Part shown: piece by piece, positions 1 through 64,000 of the stretch
Numbering within the stretch: position 1 is the first letter of the stretch
Layout of the letters: every line of letters begins with the position of its first letter
Origin: Bacteroidota bacterium
GTDB taxonomy: Bacteria; Bacteroidota; Bacteroidia; Chitinophagales; Saprospiraceae
NCBI GenBank assembly: GCA_003045895.1
Contig: PZPC01000009.1
Coordinates: 1-64,000 of the forward strand
Direction: 5' to 3'
Length of the DNA stretch: 64,000 bases
Made by a program: the position numbers and the translations under genes
Notes under the pieces: model-generated
Seen by the model: the letters and a program-made list of their open reading frames with translations, nothing else
Told to the model about the DNA's origin: nothing
Databases searched by the model: none

Positions 1-1257
1 TCCGCTATTAAACGAGGGGATATTCCACTGTGGATCCTGACCATAACACTGTACACAAGTCGTATCGCCAGGCGCCGCGAGCAATGGATTGACGATCGTA
101 ATGACAGGTGGCGTGGTGTCTTCCACCTGGATCACTTGCGTGCAAGTAACGCTGTTGCCAGGGCCATAGGTCGCAGTCCAGGTACGCGTAATCGTAGACT
201 CCTGTGGGCATATGCCAGGTACCACCACATCCATAAAACTTATCGCTGGGGTAAGTGTACAACTCACGGGCGCGGTGGCCATACCGGTACGGGCTGGCAA
301 GGTACTTTCATCACATTCGATGGTGATGTCGGACGGACACGAAATGCTTGGGGGTTCTGCTGCGTTTGTGGTGACCATGATACTATTTGAAATTTTTATA
401 CCGCACCCATTCGTATTCGTGACAAAAAAATCACCAGTTGTCGTCACGATAATCGATTCTGATACTTCTCCGGTATTCCAGATGCCATCCATATTACCGG
501 AGAGTGTAACGCTTCCACCGGCACAAAATGTCGTTGGGCCATTCGCGGTAATGGTGGAAGCTATGGGCAATCCGTTCGTGATGATGTTATTGTGTAAGTC
601 GATAGCGCCCGCACAAGTAAGGGCTCTACCCTGAAGTGCGGCTGCTTCCAGCACGTGAATGGCGCCACTTGCCAGAATGGTACCCTGAAAGACTGATCCT
701 TCGGCTAAGGTAACTGCGCCATTTATTTGCCAATAGACGTTGCAATAAGAGGCACCATTGATCAGCACTACTGAGGAGCCAACGGTAGTTGCAAAAGCGC
801 CATCTATCTGGAAAATGAATATCGCCTCTGGATCGCCTTCTGCATTTAGAATGAGGCTGCCGTTTAAAGTGGAAGCGGATCCAAGCGTGTACACGTCGGG
901 GGTAAGTATTTGACCGCTTCCCAGGGTGATCCCTATCGTTGTACCACCCAGAATCCCGTCCAAATACCCGTAGGCAGTGCACACCTCAGGAGCGACTGCT
1001 GCCGAAGTTCCATCTGCATCGTGGATACTTCCTATTACGACTCCAGGAGGAAAGCCGATGACGCCACCAACAGCTGAACCCACGTCACCGGTGACGGCTG
1101 TTGCGCCATCGTTGGTAAGTGCGCCAACTGTGGTAAATACGGCAAAACTTTCTGCTGAACCCAAAAAAGGAGGAGGAGGTTGTACCTGTGCGAAATTTAT
1201 TTTAGGAATTAAACATAGGACTATTACGGTAAAGAGAATAAAATTTGAAATCTTCAT
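1..1257 (-). CDS. Secreted ice-binding-like (DUF3494) protein, 3' end outside window
   Basis: The frame is open from an ATG at 1255-1257 to the left edge, giving 419 codons without a stop, so this is the N-terminal part of a longer protein. Residues 1-23 form a signal peptide ending in NFA before Gln. Residues about 30-225 match the ice-binding-like DUF3494 beta-solenoid, with GSAESFAVFTTVGALTNDG, a VTGDVGS turn, an IFQIDGAF-like strand and a late GRALTCAGAIDL. A PKD/Ig-like stretch with CAGGSVTLSG follows, then a HYR-like module (ISCPSDITIECDES). In Bacteroidota this architecture usually continues with more HYR/Ig repeats and a T9SS sorting domain, which would lie to the left. DUF3494 proteins bind ice or act as adhesins; which applies here is not decided by the sequence. 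No other reading frame in this stretch gives a plausible protein. Confidence 0.85.
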   Translation of the reverse strand, partial: MKISNFILFTVIVLCLIPKINFAQVQPPPPFLGSAESFAVFTTVGALTNDGATAVTGDVGSAVGGVIGFPPGVVIGSIHDADGTSAAVAPEVCTAYGYLDGILGGTTIGITLGSGQILTPDVYTLGSASTLNGSLILNAEGDPEAIFIFQIDGAFATTVGSSVVLINGASYCNVYWQINGAVTLAEGSVFQGTILASGAIHVLEAAALQGRALTCAGAIDLHNNIITNGLPIASTITANGPTTFCAGGSVTLSGNMDGIWNTGEVSESIIVTTTGDFFVTNTNGCGIKISNSIMVTTNAAEPPSISCPSDITIECDESTLPARTGMATAPVSCTLTPAISFMDVVVPGICPQESTITRTWTATYGPGNSVTCTQVIQVEDTTPPVITIVNPLLAAPGDTTCVQCYGQDPQWNIPSFNSG

Positions 1258-1371
1258 GTAACCTTGAGTTTAAAAGAGGGGGTATAATTAATCTCCTAAT
1301 ATTCATTAATTTATACATATATATCGTTGTACAATTATTAAAAAAAGTTATATAATTCACTGTTTTACTTT

Positions 1372-1512
1372 ATTTACCTGTCAGTAGGGCCGGCTGCCGC
1401 CCGAGTCCGAAGCGCAGTTCGATGACTATGCGGTGGCGCATTGATCGGCAGGCCTGGAGGAGTTGTCGCAGCTCGTTGGTGGGGCAGGTAGCCCAGGCGT
1501 TAGCGACCATCT
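1372..1512 (-). other. GC-rich fragment, possible gene remnant
   Basis: About 140 bp of markedly higher GC sits between an AT-rich leader region (1258-1371) and the small AT-rich gene at 1534. On the minus strand it reads as an open segment with MVANAWATCPTNELRQLLQA followed by RHRIVIELRFGLGRQPALL and a stop. It has no plausible start of its own. It could be the C-terminal end of a protein left by a deletion or by a departed mobile element, but I do not recognise the family. The 1258-1371 part looks like promoter or leader DNA for the DUF3494 gene. Confidence 0.2.
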
Positions 1513-1533
1513 GAACCAAAAAACGACATAAAC

Positions 1534-1818
1534 GTGATAAACGAACCCTACATCCAAACGCTGCACCCCATCGCAGGTAAAACAAACAAGAAAATACTGC
1601 GGCACAAATACGAAGTAATAAAAGAAAACATAGTAGCCATTTTAACCCATTCAGCACCTACGCACACCGAGCTCATGGAAGCTTTGTACAATAACGTGAA
1701 AGACAGCTTTGAGGGAGGGGTTCAGTGGTACGGCGAAACCGTAAAACTTGACCTGGAAGCAAGGGGAATCATTGAGCGAATTCAGGGTAAACCCGAAAAG
1801 TATCGACTAAAAAAGTAG
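1534..1818 (+). CDS. Small conserved protein, DUF6958-like
   Basis: A 94-aa basic, soluble protein with no signal peptide or membrane segment. It has the pattern I associate with the DUF6958-type family: an N-terminal QTLHP..GKTNKKI, a central THTELMEAL and a C-terminal GVQWYGETVKLDLEARGIIER ending in KPEKYRL. The tail resembles a small winged-helix fold, but no function is known to me. The start is a GTG at 1534 (there is no in-frame ATG upstream), and the DNA just before it is the unrelated GC-rich fragment, so the 5' region may be rearranged. The length agrees with full-length homologues as I remember them. Coding is convincing; the family label is from memory. Confidence 0.7.
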   Translation: MINEPYIQTLHPIAGKTNKKILRHKYEVIKENIVAILTHSAPTHTELMEALYNNVKDSFEGGVQWYGETVKLDLEARGIIERIQGKPEKYRLKK

Positions 1819-1862
1819 GGAGCTGTTAGCGATGTATTTGTATCCTATACCACCGCTGCCGT

Positions 1863-2606
1863 TTACCGGGCATCTTGCCGCGCAAACACCTTGCGCAGGA
1901 GCTCACTCGTCCGCAAGGCCGGGTTTTCGCGAATGTTGCGTTCCTTCACTTCCACGAGGCCAAAGAGTCCTTGCAGTGCCTTTTGGGTCACGTGTTGGTC
2001 CAGTTCGGGATTGGTTTGCTTGGTCAGCGGGATGCGGTTGTAGGCGGTCACGGCTGTACGCCAATATTCGCGGGCGTTCACCTCATCGAGGCTCGCCTGG
2101 ATAATCGGCAGGAAGGCGGCGGTGAGCGACTGGGTGGTGGTGCGCTCCAGGAAGCGGGTGGCTGCATCGGGGTCGCCCAGGAGCAGGCTCATGGCGTCCT
2201 TGAAGGTGAGTTGGCGGATGGCGTCGACGAAAATAGGCTTGGCTTTGGCCACGGCCAGTTCGGCGGCGCGATTCATCTTTTCTTCCAGTTGCTGCTCGAG
2301 GTCGCCGAAGCCGGGTATGCCTTTCAGGCGGCTGACCACCTGCTGGGCTTCTTCGGGTACCAGGATTTTATAACTGCTCCCGAGGTAGCCATTTTCTGCC
2401 GACAGGAAGCTTACGGCTTCTCCTACCCCGGCGTCCAGGGCTTCTTTGAGGCCGGTACCTACTTCTTCCTGCGACAGTGGGGTGTCGCCCTTCACCACGG
2501 CTTCGGCTCTATTCTTCAGTTGGCCCAGTGCGCCTTTGATCTGCGAGAAGGCAGGCAGCGACAGTACGGCGAACACCAGCAGGATACTTGTTTTCTTCCA
2601 ATTCAT
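1863..2606 (-). CDS. DUF4197 family exported protein
   Basis: A 247-aa protein starting at the ATG at 2604-2606 (MNWKKTS), chosen because it opens directly into a signal peptide ending PAFSQ; an upstream ATG at 2654 would add 16 residues in front of that signal. The mature part is helical and carries the DUF4197 hallmarks: GLKEALDAGVGEAVSFLSAENGY near residues 53-75, then IPGFGDLEQQLEEKMNRAAE, TFKDAMSLLLGDPDAATRFL and LDQHVTQKALQGLFGLV. The family is widespread in Bacteroidota and Proteobacteria and is periplasmic, with no established activity. It is convergent with the gene at 1534 and appears to be transcribed alone. Confidence 0.88.
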   Translation of the reverse strand: MNWKKTSILLVFAVLSLPAFSQIKGALGQLKNRAEAVVKGDTPLSQEEVGTGLKEALDAGVGEAVSFLSAENGYLGSSYKILVPEEAQQVVSRLKGIPGFGDLEQQLEEKMNRAAELAVAKAKPIFVDAIRQLTFKDAMSLLLGDPDAATRFLERTTTQSLTAAFLPIIQASLDEVNAREYWRTAVTAYNRIPLTKQTNPELDQHVTQKALQGLFGLVEVKERNIRENPALRTSELLRKVFARQDAR

Positions 2607-2840
2607 TATTCTGTTTTTTTGTGGGTTGGTAATATACCCATTAAATAACACCACAATAAGCGAATCGGCTATGGTAGGATCGGTGGTTTAATAAATATTT
2701 AACGTGGGGTGGGCTGTCAGCCCAAAGGCCACCGCATGGTAAAGGGGCTGTCCGAATCAGCAAAATTCACCGAACATTCGCCTCCGCAATAAAGCGTCTA
2801 AAGTGGAGCGGGTGGATTAGATAGGTGGTTGGGGTATATA

Positions 2841-3002
2841 AGACTTGTTCTGCTGGGATTATATCGAGGGCAAATCGCGCCTTTCCTTCCCACACTGTGC
2901 CTTTTTTGCGCAACTTAGCTATGGCTAAGCTCCACAAAAAAGCCTTCGCGTGGTCGAAAATGCATCAATTTTCCCACCAATCTAACCCAGCAGAACAAGT
3001 CT
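2841..3002. repeat. Fold-back (nested palindrome) element
   Basis: The intergenic stretch 2607-3165 contains no convincing gene, but its middle is a nested inverted repeat. The outer arms are AGACTTGTTCTGCTGGG (2841-2857) and its exact reverse complement (2986-3002). Inside lie CTTTTTTG (2901-2908) with CAAAAAAG (2935-2942), and at the centre CTTAGC (2914-2919) with GCTAAG (2924-2929). The whole 162 bp can therefore fold on itself as one long interrupted stem. This resembles a MITE-like or REP-like non-autonomous element, or a structured RNA. No clear target-site duplication is visible. Positions 2607-2840 show nothing else. Confidence 0.6.
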
Positions 3003-3057
3003 ATAGAAGAAATCGGAGCAGAGAAAGCCCTTTGACAAGCTTAGGCTAATAGACGAG

Positions 3058-3145
3058 TTGCCTTTAGTTTATTACAAAAAAACATAAAAATTGCCTTTAT
3101 TCTGTTACAAAAAATAATTATATTTACCCTTATTTTGTTACAAGA
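3058..3145 (+). promoter_or_regulatory. Three 33-bp-spaced direct repeats (iterons) before the ATPase gene
   Basis: Three copies of a roughly 22-bp motif begin at 3058, 3091 and 3124, so the period is exactly 33 bp. The shared core is TTgCCTTTAnTnTgTTACAA; copy 3 starts TTACCCTT. The last copy ends about 20 bp before the ATG at 3166, so the array occupies the place where promoter and operator should be. Three helical turns between copies would put bound proteins on one face of the DNA. An autoregulatory operator for the downstream ATPase is the simplest reading; function is inferred. Confidence 0.6.
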
Positions 3146-3165
3146 CAAAAAAGATAAGTTTTTAA

Positions 3166-4527
3166 ATGAACTTTAAAAGGCATATTATCAGTCAGTTAGA
3201 TTCGTGGAGAGCCAACCCGGACCGAAAGCCCTTGTTGTTAAGAGGGGCTCGACAGGTAGGTAAAACGACCTTGGTGAATGACTTTGCTAAAAACTACACT
3301 CATTATATTGTCCTTAATCTAGAGCGCCCCGCTCATTTACGCTATTTCATAGATTTTGCTGATGCTAAAACCATTGTAGAGGCACTATTTGCTGCACATA
3401 GTATTCCATCCAATCAAAGAAAACATACTTTGCTGTTTATTGATGAAATACAGGAATCACCAAAAGCTATTGCGTTATTAAGGTATTTTTATGAAGATGT
3501 ACCTGAATTACATGTCATTGCTGCGGGCTCATTGTTAGAGCATGTAATGCGCAAGGTGAAAAGCTTTCCGGTAGGCCGGGTAACCTACCTTTATGTTCAC
3601 CCTTTAAATTTTCTAGAATATCTTGAAGCAAAAGAACATATTGGAGCATTAGCTGGAATCCATAAATTACCAATACCGAATTATGCCCATCCGTTATTAA
3701 AAAAATTATTTCATGAGTATGCCATTATTGGAGGTATGCCCGAAGTGGTGAAAAGCTATCTAACTACTGAAAGCCTTTCTGACTTAGCAGGAATTTATGA
3801 AGGAATTTGGGCTGCTTACAAAGACGATGTAGAAAAATATGCCCACAATGCCACAGATGCTCGGGTAATAAGGCATGTTATGGATACAGCACATTTGTAT
3901 GTAGATCAACGTGTCAAATTTCAAAATTTTGGTAATTCCAATTACAAATCTCGCGAGGTTGGAGAAGCAATGCGAAACCTAAATGATGCACGTATTATTC
4001 AATTAATTTATCCAGCAACAGAAACAACACCACCCATTCGTCCGGATTTAAAAAAATCGCCTCGATTACAATTTTTAGATACTGGTCTGGTAAATCATGA
4101 ATTAAATATACAAGCAGATATGCTGACTTTAGAAGATCTAAATTCGGCATACAAAGGAGCTATTATTCCTCATTTGATTACGCAAGAACTGATCTCACTA
4201 AATACCTTGCAATACAAACAACCTAATTTTTGGGTGCGAGAAAAAGCCCAATCTTCAGCAGAGGTGGATATCATAGTACAGTACAAGGATAAAATTCTTC
4301 CTGTCGAGATAAAATCAGGTAAAGAAGGAAAGCTCAAATCGCTTCATCAATTTATAGAACAAGCAGTACATCCTTATGCAATACGGCTGTATGCCGGGGC
4401 ATTTAAAATAGAACAACATCAAACACCCACTCAAAAGAAGCCTTATTTATTAATGAATTTGCCCTATTATTTAGGAACCAGGCTTCCTGAATATATAGCG
4501 TATTTTGTCAACAACCATCAACTATAG
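3166..4527 (+). CDS. AAA ATPase with DUF4143 (nuclease-like) C-terminus
   Basis: A 453-aa cytoplasmic protein of the large archaeo-bacterial AAA_14/DUF4143 family. Walker A is GARQVGKTT (residues 27-35) and Walker B is LLFIDEIQES with D92/E93. Residues about 190-330 are the helical linker. The C-terminal DUF4143 part carries a PD-(D/E)xK-like signature, AEVDIIVQYKDKILPVEIKSG, the arrangement seen in restriction-type nuclease folds. These ATPases are strain-variable and are often transferred or decayed; some have been proposed to act in toxin-antitoxin-like or defence modules, but their role is not settled. The gene is AT-rich compared with the later housekeeping genes and stands alone behind the three-iteron array, which suggests self-regulation. 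Confidence 0.9.
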   Translation: MNFKRHIISQLDSWRANPDRKPLLLRGARQVGKTTLVNDFAKNYTHYIVLNLERPAHLRYFIDFADAKTIVEALFAAHSIPSNQRKHTLLFIDEIQESPKAIALLRYFYEDVPELHVIAAGSLLEHVMRKVKSFPVGRVTYLYVHPLNFLEYLEAKEHIGALAGIHKLPIPNYAHPLLKKLFHEYAIIGGMPEVVKSYLTTESLSDLAGIYEGIWAAYKDDVEKYAHNATDARVIRHVMDTAHLYVDQRVKFQNFGNSNYKSREVGEAMRNLNDARIIQLIYPATETTPPIRPDLKKSPRLQFLDTGLVNHELNIQADMLTLEDLNSAYKGAIIPHLITQELISLNTLQYKQPNFWVREKAQSSAEVDIIVQYKDKILPVEIKSGKEGKLKSLHQFIEQAVHPYAIRLYAGAFKIEQHQTPTQKKPYLLMNLPYYLGTRLPEYIAYFVNNHQL

Positions 4528-4552
4528 TTCGGTTAGATTCCACCCAAAGGCC

Positions 4553-4690
4553 TCACTCCAACCTCTTCACCCACGCCACCCGCCGGTTTTTAGCTTTGCC
4601 AGCGTCCGACTGGTTGGTCGCTACGGGAGCGAATGGCCCCACGCCATAGCCCGTTAGTTGAGCGGTATCGTGTCGCGGATGCAATCCGCG
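4553..4690 (-). pseudogene. Remnant of an OmpA-like C-terminal domain
   Basis: On the minus strand an open segment ends at a TGA (4553-4555) and reads AQLTGYGVGPFAPVATN, then SDAGKAKNRRVAWVKRLE. This is the last part of the OmpA/MotB peptidoglycan-binding domain, where GYG...N..xxGRxxNRRV is diagnostic. Upstream of it the frame runs into a palindrome (4671-4693) and loses the match, and there is no start codon or earlier OmpA sequence. It is therefore the 3' stub of a lost outer-membrane protein gene. It marks a deletion endpoint between the ATPase and RNA ligase genes. Confidence 0.6.
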
Positions 4691-4693
4691 ACA
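4671..4693. repeat. Perfect 10-bp-arm palindrome
   Basis: TGTCGCGGAT (4671-4680) and ATCCGCGACA (4684-4693) are exact reverse complements around a 3-nt GCA loop. There is no T-run, so it is not a standard terminator. It abuts the OmpA remnant exactly where homology is lost, as expected of a REP-like element at a rearrangement junction. The rest of the gap, 4694-4882, shows no gene or motif that I can support. Confidence 0.6.
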
Positions 4694-4882
4694 ATCCTAG
4701 GTTCTAATAACGTGGGCAGGGGATGGGTTAGTTGAAATGACGGAACGAGAGCGTTCGTAACAATTACCTGGTAAAGGAAATAAAGTAACCTGAATATTTA
4801 AAACTCTGCAGAATCATGTAAGAATGCCTACGCCATCAGCGGGCGGAGGGTATTGGTGCAGTATTAAAAATGTCAGAGAAGG

Positions 4883-5890
4883 TTAAAAATCAGAACGATA
4901 AGGCTTAGAGAAAGTGGGTTGAATAATCCGCCAAATATTGCTTGAATAATCTTTGCCATCCAGCATCAGAAACAGAACAGAGGGATATTTTTGATTTTTA
5001 AAATATAAAGCAGCCTCTTTTCGAGATTCAAAAGCTTTGAAAGCGTTTTTGCATTCGTTTTCAATTTCTAAATATTTATTTTCAAGTTCTATTTTTGTGG
5101 CTTTAACCCAGTCGTAAAATTCATCAGGTACGCGCTCCAGCAACTCCTCAAATGGCGTTCCAGTACTTAAGTTCTCCCAAACGGATAAATTTGAAAATTG
5201 CGTCATAATACGATGAAGCCTAACATAGTCTTCAAATTTTACTTTAACTCTAAAGCCATTTTGAAACCTTAATACATAGCCCTCGTTGTTGGGTATGTTT
5301 CGTTGTTTTAATTCTTTTAAATCACTTACCCCGTCATATCTTTTTACAATCGGGAAGCCTATGTTTTCAAGTGGTAAATCCTGCCCTGTTTTATTGTCAA
5401 TTAAAGCCAACAAGAATAAACCTTGAATATCGCCATAATCTACAACGATTTTGTTTTCGGGATAGATGATTTCAAACAGGTAGGTTACGTCTTTTTGAAT
5501 TTTTGGAATACAATCAGCGTATATTGAATGAAGCCAATCGGTTGCTTTTAGTGCTTGTTCAGACGCAAAAGAACCACGAGTAGCAATAAATGGCTTGTCG
5601 TTAAGCCAATATAAAATACCCAAAGAACCGTCCATTTTTTCAAAAACCTCGAAAGGCAGATTCGGTATTTCCGCTGTTTGATGTTCTTCGATATTGAAAA
5701 ATTTAGGAAATGGACTTGCCATAACTTGCCCATTTTTATCTAAAATTAGGCCACGACAAGATAGCGTTATTGCGTTCCAGGCCTTTTCGTATTGCGTTTT
5801 GGCAGTATAGTTAAACAGCCATAAATCAGCTGTGGGGTGTTTGGTAGACATTAAATAACCTTGCTCAATTAAATCCAAGTACATATCCAT
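4883..5890 (-). CDS. RNA ligase, T4 Rnl1-like
   Basis: A 335-aa protein of the nucleotidyltransferase RNA ligase family. With the start at ATG 5888-5890 (MDMYLDL), the motifs are RGLIL at 46-50, motif I EKMDGSLG with the AMP-accepting Lys85, motif IIIa around E140 in LFEIIYPENK, motif IV EGYVLRF with E203, and motif V VKVKFEDYVR at 215-224. The family seals 5'-phosphate and 3'-hydroxyl RNA ends, typically repairing tRNAs nicked by anticodon nucleases. A longer reading to 5962 adds only a Cys/Phe-rich stretch and was rejected. The gene is AT-rich and stands alone: no polynucleotide kinase or nuclease gene is adjacent. It is probably an acquired repair gene. Confidence 0.88.
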   Translation of the reverse strand: MDMYLDLIEQGYLMSTKHPTADLWLFNYTAKTQYEKAWNAITLSCRGLILDKNGQVMASPFPKFFNIEEHQTAEIPNLPFEVFEKMDGSLGILYWLNDKPFIATRGSFASEQALKATDWLHSIYADCIPKIQKDVTYLFEIIYPENKIVVDYGDIQGLFLLALIDNKTGQDLPLENIGFPIVKRYDGVSDLKELKQRNIPNNEGYVLRFQNGFRVKVKFEDYVRLHRIMTQFSNLSVWENLSTGTPFEELLERVPDEFYDWVKATKIELENKYLEIENECKNAFKAFESRKEAALYFKNQKYPSVLFLMLDGKDYSSNIWRIIQPTFSKPYRSDF

Positions 5891-6256
5891 GCAGGTGTAA
5901 TTTTGACAAAAATAAAAAGAAAAAAGAGAAATGTCACAGCACAAAGTCGCTATGCAAACCACCGCCTAAAACCCCATTCGCGAAGGCACTAAAATCACGA
6001 GTGATAATATTGATGATTTGCGGAAAGATTGGGAAATCGAGTTAAAGGATTAAAGACAGAGACGACGACCTACATGTGGTGGGTAGACCGGCTCTAAACG
6101 TCACGCAACCATCAGCAGACAACATCGCCGCTCAGCCTTTGTAAATGAAAAATAAAGAGATCGTTCACAATGGAGCAGGCGAGAACTATAAATACCCACT
6201 AGCGCTTAAGCTGCTTTTTCCCTAACTTCACCCCCCGAAAAAAAACCGAGAAAAAA
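5891..6256 (+). other. Intergenic stretch with a short coding remnant
   Basis: No complete gene is visible. On the plus strand 5982-6053 is open and reads REGTKITSDNIDDLRKDWE, then IELKD and a stop. That looks like a genuine protein C-terminus rather than random sequence, but it has no start or upstream domain, so it would be a gene tail left after a deletion. The remainder up to the small gene at 6257 shows no repeat or RNA signature. Confidence 0.25.
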
Positions 6257-6406
6257 ATGACAGCGCTGGCCACCGTAAAAGCCTACTACACACATTTTAA
6301 CGACAAAAACTGGCAGGGTATGCTGGATTTGTTGCATCCGGCCGTCAGGCACGAAGTGACCACCTATTACAATTTGCTATTGTGGCTGAAAATGGTGGGC
6401 GCCTAA
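6257..6406 (+). pseudogene. SnoaL/ketosteroid-isomerase-like gene with internal in-frame deletion
   Basis: A 49-codon reading frame runs from ATG 6257 to TAA 6404-6406. Its first part, AYYTHFNDKNWQGMLDLL followed by HPAVRHEV, is the N-terminal helix of SnoaL-like NTF2-fold proteins. Its last part, VTTYYNLLLWLKMV, matches the end of the same kind of protein (VTxYYNLxxWLxxV). The roughly 80-100 residues of beta-sheet core that should separate them are missing, so the gene seems to have suffered an in-frame internal deletion. The stop lies one base before the start of the acetyltransferase gene, the tight spacing of an operon; the two genes are neighbours in other Bacteroidota, as I recall. Confidence 0.6.
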
Positions 6407-6407
6407 T

Positions 6408-6995
6408 ATGGAATTTAAAACGTATATCGGAAAGGAAATTGCGGCTGTGCTGACGCCTTTGGGCGAATTGCGCATCGCCGTTTTTCGGGATTATCCCTAT
6501 TTGTACGAAGGTTCATTGGCCTACGAAAAAGACTATTTGCAAACCTACGTATCGGCTCCGGAATCTTTTGTGTTTAGCGTTTGGGACAAAGGCCAAATGG
6601 TGGGCGCCACCACCTGCATTCCCCTAAAAGACGAAACCGGGGAGGTGCGCAAACCTTTTGAAGAGGCGGGCATAGACGTGGCCACCGTTTTCTATTTCGG
6701 CGAAAGTATCTTGCTGCACGAATACCGCGGACGAGGCCTGGGGAAACGGTTTTTCGAAGCACGCGAAAAACATGCGGCCAGTTTGGGGCCCTACCGCAAA
6801 CTGTATTTTTGCAGCGTGGAGCGACCTGGTAATCATCCGCTAAAGCCCGAAACATACCAACCTTTGGATACTTTCTGGCAAAGCCAAGGCTACCGGCCTT
6901 CGCCTCTGTATTCCTTTTTCGAGTGGCAAGACATCGATGAAACCACCCCCAGCGCTAAAAAGATGAACTATTGGTGCAAAAAAATGGACAAGTGA
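6408..6995 (+). CDS. GNAT-family N-acetyltransferase
   Basis: A 195-aa cytoplasmic protein. The acetyl-CoA binding motif A is visible as ILLHEYRGRGLGKRFFEARE, with the R/Q-x-x-G-x-G loop at 107-112, preceded by the beta-4 strand VFYFGES. The C-terminal half, LYFCSVERPGNHPLKPETY and then FWQSQGYRPSP, supports a substrate loop of a GNAT subfamily that I recognise only by appearance. The start at ATG 6408 follows the stop of the decayed SnoaL-like gene by one base, implying co-transcription or translational coupling. The substrate is unknown. If the upstream partner is dead, this gene may be expressed without its usual companion. Confidence 0.85.
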   Translation: MEFKTYIGKEIAAVLTPLGELRIAVFRDYPYLYEGSLAYEKDYLQTYVSAPESFVFSVWDKGQMVGATTCIPLKDETGEVRKPFEEAGIDVATVFYFGESILLHEYRGRGLGKRFFEAREKHAASLGPYRKLYFCSVERPGNHPLKPETYQPLDTFWQSQGYRPSPLYSFFEWQDIDETTPSAKKMNYWCKKMDK

Positions 6996-7070
6996 ATACC
7001 GCCGCAAAATTATTGCATGGGACGACTTGCCGTAATGGATAAGACCACACAAACAACGAAAAGACAGCTG

Positions 7071-8171
7071 ATGAAATTAGATACACTATTATTTTTATGC
7101 CTATTGATTTTGCTGACTTCGTGCAACGGGCAGCCCACTTCTCAGGCCGGGCAGAAAATTTCCAGCGACCAAACCACCACTATTGCCTTAGGGGACACCG
7201 TTTCAGAACTCGACAAAAGTACCTGGATTGTTTTTCAAGACAAGCACAACAACTACTGGTTCGGGAGTGATGGACAAGGCGTTTATCGCTATGATGGCAA
7301 CATCATCCTTCGCTTTTCAACTGAAGATGGGTTGCTAAGTAACAAAATAAGAGGAATTCAGGAAGACAATTCAGGCCACGTCTTCATTACCACCTTGGAA
7401 GGTGTCAGCAAGTTTGACGGAAAAACATTTACCACATTATCGGTAACAGAAGATAATGAATGGAAGCTGGACCCGGATGATTTGTGGTTTTCCGTATTGG
7501 GCAAAGCAGGAGAGAGCGGGCCTTACCGATATGACGGCAAAATCTTGCACCATTTGAAATTTCCAAAACACTACCTGGAAGACGCGTATAATGCCGCAAA
7601 CGGGAAGCACCCCTGGAGCCCTTATGAACCTTATTCTATTTACAAAGACAGCAAAGGGAATATTTGGTTCGGCACTTCCGAATTCGGAATTTGCCGGTAC
7701 GATGGAAAATCGTTAAGCTGGATGTACGAAAAACATTTGACTTTAATAGAAGGCGGTGGCTCTTTTGGCATTCGTTCCATTATCGAAGACAAAGAGGGGA
7801 AATTTTGGTTCTGTAATACCAGCTATCGCTACGATATCCTGCCAACTGTTTTAACTGAACCGGATAAAATCTTAATAAATTACCAGCGAGAAGAAGGAAT
7901 TGGCAATTTTAAGGGCCCCGAAGGAAAGGAAATGATTTACTTCATGTCCGTTGTCGAAGACAATAATGGAGACCTGTGGATGGTGACTTACGAACAGGGC
8001 GTTTGGCGGTATGATGGTAAAAGTGTAACCCATTATGTGGTCAAAGATGGTTCTAAAGCTATTACGCTATTCTCTATTTACAAAGACCAACAAGGTGTCC
8101 TATGGCTCGGTACACATGAATCAGGAGCATATAAATTCAATGGGGAGACCTTTGAAAAATTCAAGCCATGA
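7071..8171 (+). CDS. Lipoprotein with two-component-regulator-propeller repeats
   Basis: A 366-aa lipoprotein, with the start placed at ATG 7071 because MKLDTLLFLCLLILLTSC is a complete lipoprotein signal with the lipid-accepting Cys18. The mature part consists of Reg_prop beta-propeller blades, with recurrent NYWFGSDGQGVYRYDG, GNIWFGTSEFGICRYDG, GDLWMVTYEQGVWRYDG and GVLWLGTHESGAYKFNG. In hybrid two-component sensors such blades form the periplasmic ligand-binding part, but here there is no membrane helix, kinase or output domain after the propeller. It is therefore a free-standing surface or periplasmic propeller lipoprotein. It starts 75 bp after the acetyltransferase gene. Confidence 0.85.
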   Translation: MKLDTLLFLCLLILLTSCNGQPTSQAGQKISSDQTTTIALGDTVSELDKSTWIVFQDKHNNYWFGSDGQGVYRYDGNIILRFSTEDGLLSNKIRGIQEDNSGHVFITTLEGVSKFDGKTFTTLSVTEDNEWKLDPDDLWFSVLGKAGESGPYRYDGKILHHLKFPKHYLEDAYNAANGKHPWSPYEPYSIYKDSKGNIWFGTSEFGICRYDGKSLSWMYEKHLTLIEGGGSFGIRSIIEDKEGKFWFCNTSYRYDILPTVLTEPDKILINYQREEGIGNFKGPEGKEMIYFMSVVEDNNGDLWMVTYEQGVWRYDGKSVTHYVVKDGSKAITLFSIYKDQQGVLWLGTHESGAYKFNGETFEKFKP

Positions 8172-8632
8172 TTGCAGTAAGAAGCGCAGTTATTTTGGCG
8201 CGGAGTTTAATTTTTGCCCTGATCATTATTTTCAGCCTAATTGCGGATATTTCAAGATCCCAGTGGTAGGGATTTTAACCAGTGGGCCAATCGTTGAGCT
8301 GCGACAAACCAGGCCCTGGCCGACCACACCTCCCCCTTGATTTTTTAGCCATGCCCCGTTTCCGTCTTTTATCTTAGATATTATACGACAAAAGAATTTT
8401 ATTTGGAAAAAAAAGTTGATGCCGTGTTTTATTAAATTTTGACGCAATGTGTTGACAGTCTTGCCTTTGACTTTTTTTTATGTGCCGCTTAAAAACTGGT
8501 AAAAGATTTTATCTTTACTCCGTAAGCTGCTTGAAATCCCCTGTCTAATGATGAGATCAATACCTAATATTTCTACTTGGAATAGGGAGTTTAGGAGCTT
8601 TGTTTAGTTTACTTTCAAAAAAAAGCACTAGT
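8172..8632 (+). other. Intergenic region, probable susC promoter region
   Basis: No supported gene. A near-consensus Bacteroidota -7 element, TATCTTTA, lies at 8510-8517, in an AT-rich stretch about 115 bp upstream of the susC-like start, so a promoter with a long leader is plausible. The more GC-rich part, 8250-8340, contains a partial direct repeat (CCAGTGG twice) and may be a dispersed repeat fragment, but I cannot name it. Confidence 0.3.
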
Positions 8633-11600
8633 ATGAAAAAACAAAACCGCACCGTATTGTGCCTGCTTTTCTTTGCCTTGTCGGTTAGTCTGATGGCGCA
8701 GAGTAAAGTTACCGGCAAAGTTACCGATGAAGCAGGTGATGCCTTAATAGGTGTCAACATCTTGCTTGAAGGAACATCCTCTGGAACGATTTCCGATCTG
8801 GATGGCGCTTACAGCATTACCGTCCCTTCACCAGCATCCGTTCTTATTTTTACCTACACGGGGTTCGAACAAGTCGCCGTTGTAGTGGGTAGCCAATCGG
8901 TTATTGATGTAAAAATGGGCGAAGATTCCCAGCTCCTAGACGAAGTAGTGGTCGTCGGTTACGGTTCTTCCAGTAAGCGGAACCTTACCGATAACGTGGC
9001 CAAGATTGACAGCAGGGCCCTGGAAAATGTGCCCATCTCCAATTTCCAGTCGGGTCTTTCTGGCCGGGCTGCTGGTGTACGCGTTACCCCCAACAATGGT
9101 AAGGTCGATGCGGGGATGAACATCCGCGTGCGAGGTACCTCAAGTATCAGTGCGGGTACCGATCCGCTTTATGTGATTGATGGCATTCCCTTGATTAATA
9201 TCGACGAATCCAGTGGAACCGCGGGCCCGCTTAATCCTTTATTGTCCCTTAGCCCAACGGAAATTGAGTCTATCGAGATCTTGAAGGATGCCAGTTCTGC
9301 CGCCATCTATGGGGCGCGCGGCGCAAATGGCGTAGTCCTGATTACGACCAAAACAGGAAAAAAAGGCAAACCCTCCGTTTCACTCAATATGTCCACCGGC
9401 GTCAGCTCTCCTACCAATACGGTAGAGTGGCTGAATACGGAACAGTACCTGGAATTCTTCCGGGAAGCGGCCGCCAATACGGGTGAGTCGGACTATATCG
9501 AAGATTTGTTTGTCAGCCTCAGTGGAGACAATGCCGTGGGCGCAGTCGATACCGACTGGAACGACGAAGTATTTCGCCAGGGTTCGCAGCAAACGGTTGA
9601 CTTTTCAGTTTCTGGTGGCGATGGCAAGACCTCCTATTACTTTGGCGGTGCGTACAACGACACCGAGGGGATTATTCTGGGCAATAACCTGGCGCGCTTC
9701 AGTAGTCGGGTGAACGTAAGCCACAACTTCAATGATCGCTTTCTGGCGGGCTTGAATTAGGGTATTTCCAAAACCAGTGTCGACCGGGTAGCCAATGACA
9801 ACGCTTTTGTTACCCCACTGCAAGCTATTGCCCAGTCTCCTTTATCTCCGGCACGCAATGCCGACGGCACGCCCTACTCCGGCACTTTGTATCCGAATTT
9901 CTTGCTCGAATACGACTATGCCAACCTGACCAGCAATATTCGGCGCGCCACCGGAAAAGCCTTTGGGCAGTATAAAATCCTAGACAACCTGAAGTTTAAC
10001 AGCGACTTCGGTTACGATATGAGTTACACCACGGAAGACCAATTTCGGGGTAGCCTCACCCCTTTCCAATCCACCAATGGGGAAGCCTACGCACAAAACT
10101 CCATTACCGAGAGTTATGTGTTTTCCAACTACTTCACGTTTACCGAAGAAATTGGGGCTAGCAGTGCCTTGACCCTGATCGCAGGTATGGAATACAACAA
10201 TACCGACCGTACGTTTACCAGCGTTACGGGAACGGAATTTCCGTCGGATGATTTCCAGACGATCAACAGTGCGGCAGAGATTACGGCGGGCGCGGGCTCC
10301 AGAACGGCCTACAACTTTTTGTCCTACTTCGGTCGGGCAACGTTCCTGATCAAAGACAAGTACGTCTTTAAGGCGAGTGTTCGTCGGGACGGTTCTTCTC
10401 GCTTTGGCAGCAACAACCGTTTCGGTACGTTTCCTGCAGTCTCCGCCGGTTGGATCATTTCCGAAGAGTCTTTCTTTGGCAAAAACAAAACGTTGCCTTT
10501 CCTTAAGCTGCGGGCCAGCTATGGTCAGTTGGGCAACTCTGAGATTGGTGACTTTCCTTCTCGATTCCTATTCTCTGGGGTATCCTACAACCGCGTACCG
10601 GGTCTTGCGCCAACGCAACCCGGCAACAATGACCTGACCTGGGAGAAATCCACCCAGGTGGATGTGGGCATCGAATTTGGTTTGTTTAGCAACCGTATTT
10701 CTGGCGAGCTGGACTACTACACCAAAGAAACGGATGGCCTGTTATTTAATGTGCCGCTACCTGGTAGCTCTGGTACCAGTTCTATCAACCGAAATATTGG
10801 CGTATTGGAAAGCACGGGTATTGAGCTGGTGTTGAACAGCCAAAACGTCAAAGCGGGGGATTTCTCCTGGGTTACGAGTTTCAATATTTCCAATTATAAA
10901 AATGAAATCAAGACCTTGCCAAACGAGGGCTCCGACATTGTCATTGGTCGCAATGTCAATCGGGTAGGGGAAGCGGTGTTGTCTTTCTATATGCCAGAGT
11001 ATGCGGGGGTAGATCCAGATAATGGCGATGCACTGTATTACATCAACGGTTCTGATGGCTCCCGGGAAACGACTAATTCTATCAGCCAGGCCAATAGAAT
11101 AGTAGCCGGCCAGCCAAATCCCGACTGGATTGCAGGTTTGACCAACACCTTGGCCTACAAAGGACTGGAACTTGATTTTACCTTCGTTGGCGAATGGGGT
11201 GCCAGTATCTACAATGCTGGTGGCCGCTTCCAGTCGGCTAATGGCAACTTCGAAGACAATCAGTCTATTGACCAGTTGAACAGGTGGCAAAAACCAGGTG
11301 ATATTACGAATGTGCCGCAGGCTCGTCTTTATGGTTTCAATGGTTACGGCCACTCTACCCGTTGGCTCAACGACGCCAGCTTTATTCGTTTGCGCAATCT
11401 GACGCTGGGCTACAATTTACCCGCCAGCATATTGGATCGGCTGGGCTTCTCTAGCCTTAAAGTCTACGCCGCAGGTTCGAACCTATTGACTTTCAACGAC
11501 TTCCCCGGTTATGACCCCGAGGCTCGTGAGGATTCTTTCGATGCCGGCGCGGGTGAACCTTCGGGTATCGCTAGCGGTCAATCTTTCTATTCTGCCCCCT

Positions 11601-11641
11601 TGTCCAAGACCATTATTTTTGGTCTAAACATTAACTTCTAA
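8633..11641 (+). pseudogene. SusC/RagA TonB-dependent transporter interrupted by one TAG
   Basis: An outer-membrane SusC-type receptor of about 1002 codons. The start at ATG 8633 gives a signal peptide ending SLMAQ, a carboxypeptidase-like domain (GKVTDEAGDALIGVNILLEG), the TonB-box region (LLDEVVVVGYGSS), a plug with VRVRGTSSI-like and PLYVIDGIP motifs, and a beta-barrel ending in a C-terminal aromatic strand (TIIFGLNINF). The frame is intact except for TAG at 9758-9760 (codon 376): AGLN, stop, GISKTSVDRV. Reading continues in the same frame on the other side, where homologues usually have a hydrophobic residue such as Leu (TTG), one base away. It is either a nonsense mutation, a suppressed amber codon or a sequence error. 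susD follows after 11 bp. Confidence 0.85.
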
Positions 11642-11652
11642 ATCAGCACGCA

Positions 11653-12969
11653 ATGAAATTTCAATATATAATATTATTTGCACTGCTAAGCTTGTGGTCT
11701 TGTGAAGACAAGCTGGAATTAAATCCCGAGCAGTCGATATCAGGTGAAGTAGCACTATCTTCGGAAGCGGGAATAGCTAATATTCTCATCGGTGCTTACG
11801 ACGAAACTGGCCAGGCTGCTACCCACGGTGGTCGCCTGCAAGTGATCAGTGACCTACTCGGAACAGACGACCAGGCTTCCTGGAGAGGTACCTTCGCTCA
11901 GCCTGCTGAAATCAGCATCCGGGTCATCCTGTCCGACAACTCATTTGTTCGCGATTTCTGGAACAACGCCTACGAAGTCATCAACCAGTGTAACCTGGTA
12001 CTAGACAACCTGGCTATTGTAAGCGATGAGAAAAAGGGATTGTTGGAAGGCGAAGCACGGTTTTTGCGGGCGCTGAATTATTTTGAGCTCAATGCGCATT
12101 TTAATGCCGAAGGCAAAGGGGTGCCGCTTCGTCTTAAAGGCATCTCGGACTATGCGGTGGATCTGTCCATTGCGCGGGCTCCGACCGCTGACGTGTATGC
12201 CCTGGTGTTGAGCGACCTGGCAACGGCGGTCAATCTCCTGCCAGCCGACAATGGCTTCTTTGCGGACAAATATGCGGCGCAGGCACTGCTGGCCCGGGTA
12301 AACCTCTACCTGGGTAATTATGCTGCCGCCAGGGATGCCGCGCACGACGTACTCGAAAACAGTGGCCACAGCCTGGCAGCTGACTTTGCGGGGGCGTTCA
12401 ACAACAATTCGGATGGGCCCGAGGATATTTTCGCTATGCAAGTAACCTCGCAAACGGGGAGTAATGAGTTGATCACTTTCTATGCCTCCCAAGGTAATGG
12501 CGGCCGGGGTGGCGATATCACCATCAACGACGAATACGTAGCCTTGTTTGACGACCCCAACGATGAGCGTGCTTCCTTCTTTTATACGAGTCCGCAAAAT
12601 GGTGGCCGTCTGACCAGTAAGTACACCAATCAGTTCGGGAATGTGCCCATTTTACGCATCGCTGAAATGCACCTGATTCGTGCGGAAGCCAACTTAGAAC
12701 TAGGCACCAGCATCGGTTTGGCACCACTGGATGAGATCAACGCACTGCGTGGCCGTTCTGGTGCAGGTGCATTGCCTGGCATCAGTAAAGCAGCCATTCT
12801 GTTGGAGCGTCAATTGGAGTTGGCCTTTGAAGGCTTCCTAATACACGACATCAAAAGATCAGGCGGAAGCGTAGCTGGCATTCCCGCCAGCGACCCCCGC
12901 CTGACTCTGCCCATCCCGATTGCCGAATTGGATACCAACCCGTTGATGGAACAAAATCCTGGTTACTAG
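11653..12969 (+). CDS. SusD/RagB-family nutrient-binding outer-membrane lipoprotein
   Basis: A 438-aa lipoprotein with signal MKFQYIILFALLSLWSC (Cys17). SusD features are present in order: ELNPEQSISGEVALSSEAGI at the N-terminus, the NNAYEVINQCNLVLDNL helix, GEARFLRALNYFELN at about residues 130-145 (TPR1), a TPR-like ALLARVNLYLGNYAAA, and a C-terminal LRIAEMHLIRAEANLELG with ELAFEGFLIHDIKR. It pairs with the adjacent SusC to capture and import an oligosaccharide, peptide or similar ligand. No glycosidase or sulfatase gene is nearby, so the substrate cannot be predicted. Because the SusC gene carries an in-frame stop, this subunit may lack its channel. Confidence 0.92.
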   Translation: MKFQYIILFALLSLWSCEDKLELNPEQSISGEVALSSEAGIANILIGAYDETGQAATHGGRLQVISDLLGTDDQASWRGTFAQPAEISIRVILSDNSFVRDFWNNAYEVINQCNLVLDNLAIVSDEKKGLLEGEARFLRALNYFELNAHFNAEGKGVPLRLKGISDYAVDLSIARAPTADVYALVLSDLATAVNLLPADNGFFADKYAAQALLARVNLYLGNYAAARDAAHDVLENSGHSLAADFAGAFNNNSDGPEDIFAMQVTSQTGSNELITFYASQGNGGRGGDITINDEYVALFDDPNDERASFFYTSPQNGGRLTSKYTNQFGNVPILRIAEMHLIRAEANLELGTSIGLAPLDEINALRGRSGAGALPGISKAAILLERQLELAFEGFLIHDIKRSGGSVAGIPASDPRLTLPIPIAELDTNPLMEQNPGY

Positions 12970-13017
12970 AAGCAGGCCTTTTTCTCCAATGGCTGCAATC
13001 TTAGAGAAGCGCTAATT

Positions 13018-13051
13018 AGCGGCACTATGTTTCGATGTAGTGCCGCTTTTA
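13018..13051 (+). terminator. Terminator after the susCD pair
   Basis: A 10-bp perfect stem, AGCGGCACTA (13018-13027) with TAGTGCCGCT (13038-13047), around a 10-nt loop, followed by TTT and AATT. It is placed 48 bp after the susD stop. Confidence 0.7.
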
Positions 13052-13110
13052 ATTATCCCCCCAAATGATTAACCAGGATCATCCCGGTCTGTGACCGAAA
13101 TGTAATACGC

Positions 13111-13118
13111 TATATTTG
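13111..13118 (+). promoter_or_regulatory. Bacteroidota-type -7 element
   Basis: TATATTTG fits the TAnnTTTG consensus of Bacteroidota sigma-A promoters and lies 13 bp before the ATG of the ATP-grasp gene. It implies a very short leader. No clear -33 TTG is seen at the usual distance. Confidence 0.55.
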
Positions 13119-13131
13119 CACCTAAAAACAA

Positions 13132-13992
13132 ATGCTAAAAATAGCCCTTCTGACCTGCCAGCATTGGCCGGGTGCCCTGGCGGCTGAACACCTGTTTGCC
13201 AAGGAATTTCCACCTCAGTACGAGGTCCGGGTGGAAGTCTGGAACGACTCGTCGGTAAAATGGTCAGCTTATGATCTCCTGATCTTCCGGACAACTTGGG
13301 ATTATTTTAACTATCCCGTCGAATTCGACGCCTGGTTGGATACCATCGACCGGCAACACATCAAGACCCTTAACCCGATTCCTATCGTCAGGCGCAACCA
13401 GCATAAGTTCTACCTGCAAGACTTGCAAGACCAGGGTGTCGACATCATTCCGACGGTTTTTATCCCCAAAAACACGGGCCTGGACCTCTCGTTTCTGGCA
13501 ACAAACAATTGGACACAGGCCGTCATTAAACCCGCGATCTCGGCGGGCGCTTACGCAACGACGCTTTTCTCAAGCGATGATAGCGATAAAATAACCGCGG
13601 AGTATGCAGAAGTTGCGCTGGAACGCGACCTCCTGGTGCAGCCTTTTATGCCCGAAATTCAGTCGCAGGGCGAGATTTCGCTGCTGTTTTTCAACGGGCA
13701 ATTTTCGCATGCTATTTTGAAAAAGCCGCAAGCGCATGACTTCCGGGTGCAGTCGCAATTTGGGGGGGATTACCAAATCTACCACCCCGCTGCGTCGTTG
13801 ATTGACACCGCTGCGCACATTGTCCAAATCTTTGGCGAGCAGCTCCTGTACGCCCGGGTAGACGGTATTCTAAAAGCAGGCAAATTTTTGTTGATGGAGG
13901 TCGAACTGATTGAGCCCGACTTGTACTTTAGTCAGGTGCCCGCAGCGAAGGGTCGGTTTTTTGCGGCATTGGAGGAACTGGTGGGCGGTTAG
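13132..13992 (+). CDS. ATP-grasp domain ligase (RimK/DcsG-like)
   Basis: A 286-aa cytoplasmic protein with the three-part ATP-grasp layout. The N-terminal pre-ATP-grasp domain has LLTCQHWPG and YDLLIFRTTWDYF. The central part holds the nucleotide-binding strands QAVIKPAISAGAYATTLF and LLVQPFMPEIQSQGEISLLF. The C-terminal metal-binding segment is YARVDGILKAGKFLLMEVE followed by LIEPDLYF, where the ME.E.I.P pattern supplies the magnesium ligands. The overall shape resembles the group containing DcsG (O-ureido-D-serine cyclo-ligase) and RimK-like ligases. The reaction would be ATP-dependent joining of a carboxylate to an amine; the substrates are unknown. It is a single gene with its own promoter element. 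Confidence 0.8.
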   Translation: MLKIALLTCQHWPGALAAEHLFAKEFPPQYEVRVEVWNDSSVKWSAYDLLIFRTTWDYFNYPVEFDAWLDTIDRQHIKTLNPIPIVRRNQHKFYLQDLQDQGVDIIPTVFIPKNTGLDLSFLATNNWTQAVIKPAISAGAYATTLFSSDDSDKITAEYAEVALERDLLVQPFMPEIQSQGEISLLFFNGQFSHAILKKPQAHDFRVQSQFGGDYQIYHPAASLIDTAAHIVQIFGEQLLYARVDGILKAGKFLLMEVELIEPDLYFSQVPAAKGRFFAALEELVGG

Positions 13993-14069
13993 CGGTAATG
14001 GAAAACGCTATCCTCGAATCCAGGAAAATAGACATTGATGAGTGGTAGCATATAAATAAGTAAGAGCCG

Positions 14070-14179
14070 GGACAATAATAAATTTACATGCTCAAATTAT
14101 TAGCGAAGGAATAAGCGATTGATAATGAGCGGTTTCGAACTAATCATTTGAGTCAAAAAATGTAAATTTATTATTGTCC
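14070..14179. repeat. 110-bp palindromic (MITE-like) element
   Basis: The outer arms GGACAATAATAAATTTACAT (14070-14089) and the exact reverse complement (14160-14179) are 20-bp perfect inverted repeats. A second imperfect pair continues inward: CTCAAATTATTAG (14091-14103) with CTAATCATTTGAG (14140-14152), 12 of 13 matching. The centre also begins CGAA and ends TTCGAA, so nearly the whole element folds into one stem. Outside the arms, ATAAGTA (14055-14061) and TACTTAT on the right extend the symmetry loosely. No coding capacity is present. The rest of the gap, 13993-14412, shows no supported gene. Confidence 0.7.
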
Positions 14180-14412
14180 AAATACTTATCGGTGATACCA
14201 CTACAATAGATTTCCAGAATGAACTACCCAGAATATTAACTTTCTAGTATTTTCCACAGCATATCCTCTAGCATTTGCAGGAATTCGATTGATTTTTTTA
14301 TAAAAAAGCCTTATTTTGCCCAACAAGGGGGATGTTGTCATGCCATTAAAAACATCAAAAACAAGGAAGGAAAGATCAAGCGTGTCAAATGATAAGACAT
14401 TAGCAATAAAGA

Positions 14413-15114
14413 ATGACAATTATAAAATCAAAAAAACTACTGATTGATGAAAAATTTACTTTTGATATAAGTGAACTAACACTTGTGTTGGAAGAAAGGA
14501 ATGATATCATTAACAACTATAAAGGTATTAGATATTTGTTTTCTGATCAAAGTGATTTTGAGTTCAAATCGTTTGTGAAATTTTTATTAGAACAATTGAT
14601 ATCAGGGGATAAATTTATATATCTATTTTTCTCTGACAGATTTATTGAAAACAAGGATAGAATAAGAAGTTATCAGAAACTTTTCTACAAGGAAAGAAAT
14701 AAATTTGGCCGAAATAATAGCAAAGAGTTAGAAGTCGACTTAAATGATGATACATCAATAATAACAGGCATTGTAAAATTAGAAGAAAATAATTTGAACT
14801 ATTTGACAGAAAGACTTTTCTCCAGCGACTTTACTTTTTTATTCGAATCGTCTGTTGACAAAAAAGAAATTCTGTGTGAGGACTTCCTTCTGTCGATAAA
14901 AGAAAAGGGTTTGATGATAAGCGATATGAGGTATTTGAACCCGTTAAAGACTTTATTAGAACATAAGCGTCAGATTGATTCCGTAATGTATTTACAAGGT
15001 TTTGGAAACAATGACCAATCTGTAGAAATGCTCACTAAGAAAACTGAATTAGAGAAATTCCTTAATACCGCTAAGGAGTATCAGAAGAAAAATCTATTGA
15101 TAAGCTTGAATTAG
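14413..15114 (+). CDS. AT-rich orphan protein of unknown function
   Basis: A 233-aa soluble, highly charged protein (many Lys, Glu, Asp, Phe). It has no signal peptide, membrane segment or motif that I recognise. Predicted features are helices rich in Lys/Glu at the C-terminus (LTKKTELEKFLNTAKEYQKK) and an N-terminal half with short strands (KFTFDISELTLVLEE). Base composition is far more AT-rich than the genes on either side, and a fold-back element lies 234 bp upstream, both consistent with recent transfer. I do not assign a function. The start at ATG 14413 is the first in frame. Confidence 0.65.
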   Translation: MTIIKSKKLLIDEKFTFDISELTLVLEERNDIINNYKGIRYLFSDQSDFEFKSFVKFLLEQLISGDKFIYLFFSDRFIENKDRIRSYQKLFYKERNKFGRNNSKELEVDLNDDTSIITGIVKLEENNLNYLTERLFSSDFTFLFESSVDKKEILCEDFLLSIKEKGLMISDMRYLNPLKTLLEHKRQIDSVMYLQGFGNNDQSVEMLTKKTELEKFLNTAKEYQKKNLLISLN

Positions 15115-15316
15115 AAAGGGGCGAGTATAGTGCAAGCGTCCGACAAACTCCACAAAAAGACGCCTAAAAATCAGCGCCAGGTCAAAATAAACAGGGCCAA
15201 CTGCCAATTATTTCATTATTTTGCCTGCCGGTTAGCCGATCGGGATAAGCGTATACCGCTTCTTTTCCTGCTAGGCCTGCCATCACCATAAGAAATTATC
15301 TAATCCATCTTTGCAT

Positions 15317-16777
15317 ATGAGTCGTTTTGTCCAGAAGTTTAGTTTATTCACCGTGCTGTACCTGGCCACTTGCTTTTCCGGGCAGGCCCAGTTTTTTTTA
15401 AACGGCAATGCCGTGGCGACCAACGACAGCTGCTTTCAGCTTACCGCTGCGGTAAATACCCAGGCCGGATCCGTATGGAATGGCGAAAAGATAGATTTGA
15501 ATGTGTCTTTCGATATCTTGGTCGACCTGTTTCTGGGCTGCCAGGACATGCTCGGCGCCGATGGCCTCGTTTTTGGTTTGCAGCCTGTCAGTACCTCCAT
15601 TGGCGGTAGCGGAGGAGATATCGGTTTTGGCAACGTACAACCCTCGCTAGGGGTGGAATTTGACACCTATCAGAACCCTGATTTTGGGGATCCCAGCTAC
15701 GACCACATCACCATTATCCGGGATGGCAACCTCAATCACAATACCCCCCAGGGAGCGCTAGCCGGCCCCATTCAGGCCAATGCCGCTGATCCCAATATTG
15801 AGGATTGCCAATACCACCCCTTGCGCATTACCTGGAATGCGGATACGCAAACCTTCTCCGTCTACCTGGACTGTGTCCTGCGCCTAACCTATACGGGCGA
15901 TCTGGTGAACGATATTTTTAATGGCGACCCACTGGTGTTTTGGGGCTTCACCTCCGCTACCGGCGGACTCAACAATGTGCACGAAATCTGTTTTTCCTAT
16001 ACGTCATTTCTGAATGAACTCGTCGACCAGACCATTTGCCCCGGTTCGGCTATTCAGCTGGAAGCCAGTGGCGGGATCACCTACCTCTGGTCGCCCACTA
16101 CCGGGCTGTCTGACCCTGCTATTCCCAATCCCATTGCCACCCCCGAAGAAACGACTTTGTATACCGTAGAAATTCTGGACGATTGCGGCATTCCCTTTTA
16201 TGACGATGTATTGATCACGGTAGACAATGATCAATTTGCCGTCAACCTGGCGATCACCCCGCCGGGTACGGAAGCTTCCCCGGGCACGGAACTGAGTTTA
16301 AGTGCCACGGTGGATCCTGCCGGGGCCGAAAATTACACCTATTCCTGGTCGGCAGCCCTGGGCAGTGCTATTGCCGACCCAGGGGCACCGACGACCACCG
16401 TAATCACCTCGCTGGAACGATCGGGCACCGAAACGTTTACCGTCGTCGTCACCTCACCAACTGGCTGCGTACAAGAAGCCAGTATCAGCATTCAAATCCG
16501 GGGCGGGCTGTATCAAATCCCCAACATCTTCTCGCCCAATGGCGATGCCGTGAACGACGGCTTTGGCTTATTTACCCAGGCGGAGCTGGCCAGCTATTAT
16601 TGCAAAATCTTCAACCGCTGGGGACAAGTCGTTTTTGAATCCAGCAGTCCTGCTGAATTTTGGGATGGCACCTTTAAAAACGGCGCTGCTCCGGCCGATG
16701 TGTACACCTACGTGATGAACTTTCAAATCGGAAACCTCCAAATCGAAGAAAAAGGGGCACTCACGTTAATGAGATAA
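15317..16777 (+). CDS. Secreted L-type-lectin-like protein with T9SS type B sorting domain
   Basis: A 486-aa secreted protein. The ATG at 15317 is preferred over a TTG two codons upstream, and a near-consensus CATCTTTG lies just before it. After the signal peptide (ending SGQAQ), residues about 25-230 form a bacterial L-type (legume-like) lectin domain, with GADGLVFGLQPVS, PSLGVEFDTYQNPDFGDPSY, DHITIIRDGN and PLRITWNADTQTFSVYLD. Ig/PKD-like domains follow (residues about 235-395). The C-terminus is a type B T9SS sorting domain: IPNIFSPNGDAVNDGFG, then CKIFNRWGQVVFESS and FWDGTFKNGAAPADVYTYV. It would be exported by the type IX system and bind surface glycans. Confidence 0.9.
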   Translation: MSRFVQKFSLFTVLYLATCFSGQAQFFLNGNAVATNDSCFQLTAAVNTQAGSVWNGEKIDLNVSFDILVDLFLGCQDMLGADGLVFGLQPVSTSIGGSGGDIGFGNVQPSLGVEFDTYQNPDFGDPSYDHITIIRDGNLNHNTPQGALAGPIQANAADPNIEDCQYHPLRITWNADTQTFSVYLDCVLRLTYTGDLVNDIFNGDPLVFWGFTSATGGLNNVHEICFSYTSFLNELVDQTICPGSAIQLEASGGITYLWSPTTGLSDPAIPNPIATPEETTLYTVEILDDCGIPFYDDVLITVDNDQFAVNLAITPPGTEASPGTELSLSATVDPAGAENYTYSWSAALGSAIADPGAPTTTVITSLERSGTETFTVVVTSPTGCVQEASISIQIRGGLYQIPNIFSPNGDAVNDGFGLFTQAELASYYCKIFNRWGQVVFESSSPAEFWDGTFKNGAAPADVYTYVMNFQIGNLQIEEKGALTLMR

Positions 16778-16785
16778 TCAGGAAC

Positions 16786-17343
16786 ATGAAAAAGGAGTTG
16801 TCACCAACACAACGGGAAGAACTACTTCGCACTTTAAAAAACCGCTTTGAGCACCACCCCAACCGCCACCAAGGGCTGGAATGGGAGAAGGTGCAGGCCC
16901 GGCTGGAGCTGCAGCCGGAAAAACTGTGGTCGCTCCACCAAATGGAAAGCACGGGAGGGGAACCAGATGTGGTAGGTCAGGATCAAAAAACGGGCGAGTA
17001 CCTTTTTTACGATTGTTCGGCGGAAAGCCCCCCAGGTCGCAGAAGTGTGTGCTACGACCGGGAAGGGCTGGAGTCGAGGAAAGACTACAAACCCGCGAAC
17101 AACGCCGTGGATATGGCTGCGGCCATGGGCATCGAACTGTTGACGGAAGCACAATACCGGGCGTTGCAGGAATTGGGAAATTTTGATGCGAAAACATCGA
17201 GCTGGCTGAACACACCTCCTGCGATCAGACAACTCGGTGGGGCCATTTTTGCTGATTTCCGCTACAACCAGGTCTTCGTGTACCACAACGGTGCGCAATC
17301 TTACTATGCAGCCCGGGGGGTCCGTGGCTCGCTGAGGGTTTAA
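16786..17343 (+). CDS. DUF4256 family protein
   Basis: A 185-aa cytoplasmic protein that covers the complete DUF4256 domain. Recognisable parts are KNRFEHHPNRHQGLEWEKV, MESTGGEPDVVGQD, a central YLFYDCSAESPPGRRSVCYD, DMAAAMGIELLTEAQYR and the C-terminal ADFRYNQVFVYHNGAQSYYA. The family is widespread in bacteria and has no known function. It follows the lectin gene by 8 bp and may be read on the same transcript, although a functional link is not obvious. Confidence 0.88.
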   Translation: MKKELSPTQREELLRTLKNRFEHHPNRHQGLEWEKVQARLELQPEKLWSLHQMESTGGEPDVVGQDQKTGEYLFYDCSAESPPGRRSVCYDREGLESRKDYKPANNAVDMAAAMGIELLTEAQYRALQELGNFDAKTSSWLNTPPAIRQLGGAIFADFRYNQVFVYHNGAQSYYAARGVRGSLRV

Positions 17344-17444
17344 CGGCCAGTTTTCGGCCCAAAAACAGTCATAAATCCATCTTATACCACCTCATAAGCT
17401 ACAAAACTGCTAAATTAGCTGTTCACCAATCGCACATCCCGCCT

Positions 17445-18026
17445 ATGGCACGAATCAAACTATCCGACGAGTTCAAGGCGGCCGTGAGCAAAATGCCGGT
17501 AAAAGAGAAAGAGAAGTTGCTGTTCCGCCTGCTGGCCAAAGAGCCCGCGCTGGTCGCCAAACTGGAATTCGAACTACTGGAAGCCGGTAATACCACCGAA
17601 GAACGGCGAGCCGACCTGCAACAACAGATCGCCAAGACCCTGGACAACGCCAACCGCTACTTCTACTCACCGGGCTACCTGCTGCTCGACCTGCGCGCCC
17701 TGAGCGGCGAGATCACCCGCCACGTAGCTACCACCAAAGACAAGTACGGCGAGATCGCCCTCAACTTGTTTATGCTCAATACCGCCCTCGACCTCATGGG
17801 AGACAAAATCCGGGGCTTCTCTTCCCAAAAATCCAATACCCTCGATACCTACGTCGTCAAGCGGGCCTTGAAATTGCTGGCACTGCTGGCCAAAATCCAC
17901 CCCGACTACCAACTGGATTTCCTGAACGACAGGAAAGCACTTGGGAAACACATCGGCGGACTGCACAATATGATGCGCGCCGCCATCTTCAATGGACTGG
18001 ACGTGAATCTGCTGCTGGAGGGATAG
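17445..18026 (+). CDS. Uncharacterised helical protein
   Basis: A 193-aa soluble protein, almost entirely helical, with no motif that I can name. It has a basic N-terminus (MARIKLSDEFKAAVSKMPVKEKEK), a Leu-rich middle (YLLLDLRALSGEITRH) and a conserved-looking TKDKYGEIALNLFMLNTALDL. It ends HIGGLHNMMRAAIFNGLDVNLLLEG. Codon use is like its neighbours and the start ATG at 17445 is clear, so the coding call is firm. It lies 70 bp upstream of the EEP phosphatase gene in the same direction and may form a two-gene unit with it. Confidence 0.75.
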   Translation: MARIKLSDEFKAAVSKMPVKEKEKLLFRLLAKEPALVAKLEFELLEAGNTTEERRADLQQQIAKTLDNANRYFYSPGYLLLDLRALSGEITRHVATTKDKYGEIALNLFMLNTALDLMGDKIRGFSSQKSNTLDTYVVKRALKLLALLAKIHPDYQLDFLNDRKALGKHIGGLHNMMRAAIFNGLDVNLLLEG

Positions 18027-18096
18027 CTGCCCCAGCCAGTTTTTGCTGGTCCTTACCAAAAGAGAACAAGTCTAATAACCACGCAAATCTATCTCG

Positions 18097-19053
18097 ATGT
18101 TACAGTACGAAATACCTGAAATTGCCCTCCAGGAATTGAACAGACTGGAAGACGCTCTCGACCAGCGCATCCCCGCCAAAATAGTCGACCGCAACCTCAT
18201 CATTGCCACCTGGAACCTCCGCGCTTTTGGCGATGTCACCCGCAAATGGAATTCGGATAAAACAGACTCTCCGCGGCGCGATTACCATTCGCTGGAGATC
18301 ATCGCCCGCATTATTCGTCGCTTCGATGTCATTGCCCTCCAGGAAGTGAAGGCCAATATCCGCGCCCTGCGCGATATGCTGAAGATACTGGGCGAAGAAT
18401 GGAGCTTTATCCTGACTGACGTTACCGCCGGCGATGCCGGCAACGGCGAACGGATGGCTTACCTCTTTGATACCCGCCGGATCAAACTCTCCGGACTGGC
18501 CTCTGAATTGGTCGTGCCCCAGGAAGAACTGGACACCATTGCCCCCGATGCCCTTACCAAGCAGTTTGCCCGCACACCCTATGCCGTAAGCTTCCGCAGC
18601 AAGGATACCACCTTTATCCTCGTTACCCTGCACATCCTCTACGGGTCTTCGGCCAAAGACCGGATTCCGGAATTGAAAGCCATTGCCGACTGGATGGCCC
18701 ACTGGGCAGCCAATGTCAACAGCTACGACCAAAACCTGATTGCCCTGGGCGACTTCAACGTGGAAAAACGCGGCGACCTCCTCCACCAGACCTTTATCTC
18801 CAGCGGGCTGTTTATTCCGCCCGACCTGGCCGAGGTCACCCGCAGTATTTTCGACTCCAGCAAGTTTTATGACCATATCGCCTGGTTCAGCAACCGCAAG
18901 GGCGTACCCGAACTGTCGATGCGCTACCTCCGAGGCGGCAATTTCGATTTCCTGCCCTTTGTTTTCAAAAGCCGGGAGCTGACCCCTCAACAAATGTCCT
19001 GGATGATTTCGGACCACTATCCCCTGTGGGCCGAGTTTTCGATGCGGAAATAA
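18097..19053 (+). CDS. Endonuclease/exonuclease/phosphatase (EEP) family protein
   Basis: A 318-aa cytoplasmic protein with a complete EEP core: IATWNLRAFGD (metal-binding Asn), FDVIALQEVKANI (catalytic Glu), FILVTLHILYGSS, NLIALGDFNVEKRGD (Asp-Phe-Asn) and the C-terminal MISDHYPLWAEF (Asp-His). These metal-dependent phosphodiesterases cut DNA, RNA or lipid phosphates. Substrate specificity cannot be told from the motifs. There is no signal peptide, which favours a nucleic-acid or nucleotide substrate. A hairpin at 19131-19155 probably ends the transcript. Confidence 0.88.
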   Translation: MLQYEIPEIALQELNRLEDALDQRIPAKIVDRNLIIATWNLRAFGDVTRKWNSDKTDSPRRDYHSLEIIARIIRRFDVIALQEVKANIRALRDMLKILGEEWSFILTDVTAGDAGNGERMAYLFDTRRIKLSGLASELVVPQEELDTIAPDALTKQFARTPYAVSFRSKDTTFILVTLHILYGSSAKDRIPELKAIADWMAHWAANVNSYDQNLIALGDFNVEKRGDLLHQTFISSGLFIPPDLAEVTRSIFDSSKFYDHIAWFSNRKGVPELSMRYLRGGNFDFLPFVFKSRELTPQQMSWMISDHYPLWAEFSMRK

Positions 19054-19130
19054 ACCACCGGGCCGGCAGGTTTTTTTTCTTCCTGATGGGGTTGGTGCTC
19101 ATGTTACAACCGCGCCGGGCAGCCGCCAGG

Positions 19131-19155
19131 CCGCCCGTGCAAGTGCTACGGGCGG
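19131..19155. terminator. Hairpin between convergent genes
   Basis: An 8-bp stem, CCGCCCGT with ACGGGCGG, around a 9-nt loop, between the ends of the EEP and SDR genes. There is no strong T-run directly next to the stem on the plus strand, so termination is plausible but not certain. Confidence 0.45.
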
Positions 19156-19174
19156 ATTAGAAAAGGTTTTTCTG

Positions 19175-19960
19175 CTACAAGACCGGCGTTCGCCCGCCGT
19201 CAACGGTGATGTTGGTGCCCGAAATGTAGGCCGCCGCGGGGGAAGCCAGGAAAGCAATTACGCCGCCAATTTCGTGGGGCTCCCCGAAGCGGCCCAGGGG
19301 CACGGTCTGTTTCATGCGCTCCATCAACACCTCCTGTTCTAGCTCCTGCTGCCCCGACCAGACGTCGATGAGGCCAGACAAACGCTCGGTTTTCGTAAAA
19401 CCGGGGAGCACGTTGTTGACGGTAATGTGATCCTTGCCCACCTCCCCGGCCAGGGTTTTGGCCCAGTTGGCGACGGCGGCCCGCACCGTATTGGACACGC
19501 CCAGGTTGTTGAGCGGTGCCTTCACGGAAGTGGAAATGACGTTGATAATGCGGCCGTAGCCCGCGGCCCGCATCCCTGGCACCACGGCCTGTGCCAGCAA
19601 GTGGTTGCAAATGAGGTGGTTGTGGAAAGCCTGCTCAAAAGCGGCAGGAGTAGCGTCGATGATCGGACCCGACGGCGGCCCTCCGGTGTTGTTGACGAGA
19701 ATGTGGATGGTTTTGGTTGCGGTCAGGGCCTGCATTTTCTGCTCCAGGTCCGGGCGGTCGGAATAGTCGGCTTGCAGGTAATCGTGGTGTTGGCCCTGCT
19801 GGCGGTCCAGTTCGCCGAGCAAGTCGGTCAATAAGCCCACCGAGCGGGCCAACAGGGTAACATTGGCGCCCAGCGCCGCCAGTTCCAGGGCTGCTGCCTT
19901 GCCAATACCTTTGCTGCTGCCACAAACCAGCGCGTTTTTACCCCTCAGGTCAAGATTCAT
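19175..19960 (-). CDS. Short-chain dehydrogenase with atypical active site
   Basis: A 261-aa Rossmann-fold SDR. The cofactor loop is CGSSKGIG (13-20), with a second motif LVNNTGG at 88-94 instead of NNAG, and the C-terminal VNNVLPGFTKTER and YISGTNITVDGG typical of FabG-like enzymes. The catalytic Ser is present (Ser143 in VISTSVKAPL), but the YxxxK pair is replaced: the aligned segment is LGVSNTVRAAVANWAK, giving Ser156 and Arg160 where Tyr and Lys belong. A subgroup annotated as 3-oxoacyl-ACP reductase has a similar SNxxR segment, so this may be a family trait. The substrate is unknown. It is divergent from the LpxH-like gene. Confidence 0.85.
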   Translation of the reverse strand: MNLDLRGKNALVCGSSKGIGKAAALELAALGANVTLLARSVGLLTDLLGELDRQQGQHHDYLQADYSDRPDLEQKMQALTATKTIHILVNNTGGPPSGPIIDATPAAFEQAFHNHLICNHLLAQAVVPGMRAAGYGRIINVISTSVKAPLNNLGVSNTVRAAVANWAKTLAGEVGKDHITVNNVLPGFTKTERLSGLIDVWSGQQELEQEVLMERMKQTVPLGRFGEPHEIGGVIAFLASPAAAYISGTNITVDGGRTPVL

Positions 19961-20023
19961 ATCGGTTGTTTGTTTCCCTAAAGATAAGACTATGCCAGAT
20001 ATTTTGCGGCTTTTGGTATTTTT

Positions 20024-20827
20024 GTGACCACTTTCAAATTAATCGATCAGCGTTTGGGCAAAACATACTTCGCGTCAGATTTTCACCTGGGTATCAACGG
20101 TCGGCTTTCCAGCGCCGAACGGGAACGGCAATTGGTTCGCTGGCTCGACGCCATTGCGCCCGATGCCGAGGCCATCTACCTGGTTGGCGATCTCTTCGAC
20201 TTCTGGTTTGAATACCAGACAGTCGTGCCGCGGGGGTTCATCCGGTTGTTGGGTAAGCTGGCTGCCCTCCGCGATGCCAGCATCCCCATCTACCTCTTTA
20301 CCGGCAACCACGATATGTGGATGTTCGACTACCTCGCCCAGGAACTGGACGTGCCCATCTACCGGGAGCCCATCGTAAGGGAAATCAACGGAAAGACTTT
20401 CTTCATCGGCCACGGCGATGGCCTCGGCCCCGGTGACCACGGGTACAAATTCCTCAAGAAAGTCTTCGCCAATCGCGTCTGCCAGTGGCTGTTCGCGCGC
20501 CTGCACCCCAACCTGGGCATTGGCCTGGCACAGTGGCTGTCGGGCACCAGCCGCGCGGCCAACCACGACGAAGACCGCTTTCTGGGCGCCGCCAAAGAAT
20601 GGCTCGTGCAGTACAGCATCCGCAAGTCGGCCGCTCAACCCGAAATCGATTACTTCGTCTTCGGCCACCGCCACCTGCCCATCGACTACCTCCTGCCCAA
20701 CGGCCGCAGCCGCTACCTCAACCTCGGCGAATGGGTATACTACAACTCCTACGCTGTCTTCGACGGGACCGACCTCCAGCTCGCGTTTTTTGAAAATCCG
20801 GCGGGGAAGGTGGAAGGAGAGGGGTAA
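20024..20827 (+). CDS. UDP-2,3-diacylglucosamine diphosphatase, LpxH-like
   Basis: A 267-aa metallophosphoesterase with all five family blocks: YFASDFHLG (Asp, His), YLVGDLFDFWFEY (Gly-Asp), LFTGNHDMWMFDY (Asn-His-Asp), FFIGHGDGLG and FVFGHRHLP. In Bacteroidota this LpxH-like group hydrolyses UDP-2,3-diacylglucosamine to lipid X in lipid A synthesis at the inner-membrane surface. The start is uncertain. GTG at 20024 is the longest option, but it directly follows TATTTTTG, which itself matches a -7 promoter element; a TTG at 20054, a few codons before KTYFASDFHLG, would agree better with the family's usual N-terminus. The 3' end overlaps the beginning of the repeat region. Confidence 0.85.
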   Translation: MTTFKLIDQRLGKTYFASDFHLGINGRLSSAERERQLVRWLDAIAPDAEAIYLVGDLFDFWFEYQTVVPRGFIRLLGKLAALRDASIPIYLFTGNHDMWMFDYLAQELDVPIYREPIVREINGKTFFIGHGDGLGPGDHGYKFLKKVFANRVCQWLFARLHPNLGIGLAQWLSGTSRAANHDEDRFLGAAKEWLVQYSIRKSAAQPEIDYFVFGHRHLPIDYLLPNGRSRYLNLGEWVYYNSYAVFDGTDLQLAFFENPAGKVEGEG

Positions 20828-21858
20828 AAGGGGAAAGGTTGGGCAGGTGTAAAAGTGTAAACGGAAAGCCGGAATATGGACGGTCGGAAGTCCTCCTTTG
20901 GAGGAGGTGTCACGCCCGGGCGTGAGCGGAGGAGGAAAGAGGCTCGAAGTTGGAAGGGTAGCACCGTAAAAACACCTTAACCCCAAAAACGCCGCGAGCC
21001 GCCAACGCTGAAGACGTGGCAGGCTGCTGCGTTGCGCCGTCGCGAGCACCAAAGTAGTACAGCCACAGTAATCAACGGATCACGCGCAGCTACAGCGGGT
21101 GGGCCTTCTCCTTCAGGACTACGGCTATCACACAAGTTGCAGGGGAATTAATATTAATTTGTTGCCCCCAGCTCCATAAATGACGCCAAACCGCTGCCCT
21201 GGCACCAGTCCCGGAGGGACGCCTGCCACGTCTTTAGCGTGGAAACATCCTTGCCAGGGTCGTCAGACCCTGGACCAAAAGCCCCTGGTAGAAGGAGTTC
21301 TGTAAGAACGACAGTTTAACCCCAATTCAAGCCGCTCAAATTTGGCAAACTGGTAAAAGGAGTTCTGTAAGAACGCCTGCCACGTCTTTAGCGTGGACAG
21401 CCCACTCGACAGCCTCCATGCAGCTCATATATCTTTCGCTCCTACAGAGCTTTGCAAACTATTCAGCCAATTTATCCAGGGTCTGACGACCCTGGCAATA
21501 AGCTATCGTTCCTACGGAACTACAGCTAAGACTGCCCGACCCAAAGAAATAATGCCGAATCAATGGGAATTAGATAGATTTAACCCCATTTGGCAAGGCC
21601 TCTTCCTGCTTGATAATGCAACTTGTGTTATAGCCGTAGTCCTTCAGGAGACCGCTTGTGCAGCAAGCAGCGCCTGCCGCGTCTTCAGTGCGGGGCGAGG
21701 GCGGGCAGCGAGGTCGGAAGTAGCCCACGCTGAAGACGTGGCAGGCCCGTGTAAAGGTGTAAAAGGGGAAAGGTGTAAAGGGGGGTGTAAGGGTGTAAAA
21801 GGGGAAAGGTGTAAAAGTGAGAGGTGCGAAAGTGTAAAGGTTGGGTAAGTGTAAAAGC
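20821..21858. repeat. Mosaic of hairpin (REP-like) repeat families
   Basis: The 1079-bp gap between the LpxH-like gene and the gene at 21907 has no supported ORF but is dense in short palindromic repeats. Family a is CCAGGGTCGTCAGACCCTGG at 21254-21273, with a near copy at 21476-21495. Family b is AGTTCTGTAAGAACG at 21296-21310 and 21361-21375, with inverted variants at 21437-21451 and 21507-21521. Family c is GCCTGCCACGTCTTTAGCGTGG-like (22 bp) at 21221-21242, 21375-21396 and 21672-21693, and inverted at 21003-21024 and 21725-21746. Family d is the palindrome TCACGCCCGGGCGTGA at 20910-20925. G-rich direct repeats built from GGTGTAAAAGGGGAAA flank the cluster at 20821-20862 and 21749-21858. 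Confidence 0.75.
21108..21650. repeat. Long-range 34-bp inverted repeat bounding a 543-bp segment
   Basis: The segment 21108-21141 (begins CTCCTTCAGGACTACGGCTA, ends ACACAAGTTGCA) and 21617-21650 are reverse complements with only a few mismatches. They bracket most of the family a, b and c hairpins. The arrangement resembles the ends of a composite repeat or non-autonomous element, but no transposase fragment or target duplication is visible inside or beside it. Confidence 0.6.
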
Positions 21859-21906
21859 AATATCCACCCACTCCCCGCGGTTAAAGAAGCAGCCACCGAT
21901 CGATTT

Positions 21907-22734
21907 ATGAAAAGACCAATGGGGAGCATAAAATACAGTTGTTTGTTGGGCTTGTGCTGGAGCAGCCTGCTGGTAGCGGCGCAGCCAGCGGATAGCTTGT
22001 GGTTGCCGGTGTACGAAAAAGCCAGTTTGCGCTACTTCGCCCTGGATCCGCTGCAACAGTTGCTGGCTGTCGGCACCGACGACGAAGTCGTCAAGTATGC
22101 CCCAGACGGGCAGGAGCTCTTCCGTTACCACAACACGGTACTCGGCGACCTGGCTACCATTGATGCCGCCGATCCGTTCAATATCCTGTTGTTTTTCCCC
22201 GAGCAACAAACGGTCGTGCTGCTCGACCGTACCCTCAGCGACCGCGCCCAACTGGATCTTCGAACCACGCCGGTGCAGAATGCTACCGCCGCCGCCCGCA
22301 GCTACGACAACAACCTCTGGGTGTACGACGACTTTGCCGGGCGCCTCTTCAAGCTCAGTTCCCGGGGCGAGGTATTGTTTACCTCCAACGACCTCCGCCT
22401 CAGCGAGGGGCTCCGCCACGGCGCTACCCACATCCTGTGGCAGGGCAACCAGTTGCTGCTCAACTTTCCGGAACGGGGCGTAGCCGTCTTTTCCCTCCAG
22501 GGGCGTCTCCTCCAGTGGTGGCCCTTGCCGGGCATTACCGACTGTTTCCTGGATCAGGGCCAATTCTTTTTCCGGCAGGCCGATCAGTACGCCGTTTTTC
22601 TGCCCGAGCAGCAAGTTCGCGAAGCTTTCAACTGGGGAAGCACCCTGCCCGCGCCAGTATGCTACCGCCAACAGCTGGATCGCCGCTATCTACTGGACGA
22701 ACAGGGCTTGCTCCGGGTGCAGGTGCGGCGGTAA
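21907..22734 (+). CDS. Exported beta-propeller-like protein
   Basis: A 275-aa protein, with the start placed at ATG 21907 because MKRPMGSIKYSCLLGLCWSS opens a signal peptide that ends LLVAAQ; the longer open frame upstream lies in repeat DNA. The mature part alternates short strands and turns in the manner of a six- or seven-bladed propeller, with LRYFALDPLQQLLAVGTDDE, VVKYAPDGQELFRY, NNLWVYDDFAGRLFKLSSRG and RGVAVFSLQGRLLQWWPL. It is probably periplasmic. No catalytic motif is visible. The family is common in Bacteroidota genomes without a known role. The G-rich repeat ends about 48 bp upstream of the start, so the repeat region may contain its promoter. Confidence 0.75.
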   Translation: MKRPMGSIKYSCLLGLCWSSLLVAAQPADSLWLPVYEKASLRYFALDPLQQLLAVGTDDEVVKYAPDGQELFRYHNTVLGDLATIDAADPFNILLFFPEQQTVVLLDRTLSDRAQLDLRTTPVQNATAAARSYDNNLWVYDDFAGRLFKLSSRGEVLFTSNDLRLSEGLRHGATHILWQGNQLLLNFPERGVAVFSLQGRLLQWWPLPGITDCFLDQGQFFFRQADQYAVFLPEQQVREAFNWGSTLPAPVCYRQQLDRRYLLDEQGLLRVQVRR

Positions 22735-22920
22735 ACGAAAACCACCTAACCCAACTCAGTCCAGTCCAGCCCAGCCCGGGTTGCGGGTAGGGGCAATAGC
22801 GCAGCCTTGCACCGTGAAAAAATATAGCTATTTTGCGGCCAATTCCAACCCGAATTGTCAACCATCCTGGCCAGGCATTGTTGCTAGGAAGCAGTTACCA
22901 ATTACATCAAGCATTTTTTC

Positions 22921-24027
22921 ATGAGCGATACCCAGTTTCACCCCCTTGCGATCAGTCAGATTAAAACAGAAACGGATGACACCGTCAGCCTGTATTTTGC
23001 CATTCCCGAGGACTTGACCGAAACTTACAAATATACCCAGGGCCAGTACCTGACGCTGCGTTTTACCATCAACGGCCAGGAAGTACGCCGGGCTTACTCC
23101 ATGAGCTCGTCACCGCTGGAACCCCACCTGGCCGTCACCGTCAAGCGGGTAACCGGTGGCCTGGTGTCCAACTATATCCACGATCAACTCAAGGCTGGCG
23201 ACGAGGTAGATGTCATGCCACCGCAAGGCCGTTTCTATACCAAACTCGACCCCGCCCAACGCAAAACCTACTACCTCTTCGGCGCCGGATCGGGCATCAC
23301 CCCGCTGATGTCGATCCTGAAAACGACCCTGGAAGCGGAGGGGCAGAGCAGTATCCACCTCCTCTACGGGAGCCGCCAGGACGATCAAATTATTTTTTAC
23401 GAAGAACTGGAAGCGCTCACTCAGCGCTACGAAGGCCAGCTGACGGTGACCTACATCGTGAGCCAACCCCGGCTGGAAAAAGCAGGTGGGATCGGGGGCT
23501 GGTTCAAAAAAGGAATACCCTCCTGGGCTGGTCCTACGGGCCGTATCGATGCGGTTGCCCTGGACCGCTTTCTGGATGAATACCCCGCCAAGGGCAGCGG
23601 TGCTGAATACTTCATCTGTGGCCCGGGCGCGATGATCGACACCGTCGAAGCCAACCTCGTCGAGCACGGTATCAACAAAAAGCAGATCCACGCCGAGCGT
23701 TTTGTCAACGCGGCCGACGTGGCCGCCAGTAAAGCCACTGGTGGCGTTGGCGCGGGTGAGGTAAAGGTCCATCTGCGCGGCGAAAGCATCAGCCTGAACG
23801 TGCCCGCCGGAAAAACCATCCTGGAAGCCCTGCTCGACGCGAAGCACGATGCCCCCTACTCGTGTATGGCCGGCGCCTGCTCTACCTGCATGGCCAAGGT
23901 GGTGACGGGCAAGGTCCGCATGGATGTTTGTTACGCCCTCGACGAGGACGAAGTCGCCAAAGGCTATGTCCTCGCCTGCCAGTCGCACCCCGAGGGTGGG
24001 CCGGTAGAGCTTACTTTTGACGTATAG
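22921..24027 (+). CDS. FAD/[2Fe-2S] reductase, PaaE/Hcr-like
   Basis: A 368-aa three-domain electron-transfer flavoprotein. Residues about 8-105 form the FAD domain with the RAYSMSSSP motif; about 110-245 form the NAD(P) domain with FGAGSGITPLMSIL and ICGPGAMIDTVE. The C-terminal 90 residues are a plant-type [2Fe-2S] ferredoxin domain, with SCMAGACSTCMAKVVTG and a late ACQSHP supplying the C-x4-C-x2-C...C ligands. This order is that of PaaE, the reductase of the phenylacetyl-CoA epoxidase, and related oxygenase reductases. No paaABCD genes are nearby, so the oxygenase partner is elsewhere or different. Confidence 0.88.
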   Translation: MSDTQFHPLAISQIKTETDDTVSLYFAIPEDLTETYKYTQGQYLTLRFTINGQEVRRAYSMSSSPLEPHLAVTVKRVTGGLVSNYIHDQLKAGDEVDVMPPQGRFYTKLDPAQRKTYYLFGAGSGITPLMSILKTTLEAEGQSSIHLLYGSRQDDQIIFYEELEALTQRYEGQLTVTYIVSQPRLEKAGGIGGWFKKGIPSWAGPTGRIDAVALDRFLDEYPAKGSGAEYFICGPGAMIDTVEANLVEHGINKKQIHAERFVNAADVAASKATGGVGAGEVKVHLRGESISLNVPAGKTILEALLDAKHDAPYSCMAGACSTCMAKVVTGKVRMDVCYALDEDEVAKGYVLACQSHPEGGPVELTFDV

Positions 24028-24041
24028 CGTACGTTTGAATT

Positions 24042-25103
24042 TTAATCCTTCGCCGTCAATACTGCTACGAACCGATCGTGTTCCAGGGGTTTTTCCTTGT
24101 GGATTTCCAGCAGCGCGATGAGGCCAGCGGTAGAAGCCGGCAGGATTTTAGCCCCTTCTTTCTTCAGTAAGTAAGTACTCATCTTGCGCAGCATCTGGTC
24201 GCTGATGTGGTAGGCCCGGCCTTCCGACTGGCGCAGGGCGTAGAGGGCTTCATCGCCGTCGAAGCTGTGCCAGTTGATGAGGGGCTCGTTGTATTTGGTC
24301 TCCTTGATGAGGTTCGGCGACAGGTCCTTACAGTGGTCCAACCCCGCCAGGAACGACGAAATAATAGGGTTCTTGTGGGTCGATGAGCCAGCCACCATCC
24401 GGGGAATGCGCGAGGTCTTGCCCTTCTTGTAGAGGTTCACAAAGCCCCGGTAAATACCCGCAAAGAGGGTGCCATTCGACACCGGCGCCGCACAATACCT
24501 GGGTGCGTCGCGCAGTTGGTCGTAAATTTCCAGCGCGATCTGGGAATAGGCCTGGATCTGGAGCGGCGTATTGGCGCCGCCGGGGTTGGCATCGTACCAG
24601 TCGTGGTCTTGGGCGAGCGCGCTGCTGGCCGTTACCACATCTTCGTAGCTGCCATCGAGGCGGATAATGCTGGCGTTGAGTTCCTCCATCTCCCGGATTC
24701 GGTCGGTGTGGTAGCTGGCGGGAATATAAATTTTGCAGTGCAGCCCCGCCAGGTCGGCGGCCAGCGCTACCGCCACGCCGTAGTTGCCACAGGTTGCCAC
24801 GGAGATCACCTGGTAGCCCCGCCGGAGGGCGTCGTAGACCTGGGCGAAGGCGATGCGGTCTTTCTGCGTCCCCGTGGGGTTGTCGCCTTCGTACTTGAGG
24901 TACAGCTGCCGGATGCCAAACTCGCGCTCCAGGCTTTTGGCGCGGCTCATGCTGCTATCGCCCACCTCCAGGTTCATAATATCTTCGAAGTGCTCCAGGC
25001 GGTCGATCAGGGATAAGCGCGGATCTTTAATGGCCTGGCTGAGTTCCAATGCTTCTTTAGATACCTTGTTGTCGGAGGTCTGAACACCGTCGAGTAAGAT
25101 CAT
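24042..25103 (-). CDS. Threonine-synthase-like PLP enzyme
   Basis: A 353-aa fold-type II PLP enzyme. The PLP-binding lysine is Lys81 in NPTGTQKDRIAFAQ. The phosphate/substrate loop is SVATCGNYGVAVALAADLAG, and PVSNGTLFAGIYRGF supplies the later Gly-rich loop. Threonine synthases have TGSFKDR at the Lys site; here the sequence is TGTQKDR, so the substrate may differ (threonine synthase, threonine deaminase or a diaminopropionate-type lyase are all possible). It is convergent with the PaaE-like gene (14-bp gap), and a terminator lies between its start region and rplI. Confidence 0.8.
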   Translation of the reverse strand: MILLDGVQTSDNKVSKEALELSQAIKDPRLSLIDRLEHFEDIMNLEVGDSSMSRAKSLEREFGIRQLYLKYEGDNPTGTQKDRIAFAQVYDALRRGYQVISVATCGNYGVAVALAADLAGLHCKIYIPASYHTDRIREMEELNASIIRLDGSYEDVVTASSALAQDHDWYDANPGGANTPLQIQAYSQIALEIYDQLRDAPRYCAAPVSNGTLFAGIYRGFVNLYKKGKTSRIPRMVAGSSTHKNPIISSFLAGLDHCKDLSPNLIKETKYNEPLINWHSFDGDEALYALRQSEGRAYHISDQMLRKMSTYLLKKEGAKILPASTAGLIALLEIHKEKPLEHDRFVAVLTAKD

Positions 25104-25228
25104 GGTTTAAAGGGATTGGGTATTTAAAGATACTACTTTGGTTAAACAAATATTTCCCGGGCAAGTTGCGGGTGGCTACGCCGGTGCAGCAGTACCCGCC
25201 GCCAGGTTGCGGGGAAGTACAAAAAAAC

Positions 25229-25269
25229 AAAAAGCCCGGCTCACTGCGAACAGCGAGTCGGGCTTTTTT
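25229..25269. terminator. Bidirectional terminator between rplI and the PLP-enzyme gene
   Basis: A strong stem, AAAAAGCCCGGCTC with GAGTCGGGCTTTTT, carries an A-run on one side and a T-run on the other, so it works in either direction. It ends the rpsF-rpsR-rplI transcript. Confidence 0.85.
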
Positions 25270-25286
25270 AGCGATAGTGGCGTAAT

Positions 25287-25733
25287 TTACTCCGCTACTA
25301 CATCAAATTGCACTTCTGGTTGCACGTCTTTGTGCAGGTTCAGAACCAGGGTGTAAGTACCGATTTCCTTCACGCTCTCGGGCAACTGAATTTTGCGGCG
25401 TTCGATTTCCAGATTGAATTGCTCTTTCAGAGCGTTGGCAATCTGAATGTTGGTAACACTACCGAAAATTTTACCACTGGTACCGGCTTTTGCACCGATC
25501 CGCAGGGTTTGGCCGACCAATTTCTGGGCCATTTCCTGGTATTCACCTAAACGCTTGGCTTCCATTGCTCCTTCCCGGCGCTTCAGCTCGCCGAGGCGGG
25601 CTTTGTTGGCGCTATTGGCAATTAATGCCAAACGCTGAGGGATAAGATAGTTACGTCCGTAACCATCCTTAACGGTCACCAACTCGTGCTTATATCCGAC
25701 GTGGTCTACGTCTTGCAAAAGAATGATTTCCAT
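25287..25733 (-). CDS. rplI: 50S ribosomal protein L9
   Basis: A 148-aa protein. The N-terminal globular domain is unmistakable: EIILLQDVDHVGYKHELVTV, then KDGYGRNYLIPQRLA. The long connecting helix (LGELKRREGAMEAKRLGEYQ) and the C-terminal domain (GKIFGSVTNIQIANAL) follow. The length equals that of typical L9. It is the last gene of the S6-S18-L9 operon on the minus strand, 72 bp after rpsR, and a strong terminator follows. Confidence 0.98.
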   Translation of the reverse strand: MEIILLQDVDHVGYKHELVTVKDGYGRNYLIPQRLALIANSANKARLGELKRREGAMEAKRLGEYQEMAQKLVGQTLRIGAKAGTSGKIFGSVTNIQIANALKEQFNLEIERRKIQLPESVKEIGTYTLVLNLHKDVQPEVQFDVVAE

Positions 25734-25805
25734 GTCAATTCGTTTTTAAAATCACTTAAAAAATAGTACCCGTCTGTTCACAGCCGGGCAATTTACCGCC
25801 ACGAC

Positions 25806-26072
25806 CTACTTCAACAAGTCAGTTACGTAGGGCATGAGGGCCAAGTGACGAGCGCGCTTCACCGAACCAGCAACTTTGCGTTGGTACTTGAGTGAGTTGC
25901 CCGTAATGCGGCGTGGTAAAATTTTACCCTGCTCATTAACGAATGACAGCAGGAAATCGGCATCCTTGTAATCAATGTACTTGATGCCGTACTTTTTGAA
26001 GCGACAGTACTTCTTGCGAGTACCGCCAATCTTCGGATTGCTTAGAAACTTAATATCATCGCGATTAGCCAT
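25806..26072 (-). CDS. rpsR: 30S ribosomal protein S18
   Basis: An 88-aa basic protein of normal length. Diagnostic segments are KKYCRFKKYGIKYIDYKD, GKILPRRITGNSLKYQR and the end VKRARHLALMPYVTD. It binds 16S rRNA together with S6 in the platform of the small subunit. The position between rpsF (37-bp gap) and rplI is conserved across bacteria and supports the assignment. Confidence 0.98.
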   Translation of the reverse strand: MANRDDIKFLSNPKIGGTRKKYCRFKKYGIKYIDYKDADFLLSFVNEQGKILPRRITGNSLKYQRKVAGSVKRARHLALMPYVTDLLK

Positions 26073-26109
26073 GGCTTAAGATCATTTTTTTTGGATTAAC
26101 AATAGCGGT

Positions 26110-26634
26110 TTACTCTTCTTCTTGCTTGGCGGCAGCTGGTTCAGCGGGTTCCGCTGGTTTGGCTGCTGGAGCCGGAGCTGGTTTGGCCGGAGCCGGAGTC
26201 GTTTTGGCTGCCGGAGCAGATTCCCGACGTTCGGGCCGTTCGGGCCGTTCGGGCCGTCCACCCGTCTCTTTCTTCTCCTTGGCCTTCGGGCGTTTGGCTT
26301 TGCCAATCAAGCCGTTACGCTTGTCTTCGTTGTACTTGATGCCAAACTTGTCCAGTCTGAACGTGAGAAAACGCATGATGCGTTCGTCCCGGCGCAAGGC
26401 CAACTCGAGATCATCGGTGAACTCGCCATTCTCCGATTGGAATTCAATACAGTAGTAAACCCCGCTATTGCGTTTGTTGATCGGGTAAGCTAGTGTGCGG
26501 AGGCCCATCTCATCGATGTGCACTATATTCGCACCAGCACCTTTCAACATGTCGCTATATGCCTGAGCCGTCGTTTTGATCTCTTCCCCCGACAGCACTG
26601 GGTCTACGATGAATGTTACTTCGTAATTTCGCAT
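26110..26634 (-). CDS. rpsF: 30S ribosomal protein S6 with long Ala/Pro/Glu tail
   Basis: A 174-aa protein starting at ATG 26632-26634 (MRNYEVTF), the family's canonical beginning; a further ATG upstream adds only MSDL. Residues 1-105 are S6: RNYEVTFIVDPVLSGEE, LAYPINKRNSGVYYCIEF and DERIMRFLTFRLDKFG. The remaining 65-70 residues are low complexity, first with GRPERPERPERRES and then PAPAKPAPAPAAKPAEPAEP, ending in acidic Gln/Glu. Extended S6 tails are known in Bacteroidota, but this one is long. A good promoter lies upstream (26680-26711). Confidence 0.97.
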   Translation of the reverse strand: MRNYEVTFIVDPVLSGEEIKTTAQAYSDMLKGAGANIVHIDEMGLRTLAYPINKRNSGVYYCIEFQSENGEFTDDLELALRRDERIMRFLTFRLDKFGIKYNEDKRNGLIGKAKRPKAKEKKETGGRPERPERPERRESAPAAKTTPAPAKPAPAPAAKPAEPAEPAAAKQEEE

Positions 26635-26679
26635 TAGGTCAGACACTTAAGTGTTGAAAAAAATTTTAAAAAGCGGCTG

Positions 26680-26711
26680 CAAAGGTAGTATATTTATTTC
26701 AACTTACCCAA
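26680..26711 (-). promoter_or_regulatory. Promoter of rpsF-rpsR-rplI
   Basis: On the minus strand, TTG at 26711-26709 is followed after 21 bp by TACCTTTG (26687-26680), a full match to the Bacteroidota TTG-N(19-21)-TAnnTTTG promoter. It lies 46 bp upstream of the rpsF start. Confidence 0.65.
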
Positions 26712-26854
26712 CTATGCTTAAAGTAATCTGCTGATTCATCCGTCTTAGTGGCAAAAAAACGCTTTTGTCAACCTTATTTATGCCAGGATAAATTCGCTAA
26801 CCCCATTTTGTGCGTGGCATAATCCTTACCTTGCCAGTCTAATTCATTTCCAAT

Positions 26855-27856
26855 ATGATCAATAAGCAATATATCCTTCGCGAACGGCCCGTCGGCCTGC
26901 CTACCGCCGCCACCTGGAGCCTGGAAAGCGAACCCGTACCAGAAGTGGGCGAAGGGCAGTTCCTCGTACGCCAACATTACATCTCGCTGGACCCCGCCAT
27001 GCGCGGCTGGATGAACGATGCCCGTTCCTACATTCCACCCGTACAACTGGGCGAAGTCATGCGGGCCGGTTCCATCGGTGAAGTGATCGTATCCAAACAC
27101 CCCAAATTTCCGGTCGGCAGCTTCGCCAGTGGCTGGGGGGGCGTACAGCAGTACTGCCTCACCAACGGTGACAACTGGTACCTGGTCGACCCCAAGCTCG
27201 CACCCCTGCCCGCCTACATCGGTACCCTCGGGATGCCGGGCATGACGGCCTATTTCGGTATCCTGGAAGTAGGAAAGATCAAAGCAGGTGACGTCGTTGT
27301 GGTGTCCGGTGCCGCCGGCGCCGTGGGTAGCATTGTCGGCCAGATCGCCAAGATCAAAGGCTGCACCGTGGTGGGCATCGCCGGTGGTGCCGACAAGTGC
27401 CAGTACCTGCTCGATAAGCTGGGCTTCGATGCCGCCATCGACTACAAGACGGAAGACATCAACGCCGCCCTCAAACGCACTTGCCCCAAAGGGGTCGACG
27501 TCTATTTTGATAATGTCGGCGGAGAAATCCTGGATGCTGCCCTGGCCCGCCTGCGGATGCACGCCCGCGTGGTCATTTGTGGGGCCATCTCGCAGTACAA
27601 CAGCACGGAGGGTATCAAAGGGCCCAGCAATTACCTCTCCCTGCTCGTCAACCGCGCTACCATGCAGGGGATGGTGGTCATGGACTACGCCAAGGACTAC
27701 CGCCAGGCCGCTCAGGAAATGGGCAGCTGGATGGCCGAAGGGCGCCTCGTTTCCCGCGAAGATATCTACGAGGGAATCGAAAATTTCTACCCTACCTTCC
27801 TGCGCCTGTTCTCCGGCGAGAAGCTGGGTAAGCTGGTCTTGAAGGTGATCGAATAA
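26855..27856 (+). CDS. NADP-dependent medium-chain oxidoreductase (LTB4 dehydrogenase/CurA-like)
   Basis: A 333-aa zinc-independent MDR enzyme. The N-terminal catalytic domain starts INKQYILRERPVGLP and contains the family mark ISLDPAMRGWM. The cofactor domain has VVSGAAGAVGSIVGQIAK (AxxGxxG) and GVDVYFDNVGGEILDAAL. These motifs define the subfamily of alkenal/one reductases (leukotriene B4 12-hydroxydehydrogenase, CurA). The likely role is NADPH-dependent reduction of alpha,beta-unsaturated carbonyls. A TACCTTG-like element occurs before the start and a hairpin follows the stop. Confidence 0.9.
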   Translation: MINKQYILRERPVGLPTAATWSLESEPVPEVGEGQFLVRQHYISLDPAMRGWMNDARSYIPPVQLGEVMRAGSIGEVIVSKHPKFPVGSFASGWGGVQQYCLTNGDNWYLVDPKLAPLPAYIGTLGMPGMTAYFGILEVGKIKAGDVVVVSGAAGAVGSIVGQIAKIKGCTVVGIAGGADKCQYLLDKLGFDAAIDYKTEDINAALKRTCPKGVDVYFDNVGGEILDAALARLRMHARVVICGAISQYNSTEGIKGPSNYLSLLVNRATMQGMVVMDYAKDYRQAAQEMGSWMAEGRLVSREDIYEGIENFYPTFLRLFSGEKLGKLVLKVIE

Positions 27857-27864
27857 TGCTTGGC

Positions 27865-27898
27865 TACGGGCCATTCGCCAGCGAGCGGATGGCCCGTA
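27865..27898. terminator. Hairpin between convergent genes
   Basis: A 10-bp stem, TACGGGCCAT (27865-27874) with ATGGCCCGTA (27889-27898), ends exactly at the stop of the minus-strand gene. It probably serves both convergent transcripts. Confidence 0.6.
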
Positions 27899-29353
27899 CT
27901 AAAGTGCTCCGGCCGACTGCTCGTTGGCGGGTGTTTGGCTTTCCACAATTTTATTGATCATCCCATTAAAGATGAAGCCGTGAAAAGGTAAGACGGCGTA
28001 CCAGTAGAGCCGGCCCAGCAACCCGTGCGGCCGGAAGGTAGCCGTCTGGATGAGCTCGTCGTTTTCAATGCGGAATTCCAGCCAGGCTTCGCCGGGAAGT
28101 TTCATTTCGGCGAAAAGCAGTAGCCGACCCTCGGTTTTATTGGCGTACAAAACCCGCCAGAAGTCCAGGGCATCACCCGGGTTGAGGGAGGTTTTGCTCG
28201 TGCGCCCCCGCCGCAAACCTACGCCGCCGAACAACTTGTCCATCAGGCCCCTGATCTGCCAGAGGAAATTGCCGTAGTACCAACCATTTTCACCACCAAT
28301 CCGCCAGATCTTTTCGATGCTGCCCGTGCGGGAAATCAAGGGGCGGGTTCGCTGGTCCTTGAAGCAACCGTACGACGGCACGTGGATGAAGTCCGAAATA
28401 TTGAAGTCCTTGACCCCACTGATCTGCGAATCTTTCCAGCTGGAGACAATTTCGTTGCTTTCTATTTTGACAAAAGCCCGGCGGATAGATTCCTGGTAGC
28501 CTACCGGTTCGATGTCGAGGAGTTTGTTGATGCGGTTGTCACGGCAGATGACTTCAACTTTCATGCTGTCAACCAGGGCGGTAGCCAGGTTATAGGAAGT
28601 GGATGTAACAAAATAGAGCCAGTAAGAAGACAACCGCGGGGTCATGACCGGAACGGTAAAGATCTTCCGCACGAGGCCCCGGGCCTGGGCAAAACCCAGG
28701 ATCATCTCTTTGTAGGTAAGGATGTCCTGCCCCCCGATGTCGAAATTCTGATCGTACGTTTTTTCGTTTCCTAAAACGCCAGAAAGAAAGCGAATGACAT
28801 CGACGATGCCGATGGGTTGGCAACGGGTATTCAACCACCTGGGGGTGATCATGATCGGCAGTTTTTCCGTCAGGTCCCGAATAATTTCAAAAGAAGCACT
28901 GCCCGACCCAATGATGATGCCCGCCCGGAGCGTCGTCAGGTGGTAGCGACCTTCGCCCAGGATGTCTTCGACCCGCTTGCGGGACGCCAGGTGTTTGGAC
29001 AAGTCGTCTTCGTTGACGATGCCACTGAGGTAAATCACCTGCCGGACCTGGGTAGCAGAGAGGGCAGCGCTGAAATTTTCCGCACACTGCCGCTCCAGCG
29101 CTTCGTATTCTTTTGAGGTAGACATGGAGTGCACCAGGTAATAGGCCGCGTCAATATCCGGTGGGATGTTGGCTAAAGAGTCCGCATCAATTAGGTCGAC
29201 CTGAATAATCTCGATACTGGACAACAACGATTTTGGTGGATTAAAGCGGCTGGGGTCGCGTACACAGCACACCACCTGGTGGCCTTGCTGGATCAAAGCG
29301 GGTAGGAGTCTTTTTCCGATGTAGCCGGTCGCGCCGGTTAAGAGTATTTTCAT
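27899..29353 (-). CDS. NAD(P)-binding SDR with DUF2867 C-terminus
   Basis: A 484-aa two-domain protein. Residues 1 to about 300 are an extended/atypical SDR with MKILLTGATGYIGKRLLPAL, VVCCVRDPSRF, AAYYLVHSMS and VIYLSGIVNEDDLS. The C-terminal part (from about 330) is a DUF2867 domain with a RISRTGSIEKIWRIGGENGW-like segment, GDALDFWRVL and MKLPGEAWLEFRIE. Proteins with this fusion are often annotated as epimerase-like or complex I NDUFA9-related, without a proven substrate. It is the last gene of a same-strand series with the three glycan genes, 76 bp after the GT2 gene. Confidence 0.87.
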   Translation of the reverse strand: MKILLTGATGYIGKRLLPALIQQGHQVVCCVRDPSRFNPPKSLLSSIEIIQVDLIDADSLANIPPDIDAAYYLVHSMSTSKEYEALERQCAENFSAALSATQVRQVIYLSGIVNEDDLSKHLASRKRVEDILGEGRYHLTTLRAGIIIGSGSASFEIIRDLTEKLPIMITPRWLNTRCQPIGIVDVIRFLSGVLGNEKTYDQNFDIGGQDILTYKEMILGFAQARGLVRKIFTVPVMTPRLSSYWLYFVTSTSYNLATALVDSMKVEVICRDNRINKLLDIEPVGYQESIRRAFVKIESNEIVSSWKDSQISGVKDFNISDFIHVPSYGCFKDQRTRPLISRTGSIEKIWRIGGENGWYYGNFLWQIRGLMDKLFGGVGLRRGRTSKTSLNPGDALDFWRVLYANKTEGRLLLFAEMKLPGEAWLEFRIENDELIQTATFRPHGLLGRLYWYAVLPFHGFIFNGMINKIVESQTPANEQSAGAL

Positions 29354-29429
29354 AATTGCTACTAAGAGCCTGTTGGATTTGACGGTTTAATGGAACTTTG
29401 GTTCGCTGGCGAAATCCCCCAGCTGGACA

Positions 29430-30374
29430 TCACCCCTCCCCGCCGCGCAGCACATTGCGGACGGTGTAGGGGCGCTTGTTTTGCGACTCGTAGTAGGTGC
29501 GCATCTGGATATCGACGACAATGCCTATGGTGATCAGCTGAATGCCACCGAGCAAGGCGATGACGCCCAGGATGAGCAGCGGTTTGCCCCAAATATCCTG
29601 CCCCATGAGCTTTAGGCCCAGCAGGTAGAGGTTGATGAGGACTCCGACGAGCACCAGCAGGATACCGCTGTTGCCAAAAAGGTGCATGGGCCGCCCGAGG
29701 TAGCGCTTAAAGAAGAGCATGAGCAGCAGGTCGCTGACGACCTTGAAGGTGCGGCCCAGCCCGTATTTGCTCTGCCCAAACTGGCGGGCGTGGTGCTTGA
29801 CAGCGATTTGTTGGATGCGGGTCGTCTCGAGGCTCACGAGCACGGGAATAAAGCGGTGCAATTCGCCGTAGAGGCCCAGGTCTTTGGCAATGTCTGCGCG
29901 CAGCACCCTGAGAGCACAGCCGTAGTCGCGCAGGTGTACGCCCGAGGAGGTACGGATGATGTAGTTGGCGATCCAGCTGGGAATTTTGCGCAGGAAGACC
30001 CCATCCTGGCGGTTCACGCGCTCACCGGCTACCATGTCCAGGTTGTCGGCTTCGGCCATAGCCAGCATGTGGGGGATGTCCGTGGGGTCGTTTTGCAGGT
30101 CGCCATCCATAGTGGCAATGAAGGTGCCCCGGGCCACTTCAATACCCGCCATGAGCGCGGCGCTCTGGCCGTAGTTGCGGCGAAACTCCACCACGACCAG
30201 GCGTTCGTACATTTCCTCGCGCAGCACCGCCAGGGTCCGGTCGGAGGAGCCGTCGTCGACGTAGATCAATTCGTAGTCGATAGCCGGGAGGGCCGCCTTG
30301 ATGGCGGCAACCAGGGGGCGAACGTTCTCTTCTTCGTTGTAGACGGTGACAATCACGGAAAGCTTGGGCGACAT
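29430..30374 (-). CDS. Family 2 glycosyltransferase, polyprenyl-phosphate type
   Basis: A 314-aa membrane-anchored GT2 enzyme. The GT-A domain shows LSVIVTVYNEEENVRPLV, YELIYVDDGSSDRTL, RRNYGQSAALMAGI and IATMDGDLQNDPTDIP (DxD region), then HHARQFGQSKYGLGRTFKV. Two C-terminal membrane segments (GILLVLVGVLINLYLLGLKL and LLILGVIALLGGIQLITIGI) place it at the inner membrane, as in ArnC/DPM1-like enzymes that make undecaprenyl-phosphate-linked sugars. The adjacent ArnT-like GT39 would be the user of such a donor. Confidence 0.92.
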   Translation of the reverse strand: MSPKLSVIVTVYNEEENVRPLVAAIKAALPAIDYELIYVDDGSSDRTLAVLREEMYERLVVVEFRRNYGQSAALMAGIEVARGTFIATMDGDLQNDPTDIPHMLAMAEADNLDMVAGERVNRQDGVFLRKIPSWIANYIIRTSSGVHLRDYGCALRVLRADIAKDLGLYGELHRFIPVLVSLETTRIQQIAVKHHARQFGQSKYGLGRTFKVVSDLLLMLFFKRYLGRPMHLFGNSGILLVLVGVLINLYLLGLKLMGQDIWGKPLLILGVIALLGGIQLITIGIVVDIQMRTYYESQNKRPYTVRNVLRGGEG

Positions 30375-30390
30375 AAGCGGGTAGCTAAAT

Positions 30391-31674
30391 TTAGGAAGAG
30401 CTACTGCGGGGCTGTTCTTCCGGGCCGTTGAGTAAGCTCAAAAAGAGCAGGCTGAAGAACAGGTAGTGGGCAATTCCCACCGCGTTTTCCAGGGCATGCT
30501 CAATCATAATAATGGCAAAGATAGCCAGTTGGAAATTGAGAAAAAGCCAATGCCGGTAATTTTGTCGGTAAAAGATGGGAAACAGGAAGGCAAACACCGT
30601 CAGGAGCAATCCGAAAATACCCGTGGCGGCCCAGGTGAAGAGGAACTGGTTTTGCGGCATGAACACTTCCGGGTAGTTGGGGTATTCGGCGACGAAAAAA
30701 TGGCGCACGGCATCCCGGATATTGGCCGTACCTACGCCCCAGAGCCGGTGGTCGGTGGCAATGTGCCAGCCCGCGTGGAGAGACGCCAGGCGGCCGGAGT
30801 CGGAGTAGTGCGCGCCCTGTCCCTGCTGGTACATGAACATGTCGTAAAGGAAATACGTCACCTTGTTTTTGAAAGTAGGGATGGTCTGGTAGGCGATCAG
30901 GGGCAGACACACCAGCAGGCCCAACCCCAGGGCACCTGCCAGGAAGGCCCGTCGCTGCCAACCGTACTGTACGATGCCGCCCGCCAGGCAGATGTAGAGC
31001 ACCAGCAAGCCGCTCTTCACCGAGAGGAGGTGTAGGAAGACGAACAGAAAAAAGATCAGCCCCCCGATGAGCCAACGCTCGCCGCGGTAGCGGTAGTAGT
31101 AGCCTTCGGTGAGCAGGTAAATACCTCCCATAATGGTCCAGGCCACCAGCAAGCTGTAGCGAATATGGTTGCCGGGCGTAGGGATGTGGTGGCCCTTCTT
31201 GATGAGTTCGGTAAGCGGCTCGTAGTGGTTGATGTAGTTCAGGACAATGCCCGTGCTGACCAACGAGAAAAACAACAGCATGAAGTAGAGCAGCCGTTGC
31301 ACATCCGGCAACCGGAACCGGGGCAGCAGCAAAAAGGCCAGCGGCAGCACCACGAAGGGCACCTTGATGCGGAGGCGCTCCAGCAGGTACGTGGCGTCGC
31401 CCACCGGATAAAAACGCAGCAGCGCCACTAAAAAAAACAACAAAAATACCGCGAAGGAAGGGTGTTGGAAGATCGTTTTTACCTTCTGCCAGGGCTGCTC
31501 GTACCAACCCAGCTTTACCTGGCCGGTAATGATTTCCAGGCGAAAAACGCCGAGTACCGCCAGCGAAATCATCGACACCGATAACAAAAACAAGGAAAAT
31601 ACCAGGGAGCACACCAGAAGGTAGCAAAAGAACTGGACGAGTTGCCGGTGATGAATGGTGAGCGATTTAAGCAT
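30391..31674 (-). CDS. O-antigen ligase/polymerase family membrane protein
   Basis: A 427-aa polytopic protein with about ten to twelve hydrophobic segments. It carries the Wzy_C/WaaL features: a large periplasmic loop region with an Arg/His-rich segment near KGHHIPTPGNHIRYSLLVAW, and RLASLHAGWHIATDHRLWGV, where LxAGWxxxxxHxxxGVG is typical. QFLFTWAATGIFGLLLTV follows. Such proteins join or polymerise glycan chains on the outer face of the inner membrane. It lies 18 bp after the GT39 gene and 16 bp before the GT2 gene. Confidence 0.85.
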   Translation of the reverse strand: MLKSLTIHHRQLVQFFCYLLVCSLVFSLFLLSVSMISLAVLGVFRLEIITGQVKLGWYEQPWQKVKTIFQHPSFAVFLLFFLVALLRFYPVGDATYLLERLRIKVPFVVLPLAFLLLPRFRLPDVQRLLYFMLLFFSLVSTGIVLNYINHYEPLTELIKKGHHIPTPGNHIRYSLLVAWTIMGGIYLLTEGYYYRYRGERWLIGGLIFFLFVFLHLLSVKSGLLVLYICLAGGIVQYGWQRRAFLAGALGLGLLVCLPLIAYQTIPTFKNKVTYFLYDMFMYQQGQGAHYSDSGRLASLHAGWHIATDHRLWGVGTANIRDAVRHFFVAEYPNYPEVFMPQNQFLFTWAATGIFGLLLTVFAFLFPIFYRQNYRHWLFLNFQLAIFAIIMIEHALENAVGIAHYLFFSLLFLSLLNGPEEQPRSSSS

Positions 31675-31692
31675 GGATACTGGTTGACGTGG

Positions 31693-33369
31693 CTAAAAAC
31701 CAGCCGGTGGCTGGAGGGTGGCTTGCTCGATCGACAGCGAATCGTTGTCCAACAGGGGAGCCACGTAGATGTAGTCGCTGTAGGTGTGCCGCACCGGAAG
31801 CGAGTCGACTGCCGGGCCAAAAAGTCGCCGATCGTACTGGTCGGGGTGGTACAAGTACAACTGCCCCACCTGCAAACCGTTGGTCGTTCGGGGTAGCACG
31901 TGGCCCATGGCATTTTCTACGTAGAACGAGTTGGTGGGTTCCATGTGCCCATCCCGGAAGATGGTCAGTTGGCGGTCTTGCCAGCGGTGGCCGAAGTTGG
32001 TTGCCAGTTCGCGAAGTCGATTGCCGTTGGATTCCGCCGCCCGCGCCGGTGGCACCAGCAGGTCGAAGCCCAGCCGAAAGACCAGCAATACCGCCACCAC
32101 CAGAAACCACTGCTGAGCAGGATGCCGGTAATAGATATACCCTAAAATGAGCAGGCTCATTGTGATGCCGCCGCTTTTTAACCAAAGCCAGGGGATAGCC
32201 TGCACGTCGGGGTGAAAGAAACTGCCGGCACTAACGCCGATGGTCAGTACGATGAGCAAACCGAACAGCCCGCGCAGCACCAGCAGCAGCCGGTCGGTAC
32301 CCGCCTCATCGGGGAGCAACTGCACCAGTGCTGCTACCCCCAGGGGTACCAGCATGAGGATGTAGCGGGGGTGAAAATTGGGTGAAAGCCAGTAGACCAT
32401 GCTATTGACGGCAAGGATCAGCAGGCAGTATTGTACAAAGGGTTGGTCGCGCAAGCGTTGGCGGTAGGTTTTCTTCACCAGCAACAACGCTGGCAAGGTC
32501 CAGGGCAGAAAATGGTAAAATACCTCTCCGGGAAAGCTGACCAGGTGGCGCAGTGTTTCGCCGATGCCGTAGGCTGCCGCCGTGCGTTTGCCCGACTGCT
32601 CAAAGAGGGCTTGAAAAACGTGGTCGAGGCTGTTGTACTGGTGGTAGGCTGCGTAGTAAAGCGCCAGCAGCCCTACCGCCAGCAGCCCACTACCGATGTG
32701 GGCCACCGAGAAGAGGCGCTTCCACTGTCCCCTTGCCACGAGGTAAGTCACCAGGGTCAGGCCCTGAAAGACGAAGGCAGGTAGCCCCTTGAACATGAAA
32801 CCAACGACCATGAGCAGGTACGACCACAAGAAAAGCTGTCGCCACTGTCCGCGCTGCCCGAAGTGGTACACCACCAAGAACAGACCAAACATGGCCCAGG
32901 AAAAACTGATGTCGATCAGCCCCAGCAACGATTCCCAGAAAATGATACGCCCACAAGTGAGGAAGATGAGCGCACCCAGCAGGGCCCGTTCGGCGCTGAA
33001 ATGTTGGCGGAAGGTATAATAAATGGTTGCCGCGAAGCCCAGCAGCGCCAGCACCGACGGTACGCGCGCAGCCCACTCGCTGGCCCCACCATGCAGCCAG
33101 AACGATGCGGCCAGCACCCAGTTCCACAGCGGCGGTTTGTTGTAATAGAAAGCGCCGTGGATGGTCGGTACGATGTAGTTGCCGCTCCACAGCATCTCCA
33201 GCGCGACCACCGAGCGGTTGCCTTCATCGTCGATAAAAGGCTGCAGGCCCAGGTTCACGAAAAAAGCCAGGGGAAGGAGCAATAAAATGAGCCACAACAG
33301 CCAACGAGGTATCTGCACGTATCTTATTATTTTCGAGGTACCCGGTAAATTTCCTGCAAATAAAAGCAT
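31693..33369 (-). CDS. ArnT/GT39-like membrane glycosyltransferase
   Basis: A 558-aa protein with many membrane segments. The first extracytoplasmic loop bears the GT39/PMT catalytic signature: QPFIDDEGNRSVVALEM (Asp-Glu), then GAFYYNKPPLWNWV (KPP). Later parts, GRIIFWESLLGLIDISFSWA and YLVARGQWKRLFS, are as in ArnT-type enzymes, which move a sugar from undecaprenyl phosphate to lipid A or proteins. The start ATG 33367-33369 is the first in frame; a slightly later non-ATG start before IPRWLLWL is possible. It is first in the minus-strand run GT39, O-antigen ligase, GT2, SDR-DUF2867. Confidence 0.88.
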   Translation of the reverse strand: MLLFAGNLPGTSKIIRYVQIPRWLLWLILLLLPLAFFVNLGLQPFIDDEGNRSVVALEMLWSGNYIVPTIHGAFYYNKPPLWNWVLAASFWLHGGASEWAARVPSVLALLGFAATIYYTFRQHFSAERALLGALIFLTCGRIIFWESLLGLIDISFSWAMFGLFLVVYHFGQRGQWRQLFLWSYLLMVVGFMFKGLPAFVFQGLTLVTYLVARGQWKRLFSVAHIGSGLLAVGLLALYYAAYHQYNSLDHVFQALFEQSGKRTAAAYGIGETLRHLVSFPGEVFYHFLPWTLPALLLVKKTYRQRLRDQPFVQYCLLILAVNSMVYWLSPNFHPRYILMLVPLGVAALVQLLPDEAGTDRLLLVLRGLFGLLIVLTIGVSAGSFFHPDVQAIPWLWLKSGGITMSLLILGYIYYRHPAQQWFLVVAVLLVFRLGFDLLVPPARAAESNGNRLRELATNFGHRWQDRQLTIFRDGHMEPTNSFYVENAMGHVLPRTTNGLQVGQLYLYHPDQYDRRLFGPAVDSLPVRHTYSDYIYVAPLLDNDSLSIEQATLQPPAGF

Positions 33370-33492
33370 ATCTGCCGGTATTATGGGTCAAACTGCGGGA
33401 TTTGTCACGTAGTTTTGCGGACTGGCCAGTTTCGCTCCGCGGAAGCTGTCCGGTCCCGGGTCTGCGCCCGCCGAAACCATTAACCCACGTTT

Positions 33493-34269
33493 ATGATCTA
33501 CCTCCTGGCCCTGGTGGGGGCCTTTGTGGCTGGTGCCATCAACACCCTGGCGGGCAACGGCTCGGCCATCACGCTCACCATTCTTACCGAAGTGCTGGGG
33601 CTGCCGGGTACCGTAGCCAATGGCACCAACCGGGTGGGCATCGCCACCCAGAGCCTGGCCAGCAGTTGGGCCTTTTACCGCAACGGCCGCCTCGACGTGC
33701 GCCAGAGCGGCCGCTACATTGCCTTCATCACCATTGGGGCAGTGGTGGGTATCTACGTAGCCACCATCGTCAGCAACGAAGCTTTCCAGCAGGTCTTTCG
33801 CTTCCTGCTCGTGGTGATGCTGCTGGTAATCCTGGTGAAGCCCGAACGCTGGCTGCGCGCCACCACCGAGGCGCGGGAGTTGCCCCTGTGGCAGAGCCTG
33901 CCCATCTTTCTCAGTTTGGGCTTCTACGGCGGCTTCATCCAGATGGGCATGGGGGTCTTTTTCCTGGCAGCCATGGTACTGGTGGCGCATTACAACATCA
34001 TCGACAGCAATGCCGTCAAAGCCGTGGTGGTCGCCCTGTACACGATGGTGGCCGTCGGCGTCTTCGCCTGGCAGGGCCTCATCGACTGGAAAATTGGCGG
34101 CCTCATGGCCATTGGGCAAACCGCCGGTGGCTACCTCACCGCCCGCTTTGCCGCTACCGACCCGCGGGCCAGCAAGTGGGCCTACCGCATCCTGGTGGCC
34201 GTCGTCGTTTGGGCTATTCTGCGGATGTTTGGCGTCACGGGGTGGCTCTGGGGGCTGATGGGCGGGTAG
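33493..34269 (+). CDS. Sulfite exporter TauE/SafE family permease
   Basis: A 258-aa membrane protein with seven to eight helices. The TauE/SafE repeats are clear: FVAGAINTLAGNGSAITLTI, PGTVANGTNRVGIATQSLAS at the first half, and FYGGFIQMGMGVFFLAAMVL, SNAVKAVVVALYTMVAV and GQTAGGYLTARF in the second. The family exports sulfite, sulfonates or other small organic anions. No sulfur-metabolism genes flank it. It is convergent with the TPR lipoprotein gene, whose end is 15 bp away. Confidence 0.92.
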   Translation: MIYLLALVGAFVAGAINTLAGNGSAITLTILTEVLGLPGTVANGTNRVGIATQSLASSWAFYRNGRLDVRQSGRYIAFITIGAVVGIYVATIVSNEAFQQVFRFLLVVMLLVILVKPERWLRATTEARELPLWQSLPIFLSLGFYGGFIQMGMGVFFLAAMVLVAHYNIIDSNAVKAVVVALYTMVAVGVFAWQGLIDWKIGGLMAIGQTAGGYLTARFAATDPRASKWAYRILVAVVVWAILRMFGVTGWLWGLMGG

Positions 34270-34284
34270 CTGTTTTGCCTTATT

Positions 34285-35799
34285 TTAAGTCGGCCCCAAC
34301 CGGTCGATGAGGTCTTTACGAACCAGCGCGTAGCCGACGTCATTGAAATTGTGGAAGGCCAGCTTTTGGTAAAGCGCGACGGCCGCTTCTCCATTACCCG
34401 CCGCCTGTTCGGCGCGGGCCAACTGGTACTGGGCGTACATCCAGTCGTCGGGCGTTTCTGCCAATTGCCTGACGGCCTCTTCAAAGTTTCCTTTTTTCAT
34501 CGCTACGCTGCCCATCAGGAAGTGGTAGCCATCCAATTTGTCGGTTTCCTTACTGGGTTCCAAGACCGTTTTCATCATTTCGGCTTTGGCCGCGGCGGTG
34601 GTGGGGTCGTTCTGGGTCAGGGCCAGGAGGGATTCCCAGAAGAGGACACCTGACGTATAGTTGCGGTTCGCCTCTTCGGTGGCAACGTCGTCGGCAATGG
34701 TACGCCAAAGTGGTTTGGCCTGGGTTATCGCTTCCTTCAGGTGTTCGGTATCGCCCGTATGGTAGGCGATCCAGGCATAGCTATCGAGGTTGGCGGTCTT
34801 GGCTTGTACCAGCTGGCTGGCGGGAACGCCGATGGCCTCCATTTTATTGACGTTGTCCAGGAGTGCCTTCATGGCAGCTCGGGGGTTGCCTTCGTAGAGG
34901 TAGCTCAGGGCGGAAAAGCGGAGCGGGGTAGCGCCTTTATTGGGATCCAGGCGGACGGCTTCCCGGTAGTTGGCGCGGGCTGCATTGCCGTTGCCCAGGA
35001 AACTATTTGTGTGGCCGATAAACTGGTAGGTCAGCCAGTTATTGGGGTCCACTTTCGTGGCTTTCTGGTATTGGGCCAGGGCATCCTCCAGTTTGTTTTG
35101 TCCGCGGTAACAGTCACCCAGGCGCGTGTAGCCGTCGGGGTTGGCGGGTTCCAGTGCTATTAGTTTTTGAAAATGCCGGGTAGCCAGACGGTAGTCTTTG
35201 GGTTCATCGAACAAGTAGTTGGTTCCGAGGGTGCGATGAGCCGCGTAGTAGTTGGGGTTTACGTCCAGTGCTTCCTGGAAAGCAGCCCGGGCTGCGGCTA
35301 CATCTTTGCCGCGGAGATACTGGTTGCCCAGGATGAGGTGTGCCCGGGGTACTGCCGGAAATTTAGCGACCATTTCCCGGGCGACTTGCAAGCCTTTTTC
35401 CTCCTCCCCCGTCGTCCAGGTGGTCAGCAGTTCTGCCAGGAGGCGTTCGCCGTCCGTTGCTTTTTCCAACTTTGCCTTGGCAGCGTTGAGGTCGGCCATG
35501 AATTCTTCAACCGAGTGGGCCGTATAGGACCGGTACAGGTAAGCGCCCACAAAATCGGGGTCCAATTCGATGGCTTTGGTCAATTGGGCGCGGGCCTTCT
35601 GGTCGTTGGACAGGTCGAGTAACGCGATCCCCGCGTCAAACGCAGCCCTGGCTGCCTGGGAGGTGGTGCCGACCGGAAATTCATTGGATGGTTCAACGGT
35701 ATCCGTATCGGAAGGGGTTGTTTCGGGCGATTGGCAGGCGCTTCCGACTAGTAGCAGCAGTACCAGTCCCAGGAAGGAATAGCTCCTTGGATTAATCAT
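34285..35799 (-). CDS. TPR-repeat lipoprotein
   Basis: A 504-aa lipoprotein with signal SFLGLVLLLLVGSAC (lipobox Cys22). The mature part is a chain of tetratricopeptide repeats, for example ARAAFQEALDVNPNYYAAHR, ATRHFQKLIALEPANPDGYT, ALAQYQKATKVDPNNWLTYQ and ARANYREAVRLDPNKGATPL, ending in a last repeat with GEAAVALYQKLAFHNFNDVG. It would sit in the periplasm or on the outer membrane as a protein-interaction scaffold. No catalytic domain is present. It lies 156 bp downstream of rnfB on the same strand. Confidence 0.9.
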   Translation of the reverse strand: MINPRSYSFLGLVLLLLVGSACQSPETTPSDTDTVEPSNEFPVGTTSQAARAAFDAGIALLDLSNDQKARAQLTKAIELDPDFVGAYLYRSYTAHSVEEFMADLNAAKAKLEKATDGERLLAELLTTWTTGEEEKGLQVAREMVAKFPAVPRAHLILGNQYLRGKDVAAARAAFQEALDVNPNYYAAHRTLGTNYLFDEPKDYRLATRHFQKLIALEPANPDGYTRLGDCYRGQNKLEDALAQYQKATKVDPNNWLTYQFIGHTNSFLGNGNAARANYREAVRLDPNKGATPLRFSALSYLYEGNPRAAMKALLDNVNKMEAIGVPASQLVQAKTANLDSYAWIAYHTGDTEHLKEAITQAKPLWRTIADDVATEEANRNYTSGVLFWESLLALTQNDPTTAAAKAEMMKTVLEPSKETDKLDGYHFLMGSVAMKKGNFEEAVRQLAETPDDWMYAQYQLARAEQAAGNGEAAVALYQKLAFHNFNDVGYALVRKDLIDRLGPT

Positions 35800-35955
35800 A
35801 GGTGTAGGTTTTAGATAAAAAAAAGGGAAAAGATTAAAATAATCGCTCGCTTACAAGATAAGGCAATTGCAGCTAAGATAAGAGCTTTCAGTTACTTAAA
35901 GCCTTCCGGATAGCTGGGTATGGCCAATTTGTCCTGTTGGTCGGGAGCAGGAATC

Positions 35956-36822
35956 TTACGACAAGCCCACCGGGCGATCCCCTTTGCGCACGATCTGCTT
36001 TGCCGCTGGTCCCTTGATGGCTCCCTGCACGGGGTCCAGCCAAACGATAGCGCCGGTTGGGCAGCGCTGGATGGGCGCCTGGGTCTGGTGGGGCCCATGG
36101 TAATTGATCACCGGCAGGTTGTGGCGCATGGTGATGAGGTCTGCGCCCGCATCCAGGGCGCATTTGCCACAGGCGGTACAGGCCACTTGGCATTCTTCCA
36201 ATACTTCTTCTCCTTTTTCCAGGTTCATACAGGCTACCCACAGCTGGTGGCTCAGGGGGTGCAGGGAGAACAACCCTTTGGGGCAGGCTTCTACACAATC
36301 GCCGCAGGCCGTACACTTGTCGACATCCACCACCGGGAGTGCGTGTTCGTCCATGACGATGGCGTCGAAATCGCACACCACCGCGCAGTCGCCGTGGCCC
36401 AGGCAGCCCCAGAAGCAACCCTTGCCACCACCGGCTACCAGGGCCGCCGCCTGGCAGGACGACAACCCCTGGTAATTGGCCCGGTTGCGCGCTACGTTGG
36501 TGCCGCCGGCACAGGCCAGGCGCGCTACCTTTTTTTCTTCCGCCCCCAGGGCTACCCCCAGGTAGCGGGCAATGGCCTGTTGGCCCGCTACCGAACTCAC
36601 CGAGCACTTGCCGGGCAGCACCTGCCCCGCCACCAGGGCTTCGGCGAAAGGCCGGCAGCCCGGGTAACCACAAGCCCCGCAGTTGGCATGGGGCAGCAGC
36701 TCCTCCACGGTGTCGATCCGGGGGTCTTCGTACACGTACAGCCACTTATTGGCAACTATCAACATAGTGCTCAGGAGTAGCGTCAGTCCGCCCAGGGTAG
36801 CCAGTGCGATAAGTATAGACAT
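35956..36822 (-). CDS. rnfB: Electron transport complex subunit RnfB
   Basis: A 288-aa iron-sulfur subunit that passes electrons from ferredoxin to the Rnf membrane complex. Residues 1-27 are the N-terminal membrane anchor. C48, C51, C56 and C73 form the first [4Fe-4S] site (CGACGYPGC). C136, C140, C146, C150 and C170, C173, C176, C180 form the next ferredoxin pair (GCLGHGDCAVVC and CTACGDCVEACP). The last module is degenerate: C215, C218, C221 remain, position 225 is Ala where Cys is expected, and only C254 (RCPTGAI) is kept, enough for one cluster instead of two. It is the last gene of the nifJ-rnf run, 12 bp after the FNR-like gene. Confidence 0.92.
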   Translation of the reverse strand: MSILIALATLGGLTLLLSTMLIVANKWLYVYEDPRIDTVEELLPHANCGACGYPGCRPFAEALVAGQVLPGKCSVSSVAGQQAIARYLGVALGAEEKKVARLACAGGTNVARNRANYQGLSSCQAAALVAGGGKGCFWGCLGHGDCAVVCDFDAIVMDEHALPVVDVDKCTACGDCVEACPKGLFSLHPLSHQLWVACMNLEKGEEVLEECQVACTACGKCALDAGADLITMRHNLPVINYHGPHQTQAPIQRCPTGAIVWLDPVQGAIKGPAAKQIVRKGDRPVGLS

Positions 36823-36834
36823 AGCTGCGTGGTG

Positions 36835-37692
36835 TTAATAGATAATTTCGGCCCACTTGTTGCCGGCCTTCAGTTCTGCTTTCCGGGTAGCCCAGCGCTT
36901 CTCCGATCCCAAGATCTTCGCAAAGGCTTTATCCAGTACGGTACTCACCTTGGCGTATCCGGCTACGTAAACGCGGGTATTGGACAACGCCAGGAGCTCC
37001 AGGATTTCCGCCGCCCGATGTTCCATCACGGTGTCCAGGGCAATGGGGTCCGACCAGTGTGGCCGCGGGCTCAGCGCCTGGAAAGCAGCAAAGGTCTCTT
37101 CGTCGTAATAGTTGGTCAGGTCGCCGTCTTTTTCATTGAGGTAGAGCAATTCCAGGCCGCTGTTGGCACCGTAAAAGAGCCGGATCCTGCCCTGCCAGTC
37201 CTGCACGTTGTGGTAGATGTGTTTGACTAAAGCCCGAAAGGGCGCAATACCCGTACCCATTCCCACCAGAATCAGGTTGGTCTCCTTGTCTTCGGGTACC
37301 TCAAAAGGCAGGTCGTGGGGGCCGGTGATGGTGATCTCATCGCCTACCTGGCGGTCACACAAATAGTTGGAGGCCATCCCGGGATACTTCTCCCCGCTGA
37401 ACTCGTCCACGTAGAAGCAGCGCTTGACCAGCATCGTGACCAGGGGGTGCCCATCGTGCTCGCCCGGCAGATCGGCTACGCTGTAGAGCCGGTGGTGGAG
37501 GCTGGTGCCAAATTCACCCGTCGTTTCGACCAGTACGCCAAACCCCTGATCGACCACACACTGGAATCCGGGATCCTCGACCTCCAACACGAGCTCTCGA
37601 ATTTCGTCGGTGTCCGGTGGCGTCAGGCGCTGGGTACTATGGACCTTGGCGCGGTACGTTTTCTTCGTATTTAAATCTGCCAGGTGTGTCAT
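36835..37692 (-). CDS. Ferredoxin-NADP reductase-like flavoprotein in the rnf operon
   Basis: A 285-aa FNR-superfamily protein, started at ATG 37690-37692 (MTHLADLNTK); an extra ten codons upstream overlap the preceding gene. The FAD-binding motif is HRLYSVADLP (68-76). The NADP domain has NLILVGMGTGIAPFRALVKH, RIRLFYGANSG and a C-terminal TRVYVAGYAKV, followed by WAEIIY with the terminal aromatic residue used in plant-type FNR. It would exchange electrons between ferredoxin or a flavodoxin and NADP(H). Its place between the Cys-cluster gene (4-bp gap) and rnfB suggests that the operon handles both NADH (through Rnf) and NADPH pools. Confidence 0.85.
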   Translation of the reverse strand: MTHLADLNTKKTYRAKVHSTQRLTPPDTDEIRELVLEVEDPGFQCVVDQGFGVLVETTGEFGTSLHHRLYSVADLPGEHDGHPLVTMLVKRCFYVDEFSGEKYPGMASNYLCDRQVGDEITITGPHDLPFEVPEDKETNLILVGMGTGIAPFRALVKHIYHNVQDWQGRIRLFYGANSGLELLYLNEKDGDLTNYYDEETFAAFQALSPRPHWSDPIALDTVMEHRAAEILELLALSNTRVYVAGYAKVSTVLDKAFAKILGSEKRWATRKAELKAGNKWAEIIY

Positions 37693-37696
37693 AAGG

Positions 37697-37921
37697 TTAG
37701 ATTTTATTGATGATAGTTTCACTACTTACCGACGGGTGGCTGGCAACGGTGGTTGTGCAGGCGCTCGTGCAACCACAATTGCCACAACCCCGCCGCCCGG
37801 CCAGCACGTCTTCGTCCGCCAACTGATCGGCAAACAGTTGGCGCCAACCCTGCTGGACGGCTAGCCAGAGCACCATTAAGCCGACAATGACCACGCAGGC
37901 GATGAGTAAGGATTTGATCAT
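37697..37921 (-). CDS. Small membrane-anchored Cys-cluster protein, NqrM-like candidate
   Basis: A 74-aa protein with start at ATG 37919-37921. Residues 3-24 are one hydrophobic helix (LLIACVVIVGLMVLWLAV), followed by a short amphipathic stretch and a Cys cluster at 46, 49, 51 and 55 (CGNCGCTSAC, spacing C-x2-C-x-C-x3-C). The tail is Ser/Thr-rich. The layout, one N-terminal helix and four Cys, is that of NqrM/DUF539 and FeoB-associated Cys-rich proteins. NqrM is needed to build the iron site in the NqrD/NqrE membrane subunits, the homologues of RnfA/RnfE, and this gene lies directly after rnfA. An iron-site maturation role is inferred from context. Confidence 0.75.
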   Translation of the reverse strand: MIKSLLIACVVIVGLMVLWLAVQQGWRQLFADQLADEDVLAGRRGCGNCGCTSACTTTVASHPSVSSETIINKI

Positions 37922-37958
37922 TTTTCTGGTTTTAAAACTTGTTTTTAATTCCGCTGCC

Positions 37959-38540
37959 TCAACTGCCCAACCCGGCAAAACCCATAAAGGAAAGCGACAA
38001 AATACCCGCAATCAGCAGGGTCAGGGCGGTACCTTTGACCACCGACGGAACCGCTGCTAATTCCAGCTCTTCCCGCAAGCCAGCCATCAGTACCAGCGCC
38101 AGCGTAAAGCCCGCGCCAGCACCCAGCGCATAGACAAAACTTTCGATAAACCCGTACCCTTTATTCGTCTGGAACAGGGCTACCGCCAGAATGGCGCAGT
38201 TGGTCGTGATCAGTGGCAAAAAGATGCCCAGGGCCCGAAACAAGGCCAGGCTCATCTTCTTGATGAACATTTCAACCAGCTGCACCGTCGCCGCGATCAC
38301 CACAATGAAGCTGATGAGTTGCAGATACGGCGCCTCCAGCACCACCAACAAAGCGTGGATGCCGTAGGCACACATCGAGCTGATGAGCATAACGAAGGTG
38401 ACGGCACCACCCATCTTGGTGGCCGTCTCCATTTTTCCGGATACGCCCAGAAAAGGACAGATGCCCAGGAAGTAGGCCAGCACAAAATTGTTGATCAGGC
38501 TGGCATTGATAAAAATGTACCACAGCGATTCTTCTTTCAT
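37959..38540 (-). CDS. rnfA: Electron transport complex subunit RnfA
   Basis: A 193-aa integral membrane protein with six helices, the usual RnfA length. Diagnostic segments are FVLAYFLGICPFLGVSGK with the first iron-ligand Cys, and ALGIFLPLITTNCAILAVAL with the second. In Rnf/NQR complexes RnfA pairs with RnfE around an intramembrane iron-sulfur site. Its ATG overlaps the rnfE stop by 4 bp (ATGA), so the two are translationally coupled. Confidence 0.97.
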   Translation of the reverse strand: MKEESLWYIFINASLINNFVLAYFLGICPFLGVSGKMETATKMGGAVTFVMLISSMCAYGIHALLVVLEAPYLQLISFIVVIAATVQLVEMFIKKMSLALFRALGIFLPLITTNCAILAVALFQTNKGYGFIESFVYALGAGAGFTLALVLMAGLREELELAAVPSVVKGTALTLLIAGILSLSFMGFAGLGS

Positions 38541-39190
38541 GGCGTTGTGTTTTTGGGTCGGTGCTGCCAGGCGTTGATCCCCAACAGGAGGAAGGCCAGC
38601 GTAAAAAAGCCCCCCGCTGGCAGAATCATCACGATCCAGGGCTGGAAATTGGCGGGTAACAAGGCAAAGCCCAACAGGCTGCCACTGCCCAGAATTTCGC
38701 GGATGGCCCCCAGCGAGAATAGCCCAAGGGTGAAGCCCAGGCCCATCCCCAGCGCATCGAGCATCGACTTGCCCACGTTGTTTTTCGCCGCAAAGGCCTC
38801 GGCCCGGCTCAGGATCAGGCAGTTGACCACGATCAGCGAGATGAAAGCCCCCAGGCTCTTGTGCAGGTCGACACTGATGGCCTGGATGGCGTAATCGACC
38901 ATGGTCACGAAGGTGGCAATGATCAGAATATAGGAAGCGATCCGCACCTGCCGGGGAATGAAATTGCGCAAGGCCGATACCAGGATATTGGACATCAACA
39001 AGACAAAAGCAGTAGCCAGGCCCATGGCCAACGCATTACCCGCGGTATTGGATACGGCCAGGGTAGGACACATGCCCAGCACCTGTACGAAAACAGGATT
39101 GTCGCGCCACAAGCCCTTGATGAACTCGTCCGTGGCAGTAGGCCCTTCGCTGACGGCGGCAACCGTTTTATTTGGCCGGTGTTCACTCAT
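38537..39190 (-). CDS. rnfE: Electron transport complex subunit RnfE
   Basis: A 217-aa integral membrane protein started at ATG 39188-39190 (MSEHRPN), which overlaps the rnfG end by 8 bp. RnfE features are DEFIKGLWRDNPVFVQVLGM, CPTLAVSNTAGNALAMGL with the iron-site Cys, LGAFISLIVVNCLILSRAEA with the partner Cys, and GMGLGFTLGLFSLGAIRE. It is the structural counterpart of RnfA in the membrane core of the complex. Confidence 0.97.
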   Translation of the reverse strand: MSEHRPNKTVAAVSEGPTATDEFIKGLWRDNPVFVQVLGMCPTLAVSNTAGNALAMGLATAFVLLMSNILVSALRNFIPRQVRIASYILIIATFVTMVDYAIQAISVDLHKSLGAFISLIVVNCLILSRAEAFAAKNNVGKSMLDALGMGLGFTLGLFSLGAIREILGSGSLLGFALLPANFQPWIVMILPAGGFFTLAFLLLGINAWQHRPKNTTP

Positions 39191-39884
39191 GGGCGGATGG
39201 TTTTGGTGCAGCAAAACGAGCTTGCTGTTGGTAAATTAAAGGTATCCAGCGTTGGGTGCTGGCACCAATTATGTTGCCGATCGCCCGGGAGGAGATCGTG
39301 GCTCCCGTGATGCCATCAATCTGCCAGGGCTTTTTTTTTGCGCCCTGCTTCACCGTTACCACGGCCTGTTTCAGGGCCTGGTGTGCGGGGTCGAGGGAGA
39401 CATCCAGGGCGTGGAAATTTTCCTGAAAACCAGGGTCCTTTTCAATTTTGTCGCCCAGGCCCGGGGTCTCTTTGCTCTCGAGCACGTAGAAGCCCACCAG
39501 TTGCTCCCGGTGGGGGGCATAGCCATAGAGTACCCGTATGATGTCGGCGTAGCCCTGCCCGCTGGCGGTCACGGCCACCCCGACGCATTGCTGCTGGCCG
39601 TCGTAGCCGGCGTACACCCGGTCGGCCGGTGCATCCGCCGCGGTAGCCGGCCGGAAATCTCCGTTTTCGTCCACGACAAAAGGCGTCATCGTGACGATGC
39701 CCGGCAAGACCTGGAAGACGGCTGCTTCCAGGGCCGCGGCCTTGTTTTGTTCGATTCGCGGCAGGGTTCCTTCGTAGGTCAGCACGATGAGGAGGGCACA
39801 GCTGATGCCCAATCCCACCATCGCCTGCAGCATCTTGCGGGTGTTGGCCGATGATTCCGCCGTCCGTTGTTGCGTTGCGCTCAT
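39183..39884 (-). CDS. rnfG: Electron transport complex subunit RnfG
   Basis: A 233-aa protein with one N-terminal membrane helix (MLQAMVGLGISCALLIVLTY) and a periplasmic FMN-binding domain. The flavinylation motif is DGITGATISSRAIG, in which the Thr after ISGAT-type Gly-Ala is expected to carry FMN by a phosphoester bond made by ApbE; no apbE gene is in the window. The ATG at 39882-39884 (MSATQQ) is chosen because it overlaps the rnfD stop in an ATGA arrangement; an upstream start at 39929 would lie inside rnfD. Confidence 0.95.
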   Translation of the reverse strand: MSATQQRTAESSANTRKMLQAMVGLGISCALLIVLTYEGTLPRIEQNKAAALEAAVFQVLPGIVTMTPFVVDENGDFRPATAADAPADRVYAGYDGQQQCVGVAVTASGQGYADIIRVLYGYAPHREQLVGFYVLESKETPGLGDKIEKDPGFQENFHALDVSLDPAHQALKQAVVTVKQGAKKKPWQIDGITGATISSRAIGNIIGASTQRWIPLIYQQQARFAAPKPSAHE

Positions 39885-40897
39885 GGTGCCGGTTTTTTGG
39901 TGGTTCCATAAACCCGGGGTTGCAGCCATTGGTCGATGTGCGGCGACAAGGCATTGGCCAGCAGGATGGCGTACATGACGCCTTCGGGCAGGCCACCCCA
40001 GATCCGAATGATGATCGTCAGAAAGCCGATGACTGCGCCGTAAATGACCACCCCCAGCGGGGTGAGCGGGGAGGCCACCATGTCGGTAGCCATAAAGACG
40101 GCTCCCAGCAGGAGGCCGCCGGAAAAGAGCATGAACACCGGCGAAGGGTACACCTGGCTGTCCACCAGGTAGAGGATGCCACTGAGCAGGAAGGCACTGC
40201 CCAGTACCGCCAGCGGAATGCGCCAGTTGAGCATGTTGCGGGCAGCCAGATACAGGCCGCCGAGCAAGATCAGGAGGGCACAGGTTTCGCCAGCAGAACC
40301 ACTGGTCAGCCCCAGGAAGAGGTCGGAGGTGGCCGTCGTCACCTGCTCGAATTTGAAAGCCGCCAGGGGCGTAGCGCCGCTAATCCCATCTACTTGGGGT
40401 GCCAGCAGGGGAAAAGTGAGCACCGAACCCGCGAGGTGCTCAAACCGGTCGGGCAGGAAGGACGGGTACCAGGTGGTGATGGCTGCCGGAAAAGCGGCCT
40501 GCAGGAACGCGCGGCCTACCAGCGCCGGATTGAAGACATTGTACCCGAGGCCACCAAAGATGAATTTCCCCAGCGCAATCGCGATCACACCACCTACCCC
40601 CGCCATCCAGAGGGGGAAGATCGGGGGGAGGGTGAGCCCCAACAACAAACCCGTGATGACCGCCGACCAGTCGGCCACGGTGCTGGCCTGGCTGGCTAAT
40701 CGACACAACCCGAGCTCCGTCAGCACACAAGCCAGGGTGGTGGTCGTGAGCAGCAGCAGGGCGTTCAGCCCAAAGGCATAGACCGAAAAGACAGCCACGG
40801 GCAGCAACGCCAATACCACGTTCAGCATGATCTGATCGGTGCTCACCCCCTTCACAAGGTGCGGAGAGGTGCTGATATGGAGGGTTTTGTTAAGCAT
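39881..40897 (-). CDS. rnfD: Electron transport complex subunit RnfD
   Basis: A 338-aa integral membrane protein (about ten helices), homologous to NqrB. The start is ATG 40895-40897 (MLNKTLHISTSPHL), overlapping the rnfC stop by 8 bp; the longer open frame to 41011 is inside rnfC. Marks are STSPHLVKGVSTDQIMLNVV, GKFIFGGLGYNVFNPALVGR, the FMN-attachment motif DGISGATPLAAF and the late FMATDMVASPLTPLG. It binds flavin and forms the ion-translocating core with RnfA and RnfE. Confidence 0.96.
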   Translation of the reverse strand: MLNKTLHISTSPHLVKGVSTDQIMLNVVLALLPVAVFSVYAFGLNALLLLTTTTLACVLTELGLCRLASQASTVADWSAVITGLLLGLTLPPIFPLWMAGVGGVIAIALGKFIFGGLGYNVFNPALVGRAFLQAAFPAAITTWYPSFLPDRFEHLAGSVLTFPLLAPQVDGISGATPLAAFKFEQVTTATSDLFLGLTSGSAGETCALLILLGGLYLAARNMLNWRIPLAVLGSAFLLSGILYLVDSQVYPSPVFMLFSGGLLLGAVFMATDMVASPLTPLGVVIYGAVIGFLTIIIRIWGGLPEGVMYAILLANALSPHIDQWLQPRVYGTTKKPAP

Positions 40898-42248
40898 CAG
40901 CAGCGGGCTTTTGGGCATTTTGGCGTTTCCTGACGATGGACTTGGACAAGCGGAAATACTGCACCAGCGGAATGTGCGACGGACAAACGTAGGAGCAGGC
41001 ACCGCATTCAAAGCAATCCATCAGGTGGTGGTGGGTGGCCATTTCGTCGTAAGCTTCAAATTTGGCTAAAATGCCCAGCTTCGAAGGGTTGAGGGAAATG
41101 GGGCAGGCCGCCAGGCAGGCGCCGCATTTAATGCAGGGGTAGATGTGCTGATCGGCGCGAACAGCTTCTTCCGTAAAGACCACCACCCCGGAAGTTCCTT
41201 TTACGATGGAAATATCGAGATTGGAGACCGCAGTGCCCATCATGGGGCCGCCCAGGTAGACTTCGCTGATGGTGTCGGTCACGCCGACCTGCTCCAACAC
41301 AAAGCGCAAAGGCGTACCGATGGGGATAAGGTAGTTGCCTTTCTTTTTCACCCCGGGGCCGGTGATGGTGATCACGCGCTCCTGGATGCCGCGCCCGTAG
41401 GGCAGTAGCCGGCCGATCTCGGCGGTCGTAGCTATGTTGACGACGATGGCGCCCACGTCGATGGGCAGGCCGCCGGAAGGAACCTCGACCCCGAGCACCG
41501 AAGTGACCAGCATTTTTTCAGCTCCCTGCGGATATTTGACGGGCATGACGGCCACCGCAATGGGTGCCCCCGCCGGAATCCGGGCCGCCAGGTGGTCGGC
41601 GGCGTCTTGTTTGTTGGCTTCAACACCGATGATGGTGCGTTGGGCACCCGTAGCTTTCATCAGGTAGCGGATGCCCTGGAAAATAGCATCGGCTTGCTCC
41701 AGCATCACCCGGTGGTCGGTGGTCAGGTAGGGCTCGCATTCGATGCCATTGATCAGCAGCACTTCGCAGGTCTTCCCTTCCGGAACTTTCAGCTTCACGT
41801 GGGTAGGGAATCCCGCGCCTCCCAGGCCGACAATTCCGGCATTTTGTATGCCCTGCAGGATGTCCTCCGCGCTGGCGGTCTCCACATGGATGGGGGTCGT
41901 TGTAAGTACTTCCTGGGTGGAGAAGGGAAAAGCTTCGAGGTAGATGCCTGGCACCATTTTGCCGCCCAGGGTGGGCACGTTGGCGAGCTTGCGCACGGTG
42001 CCGGAAACGGGGGCGTGGAGCGGTACCGACACGTAGCCTACGGCCTCGGCCAGCACCTGCCCCCGGGTTACCTCCTGCCCTTCGCGGACAATGATCGCGG
42101 AGGGCGTTCCAATGTGTTGGGCAGCCGGCAACACGAGCAGCGGCGCAAACGGAAATTGCCGGATCGGCAAACCGCTGGTTTCGCTTTTGTGCGCCGGTGG
42201 ATGGACACCGTGGCGAAAGGTATTCGATCGAAAATTGAATAGCTTCAT
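40890..42248 (-). CDS. rnfC: Electron transport complex subunit RnfC
   Basis: A 452-aa peripheral subunit that binds NADH and FMN. In order: an N-terminal barrel-sandwich segment beginning FRHGVHPPAHK; a central Rossmann-like part with GIVGLGGAGFPTHVKL and LLINGIECEPYLTTDHR; a SLBB-like region with ITGPGVKKKGNYLIPIGTPL and VYLGGPMMGTAV; then two [4Fe-4S] motifs, CIKCGACLAACPISLNP (about 372) and CFECGACSYVCPSHIPLV (about 412). The length is close to standard without the long Ala/Lys tail of enterobacterial RnfC. It starts 6 bp after the PFOR stop, so the two are surely co-transcribed. Confidence 0.96.
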   Translation of the reverse strand: MKLFNFRSNTFRHGVHPPAHKSETSGLPIRQFPFAPLLVLPAAQHIGTPSAIIVREGQEVTRGQVLAEAVGYVSVPLHAPVSGTVRKLANVPTLGGKMVPGIYLEAFPFSTQEVLTTTPIHVETASAEDILQGIQNAGIVGLGGAGFPTHVKLKVPEGKTCEVLLINGIECEPYLTTDHRVMLEQADAIFQGIRYLMKATGAQRTIIGVEANKQDAADHLAARIPAGAPIAVAVMPVKYPQGAEKMLVTSVLGVEVPSGGLPIDVGAIVVNIATTAEIGRLLPYGRGIQERVITITGPGVKKKGNYLIPIGTPLRFVLEQVGVTDTISEVYLGGPMMGTAVSNLDISIVKGTSGVVVFTEEAVRADQHIYPCIKCGACLAACPISLNPSKLGILAKFEAYDEMATHHHLMDCFECGACSYVCPSHIPLVQYFRLSKSIVRKRQNAQKPAADA

Positions 42249-42254
42249 GGGTGT

Positions 42255-45200
42255 CTAATTGTACTTTTCGCCCCGGTTGATCCACTTGTCGATATCCTTT
42301 GCGCTGCGGTCGGCAGGCAGGCCGGGGTGGATGATGCGCGCGGGACATTTTTCGGCTGCCCGCACCAGGTCTTGGTAAGGCCCGCCGAGCGGGTTTTTGA
42401 TGTAAGCTTTTTTGTTTTCGTTGTAGGCAAAAATGGCAGGATTGAGCTTCGTGCATTCATCGCAGGAAGTACAGCTGTTGGTTTCGAGCCAGGGCGCCAG
42501 GTAGTTGCCGTTGCCGGTTGGCGGGGCGGTCGCAGCGGGGGTGGTCGCCAGGGGGGCTGCGTCGTTAGCCAGCGCGGTAATGCCCGTGCCTTCGCCGCCC
42601 GCCAGCTGGAGCAAGCCCTGGGCGATTTTTCCGACCACTTCGTTGCGAATCCGGCTTTCCAGGTCTTCTTCGACAACCGGTGTGGGTTTGACCCCGGCGA
42701 GCGCCCGCAGCATGGTCCAGAAGTCGCGTCTTTCTTCGCAGGAGTCTACGATCGGTTTGGCTACCAGCACCCGTTGGAGGTGTTGTTCGCGGTCGACCGC
42801 CCAGATGTAGGGGAATTTGCCTTCCCGATCAGCTTCGTCCAGCAGCAGAAAATCGGCCAGGACCACCATGTTGTCGTTCCAGGCATCGCGTGGCACCTTG
42901 CGGAAGTGTTTGCGAAAGCGGCCTTCCGTGAGGGCAAAATCGGCGAAGGTCATGGCAAGCTCCATGGTTTTCTGCTGGCCGTATTCGAGGTATTTCAGCT
43001 GGTAGGTGGGCCAGTCTTCGTGCAGGGCGGGGTTGCCGCTCAGGTCGAAAGCCGCGGCCGGGTCGACGCCCTTGTCGGGATTGTATTTAAAGATCGGGTA
43101 CGCCCGCGACTCCAGCGCCAGTTTGGCCTGGTGTACACCCAGGTCGTCGCCTACGCCGTGTTCCGGTTGGCAGGTGGTGTACAGGTTGAAGAGGGCGGGT
43201 CGTTTGGTCATCAGGCCATCGATGAAGCCTTCGATCATCTGGCTCGTATTGGCCAGCGAGCCTTGCAAGACGTAGGTGGTGCGGTGGGCCATGGCGATCA
43301 GGCCGATCTCTTTGCGGGCCTCGGATTTGCCTTTCCACACCTTGCCGTACTGGGCCATATCGGACACCTGCCCGATGAATCCAGAGGTGCAGGCCTGGCC
43401 ACCGGTGTTGGAGTACACCTGGGTATCCACGACGATGACTTTGATGGGCTTGCTGGAAGCCATCATCCGCGACAGGTTCTGGAAGCCAATATCGTACATG
43501 GCGCCGTCGCCGCCCAGCGTCACCACCGGCGGGCACAGCAGCCATTCTTCGTCGGTGAACTGCTGCCAGGTGAAGTAGGTGAAAAACTCGTCGTGCTGGC
43601 GGGGATCATAGCTGCCGGCCAGCTCCAGTTCGGCCTGGCGGATAGCCTTGAAGCCATCGGCCATCTTAGCCATGTGGCCTTCGAAAATCCCCATGGCCAT
43701 GGAGGTAGAATCCTGGAACAGGTGGTTGGCCCAGGGGAAGGGATAGGGGTTGTACGGCCAGGTGCTGCCCCATACCGACGTACAACCGGTGGCGTTGCAC
43801 ATCCCCATGTTGGCGCGCCCGCGGCCAGTGGTGCCCTGGGTGTATTTCCACTTCAGGTGCTTCAGGCGGGCGAGCACCTGCGTAGTGGATTTGAGCCACG
43901 CCTGGTCGATCGGTTCACTGCCTTTGGCCGTTTCCATCTTTTTGGCAATACCCGCCATCGTGAGGTCGGTATCACCGGACTCGGCCATAATCCGGTCCAG
44001 AAGGGAGGAATCCCCGAGATCGACCGTGCCCATTAATTTTTGCTGGATGTGCTGCTCCAGGCGCTTGATGAGGTCGTCGAGGTGGGCCAGGTGTTTCTCA
44101 ATGCGCGGTTGCATCAACGACTCGACGGTAGCCGTGAAGAGGTGGACGACCGATTTTTCGGAACAGCCCAGACAGGCACCGTCGCCACTGGCGAAAGTTT
44201 GGTAGGTTTTCTTGTCCAGGAGGATGGTCTCCAGCGGACCGATTTTTTCTTCCAGGTCGCTCACGCGCTTGTACTTGTCGGGGGTGGTGGGTAAGTCCAT
44301 CCACAGTTCCCAGTCTTTGTGCAGGTGGGCGATCGATTCCGCGGTTTGAACCATGGCGACCAGGGCGTCATCTTCACACACTTCGATGCATTCCTTGCAG
44401 CCTTTGCAGGTGGTCGGGTTGATGGTAATGCTGAATAAACCGCCACTACCCGCCGCCGCTTTTTCGGGAACCTCGAAGTAAGGTCGGGTGAGGGCGAATT
44501 TAAAGTCGCCCAATTCCTCGCGGAACCAACCAAATTCCTTGCCCAGCACGGGCCCATCCGGGCTTTCGGCGATCAGGCCGTCGATGGCTTCCTGGACGAG
44601 GGCATTGACGGTGGCACCGTTGTGCGAAGCCTGGAGTAATTGGCGGACACGGCCTTCCAGCAGGCGAACGGCCTTGGGCAAAAACTGCAATTTTTCCTGT
44701 TTTTTCTGGACGCGCCGGAGGACCGTATCCAGTACGTCGGCCAGGTCGCTCACCAGTCCGGGAATAGCGGTATCCGGACAGGCGGTATAACACTTGCCAC
44801 AAGCCGTGCAGTTATTCGGTAGCCACTTCGGGTGTTCGAAGCGGATGGAGGTCATGTCCCGGAACAGGGAGGTGGTGGAAGGCATCACGCTGAGGCCGAT
44901 GAAGGGGTCGGTGATGTTGTCATTGCCCAGGCCGCGCTGGTAAAAATTGCCGGTCTGCTCCCAGAAGCGGTGGATGTCGCTCAACTGGGAGGCGCTCTGG
45001 GGGGTGGATTTCAACATCGTCGGAATAGCTGGAGCGGCCTGGCCGTTTTGCCGGGCTACCTCCGGGTTGCCCAGCACTTTCTGCACAATTTCGCGCACTT
45101 CGTCGAAGCCGCGTTTCACCACCCGCATGTTGTCATCAACCACGCGCTGGCCTTTGGTACCAAATTTGTGTTGCAGCTGGTCTTCGATGGCCTGGAGGAG

Positions 45201-47171
45201 GGTTTCTTCCGTCAGGTTGGCTTTACCCATGATGGGCGAAGCCGCAAAAAAGGCGCCCTGGAAGGCGATGCCCTGCATGCGCAGTTGCAATTCAGGGTCG
45301 GTGGCTTCCTCGCGGGCAATCCGGAAACCGTCGATGTAAAAAATGCGGATGCCCTGGTCGATGATCACCTTTTGGTAGGGCAGGGGAATATCTGCCCACA
45401 CTTCTTCGGGGCGTTTGCGTTCGCTTTGGATGATGAAGCAGCCTCCTTTTTTCAACCCCGCCAGCGCATTGGTGTGTTTGAACACATTGGGGTCGGGGGA
45501 GAGAACCACATCCACGAAGATGTATTCGCAATTGATCCGGATGGGTTCCGCGGCCGCCGCCAGGTAGTAAGTGGTGGGTTGCCCCTTCTTTTCGGAGCCG
45601 TACTTGGGGTTGGCTTTGATGTCGTAACCGAGGAGGTCGTACAAGGTCATCGCCAGGTTTTTACCCGTGGTGATGGCACCCCAGCCGCCCACCGAGTGGA
45701 AGCGCACGGTGATGGCATCCTTGGGCATGAGGTTGGGGTTTTCCGAACCGTGGATCGCCAGTTCTTTCACGTGCGGGTAGGCTTCCTCGATGGTTTCCTG
45801 GTAGCCCTTTTGTTTGGGGGTATAGGGTTGGTCGCGAATGAAATCGATGGACAGGTAGAATTGCTTTTTGCGTTTGCCGCCGGGCACCATGTTTTCAATG
45901 GCGCCGATGAGGCCTTCAGGTTGCAGGTCGCGACTACCCAATCCGAAGGAGCCCGAATAGATGGCGGGCATATCATTGGTGCCGTAGACGGGCAGGTCGG
46001 GGTAAGGCAAATGGTGTTTGCCGGCCGCTCCGTTTTCGAGGCACTTGGACATAACGGTGCGGATTTCGCGGGCAATCGGCAGATCGGCAGCCAGCGGCTG
46101 GTCCAGGCGTTCCAGAATGGTGACGCCTTTTTTGCCGCGCAAGATGTTGCCGATGAGGTCGGCGGGGAAGGGCCGGAACATGACCAGATCGACGACCCCG
46201 ACCTTGATGCCGCGGGTTTCCCGCAGGTAATCAGCGACGGCCTCCGCGCTGGGGATGACACTCCCCTGGCCCAGGATCAGGTAGTCGGCGTCGGCAGCCC
46301 GGTAGCTCATCACGCGGGCGTAGCTGCGGCCGGTGAGCGCTTCGAAGTCAGCGAAGGCCTGGTCGGTGAGTTCCTGGATGTGGTCGAAGAAGAAAGGCCG
46401 CTGGGCGGCAACGCTTTGCATGTACGAATCCTGGTTCTGGACAATACCGGCCATCATAGGGTTGTCTACGTCCCACAATTCGGGGATGCGGCGGCGGGTA
46501 TCGCCGTAGATGATCCGTTGCGCAGGGGTTGGAGTGGTGATGATATCGTCGGGGCGGCCCAGGAATTCGGCGATCAACTCCCGCTCGGGCAGTAGCAGGG
46601 ACTCGATGAGGTGGGTCGTCAGGAAACCGTCCTGCGCGACGATGCCCGGCGTCAGGGCCAGTTCAGCTACGCGGTGAGCGATGATATTGAGGTCCGCCAC
46701 GTGCTGGGCCTTTTTGGCGAAAAGCTGAAAAAATCCCGTGTCGTCGATGGCGTGGTAGTCATCGTGACCGGCGTGCACGTTGAGCGTCGATTTGGTCATG
46801 GCCCGGCTGCCGATGTTGAGGACGTAGGTCAGCCGTTTGCCGACGGCGGCGTAAAGGGATTCGTGCATGTAGGCGATCCCCTGGCCGGAGGAAAAATTGG
46901 CTGCCCGCAAACCCGTCATCGACAGGCCAGCGGTCACGGCGGCAGCCGCGTGTTCCCCTTCCGGTTCGATGAAGATGAGGGGCCGTCCGGAGATGTTCAG
47001 GTGGCCTTTGGCGGCCGCGTCGGCCCAGTATTCTCCCATCTGCGTCGAGGGGGTGATCGGATAGGCACCGGCAGCGTCGGTAGATTCCCGTTCGCACATG
47101 ATGGCGGCGGTATTACCATCCATGGCCACCCGTACGCCTGGATACTTAACGACTTTTTTTTGTTGGCTCAT
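42255..47171 (-). CDS. nifJ: Pyruvate:ferredoxin oxidoreductase, extra-long form
   Basis: A 1638-aa single-chain PFOR, against about 1170-1200 in the classical enzyme. Domains in order: alpha/domain I with AGAYPITPSTQMGEYWAD (about 35-55) and EPEGEHAAAAVTAGLS; transketolase-like domain II; gamma domain from about 490 with RFHSVGGWGAITTGKNLA; two [4Fe-4S] motifs, CTACGKCYTACPDTA (about 790) and CKGCKECIEVCEDDA (about 923), separated by an inserted helical region; the TPP domain with CLGCSEKS, GRANMGMCNATGC, LGGDGAMYDIGFQNLSR (about 1224) and YSNTGGQACT; and a C-terminal extension ending in a further ferredoxin-like module (CTSCDECTKLNP, about 1570, with a distant EKCPARII). It interconverts pyruvate plus CoA with acetyl-CoA, CO2 and reduced ferredoxin. 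Confidence 0.95.
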   Translation of the reverse strand: MSQQKKVVKYPGVRVAMDGNTAAIMCERESTDAAGAYPITPSTQMGEYWADAAAKGHLNISGRPLIFIEPEGEHAAAAVTAGLSMTGLRAANFSSGQGIAYMHESLYAAVGKRLTYVLNIGSRAMTKSTLNVHAGHDDYHAIDDTGFFQLFAKKAQHVADLNIIAHRVAELALTPGIVAQDGFLTTHLIESLLLPERELIAEFLGRPDDIITTPTPAQRIIYGDTRRRIPELWDVDNPMMAGIVQNQDSYMQSVAAQRPFFFDHIQELTDQAFADFEALTGRSYARVMSYRAADADYLILGQGSVIPSAEAVADYLRETRGIKVGVVDLVMFRPFPADLIGNILRGKKGVTILERLDQPLAADLPIAREIRTVMSKCLENGAAGKHHLPYPDLPVYGTNDMPAIYSGSFGLGSRDLQPEGLIGAIENMVPGGKRKKQFYLSIDFIRDQPYTPKQKGYQETIEEAYPHVKELAIHGSENPNLMPKDAITVRFHSVGGWGAITTGKNLAMTLYDLLGYDIKANPKYGSEKKGQPTTYYLAAAAEPIRINCEYIFVDVVLSPDPNVFKHTNALAGLKKGGCFIIQSERKRPEEVWADIPLPYQKVIIDQGIRIFYIDGFRIAREEATDPELQLRMQGIAFQGAFFAASPIMGKANLTEETLLQAIEDQLQHKFGTKGQRVVDDNMRVVKRGFDEVREIVQKVLGNPEVARQNGQAAPAIPTMLKSTPQSASQLSDIHRFWEQTGNFYQRGLGNDNITDPFIGLSVMPSTTSLFRDMTSIRFEHPKWLPNNCTACGKCYTACPDTAIPGLVSDLADVLDTVLRRVQKKQEKLQFLPKAVRLLEGRVRQLLQASHNGATVNALVQEAIDGLIAESPDGPVLGKEFGWFREELGDFKFALTRPYFEVPEKAAAGSGGLFSITINPTTCKGCKECIEVCEDDALVAMVQTAESIAHLHKDWELWMDLPTTPDKYKRVSDLEEKIGPLETILLDKKTYQTFASGDGACLGCSEKSVVHLFTATVESLMQPRIEKHLAHLDDLIKRLEQHIQQKLMGTVDLGDSSLLDRIMAESGDTDLTMAGIAKKMETAKGSEPIDQAWLKSTTQVLARLKHLKWKYTQGTTGRGRANMGMCNATGCTSVWGSTWPYNPYPFPWANHLFQDSTSMAMGIFEGHMAKMADGFKAIRQAELELAGSYDPRQHDEFFTYFTWQQFTDEEWLLCPPVVTLGGDGAMYDIGFQNLSRMMASSKPIKVIVVDTQVYSNTGGQACTSGFIGQVSDMAQYGKVWKGKSEARKEIGLIAMAHRTTYVLQGSLANTSQMIEGFIDGLMTKRPALFNLYTTCQPEHGVGDDLGVHQAKLALESRAYPIFKYNPDKGVDPAAAFDLSGNPALHEDWPTYQLKYLEYGQQKTMELAMTFADFALTEGRFRKHFRKVPRDAWNDNMVVLADFLLLDEADREGKFPYIWAVDREQHLQRVLVAKPIVDSCEERRDFWTMLRALAGVKPTPVVEEDLESRIRNEVVGKIAQGLLQLAGGEGTGITALANDAAPLATTPAATAPPTGNGNYLAPWLETNSCTSCDECTKLNPAIFAYNENKKAYIKNPLGGPYQDLVRAAEKCPARIIHPGLPADRSAKDIDKWINRGEKYN

Positions 47172-47255
47172 TATGAATCTTATTCAAATGCTGAAAGAGA
47201 TAAGTTACACCGGCAATCTGGCAGGCTTTGCAATCCAATTGCCCAATTGTTCTCC

Positions 47256-47636
47256 TTAATAGGCGGGAGAAGTATCGTGGGTAATAGCTTGGGTTTGCCG
47301 GGCGATCTGCAGGCATTCGGCTACTTTCTCCACGTGCAGGCAGTAATCGTCTTCTTGTGCTTTGAACCGACAGTTGATGGGGGTCAGGTCAATGAGGTGG
47401 AACCGGCCATCAAGGGCCCGGCACTGATCCAGCAGGCCTGCCATGGTGACGGGTTTTTTCGCGGCTTCTCCATTGCGGTGAAGGAAAGCGATGAGGTAGT
47501 TCAATATAGATTGACGGGAGTTGACACAAATAAGGTGCGTAATCACATCTTCTTCAGCACGCTGCAATTCTTCCGTTGCGGTGTCAATCAGGCGGTCGGC
47601 CTCGCGGATCAAAAGATCGGTATTGCTATTTTCCAT
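47256..47636 (-). CDS. Uncharacterised small helical protein upstream of the PFOR gene
   Basis: A 126-aa soluble, helical protein with an acidic N-terminus (DTATEELQRAEEDVITHLIC). The middle segment RQSILNYLIAFLHRNG, followed by LLDQCRALDGRFHLIDLTPI, resembles a HEPN-type helical bundle, but the RxxxxH motif of HEPN nucleases is not seen, so the likeness may be superficial. It lies 84 bp upstream of nifJ on the same strand and is the first gene of that run, facing ppdK across a 146-bp divergent region. A regulatory or accessory role for the operon is possible but not shown. Confidence 0.6.
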   Translation of the reverse strand: MENSNTDLLIREADRLIDTATEELQRAEEDVITHLICVNSRQSILNYLIAFLHRNGEAAKKPVTMAGLLDQCRALDGRFHLIDLTPINCRFKAQEDDYCLHVEKVAECLQIARQTQAITHDTSPAY

Positions 47637-47782
47637 CCTGTCGGATTTAGAACCAGGGAATATTCCTCTCGCTAAAATGCACTGATTAGTGGTTGACGAT
47701 GGTGAGAAAAGTCAGAGTCGTTGATGATTCTGGTTATACCCCTAGTGAGCTGCGGTCCTTTACTTTGTTGAAAAAACCAGGT

Positions 47783-50542
<2,760 letters not shown>

Positions 50543-50544
50543 GG

Positions 50545-50608
50545 ATCAAATTTTTTGGTGAAAAATTTGATTTTGTCCCCGCAGCAGGTGCTGTGGGGAT
50601 TTTTTTTT
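50545..50608 (+). terminator. Two consecutive hairpins after ppdK
   Basis: The first stem is ATCAAATTTTT with AAAAATTTGAT (50545-50571), starting two bases after the stop. The second is CCCCGCAGCA with TGCTGTGGGG (50577-50598), with one G-U pair, followed by an almost uninterrupted T-run to 50608. The second is a standard intrinsic terminator; the first may assist or act on its own. Confidence 0.85.
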
Positions 50609-50716
50609 GCCAGCCAGCCAACCGGCTATTGCCGATTTTCCGGGCGCCATGTACACCAGGCGCTGGCCGCAGTTCATTGTCCCGATGCAACGTTGCGGTA
50701 AGCGCCTTATTTTTTC

Positions 50717-52606
50717 CTAACGTACCAAAGTTAAATCTCCCTTCACCGTCTGCCGTTCCGAATCGTCGGGTAGCTGGTAGGTGAGGTAGTAGATGTACAC
50801 GTCGGCCGGTGCCGGAGCGCCGTTGTAGCCACCTTCCCAGGGGGCGGTGTAGTCGTTGGAGCTGTAGATGAGCTTGCCCCACCGGGAGTAGATGCGCAAC
50901 TGGAAGTCGGTAGGTTCGCAGTTGGTGAATACCCCGAAAACATCGTTGATGCCGTCCCGGTTGGGCGAAAAAATGTTGGGCACCTGGAGCCCGCATTCGA
51001 CGATGGGTTCACAATCCTCAAACGTAAGCGTGGCGCCGGCGGTGGCTTCCCCGCAGGTGTTGGTAGCCGTCACCGTATAGGTATCCGTTTCCGTCACGCC
51101 AATCTGCGCCGTGGTGGCGCCGGTGGACCACCGCAGGGTGTCGGTGGGGTTGCTGGTCGAGGCAACGAGGATGATGGTATCCCCCACGCAATAGTCGATA
51201 TCGACCGGGAAGGTGAGGGTCAGTTCCACTCTGGGCAGGGTTTGTACCAGGAAATTTTTGATGGTCAAATAACCACAGTCATCCGTCACGGTCACCCGGT
51301 AGGTGCCCCCCTGGTCGACGGTAATGCTGGGCGTATCAGCGCCCGTGGACCACAAGTAGATAGGTCCGTCAAGCGGGGTGGTGAGGGTAGTTATTTCGCC
51401 CGCACACAGCGTCAGGGTGTCCGGCTGTAGGCGAATGCTGTCGCGGAAGGAGCGGCGGAAGATGTGGTCGGTATAGTTGGGCAAGCCCAGGAAAAATTCG
51501 TTTGCGGGGTTGTCATACGTAAAAAGGGCGAAGTCAACCGAGGGATTGGGTGCCGCCGGGCAGCGGATTTCTCCGAGGTAAGTCTGCGCAAAGCTGTTGT
51601 TAGCCGACAGGAAGTAGAGGAATCCGTTGTTGGCCATTTGCATTTGGGAGGCAAGGGAAATGTTTGCCGGTCCGGTGGCCACGGTGGTGGCAGAACCGAC
51701 GATATCGGTAGCCGTCATATCCAGGCGTTTCACTTCCGCGGCGTTGTCGATGAAGTAGAAGTAGCGGCTGTCCTGGGTGAAGGAGAAGGCATTGGCTCCG
51801 GTAGTGCTGTAGGCCAGGGGGTTGGCCACGTCGATCTGTCCGGTGGCCTTGTTGAAGGCGAAAAGGTAGTTGCCCGTAGCCAGCCAGTTGCCGGCCGGTG
51901 TCATTTTTAGTGGCGCCTCGATGGGGAAGTCGAAACCCACGAGTTGGAGGCTGACGTCCTGGTTGCCGAAACCGCTGCCGTCGGCATTGACGACCACGAA
52001 TTGGTTGATATTCTGGTCATTTTGGAAGGTGATGATCCAATACTTGTCGCCGTCGGCATGCAGGGTGCCGGTGAGGCCTTCGTAGGCGGGCACGTAGATG
52101 CGCTCGTCGGCTACTGTGACACCGCCCAGGCCGCCGTTCAGGCGCATGTCTACCTCGAAATAAGACAAGCCCCGGCCCTGGGGCTGGCTTGCGACCGTGC
52201 CTCCGAAGTCGAATTCATTTTCTTCCATGGTGAAGAGGTAGTACACCGAATCGGCCTCCGGCTTGGGTGTGATGAGGGAAGATTGCTTGGCGCTAAAACC
52301 GCCGCCTTCGGCAAAACCCATGTCGTACATCACCTCGTGGTTGCGGTTCCAGATTTTGCCAGAGGGTTGTCCGCCAGATTGCAGGGGGTCGCGGCCACCA
52401 CCATTGGTGTAAAACAGGAGCTGCCCGGTGGGGCTACAGTAGGTGGCACAGCCTTCGAAAGTTTCGATGGCGCCGTCGAGTAATTGTACGGGGTTGCCAC
52501 CGCTAAAATCAAGACCGGCCATTTGGCCAAAGTACCAACTATTGGCTTCGGGCTGAGCGGCGAGGAACAAGGGCAGCGCGAGGAAAAGGTAGCCGCATTT
52601 TTTCAT
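50717..52606 (-). CDS. Secreted propeller/Ig protein with T9SS type B sorting domain
   Basis: A 629-aa secreted protein. After the signal peptide (ALPLFLAAQ) come about 340 residues of WD40/PQQ-like propeller starting NSWYFGQMAGLDFSGG and including GCATYCSPTGQLLFYTNGGG, the usual start of gliding-motility-associated type B proteins. Two Ig/PKD-like units follow, each with the YLWSTGADTPSITV or TLRWSTGATTAQIGV pattern. The C-terminus is the type B sorting domain: VPNIFSPNRDGINDVFGVF, LRIYSRWGKLIYSS and WEGGYNGAPAPADVYIYYL. It would be placed on the cell surface by the type IX system; the ligand is unknown. Confidence 0.9.
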   Translation of the reverse strand: MKKCGYLFLALPLFLAAQPEANSWYFGQMAGLDFSGGNPVQLLDGAIETFEGCATYCSPTGQLLFYTNGGGRDPLQSGGQPSGKIWNRNHEVMYDMGFAEGGGFSAKQSSLITPKPEADSVYYLFTMEENEFDFGGTVASQPQGRGLSYFEVDMRLNGGLGGVTVADERIYVPAYEGLTGTLHADGDKYWIITFQNDQNINQFVVVNADGSGFGNQDVSLQLVGFDFPIEAPLKMTPAGNWLATGNYLFAFNKATGQIDVANPLAYSTTGANAFSFTQDSRYFYFIDNAAEVKRLDMTATDIVGSATTVATGPANISLASQMQMANNGFLYFLSANNSFAQTYLGEIRCPAAPNPSVDFALFTYDNPANEFFLGLPNYTDHIFRRSFRDSIRLQPDTLTLCAGEITTLTTPLDGPIYLWSTGADTPSITVDQGGTYRVTVTDDCGYLTIKNFLVQTLPRVELTLTFPVDIDYCVGDTIILVASTSNPTDTLRWSTGATTAQIGVTETDTYTVTATNTCGEATAGATLTFEDCEPIVECGLQVPNIFSPNRDGINDVFGVFTNCEPTDFQLRIYSRWGKLIYSSNDYTAPWEGGYNGAPAPADVYIYYLTYQLPDDSERQTVKGDLTLVR

Positions 52607-52830
52607 GTTGGAAATTTCGTGAATCAGGAATGGCTTTTATTCTTAAAATTAACGTTTGTGCAGACCATTGGATTGGCCAGCCGGAGGGTTTTTTTTACTG
52701 CCTGGCCGATAATAGGGGTGGTCTCTGGCATATTTTTCAATTTTATAAAAAAAGGCTACTTTGTTGCCACTTCCATTTTGTTCCAAGCCAGACCTAGATA
52801 AATGAACGAACGCTCCTAAAAAATAATATC

Positions 52831-53697
52831 ATGCTTGTACGCCTCTCCCTACTCACGCTAGCCTTCCTGAGCCTAAACCTGCCGGCCTGGACCCAGGATA
52901 CGATTTTCTTTGAAAAAAGAATACCCATTACCATCGGCGAAACGATCGCGTTCCGGTCGCAGATTTTAGCCGAAGAACGAATCATCAACGTCTACCTTCC
53001 CGAAGGGTACGCCGCCGATTCGGTGAAACCGTATCCGGTGATTTACTTGTTGGATGGGGCTTTCTCCGGAAATTTCACCCAAATTGCGAGCCTGGTGCAG
53101 CTGGGTTCGTTTCCCTGGATTGGTTTGCTGCCCGAATCGATCGTCGTGGGCATTGAAGACGTGCACCGCGCCAAAGGAGCTGAAAAAGGGACAAAAGATC
53201 TTGGCGACTTTACTTTTCCATCCAACAACGCCGAGGAAAAAGTACTTTTCCCCAACCAGGGTGGTTCTAATGACTTTATCGATTTCCTGGAAAAAGAGTT
53301 GCAGCCCATCATTGCGCAAACCTACCGGACGACGGCCAGCAAAACCGTCATCGGCCAGCTGTTTGGCGGGCTCCTGGCCACGGAAATCCTCTTCAAGCGG
53401 CCGCGCCTTTTTGACCATTACATCATCATTGGCCCCAGCCTTTGGTGGGATGATTATTCGCTGCTCGATTACTCGCCACGGTCGTACAATAGCCCCAAAT
53501 CCGTTTTCATTGGCGTAGGTTTTGAAGGGTCTAATATGGAACGGGCAGCCCGGCAGTTGTACGAAAAACTACGTGCCTTGAATAAGGCCGATACCCGCCT
53601 TTTCCGCCAGGATTATCGTTCCCTTGATCTGCAGGAAATACTGCACGCCGCCGTTTACGACAGCTTCCAATTTATTTTCTCGCAGCCGGGTGGATAG
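52831..53697 (+). CDS. Exported esterase-fold (alpha/beta hydrolase) protein, active site lost
   Basis: A 288-aa periplasmic protein with signal peptide (LNLPAWTQ). It follows the esterase D/IroE-type layout: ERIINVYLPEGYAADSVKPY, PVIYLLDGAF, ESIVVGIEDVHRAKG, then TYRTTASKTVIGQLFGGLLA, LFDHYIIIGPSLWWDD and a final YDSFQFIFSQ. In active relatives the nucleophile elbow reads GHSFGG or GxSxGG; here it is GQLFGG, with Leu in place of Ser. The usual HGSVP-type catalytic His segment before the last helix is also not recognisable (LQEILHAAVYDSF). The fold is intact, so it may be a binding protein or a decaying enzyme. Confidence 0.8.
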   Translation: MLVRLSLLTLAFLSLNLPAWTQDTIFFEKRIPITIGETIAFRSQILAEERIINVYLPEGYAADSVKPYPVIYLLDGAFSGNFTQIASLVQLGSFPWIGLLPESIVVGIEDVHRAKGAEKGTKDLGDFTFPSNNAEEKVLFPNQGGSNDFIDFLEKELQPIIAQTYRTTASKTVIGQLFGGLLATEILFKRPRLFDHYIIIGPSLWWDDYSLLDYSPRSYNSPKSVFIGVGFEGSNMERAARQLYEKLRALNKADTRLFRQDYRSLDLQEILHAAVYDSFQFIFSQPGG

Positions 53698-53754
53698 GCG
53701 GCTTCCCAAATAATTTTGGTGCTCTGACAATTTTAAAACTAAAAAACCAAGCCC

Positions 53755-54690
53755 ATGCGCCCCATTTTTCCCGGCCTGTTTCTCCTCAGTCTGAGCCTGC
53801 TGACCAACTGTTCGCGCCAGGTAGCAGCTACGGCCCTGGCTTACCCTGGAGGAAAGAGCAAGGCCCTCATTCTGAGCTATGACGACGGCGTCATCGAAGA
53901 CATTCCATTTGCCCATCTGTTGGAGGATCACGGCCTGGTGGGAACGTTCAACCTCAACTCTGGCTATTTGGGGGTTACCCGGGGCTGGCCCCAACCTGGC
54001 GGCGATACGGTCTTTCAACAGTACATTCCGGTCGATTCGGTGCGGTCGGTTTACAAAAACCACGAAATTGCCGCTCACGGCACTTTCCACCAGGATTTTC
54101 TGGCCCTGACGGAGGCCGAAATTCGGGAAGAAATTGGGTCTGATATAGCCAATCTGGAGCGCCTGGCAGGGCATCGCATTGAGAGTATGGCCTACCCTTT
54201 TGGCCGTTCGGATGCTACGGTAGCCACTATCGTCGGCACCACGGGCCTCACCAATGCCCGCACCGTAGCGGATACCCATACCTTCGCGCTCCCTGATAGC
54301 CTTTTCCTCTGGCATCCGACTTGCCACGACAGCCGGGCCCCAGAGCTGACCGATGCCTACCTCGCCCTGCCGAACGACACGCTCTCGCTCTTTTACGTTT
54401 GGGGCCACGCCTGGGAGTTCAAAGACCCTGCGCGCTGGCTGGCCATCCAGGATTTTTGCCGTAAAATGGGCCACCAAACGACCATCTGGTCCGTGGGGAG
54501 CGGTGCCTACGTCACTTATCTGGCGGCCCTGCACAAAGTGCGCCGCACGCCGAACCGCCTCCACAATCCGGCCAGTAACCCGCCGGTATGGGTCAGGCTG
54601 GCCAACGGGCAGTACGAACGCCTCGCGCCGGGTGCCAGTAGGCGGGCGCGGATGGGCAGCGATTCGCAGCGGATGCTGAAAAACGAATAG
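53755..54690 (+). CDS. Polysaccharide deacetylase (NodB-like) lipoprotein
   Basis: A 311-aa lipoprotein with signal FLLSLSLLTNC (Cys19). The NodB homology domain starts KALILSYDDGVIEDIPFAHL, where the two Asp are catalytic/metal ligands; AAHGTFHQDF supplies the H-x3-H metal ligands, and ESMAYPFGRSDATV and LFYVWGHAWEFKDPA the later motifs. It would remove acetyl groups from N-acetylated polysaccharide outside the inner membrane. It follows the esterase-fold gene by 57 bp in the same direction. The C-terminal 25 residues are basic and probably disordered. Confidence 0.88.
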   Translation: MRPIFPGLFLLSLSLLTNCSRQVAATALAYPGGKSKALILSYDDGVIEDIPFAHLLEDHGLVGTFNLNSGYLGVTRGWPQPGGDTVFQQYIPVDSVRSVYKNHEIAAHGTFHQDFLALTEAEIREEIGSDIANLERLAGHRIESMAYPFGRSDATVATIVGTTGLTNARTVADTHTFALPDSLFLWHPTCHDSRAPELTDAYLALPNDTLSLFYVWGHAWEFKDPARWLAIQDFCRKMGHQTTIWSVGSGAYVTYLAALHKVRRTPNRLHNPASNPPVWVRLANGQYERLAPGASRRARMGSDSQRMLKNE

Positions 54691-54699
54691 GCCTGACGC

Positions 54700-54726
54700 C
54701 CCCCACCTTCACACCTTTACCCTTAG
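54700..54726 (-). repeat. Dispersed copy of the G-rich GGTGTAAAGG repeat
   Basis: The minus strand reads AAGGGTAAAGGTGTGAAGGT and then a G-run, very like the G-rich tracts at 20821-20862 and 21749-21858. It sits between the deacetylase stop and the mtaB promoter. Confidence 0.45.
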
Positions 54727-54759
54727 ACACGTTACTTACCTCCAACCTCAAAAAATCCT

Positions 54760-54767
54760 TATCTTTG
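54760..54767 (+). promoter_or_regulatory. Bacteroidota-type -7 element of mtaB
   Basis: TATCTTTG matches TAnnTTTG exactly and lies 21 bp before the mtaB ATG. No TTG is seen at the -33 position. Confidence 0.55.
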
Positions 54768-54788
54768 CGGCCAAAATAATTTTCAGGC

Positions 54789-56126
54789 ATGGCTACACCA
54801 CGCACCGTTGCTTTCCACACGTTGGGTTGCAAGCTCAACTACTCCGAGACGTCGGCCATTGGCCGGCAGTTTGAGGGCGCGGGCTATACGGAAGTCCCGT
54901 TTGGGCAGGGGGCTGACATTTATGTGATCAATACGTGTTCGGTAACGGATTTTGCGGACAAGAAATGCCGCAACGTGGTGCGCCGCGCGCTGCGCCAAAA
55001 CGAGCAGGCCAAGGTGGTGGTAGTGGGGTGTTACGCCCAACTGAAGCCCCAGGAAATTGCGGAGATTCCGGGAGTAGACCTGGTGCTGGGTGCTGCTGAG
55101 AAGTTCCGCATCCTGGATTATATCGACGATATCGGGCAGTCGCACAGCAAGGGGATGGTACAGGCTGGCGCCGTGACGGAAGCCCGCGACTTTGTCCACG
55201 CTTTCAGCTTTGGTGATCGCACCCGCTCCTTCCTCAAGGTGCAGGATGGCTGCGATTACAAGTGTACCTTCTGCACCATTCCGCTGGCCCGGGGCCAGAG
55301 CCGCAGCAATACCGTGGAGAGCGTGGTGGCCAACGCCCGCGAGATTGCCCGCATGGGCACCCGCGAGGTGGTGCTGACGGGCGTCAACATCGGCGACTTC
55401 GGCAACGGTACGGAGGTGATCGAAGGCCAACGGCCCAAAAAGGAAGCCCTCTTCATTGACCTCATCCGGGAGCTGGACCAGGTGGAAGGCATCGAGCGGT
55501 TCCGGATATCGAGCATTGAACCCAACCTGTGTACCGACGAGATTATCGCCTTCGTGGCGGAATCCCAGCGTTTTGCACCGCATTTTCACCTGCCGCTGCA
55601 ATCGGGTAACAACAAGCAACTGCAAGCCATGCGCCGCCGCTACCGGCGGGAGTTGTACGCCGAACGCGTCGCTACCATCAAACGCTACCTGCCGCATTGC
55701 TGTATTGGGGTCGACGTGATCGTCGGGTTTCCCGGCGAGACGGAGGAAGATTTTCTGGAAACTTACCATTTTGTCAATAGCCTGGACATCAGCTACCTGC
55801 ACGTGTTTACCTACTCGGAAAGAGCCAATACGCCCGCCGCCACAATGCCGGACCCCGTACCCATGGCCGAACGCCGCCGCCGCAACGAAATGCTGGCCAT
55901 CCTCAGCGAAAAGAAAAAGCGGGCTTTTTACGAGCAGCAACTGGGCCAGACGCGGCCGGTGCTGTTTGAGAAGAGCAAGAAAAAAGGAACGGTTACGGGT
56001 TTTACCGACAATTACGTGAAGATTGAAGCGCTGCTGGAAGAAAGCTGGATCAATCACGTGGTTCCCGTACACCTCGCTGCCATCAACTCGGAAGGCGTCG
56101 TAGACAGCGCCGTGGCGGTTGGGTAG
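54789..56126 (+). CDS. mtaB: tRNA ct6A37/t6A37 methylthiotransferase MtaB
   Basis: A 445-aa radical-SAM enzyme that adds a methylthio group to t6A37 of tRNAs reading ANN codons. The N-terminal UPF0004 domain starts VAFHTLGCKLNYSETSAIGR and has the cluster-binding Cys in LGCK, NTCSVTDFADKKCRN and VVGCYAQLKP. The radical-SAM motif is GCDYKCTFCTIPLARG (about 153-168, CxxxCxxC). GVDVIVGFPGETEEDFLETY and LHVFTYSERANTPAATM complete the core, and a TRAM-like C-terminus ends the protein. Full length for MtaB. The start follows a clear promoter element. Confidence 0.95.
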   Translation: MATPRTVAFHTLGCKLNYSETSAIGRQFEGAGYTEVPFGQGADIYVINTCSVTDFADKKCRNVVRRALRQNEQAKVVVVGCYAQLKPQEIAEIPGVDLVLGAAEKFRILDYIDDIGQSHSKGMVQAGAVTEARDFVHAFSFGDRTRSFLKVQDGCDYKCTFCTIPLARGQSRSNTVESVVANAREIARMGTREVVLTGVNIGDFGNGTEVIEGQRPKKEALFIDLIRELDQVEGIERFRISSIEPNLCTDEIIAFVAESQRFAPHFHLPLQSGNNKQLQAMRRRYRRELYAERVATIKRYLPHCCIGVDVIVGFPGETEEDFLETYHFVNSLDISYLHVFTYSERANTPAATMPDPVPMAERRRRNEMLAILSEKKKRAFYEQQLGQTRPVLFEKSKKKGTVTGFTDNYVKIEALLEESWINHVVPVHLAAINSEGVVDSAVAVG

Positions 56127-56313
56127 GTTGTTGGTCAAAATTATGTCATTTGTTCTAACAGTCTGTTACCGTAACCTGGGCATTATCCTGTCAGGCCTAG
56201 TAAAATGGGAGCTTTCCCCTCGCGAAAACTAGTTGGTACCTCCACTTGTTCTATTAGTATTGCAAGAAAATGCTTAATATTACGCTCCTTTTGCAAGCTA
56301 AGTGAAAAAAACA

Positions 56314-57435
56314 ATGAGTAAATCTATCGGTGTTAAATTTAACGTACACGATCAACCTGAATTTTACCAAGAATTGCGGCGGCGTGTCAACCAGTATTTC
56401 GAAGATCGGAATTTGTCCAAGCACGCCAATTTGAACATGAAAATCAAGACGGTTTTCATGGTGCTGCTCTATTTTACCCCCCTTGTTTTGATGGTAACGG
56501 GCGTCGTCACTTCGTTGTGGCCCGTCATGTTCCTGTGGGTACTGATGGGTTTCGGGATGTCGGGTATCGGCTTGTCCATCATGCACGATGCCAACCACGG
56601 TGCTTATTCCGCAGACAAGAACGTCAACAAGGCGGTGGGGTATATCCTTAATTTTATTGGCGGTTATCCCCCCAACTGGAAAATCCAGCACAACGTGTTG
56701 CACCATTCCTATACGAATGTGCACCACCACGACGAAGATATTGAAAAGACCATCCTGCGCCTGACGCCCGATACTGAAAGGAAGCCTTTTCACCGCGTCC
56801 AGGTGTTCTACGCGCCTTTTCTCTACGGTCTGATGAGCATTTATTGGCTCGTCAGCAAGGACTTCGAACAGCTCGTGCGCTACAAAAAGAATAACCTGCT
56901 GGCTGGCCAGGGGCTGACCTTCCGCCGTGCCCTGGCGGAGGTGCTATTCAATAAGACCTGGTATATTCTCTTGATTCTGGTGTTGCCGCTGCTCACCACT
57001 CAGCTCGCGTGGTGGCAGGTGCTGATCGGTTTCCTGATCATGCACGCTATTACGGGCCTGATCCTGGCCCTGATCTTCCAACCTGCTCACGTAGTGGAAG
57101 AGACCCAGTTTTATTCCGTTGATGAAACCGGCAGTGTAGAAAACAACTGGGCTATTCACCAGCTGAAGACGACCACTAACTTCGCCAACGGCAGTCGCAT
57201 GTTTTCGTGGTTTGTTGGTGGGTTAAACTACCAGATCGAACACCACTTGTTTCCCCAAATTTGCCACGTCCACTACCGCCATCTTTCGCCGATCGTGAAA
57301 GCTACCGCGGAAGAATTCAACGTGCCCTATTACCATCATCCTACTTTTTTCGATGCGGTGCGGAGCCACTTTACCTTGCTCAATAAGCTAGGGACTGGAA
57401 AATACGACGAGAATTTAGCTGCTGCCACGGCTTAA
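56314..57435 (+). CDS. Membrane fatty-acid desaturase
   Basis: A 373-aa di-iron membrane desaturase, started at ATG 56314 (MSKSIGVKF); a GTG four codons upstream is also possible. The three His boxes are SIMHDANHGAYS (about 90), QHNVLHHSYTNVHHHD (about 126) and NYQIEHHLFPQICHVHY (about 307), the spacing seen in front-end/acyl-CoA-type desaturases where the last box begins QxxHH. Two pairs of membrane helices flank the first box. It introduces a double bond into acyl chains and so adjusts membrane fluidity; an electron donor is not encoded next to it. Confidence 0.92.
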   Translation: MSKSIGVKFNVHDQPEFYQELRRRVNQYFEDRNLSKHANLNMKIKTVFMVLLYFTPLVLMVTGVVTSLWPVMFLWVLMGFGMSGIGLSIMHDANHGAYSADKNVNKAVGYILNFIGGYPPNWKIQHNVLHHSYTNVHHHDEDIEKTILRLTPDTERKPFHRVQVFYAPFLYGLMSIYWLVSKDFEQLVRYKKNNLLAGQGLTFRRALAEVLFNKTWYILLILVLPLLTTQLAWWQVLIGFLIMHAITGLILALIFQPAHVVEETQFYSVDETGSVENNWAIHQLKTTTNFANGSRMFSWFVGGLNYQIEHHLFPQICHVHYRHLSPIVKATAEEFNVPYYHHPTFFDAVRSHFTLLNKLGTGKYDENLAAATA

Positions 57436-57459
57436 GCCCGGCCTTTAAGAAAAGTAAAC

Positions 57460-57487
57460 AGGCGTCGTTCCAATTGGGGCGACGCCT
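57460..57487 (+). terminator. Weak terminator after the desaturase gene
   Basis: An 8-bp stem, AGGCGTCG with CGACGCCT, around a 12-nt loop, followed by CTTTG only. It lies 24 bp after the stop. Confidence 0.45.
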
Positions 57488-57666
57488 CTTTGCGTAGGGG
57501 GCGTATCGGTATAGGGCGGCCCGGTTGCAAATATTACCGGCCCGCTACTTACAGCAGCCCGGGGCAGCCAGTTGACCATCCGCCATTTTTTCAGGAAAAT
57601 TTTTCGAGCACGCAGGGATAATCCTTATCTTAACGCCTATTCCTTCACGACCAAGCTTCCGAATTT

Positions 57667-58349
57667 ATGCGCCACCAACGACTGCTCTTCCTTGCCCTGA
57701 GCCTTGTGGCTTTTCATACCCTGGTTGCCCAACCACTGACCGAACGGCAAGGGTGTCACTTTATGAAAAGCCAGCTGCCACTGAAAAAGCTAACCCTGGA
57801 AGAAACCCAGGCCCTGGTGAAAAGCCAGGAGCGCAGTGACAGCATCAATATCCTGGACTACGCGATCAGCCTGGATATTACGGATTTCAATGGCCGCAGG
57901 ATCGCCGGTTCTACCCAATTGGAATTCGTCTTGCTCGAGGTTGCTACCCGCGAACTGGTGCTCGGGAGGAGTATCCCTACAGCGTCATCAGCAGCTTCGG
58001 CAACGGCGGTCTGGTTCGATTGGATCCCTTGCTGCCCGGCGATTACGCGCTAGCCAATGTGTATCTGAATGTGGGTATCCGCAATCCCCTGGAAGATGCC
58101 AGCGTGGTGCTCTCGCCCAACCCCGCCCAGGACGTCGTTCGGCTAGCGCTCAACTTCCCTACCGTAACGGCCGACTACCAGATACAGCTTTACGACCTAC
58201 AGGGACAGTTGCTGCGCCAGCAAACCTACCCGAAAGCGGCGGAATTGAATGTGGAATGGTCTACAGCCGATCTGCCGAATGGCCTCTATGTCCTAGAAAT
58301 TGCCAGCGGCACGGGGCACCGGTCGGTGGAATTGGTGGTACAACGGTAG
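57667..58349 (+). pseudogene. Collapsed M1-peptidase-like gene with T9SS type A tail
   Basis: Two frames must be joined. From ATG 57667 a signal peptide (ALSLVAFHTLVAQ) leads into RSDSINILDYAISLDITDFN and then GRRIAGSTQLEF, the opening strand of M1-family metallopeptidases. Near 57940 the match ends. In the third frame, from about 57965, EEYPYSVISSFGNGGLVRLD continues into GDYALANVYLNVG and SVVLSPNPAQDVVRLALN, the start of a type A T9SS sorting domain that ends at 58349 (LPNGLYVLEIAS). The HExxH catalytic core is absent and the frames disagree, so a deletion with frameshift has removed most of the enzyme. Confidence 0.7.
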
Positions 58350-58479
58350 CAAGGAATGAAGACGGAGTCTAACCAGGAGGTCTAGCGCAAGGACCAGCAA
58401 AACTAAAAAGCACGCCAGTTCATAGTAAGCTTTTGCTTTCGTTGCGGCACCGCGAACAGTATTAGAGTCCGATTATCAC

Positions 58480-61400
58480 TCAATAATCCCAGTCAATGCG
58501 GTGCTGAGCCAGTTCGGTAGCCGTAAGTTTTTCCAGGTATTCCCAGACCACGCCCTTTTCCCACCGGGCGAAGAAGTTGTGCCAACATTTCACCGACCCA
58601 TCGAGGCTACCGGTGAGCAAGGAAAGCCCGTCGGGTGCGAAGACCACACTGGTGACCCGTTTGGTATGTCCCTGGAACGTGACGAGGGTTTCGCCGTGCA
58701 GGTTCCACAATTTGGCCTTTTTGTCGTCACTTCCGGTAAGCAGGTATTGCCCGTCGGGAGAAAAGGCGACCCTGTAAACGGCTGCCGTATGCCCCTGTAA
58801 TTCGCGCACGACATTCCTCTGAAGGTCCCATAACCGGGCGGTTTTATCGCGGCTACCGGTGAGCAGGGACTGTCCGTCGGGGGCGAAGGCGACACTGTAA
58901 ACCGAGCCGCTATGCCCTTTAAGTTCGCGTATTTTTTTTCCTTTAAGATCCCACAATTTGGCCGTTTTGTCCCGACTTCCGGTGAGCAAGGTTTTTCCAT
59001 CGGGGGCAAAGGCGACACTAAACACAGCCTCCTTGTGTCCCTTCAAGGTGAGGATTTCCTTGCCTTTGAGGGTCCACAATTTAGCTGTTTTGTCCTCACT
59101 TCCGGTTAAAATAAATTGCTCGTCAGCCGAACAAGCCACGCTGAAAATCGGGCCGTTATGGCCAGCCAGGGTGAAGATTTCTTTGCCCTGAAGCGTCCAG
59201 GCTTTGGCTGTTTTGTCGTCGCTTCCGGTGAGCAGGGTTTTTCCGTCGGGGGTGAAGGCCACCGCCGAGAGGTTGTCCTGATGTCCTTGCAGGCATAGCC
59301 GTTCCGTTCCGGTCAGGGTTACCAGCCGGGCTGTTTTGTCGGCTCCGCCCACGAGTACCGTTTGTCCGTCTGGGGCAAACGCCACATCCGCAATGGCAGG
59401 AGCGGATTCTGTCAGATTTCGGATGAGCAACGCCTCGCGGTTCCACAACCGGGCGGTATGGTCTGCGCTACCGGTGAGGATGGACTGCCCGTCGGGTGAG
59501 AAAGCCAGCCCCGAAACATGTTCGGTATGCCCTTGCAGACACAGCAATTCTTCGCCCTGCAGGTTCCACAATTTGGCCACCTTGTCCACACCGCCAGAGA
59601 GCAAGGATTGCCCATCGGGAGCAAATACCACACTGTAAACAGGCCCCTTGTGCGCGGGTATACTCAGGTTGTTTTCTCCTTTAAGGGTCCATAATTTGAC
59701 GGTGCCATCGGTGCTGGCGGTTGCCAACGTCTGCCCGTCGGGGGCAAAGGCGACACTGAAAACGGGGCCGGCATGTCCTTCCAGGCGGTGTATTTCTTTT
59801 CCTTGGGTATCCCATAATATGGCCGTTTTGTCATCACTGCCCGTCAGGAAAGATTGCCCGTCGGGGGCAAAATCCACACTGGAAACCCGCCGGGTATGGC
59901 CGGTCAGCTGCCGTATTTCTTTTCCTTTGCTATCCCACCATTTGGCGGAATGATCCCCGCTGCCCGTCAGGAAAGATTGCCCGTCGGGCGCAACGGCCAC
60001 ACTGAAGATAGCGTCGGTATGGCCTTGCAGGGTCAGCAGCAGCTGGCCTGGCAGGTTCCACAATTTAGCCGTATTGTCGCTGCTTCCGGTTAGGAAAGAT
60101 TGCCCGTCGGGTGCGAAGGCGACACCGAAAACCGGGGCCGTATGCCCGTCGATGTGCCGTATTTCGGCCCCCGTTTGGTCCCACAGCTTAGCGGTATTGT
60201 CCTTGCTGCCCGTCAGGAAAGATTGCCCGTCGGGCGCGACGGCTACGTTGTAAATGGTATCGGTATGCCCGCGCAGCGTTTGCCGGTAAAAAATACTCCC
60301 TTTTTCACTCAGTATATCGTGCAGGGCCGCCAGGCTTTCCTCGTTGGGTGCGTAGCGATGAGCCGCCATGGCCAGGTTCAGGGCCAGGGTAGGGTTGGTG
60401 GAGTAAAACTGGCGTGCTTTGGCCGTACAGGCTGCGCCCTGGGCTTCCTTTTTAGCTTGGATCGCTTCATCGCGCTGGCGTTTGAGGTCCAGAATATCTT
60501 CGATGCGTTTGCGCCAGCTCTCCCGGACAAAATTGGCTTCGGCCTGGTTCAGCCAGTGCTGGCCTTTTTCGAGGTAGATAGCTAGAAGCTGCTCGGAATA
60601 CCCGGACAGGATCAGGGAGTTCAGGTCGGGGAGTTCGCCTTTGTGGTGGCAGTCGTTCCAGAAGGTGGTGAACAGGTCATGGTCTTCGGGCGCAATGTGG
60701 GCCAGGGCACGTGCTATGATTTCGTCTTTGTGGGCCAGCACGTAGGTTTTGGCGGAATTGGACACCTGTTCAATCAGTTGCATCAGTCGGGGATTGGCGT
60801 CCCAGCGCTTGCTGAAGTTAGCGGTCAGGCGCTCGTCAACTTCGAAGCCGTCCGCCGCCGTAGCGCCGTAGCTAAATACTGGTGCGGCCTGGGGTTGCGA
60901 GCTGTCGACAACGGCCTCCCACAGTTGGCGCTGTAGCCGCAGGGTTTCGGGGCCAAAGTCGGCAATCCACTGTTTGGCGGTTTTCCAGTACTGGATGAGG
61001 GCGTCGTGGAGGGGTTCGTAGTAGGCGCCGATTTTATCGTGGCCGCCGATGATCAGCTGCTTTTTTTCGAGTAGGTGGAGGACCTCTTCGACGATGGCAT
61101 TTTGTTGCCCGGGGTAATCGAATTCATTGATAAAATCCCGGTGTTTATCTTCCTGGAAAGCGACGGCTGGCCGCACGTATACCCGCCGCCGTCCGAAGTC
61201 ACCTTCGTTGACCTGGATCATCCGCAGGATCAGCTTGCGCATGACCAACTGGTGGGTAGGGCTGATGGTGCCCAGTTCCTCGTAAATATTATCGGCGTAC
61301 TGGCTCAGGGCGCCATTGATCCCCCCCAGCTTTTTGTAGGCCGCTTCGGTGAAGATGCGTGTATCTTCACTGGTAACTTCGTAAAACCGACTCATCATAA

Positions 61401-63111
61401 ACGAAAGTACGGGCAGTGCACCGGGGGCATTGTTGACCTCCGCCAGGATGGTATTCACCAATTTTTCGGTCTCAAAGTCATAGAGTTCCGCCAGGGCGGG
61501 ATTCACCAGCGCTTCCCGCAGCTCGGCCATTCCGATGGGGGGAACCCGGTAGAGAAAAGTGCCCAGGTTGTCGGCGGTCCAGAAGGTTTGGCCAAAGTCC
61601 GATTCCTCCAGTTGCCATTCGAAATCGGAGCGGAGGGTGATGATAATTTTCAGGTTTTGCTGATCGGCTTGCTGCAAAAGCGCGGTCAGCTTATTTTCAA
61701 AGGGTAGGCGCTCCGTGGCTTTGCTGCAATCGTTGAAGAAGGCTTCGTACTGGTCGATGAGGAGTACCTGTTTTTTTGTGGGATCCAGGTTGGGGAGCAA
61801 GGCCTCCAGTCCGGTGTAGTAGGTGCCTAAGCTGGTACCGTCGGCCGCCAGGTGGGTAGCCACGGCGCCGGTCCAGGCCTGGGCGCCCGGGCAGAGGACC
61901 AGTAGTTCTGCCTGTTCCCACTCCTGCTGGCCATTGTCGTTTTTCCAGGCTCGCAAAGCGGGTAGCAGGCCAGCTTTCACCAGCGAAGATTTGCCGCTAC
62001 CCGAAGGCGCGGTCACCACCAGGATCGGGGTTTGCCGGAGTTTGTTCAGGAGTTCTCTGACGGCGGCCCGGCGGCCAAAGAACAGGTCGAAATCGGTCGT
62101 TTCAAAAGGGCTCAGTCCTTTGTAGGGATTGCGCAAAACCCGCTGGGCAAAGTTGAGTTTGTTGTGGGGGTCGAAGAAAATGAACTGCCCGCCCTGGTGG
62201 TTACCCATGGGAAAAAGGTCGGGATACTGGATTTCGGCGCCGAAATTACCGTCGTTGGTGACGCGCTCAATCTTGTCCCAAAGGTAGAGAAAGAGTTCCT
62301 GGGAGGTGAGTACGCCGTCGCCTAGGTTTCGGCCCGGCGTCTTCAGTTCGGCTTTGCCTTCCAGGGCCTCGATGAGGGCTTCGGCGAAGGGCGAATGTCG
62401 TTGCTCATCGAGCTCCGAGCGGATGCCTATCCAGTCGGCTGCCGTCTGGTGCGGGCCGGCCGAAACGAGGACCTGCCAGGCGCGTTCGCGCTTGAACCGC
62501 GAGAACCGCTCCTCGTAGAGGGGCATATTGGTGACCCAGCCCGCGTCGCGGGTATTTTCGACCACGTGGCGGAATTTGCCCGCAAAACAGCAGTCGAGGA
62601 TGAGCAAGGTGTGGTGGCAGTCGAGGATTTTGAGGGTCTCGAAGACGGTCTCCATCGCCAGGAGGCTGCTGTTCTCCAGCATAGCTTTTTCGGGGCGTGC
62701 ATCCGACGGCAGCAGGTAGCCCGCGGGGCCTTCGCCAAACTCGCCGGGTTTGCCGTGGCCAGCGTAGTAGAAGACGATACAATCCTGCGGGGTAATGTGG
62801 GGCTCAAGGGCGGGGTCCTGGATTCGCTGCAGCAGGTCGCGCAGGGTGTCGCCATTGGCGTCCAGTTGCAGGTGAATACCGGCCAGGTCCGCGGTCAGTT
62901 CCGTGGCCGGCGCTGCCGGGTCAACTCCCAGGAACAACTCCACGTGGTCGAAACCCTGTTGGTACTTGAGTACCCGCGCGATTTCCCGGGCGTCGTTGAC
63001 AGCCGACTTGAGGTCCTTGTTGATCTTGGGATAATGGTTGATCCCAATCACGAAGGCGTAGCTGCGGGGAAAGCCGAGTAACTGACTGCGATTGTTGATG
63101 GGGTTGGGCAT
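58480..63111 (-). CDS. Caspase-STAND NTPase-WD40 protein
   Basis: A 1543-aa cytoplasmic protein in three parts. Residues 15-260 form a caspase-like (peptidase C14) domain with catalytic His119 (VFYYAGHGKPG) and Cys175 in LLILDCCFAGKF. Residues about 335-900 form a STAND/NACHT-like NTPase entered by NPYKGLSPFETTDFDLFFGR, with Walker A APSGSGKSS (about 367) and Walker B VLLIDQYEAFF (about 452), then a helical arm. Residues about 940-1515 hold 14 WD40 repeats, each near 41 residues with a VAFAPDGQSLLTGS-type core, enough for two seven-bladed propellers. This is the layout of NLR-like signalling proteases: repeats sense, NTPase oligomerises, caspase cuts. The target is unknown. No adjacent gene is an obvious partner. 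Confidence 0.92.
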   Translation of the reverse strand: MPNPINNRSQLLGFPRSYAFVIGINHYPKINKDLKSAVNDAREIARVLKYQQGFDHVELFLGVDPAAPATELTADLAGIHLQLDANGDTLRDLLQRIQDPALEPHITPQDCIVFYYAGHGKPGEFGEGPAGYLLPSDARPEKAMLENSSLLAMETVFETLKILDCHHTLLILDCCFAGKFRHVVENTRDAGWVTNMPLYEERFSRFKRERAWQVLVSAGPHQTAADWIGIRSELDEQRHSPFAEALIEALEGKAELKTPGRNLGDGVLTSQELFLYLWDKIERVTNDGNFGAEIQYPDLFPMGNHQGGQFIFFDPHNKLNFAQRVLRNPYKGLSPFETTDFDLFFGRRAAVRELLNKLRQTPILVVTAPSGSGKSSLVKAGLLPALRAWKNDNGQQEWEQAELLVLCPGAQAWTGAVATHLAADGTSLGTYYTGLEALLPNLDPTKKQVLLIDQYEAFFNDCSKATERLPFENKLTALLQQADQQNLKIIITLRSDFEWQLEESDFGQTFWTADNLGTFLYRVPPIGMAELREALVNPALAELYDFETEKLVNTILAEVNNAPGALPVLSFMMSRFYEVTSEDTRIFTEAAYKKLGGINGALSQYADNIYEELGTISPTHQLVMRKLILRMIQVNEGDFGRRRVYVRPAVAFQEDKHRDFINEFDYPGQQNAIVEEVLHLLEKKQLIIGGHDKIGAYYEPLHDALIQYWKTAKQWIADFGPETLRLQRQLWEAVVDSSQPQAAPVFSYGATAADGFEVDERLTANFSKRWDANPRLMQLIEQVSNSAKTYVLAHKDEIIARALAHIAPEDHDLFTTFWNDCHHKGELPDLNSLILSGYSEQLLAIYLEKGQHWLNQAEANFVRESWRKRIEDILDLKRQRDEAIQAKKEAQGAACTAKARQFYSTNPTLALNLAMAAHRYAPNEESLAALHDILSEKGSIFYRQTLRGHTDTIYNVAVAPDGQSFLTGSKDNTAKLWDQTGAEIRHIDGHTAPVFGVAFAPDGQSFLTGSSDNTAKLWNLPGQLLLTLQGHTDAIFSVAVAPDGQSFLTGSGDHSAKWWDSKGKEIRQLTGHTRRVSSVDFAPDGQSFLTGSDDKTAILWDTQGKEIHRLEGHAGPVFSVAFAPDGQTLATASTDGTVKLWTLKGENNLSIPAHKGPVYSVVFAPDGQSLLSGGVDKVAKLWNLQGEELLCLQGHTEHVSGLAFSPDGQSILTGSADHTARLWNREALLIRNLTESAPAIADVAFAPDGQTVLVGGADKTARLVTLTGTERLCLQGHQDNLSAVAFTPDGKTLLTGSDDKTAKAWTLQGKEIFTLAGHNGPIFSVACSADEQFILTGSEDKTAKLWTLKGKEILTLKGHKEAVFSVAFAPDGKTLLTGSRDKTAKLWDLKGKKIRELKGHSGSVYSVAFAPDGQSLLTGSRDKTARLWDLQRNVVRELQGHTAAVYRVAFSPDGQYLLTGSDDKKAKLWNLHGETLVTFQGHTKRVTSVVFAPDGLSLLTGSLDGSVKCWHNFFARWEKGVVWEYLEKLTATELAQHRIDWDY

Positions 63112-63209
63112 AGCGGTAGACTTTCAGAAATTCACCCTAAAATTAAGAAAAAGCCGGATGCCCAGGGTGGATTGTTGGGGGGTTACCCCGAACAGGCATA
63201 AAAAAAAGG

Positions 63210-63230
63210 GAGGTGCCGGAACAGCACCTC
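63210..63230 (-). terminator. Hairpin with T-run on the minus strand
   Basis: A 7-bp stem, GAGGTGC with GCACCTC, around a 7-nt loop; read on the minus strand it is followed by a run of eight T. No minus-strand gene that it would terminate is seen directly to the right within the window, so it may protect the caspase-gene region from read-through or belong to an unseen RNA. Confidence 0.4.
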
Positions 63231-63290
63231 ACGCTTTAATTACAAAAGGATTAGGTTGGATGTGTTTTGGGCGGGTAAGTGGTTAAGGGA

Positions 63291-63337
63291 GTCCGTAGTT
63301 ATAAACTACGGACAGCGGTTATAAACTACGGACAGCG
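63291..63337. repeat. Palindrome with 20-bp tandem duplication
   Basis: GTCCGTAGTT (63291-63300) and AACTACGGAC (63304-63313) are perfect arms around ATA. The right half lies in a unit GTTATAAACTACGGACAGCG that is repeated exactly in tandem (63298-63317 and 63318-63337). The rest of the gap, 63112-63476, shows only the hairpin at 63210 and a likely leader for the TonB-like gene. Confidence 0.65.
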
Positions 63338-63476
63338 GGGGTTGCCTCCTTATATACGGCAAGTTATATGACAAAAATCTCCTAAACACGCTTACGCAGA
63401 TCACTGGCGGTCCTATATAATGCGCCGAACTTGTAAAAAAGACCAACATTTTGATCACTACTAAAGTCGGAAATCC

Positions 63477-64000
63477 ATGTTTTCAAATCTAACCTTTACG
63501 AGTACCGAGGTATTCGCTGGTCTGGTGTTGTTGGTGGCCGCCGTCCTTGTTCTTATTGTGATAGGGCGCTACAAAATGACGCAGTTTGCGGAAAAGGACC
63601 TCAGGGCCATACACGCCAACGACGCTAAAAAAATCAGCATCAGTAGCCGCAGCAAGTATGCCGAAGTTGATGTTCTTAACGACACGAGTGTGTTCTTCCA
63701 GATAGGGCTGGTCGTGGGACTGGCGCTCATGTTATTGGCTTTCAATTGGACCCAATTCGAGGAGGATGTCGTTATTCCCGAAGGCGCACTGGAAATGCAA
63801 TTCGATATAGCGATGGAGGCGCCTCCCCAAACGGCTACCCCACCGCCACCGCCACCGCCGCCACCACCCGTGATTGAGGAGGTGCCCGATAACGTGATAT
63901 TGGACGAGGATCAAACGGCGTTCACCGACCAATCGGCCGATGCGAATACCGCGCTGGTTTATACGCCCCCGGCGGTGACGACTACCGCTGCCCCACCGCC
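63477..64000 (+). CDS. TonB-like energy transducer, 3' end outside window
   Basis: The frame is open from ATG 63477-63479 to the right edge, 174 codons visible. There is a first hydrophobic segment at about 12-32 (FAGLVLLVAAVLVLIVIG), a basic cytoplasmic stretch with DAKKISISSRSKYAEVDVLN, and a second membrane helix at about 83-98 (IGLVVGLALMLLAFNW). After it comes WTQFEEDVVIPEGALEMQFD and a Pro-rich spacer of nine consecutive Pro followed by PVIEEVPD, as in Bacteroidota TonB proteins, whose C-terminal TonB domain would lie beyond the edge. It would energise TonB-dependent receptors such as the SusC type. The two-helix N-terminus resembles the TonB variant related to BlaR1-type proteins less than the simple TonB. 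Confidence 0.8.
   Translation, partial: MFSNLTFTSTEVFAGLVLLVAAVLVLIVIGRYKMTQFAEKDLRAIHANDAKKISISSRSKYAEVDVLNDTSVFFQIGLVVGLALMLLAFNWTQFEEDVVIPEGALEMQFDIAMEAPPQTATPPPPPPPPPPVIEEVPDNVILDEDQTAFTDQSADANTALVYTPPAVTTTAAPP

Follow-up and report, generated by a model that had tools for sequence, protein, structure and literature searches.

A single open reading frame that joins a caspase, a STAND NTPase and a long array of WD40 repeats raises the question of what such a protein responds to, how its protease might be switched on and how its sensor has evolved. We addressed this for one such gene in a Saprospiraceae genome (contig PZPC01000009.1 of assembly GCA_003045895.1), where the window is the whole 64,000-nucleotide stretch of DNA that was analysed. 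A preliminary description of this DNA had read the gene as a caspase, a STAND NTPase and fourteen WD40 repeats with all catalytic residues present. Both points held on inspection: the two enzyme families were matched, fourteen blades were counted, and H119, C175 and the Walker A and Walker B motifs are intact, with roles assigned from their families. The features are as follows, all on the minus strand.

58480..63111 (-): whole gene, 1543 aa, with caspase, nSTAND1, helical linker, 14 WD40 blades and tail
62350..63063 (-): Peptidase_C14 (caspase) domain with the predicted dyad H119 and C175, E 1.7e-19
62755..62757 (-): predicted catalytic His119 codon, in YYAGHGK (aa 115-121)
62587..62589 (-): predicted catalytic Cys175 codon, in LDCCFAG (aa 172-178)
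60910..62127 (-): nSTAND1 NTPase and winged-helix part, aa 329-734, E 4.2e-76
61984..62010 (-): Walker A motif, APSGSGKSS (aa 368-376)
61744..61767 (-): Walker B motif, VLLIDQYE (aa 449-456)
60433..60474 (-): helical linker, aa 880-893; sensor-exchange boundary, at which identity to the relative G448 stops
59410..60270 (-): WD40 blades 1-7 (propeller 1)
58549..59409 (-): WD40 blades 8-14 (propeller 2)
58483..58584 (-): conserved C-terminal tail, WHNFF..WE.G..WEYL.KL..I.WDY

The frame at 58480-63111 (-) runs uninterrupted from ATG to stop. Its p20 domain with a His-Cys dyad places the protease among the Peptidase C14 metacaspases and orthocaspases, for which cleavage after Arg or Lys is described (PMC6426788). 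Walker A and B, a winged helix with the putative motif EPLHDAL (aa 699-705), an N-terminal effector and a C-terminal repeat sensor are those of an NLR-like STAND protein, and the three domains follow one another in a single chain in the order of caspase-NACHT/STAND-WD40 proteins. The columns of H119, C175 and K374 do not vary in either of two alignments, one of 12 rows and one of 10. The WD40 family was matched at E 4.3e-157, and the blades number exactly 14, each of 41 aa, over aa 948-1521. The same number recurs with other N-termini, exactly 14 blades being detected in 6 of 80 nSTAND1 loci (L069, L073, L079, L085, L098 and L133). No N-terminal signal was apparent in the protein by eye, and we therefore take it to be cytoplasmic. 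The 5.57-Mb genome holds 13 caspase matches and 8 nSTAND1 matches (7 over the cut-off), yet this locus is the only one to combine the two in one gene. Elsewhere in the genome, at C75:1-20000 (L049), four tandem long genes with caspase matches lie at 3504-18744 (-). In two of these, at 3504-7043 and 10927-14457, a signal-like N-terminus is followed by the WD40 matches (12 and 14 detected) and finally by the caspase, the reverse of the window gene, and the blades of the two match one-to-one.

The preliminary description had also proposed two seven-bladed propellers, and modelling agrees with this. The 14 blades form two such propellers in an AlphaFold2 model of the WD40 region (mean pLDDT 86.5, dropping at the junction of blades 7 and 8), which matched a seven-bladed designed WRAP (WD40-type) propeller over 286 residues at an rmsd of 0.8. 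At a pTM of 0.54, the model does not fix how the two propellers sit relative to each other. The best structural match of the sensor model was 2ymu, a highly repetitive propeller (44% identity), and full-length Apaf-1 came within the top six. Confidence in the model of the chassis, as we call the caspase-nSTAND1 body up to the linker, was moderate (pLDDT 72); its Foldseek matches were metacaspase 9, MALT1, CED-4, Avs4, NLRC4 and NOD2, with TM-scores of at most 0.20 by query length. A single-sequence search for a solved close homologue of the caspase part gave no match at E 0.01, and an alignment profile of this part gave weak metacaspase matches (best E 1.6e-5) together with two guanylate kinases.

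Our preferred reading, to which we give a probability of roughly 0.6, is a solitary, probably cytoplasmic NLR-like caspase receptor that would be activated by proximity and would probably serve invader-triggered death. Caspase-STAND-WD40 proteins of bacteria are frequently compared with the apoptosome as its relatives, yet to our knowledge neither trigger nor substrate is established for this kind. For the window protein we infer the following course, from trigger through oligomerisation and protease activity to substrates and outcome. The two WD40 propellers and the tail would keep the nSTAND1 switch closed and would bind the trigger, most likely an invader protein or a damaged cell component. 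The switch would then load ATP and oligomerise via its STAND domain, and the N-terminal caspase domains, once brought together, would become active and cleave substrates in trans. Cleavage would lead to death or growth arrest, with neighbours protected. Within the family, the sensor would have changed by replacement of the whole module together with slow turnover of WD40 blades.

The case for module replacement comes from relatives of the chassis. These are patchily distributed: when 398 family genomes were searched at E 1e-60, a match was present in 23, counting the window's own; copies per genome are lower bounds, given that the best 5, 7 or 2 candidates per genome were scored in the chassis and solo-caspase searches. 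The closest protease-switch body is that of G448, a gene truncated at its 5′ end by the edge of the contig, and is 60% identical over aa 112-893. Beyond this boundary the two proteins gave no match better than E 0.08, and no WD40 blade was detectable in G448. The C-terminus of G448 resembles that of G002x (42% identity) and two stretches of G003x (33-38%), yet the chassis of both are further from that of G448 than the window's is. No synteny between G448 and the window was found outside the gene, the G448 contig stopping within it.

The module in which G448 ends, shared with the more distant chassis of G002 and G003 and here called KGPH after its 'KGPH...FGHYNP' pattern, is unnamed, of about 200 aa, and occurs either free-standing or fused to a caspase-nSTAND1 chassis (L186:7784-8491 (-); G002, G003). 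It is present in 22 of 199 family genomes, has no Pfam family over the cut-off and, at E 1e-6, was not matched in the window's genome. Of the 26 KGPH matches, 16 fall within open frames 234-290 aa long, with a stop read through in six, and longer frames contain others.

In a tree of 34 chassis rows, which omits fragments and members without part of the chassis (G023, G048, G058 and the second G017 locus), the window protein and G448 are sisters (100/99). Two further groups, the three WD40 proteins of G026 and G002x with G003x, fall elsewhere, and the deeper forks that join these groups are weak (52/24 and 58/54). AU tests, on groups picked after inspection of the tree, rejected a single KGPH clade (p 3e-67) and a single clade of the window protein with G026 (p 3e-4). 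Because the tree and the AU tests conflict with sensor type, we place at least two sensor changes on the tree. Since the basal member G033 also has WD40, the change may sit in the lineage of G448 and not in that of the window gene.

Other members behave in the same manner. The tandem copies G002a and G002b are 79% identical up to aa 818, and G002b and G001a are 73% identical up to aa 761; in both pairs nothing past that point matched at better than E 0.2. Moreover, the chassis protein G001c has a DM9 C-terminus, and the tandem copies of G026 have 14, 7 and 12 detected blades. Replacement is not universal, since the C-termini of G001a and G003c are still related (28% over 528 columns); G002x and G003x can be aligned nearly end to end. 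By sequence comparison the family looks like a receptor with a constant chassis and, from about aa 893, a replaceable sensor end. The variable sensor of the preliminary description is thereby supported within the family, where the sisters differ in sensor module.

The window gene is solitary among housekeeping-type genes. A T9SS-type protein, a desaturase and a radical-SAM gene lie 3′ of it, the nearest being convergent, and the next gene upstream is divergent; the latter is proline-rich and TonB-like by reading alone, and the stretch scanned matched no family. No operon with a solo caspase or a kinase was seen, and there is no adjacent same-strand gene, the one observation here that bears on a possible gasdermin partner. 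A T9SS-sorted protein (57667-58372 (+)) appears to be divided between two overlapping frames, 57667-58053 and 58020-58349, the second with Por_Secre_tail, possibly as the result of a frameshift or sequencing error. Further away, G+C drops sharply to 30% at 14001-15000 and to 36-41% at 3001-6000, and these stretches are possibly foreign DNA; from 9 kb on, the remaining 1-kb steps lie at 48-63%. Searches with PADLOC models matched parts of the window protein, namely a caspase model (E 2.6e-12), mad8 (4.5e-5) and, via the WD40 part, HEAT-ARM_XIII (E 1e-45, the best stretch covering 172 of 1972 profile positions). No PADLOC model covered the whole protein and none of the four neighbouring proteins scanned gave a match, with no sign of a defence island; the gene thus lacks both marks by which we would have counted it as an anti-phage system.

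The surroundings of related genes bear on a different explanation, possible but in our view doubtful, in which the caspase-nSTAND1-sensor protein is the initiator of a two-tier cascade. The initiator would activate a solo caspase as executioner, LytS/LytTR genes would set expression, and the partner of the window protein would come from another locus. A separate solo-caspase homologue was present in the fetched stretch of 15 of 28 clusters and a LytS-type kinase above 100 bits in 9 of 28, the window's cluster being counted and having neither. In these counts the query sequences came from 4 of the 15 solo-caspase and 3 of the 9 kinase clusters, clusters with early contig ends are retained, and the clusters are related and so not independent. 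The solo-caspase rate is nevertheless well above the chance of about 5% for a caspase in a 20-kb stretch, a rough estimate from 13 caspases of any kind in 5.57 Mb. The 13 clusters without a solo caspase, the window's included, speak against the cascade, although some lack one through contig ends, and the window's genome does have two solo-caspase homologues, on contigs C45 and C70. The solo caspases are of 632 to 1135 aa (most 632-817) and mostly of the DCCHSG/DCCHAG type, but several are degenerate (DCCYAA in G017 and G303, and no motif found in G164), and they also exist in genomes without a chassis match, such as G007 and G015. Our control was not clean: of the seven other nSTAND1 places in the window's genome, five without a fused caspase had no solo caspase at the locus, but a further nSTAND1 match is located on C70, some 11 kb away from a solo-caspase homologue. 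The kinase and regulator of G026, which would supply the control of expression, were typed as His_kinase and Response_reg-LytTR. At L053:11107-13928 and L062:293-3255, a LytS-type histidine kinase (in L053 with TPR) and a LytTR-type regulator lie directly before the solo-caspase and caspase-nSTAND1 genes.

Orthocaspases have been proposed to act in stress or developmental signalling, and WD40 proteins also serve as housekeeping scaffolds. The window protein could be a signalling protease of this kind with a fixed cellular ligand and no invader sensing, and we would be somewhat surprised if it were. Its solitary position among housekeeping-type genes, the two-component neighbours of its relatives and its blades, which are old and not freshly shuffled (see below), all agree with such a role. 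However, sister proteins differ in sensor module, tandem copies carry different C-termini and the spread is patchy (23 of 398 family genomes, own included), all of which speak against it.

On the age of the blades the preliminary description is not supported. It had described several blades as sharing one string of 14 residues and had taken recent duplication and repeat shuffling to be likely. The string 'VAFAPDGQSLLTGS' was found once in the protein (APDGQSFLTGS occurs four times), and the median pairwise identity of the blades is 51%. Among the 91 blade pairs the median dS is 1.84, none falls below 0.4 and 25 are saturated. An internal identity above 60% is one yardstick of recent amplification (PMC9218822), and highly repetitive WD40 arrays are described as 70-100% identical with mostly low dS (PMC5587647). 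The window array lies below both the 60% limit and that of 70% with low dS, although the looser limit of 0.4 in PMC5587647 would still class it as young. A codon test based on usage elsewhere in the gene gave little excess, whereas the within-array shuffle gave a real but partial one: the excess DNA likeness was reached by 0 of 2000 shuffles, was strongest in pair 3-4, which lay above all 2000 family-wise, and amounted to 19% (0.19) of the possible excess. The longest run common to blades is 33 nt (pair 1-3), against a shuffled maximum of 32. Since the DNA excess is partial while dS is high and identity 51%, we conclude that duplication or conversion of blades happened, but not lately. On the strength of identity, codon shuffles and dS together, we reject blade duplication in recent time. 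For contrast, the nSTAND1-WD40 locus L079 of Sorangium cellulosum So ce26, likely a recently amplified array, has blades of 74% identity, strong codon identity and an excess of 0.50 in the codon test.

One-to-one conservation of blades between species, which the preliminary description had named as evidence against itself, was not seen for blades 1-13, either against G026a (p=0.11; chassis 49% identical to the window's) or against G026c (p=0.57). Inclusion of blade 14 changed these values to p=0.012 and p=0.16. Blade 14 and the tail are conserved and, at E 1e-6 among 60 genomes, were found only in the window gene and the three G026 paralogues. The best matches of the window blades lay within their own protein in 10 of 14 cases (compared with G026a) and 14 of 14 (compared with G026c). 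As a control, the C75 paralogues of the window's genome gave a diagonal of 0.688 against 0.541 when shuffled (0 of 20000), 7 of its 12 rows peaking on the diagonal. This pair is far closer (caspase parts 83% identical) than the window protein and G026, and therefore the test has low power on distant homologues. An older turnover of blades is plausible, the lack of a diagonal favouring it without proving it. The shuffling proposed earlier may thus stand as an old process, as judged by a weak test, and does not stand as a recent one. No DGR was found near the gene; the one RVT_1 match in the genome (E 0.001) is on C28, with none on C11, and the array lacks the nearby reverse transcriptase of a DGR-diversified sensor. 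That the sensor is a recently amplified, fast-evolving WD40 array, as first proposed, is highly improbable, for although the shuffle result of pair 3-4, the 33-nt run, the missing one-to-one match to G026 and the internal best matches would fit it, the dS values, the median identity and the contrast with Sorangium all oppose it.

The architecture itself is already known. Metacaspase-NACHT-WD40 proteins were described in 2012 as widely distributed, including in Haliscomenobacter hydrossis (Bacteroidetes, 28 metacaspases); the same source also describes multi-metacaspase operons from four groups of bacteria, Bacteroidetes among them (PMC3501461). The domain order of the metacaspase-NACHT-WD40 proteins is that of the window gene, but the NTPase is NACHT there and was typed nSTAND1 here. 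Sensor exchange and solo-caspase neighbours are the additions of the present analysis. LypABC, of the bacterial CARD-NLR-like receptors, likewise brings together protease and STAND/NLR-type ATPase parts, which are needed for host lysis, but its peptidases are trypsin-like and the system extends over three genes, compared with one gene and a caspase in the window (PMC13236601). The EACC1-associated caspases (NF047832; PMC7159879) resemble the window family in having variable C-terminal domains, STAND included. However, the window gene scored 53.5 bits against the NF047832 cut-off of 140 and, as it has no adjacent same-strand gene, falls outside that group. Caspase and STAND proteins from related conflict systems have also been described with variable or diversified C-termini (PMC7159879, PMC10907252, PMC8195603). 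For the sensor, 7 and 14 are peaks in blade number (PMC9218822), and at 51% the window blades are below the limits of 60% (PMC9218822) and 70% (PMC5587647) for highly repetitive propellers. Avs is represented by Avs4 among the structural matches of the chassis model. Like the window protein, the Apaf-1/CED-4 apoptosome has a STAND switch and two WD40 propellers; Apaf-1 matches the sensor model and CED-4 weakly matches the chassis model. It differs in that the caspase of the window protein is fused in the same chain and the STAND family is another. Among the matches listed, a small share of all those in the open-licence literature, no paper was by title or start of abstract on the chassis proteins studied here.

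In summary, the window gene encodes a caspase-nSTAND1 chassis with intact motifs and a 14-blade sensor, in a family whose sensor end has been exchanged. A larger picture can be drawn, which we consider unlikely as a whole, of a bacterial apoptosome of the Saprospiraceae. One caspase-STAND chassis would carry interchangeable sensors (WD40 pairs, DM9 or KGPH) at a fixed linker and would initiate a separate executioner caspase set by LytS/LytTR; KGPH may be a captured target or decoy, and the window gene would be a member without a local executioner. The features worth following are the sensor exchange at the level of the family and the recurrent solo caspase. Sister members with the same chassis and different sensors are natural sensor-swap pairs for finding triggers, and the recurrence of the solo caspase makes a two-step bacterial protease cascade testable.
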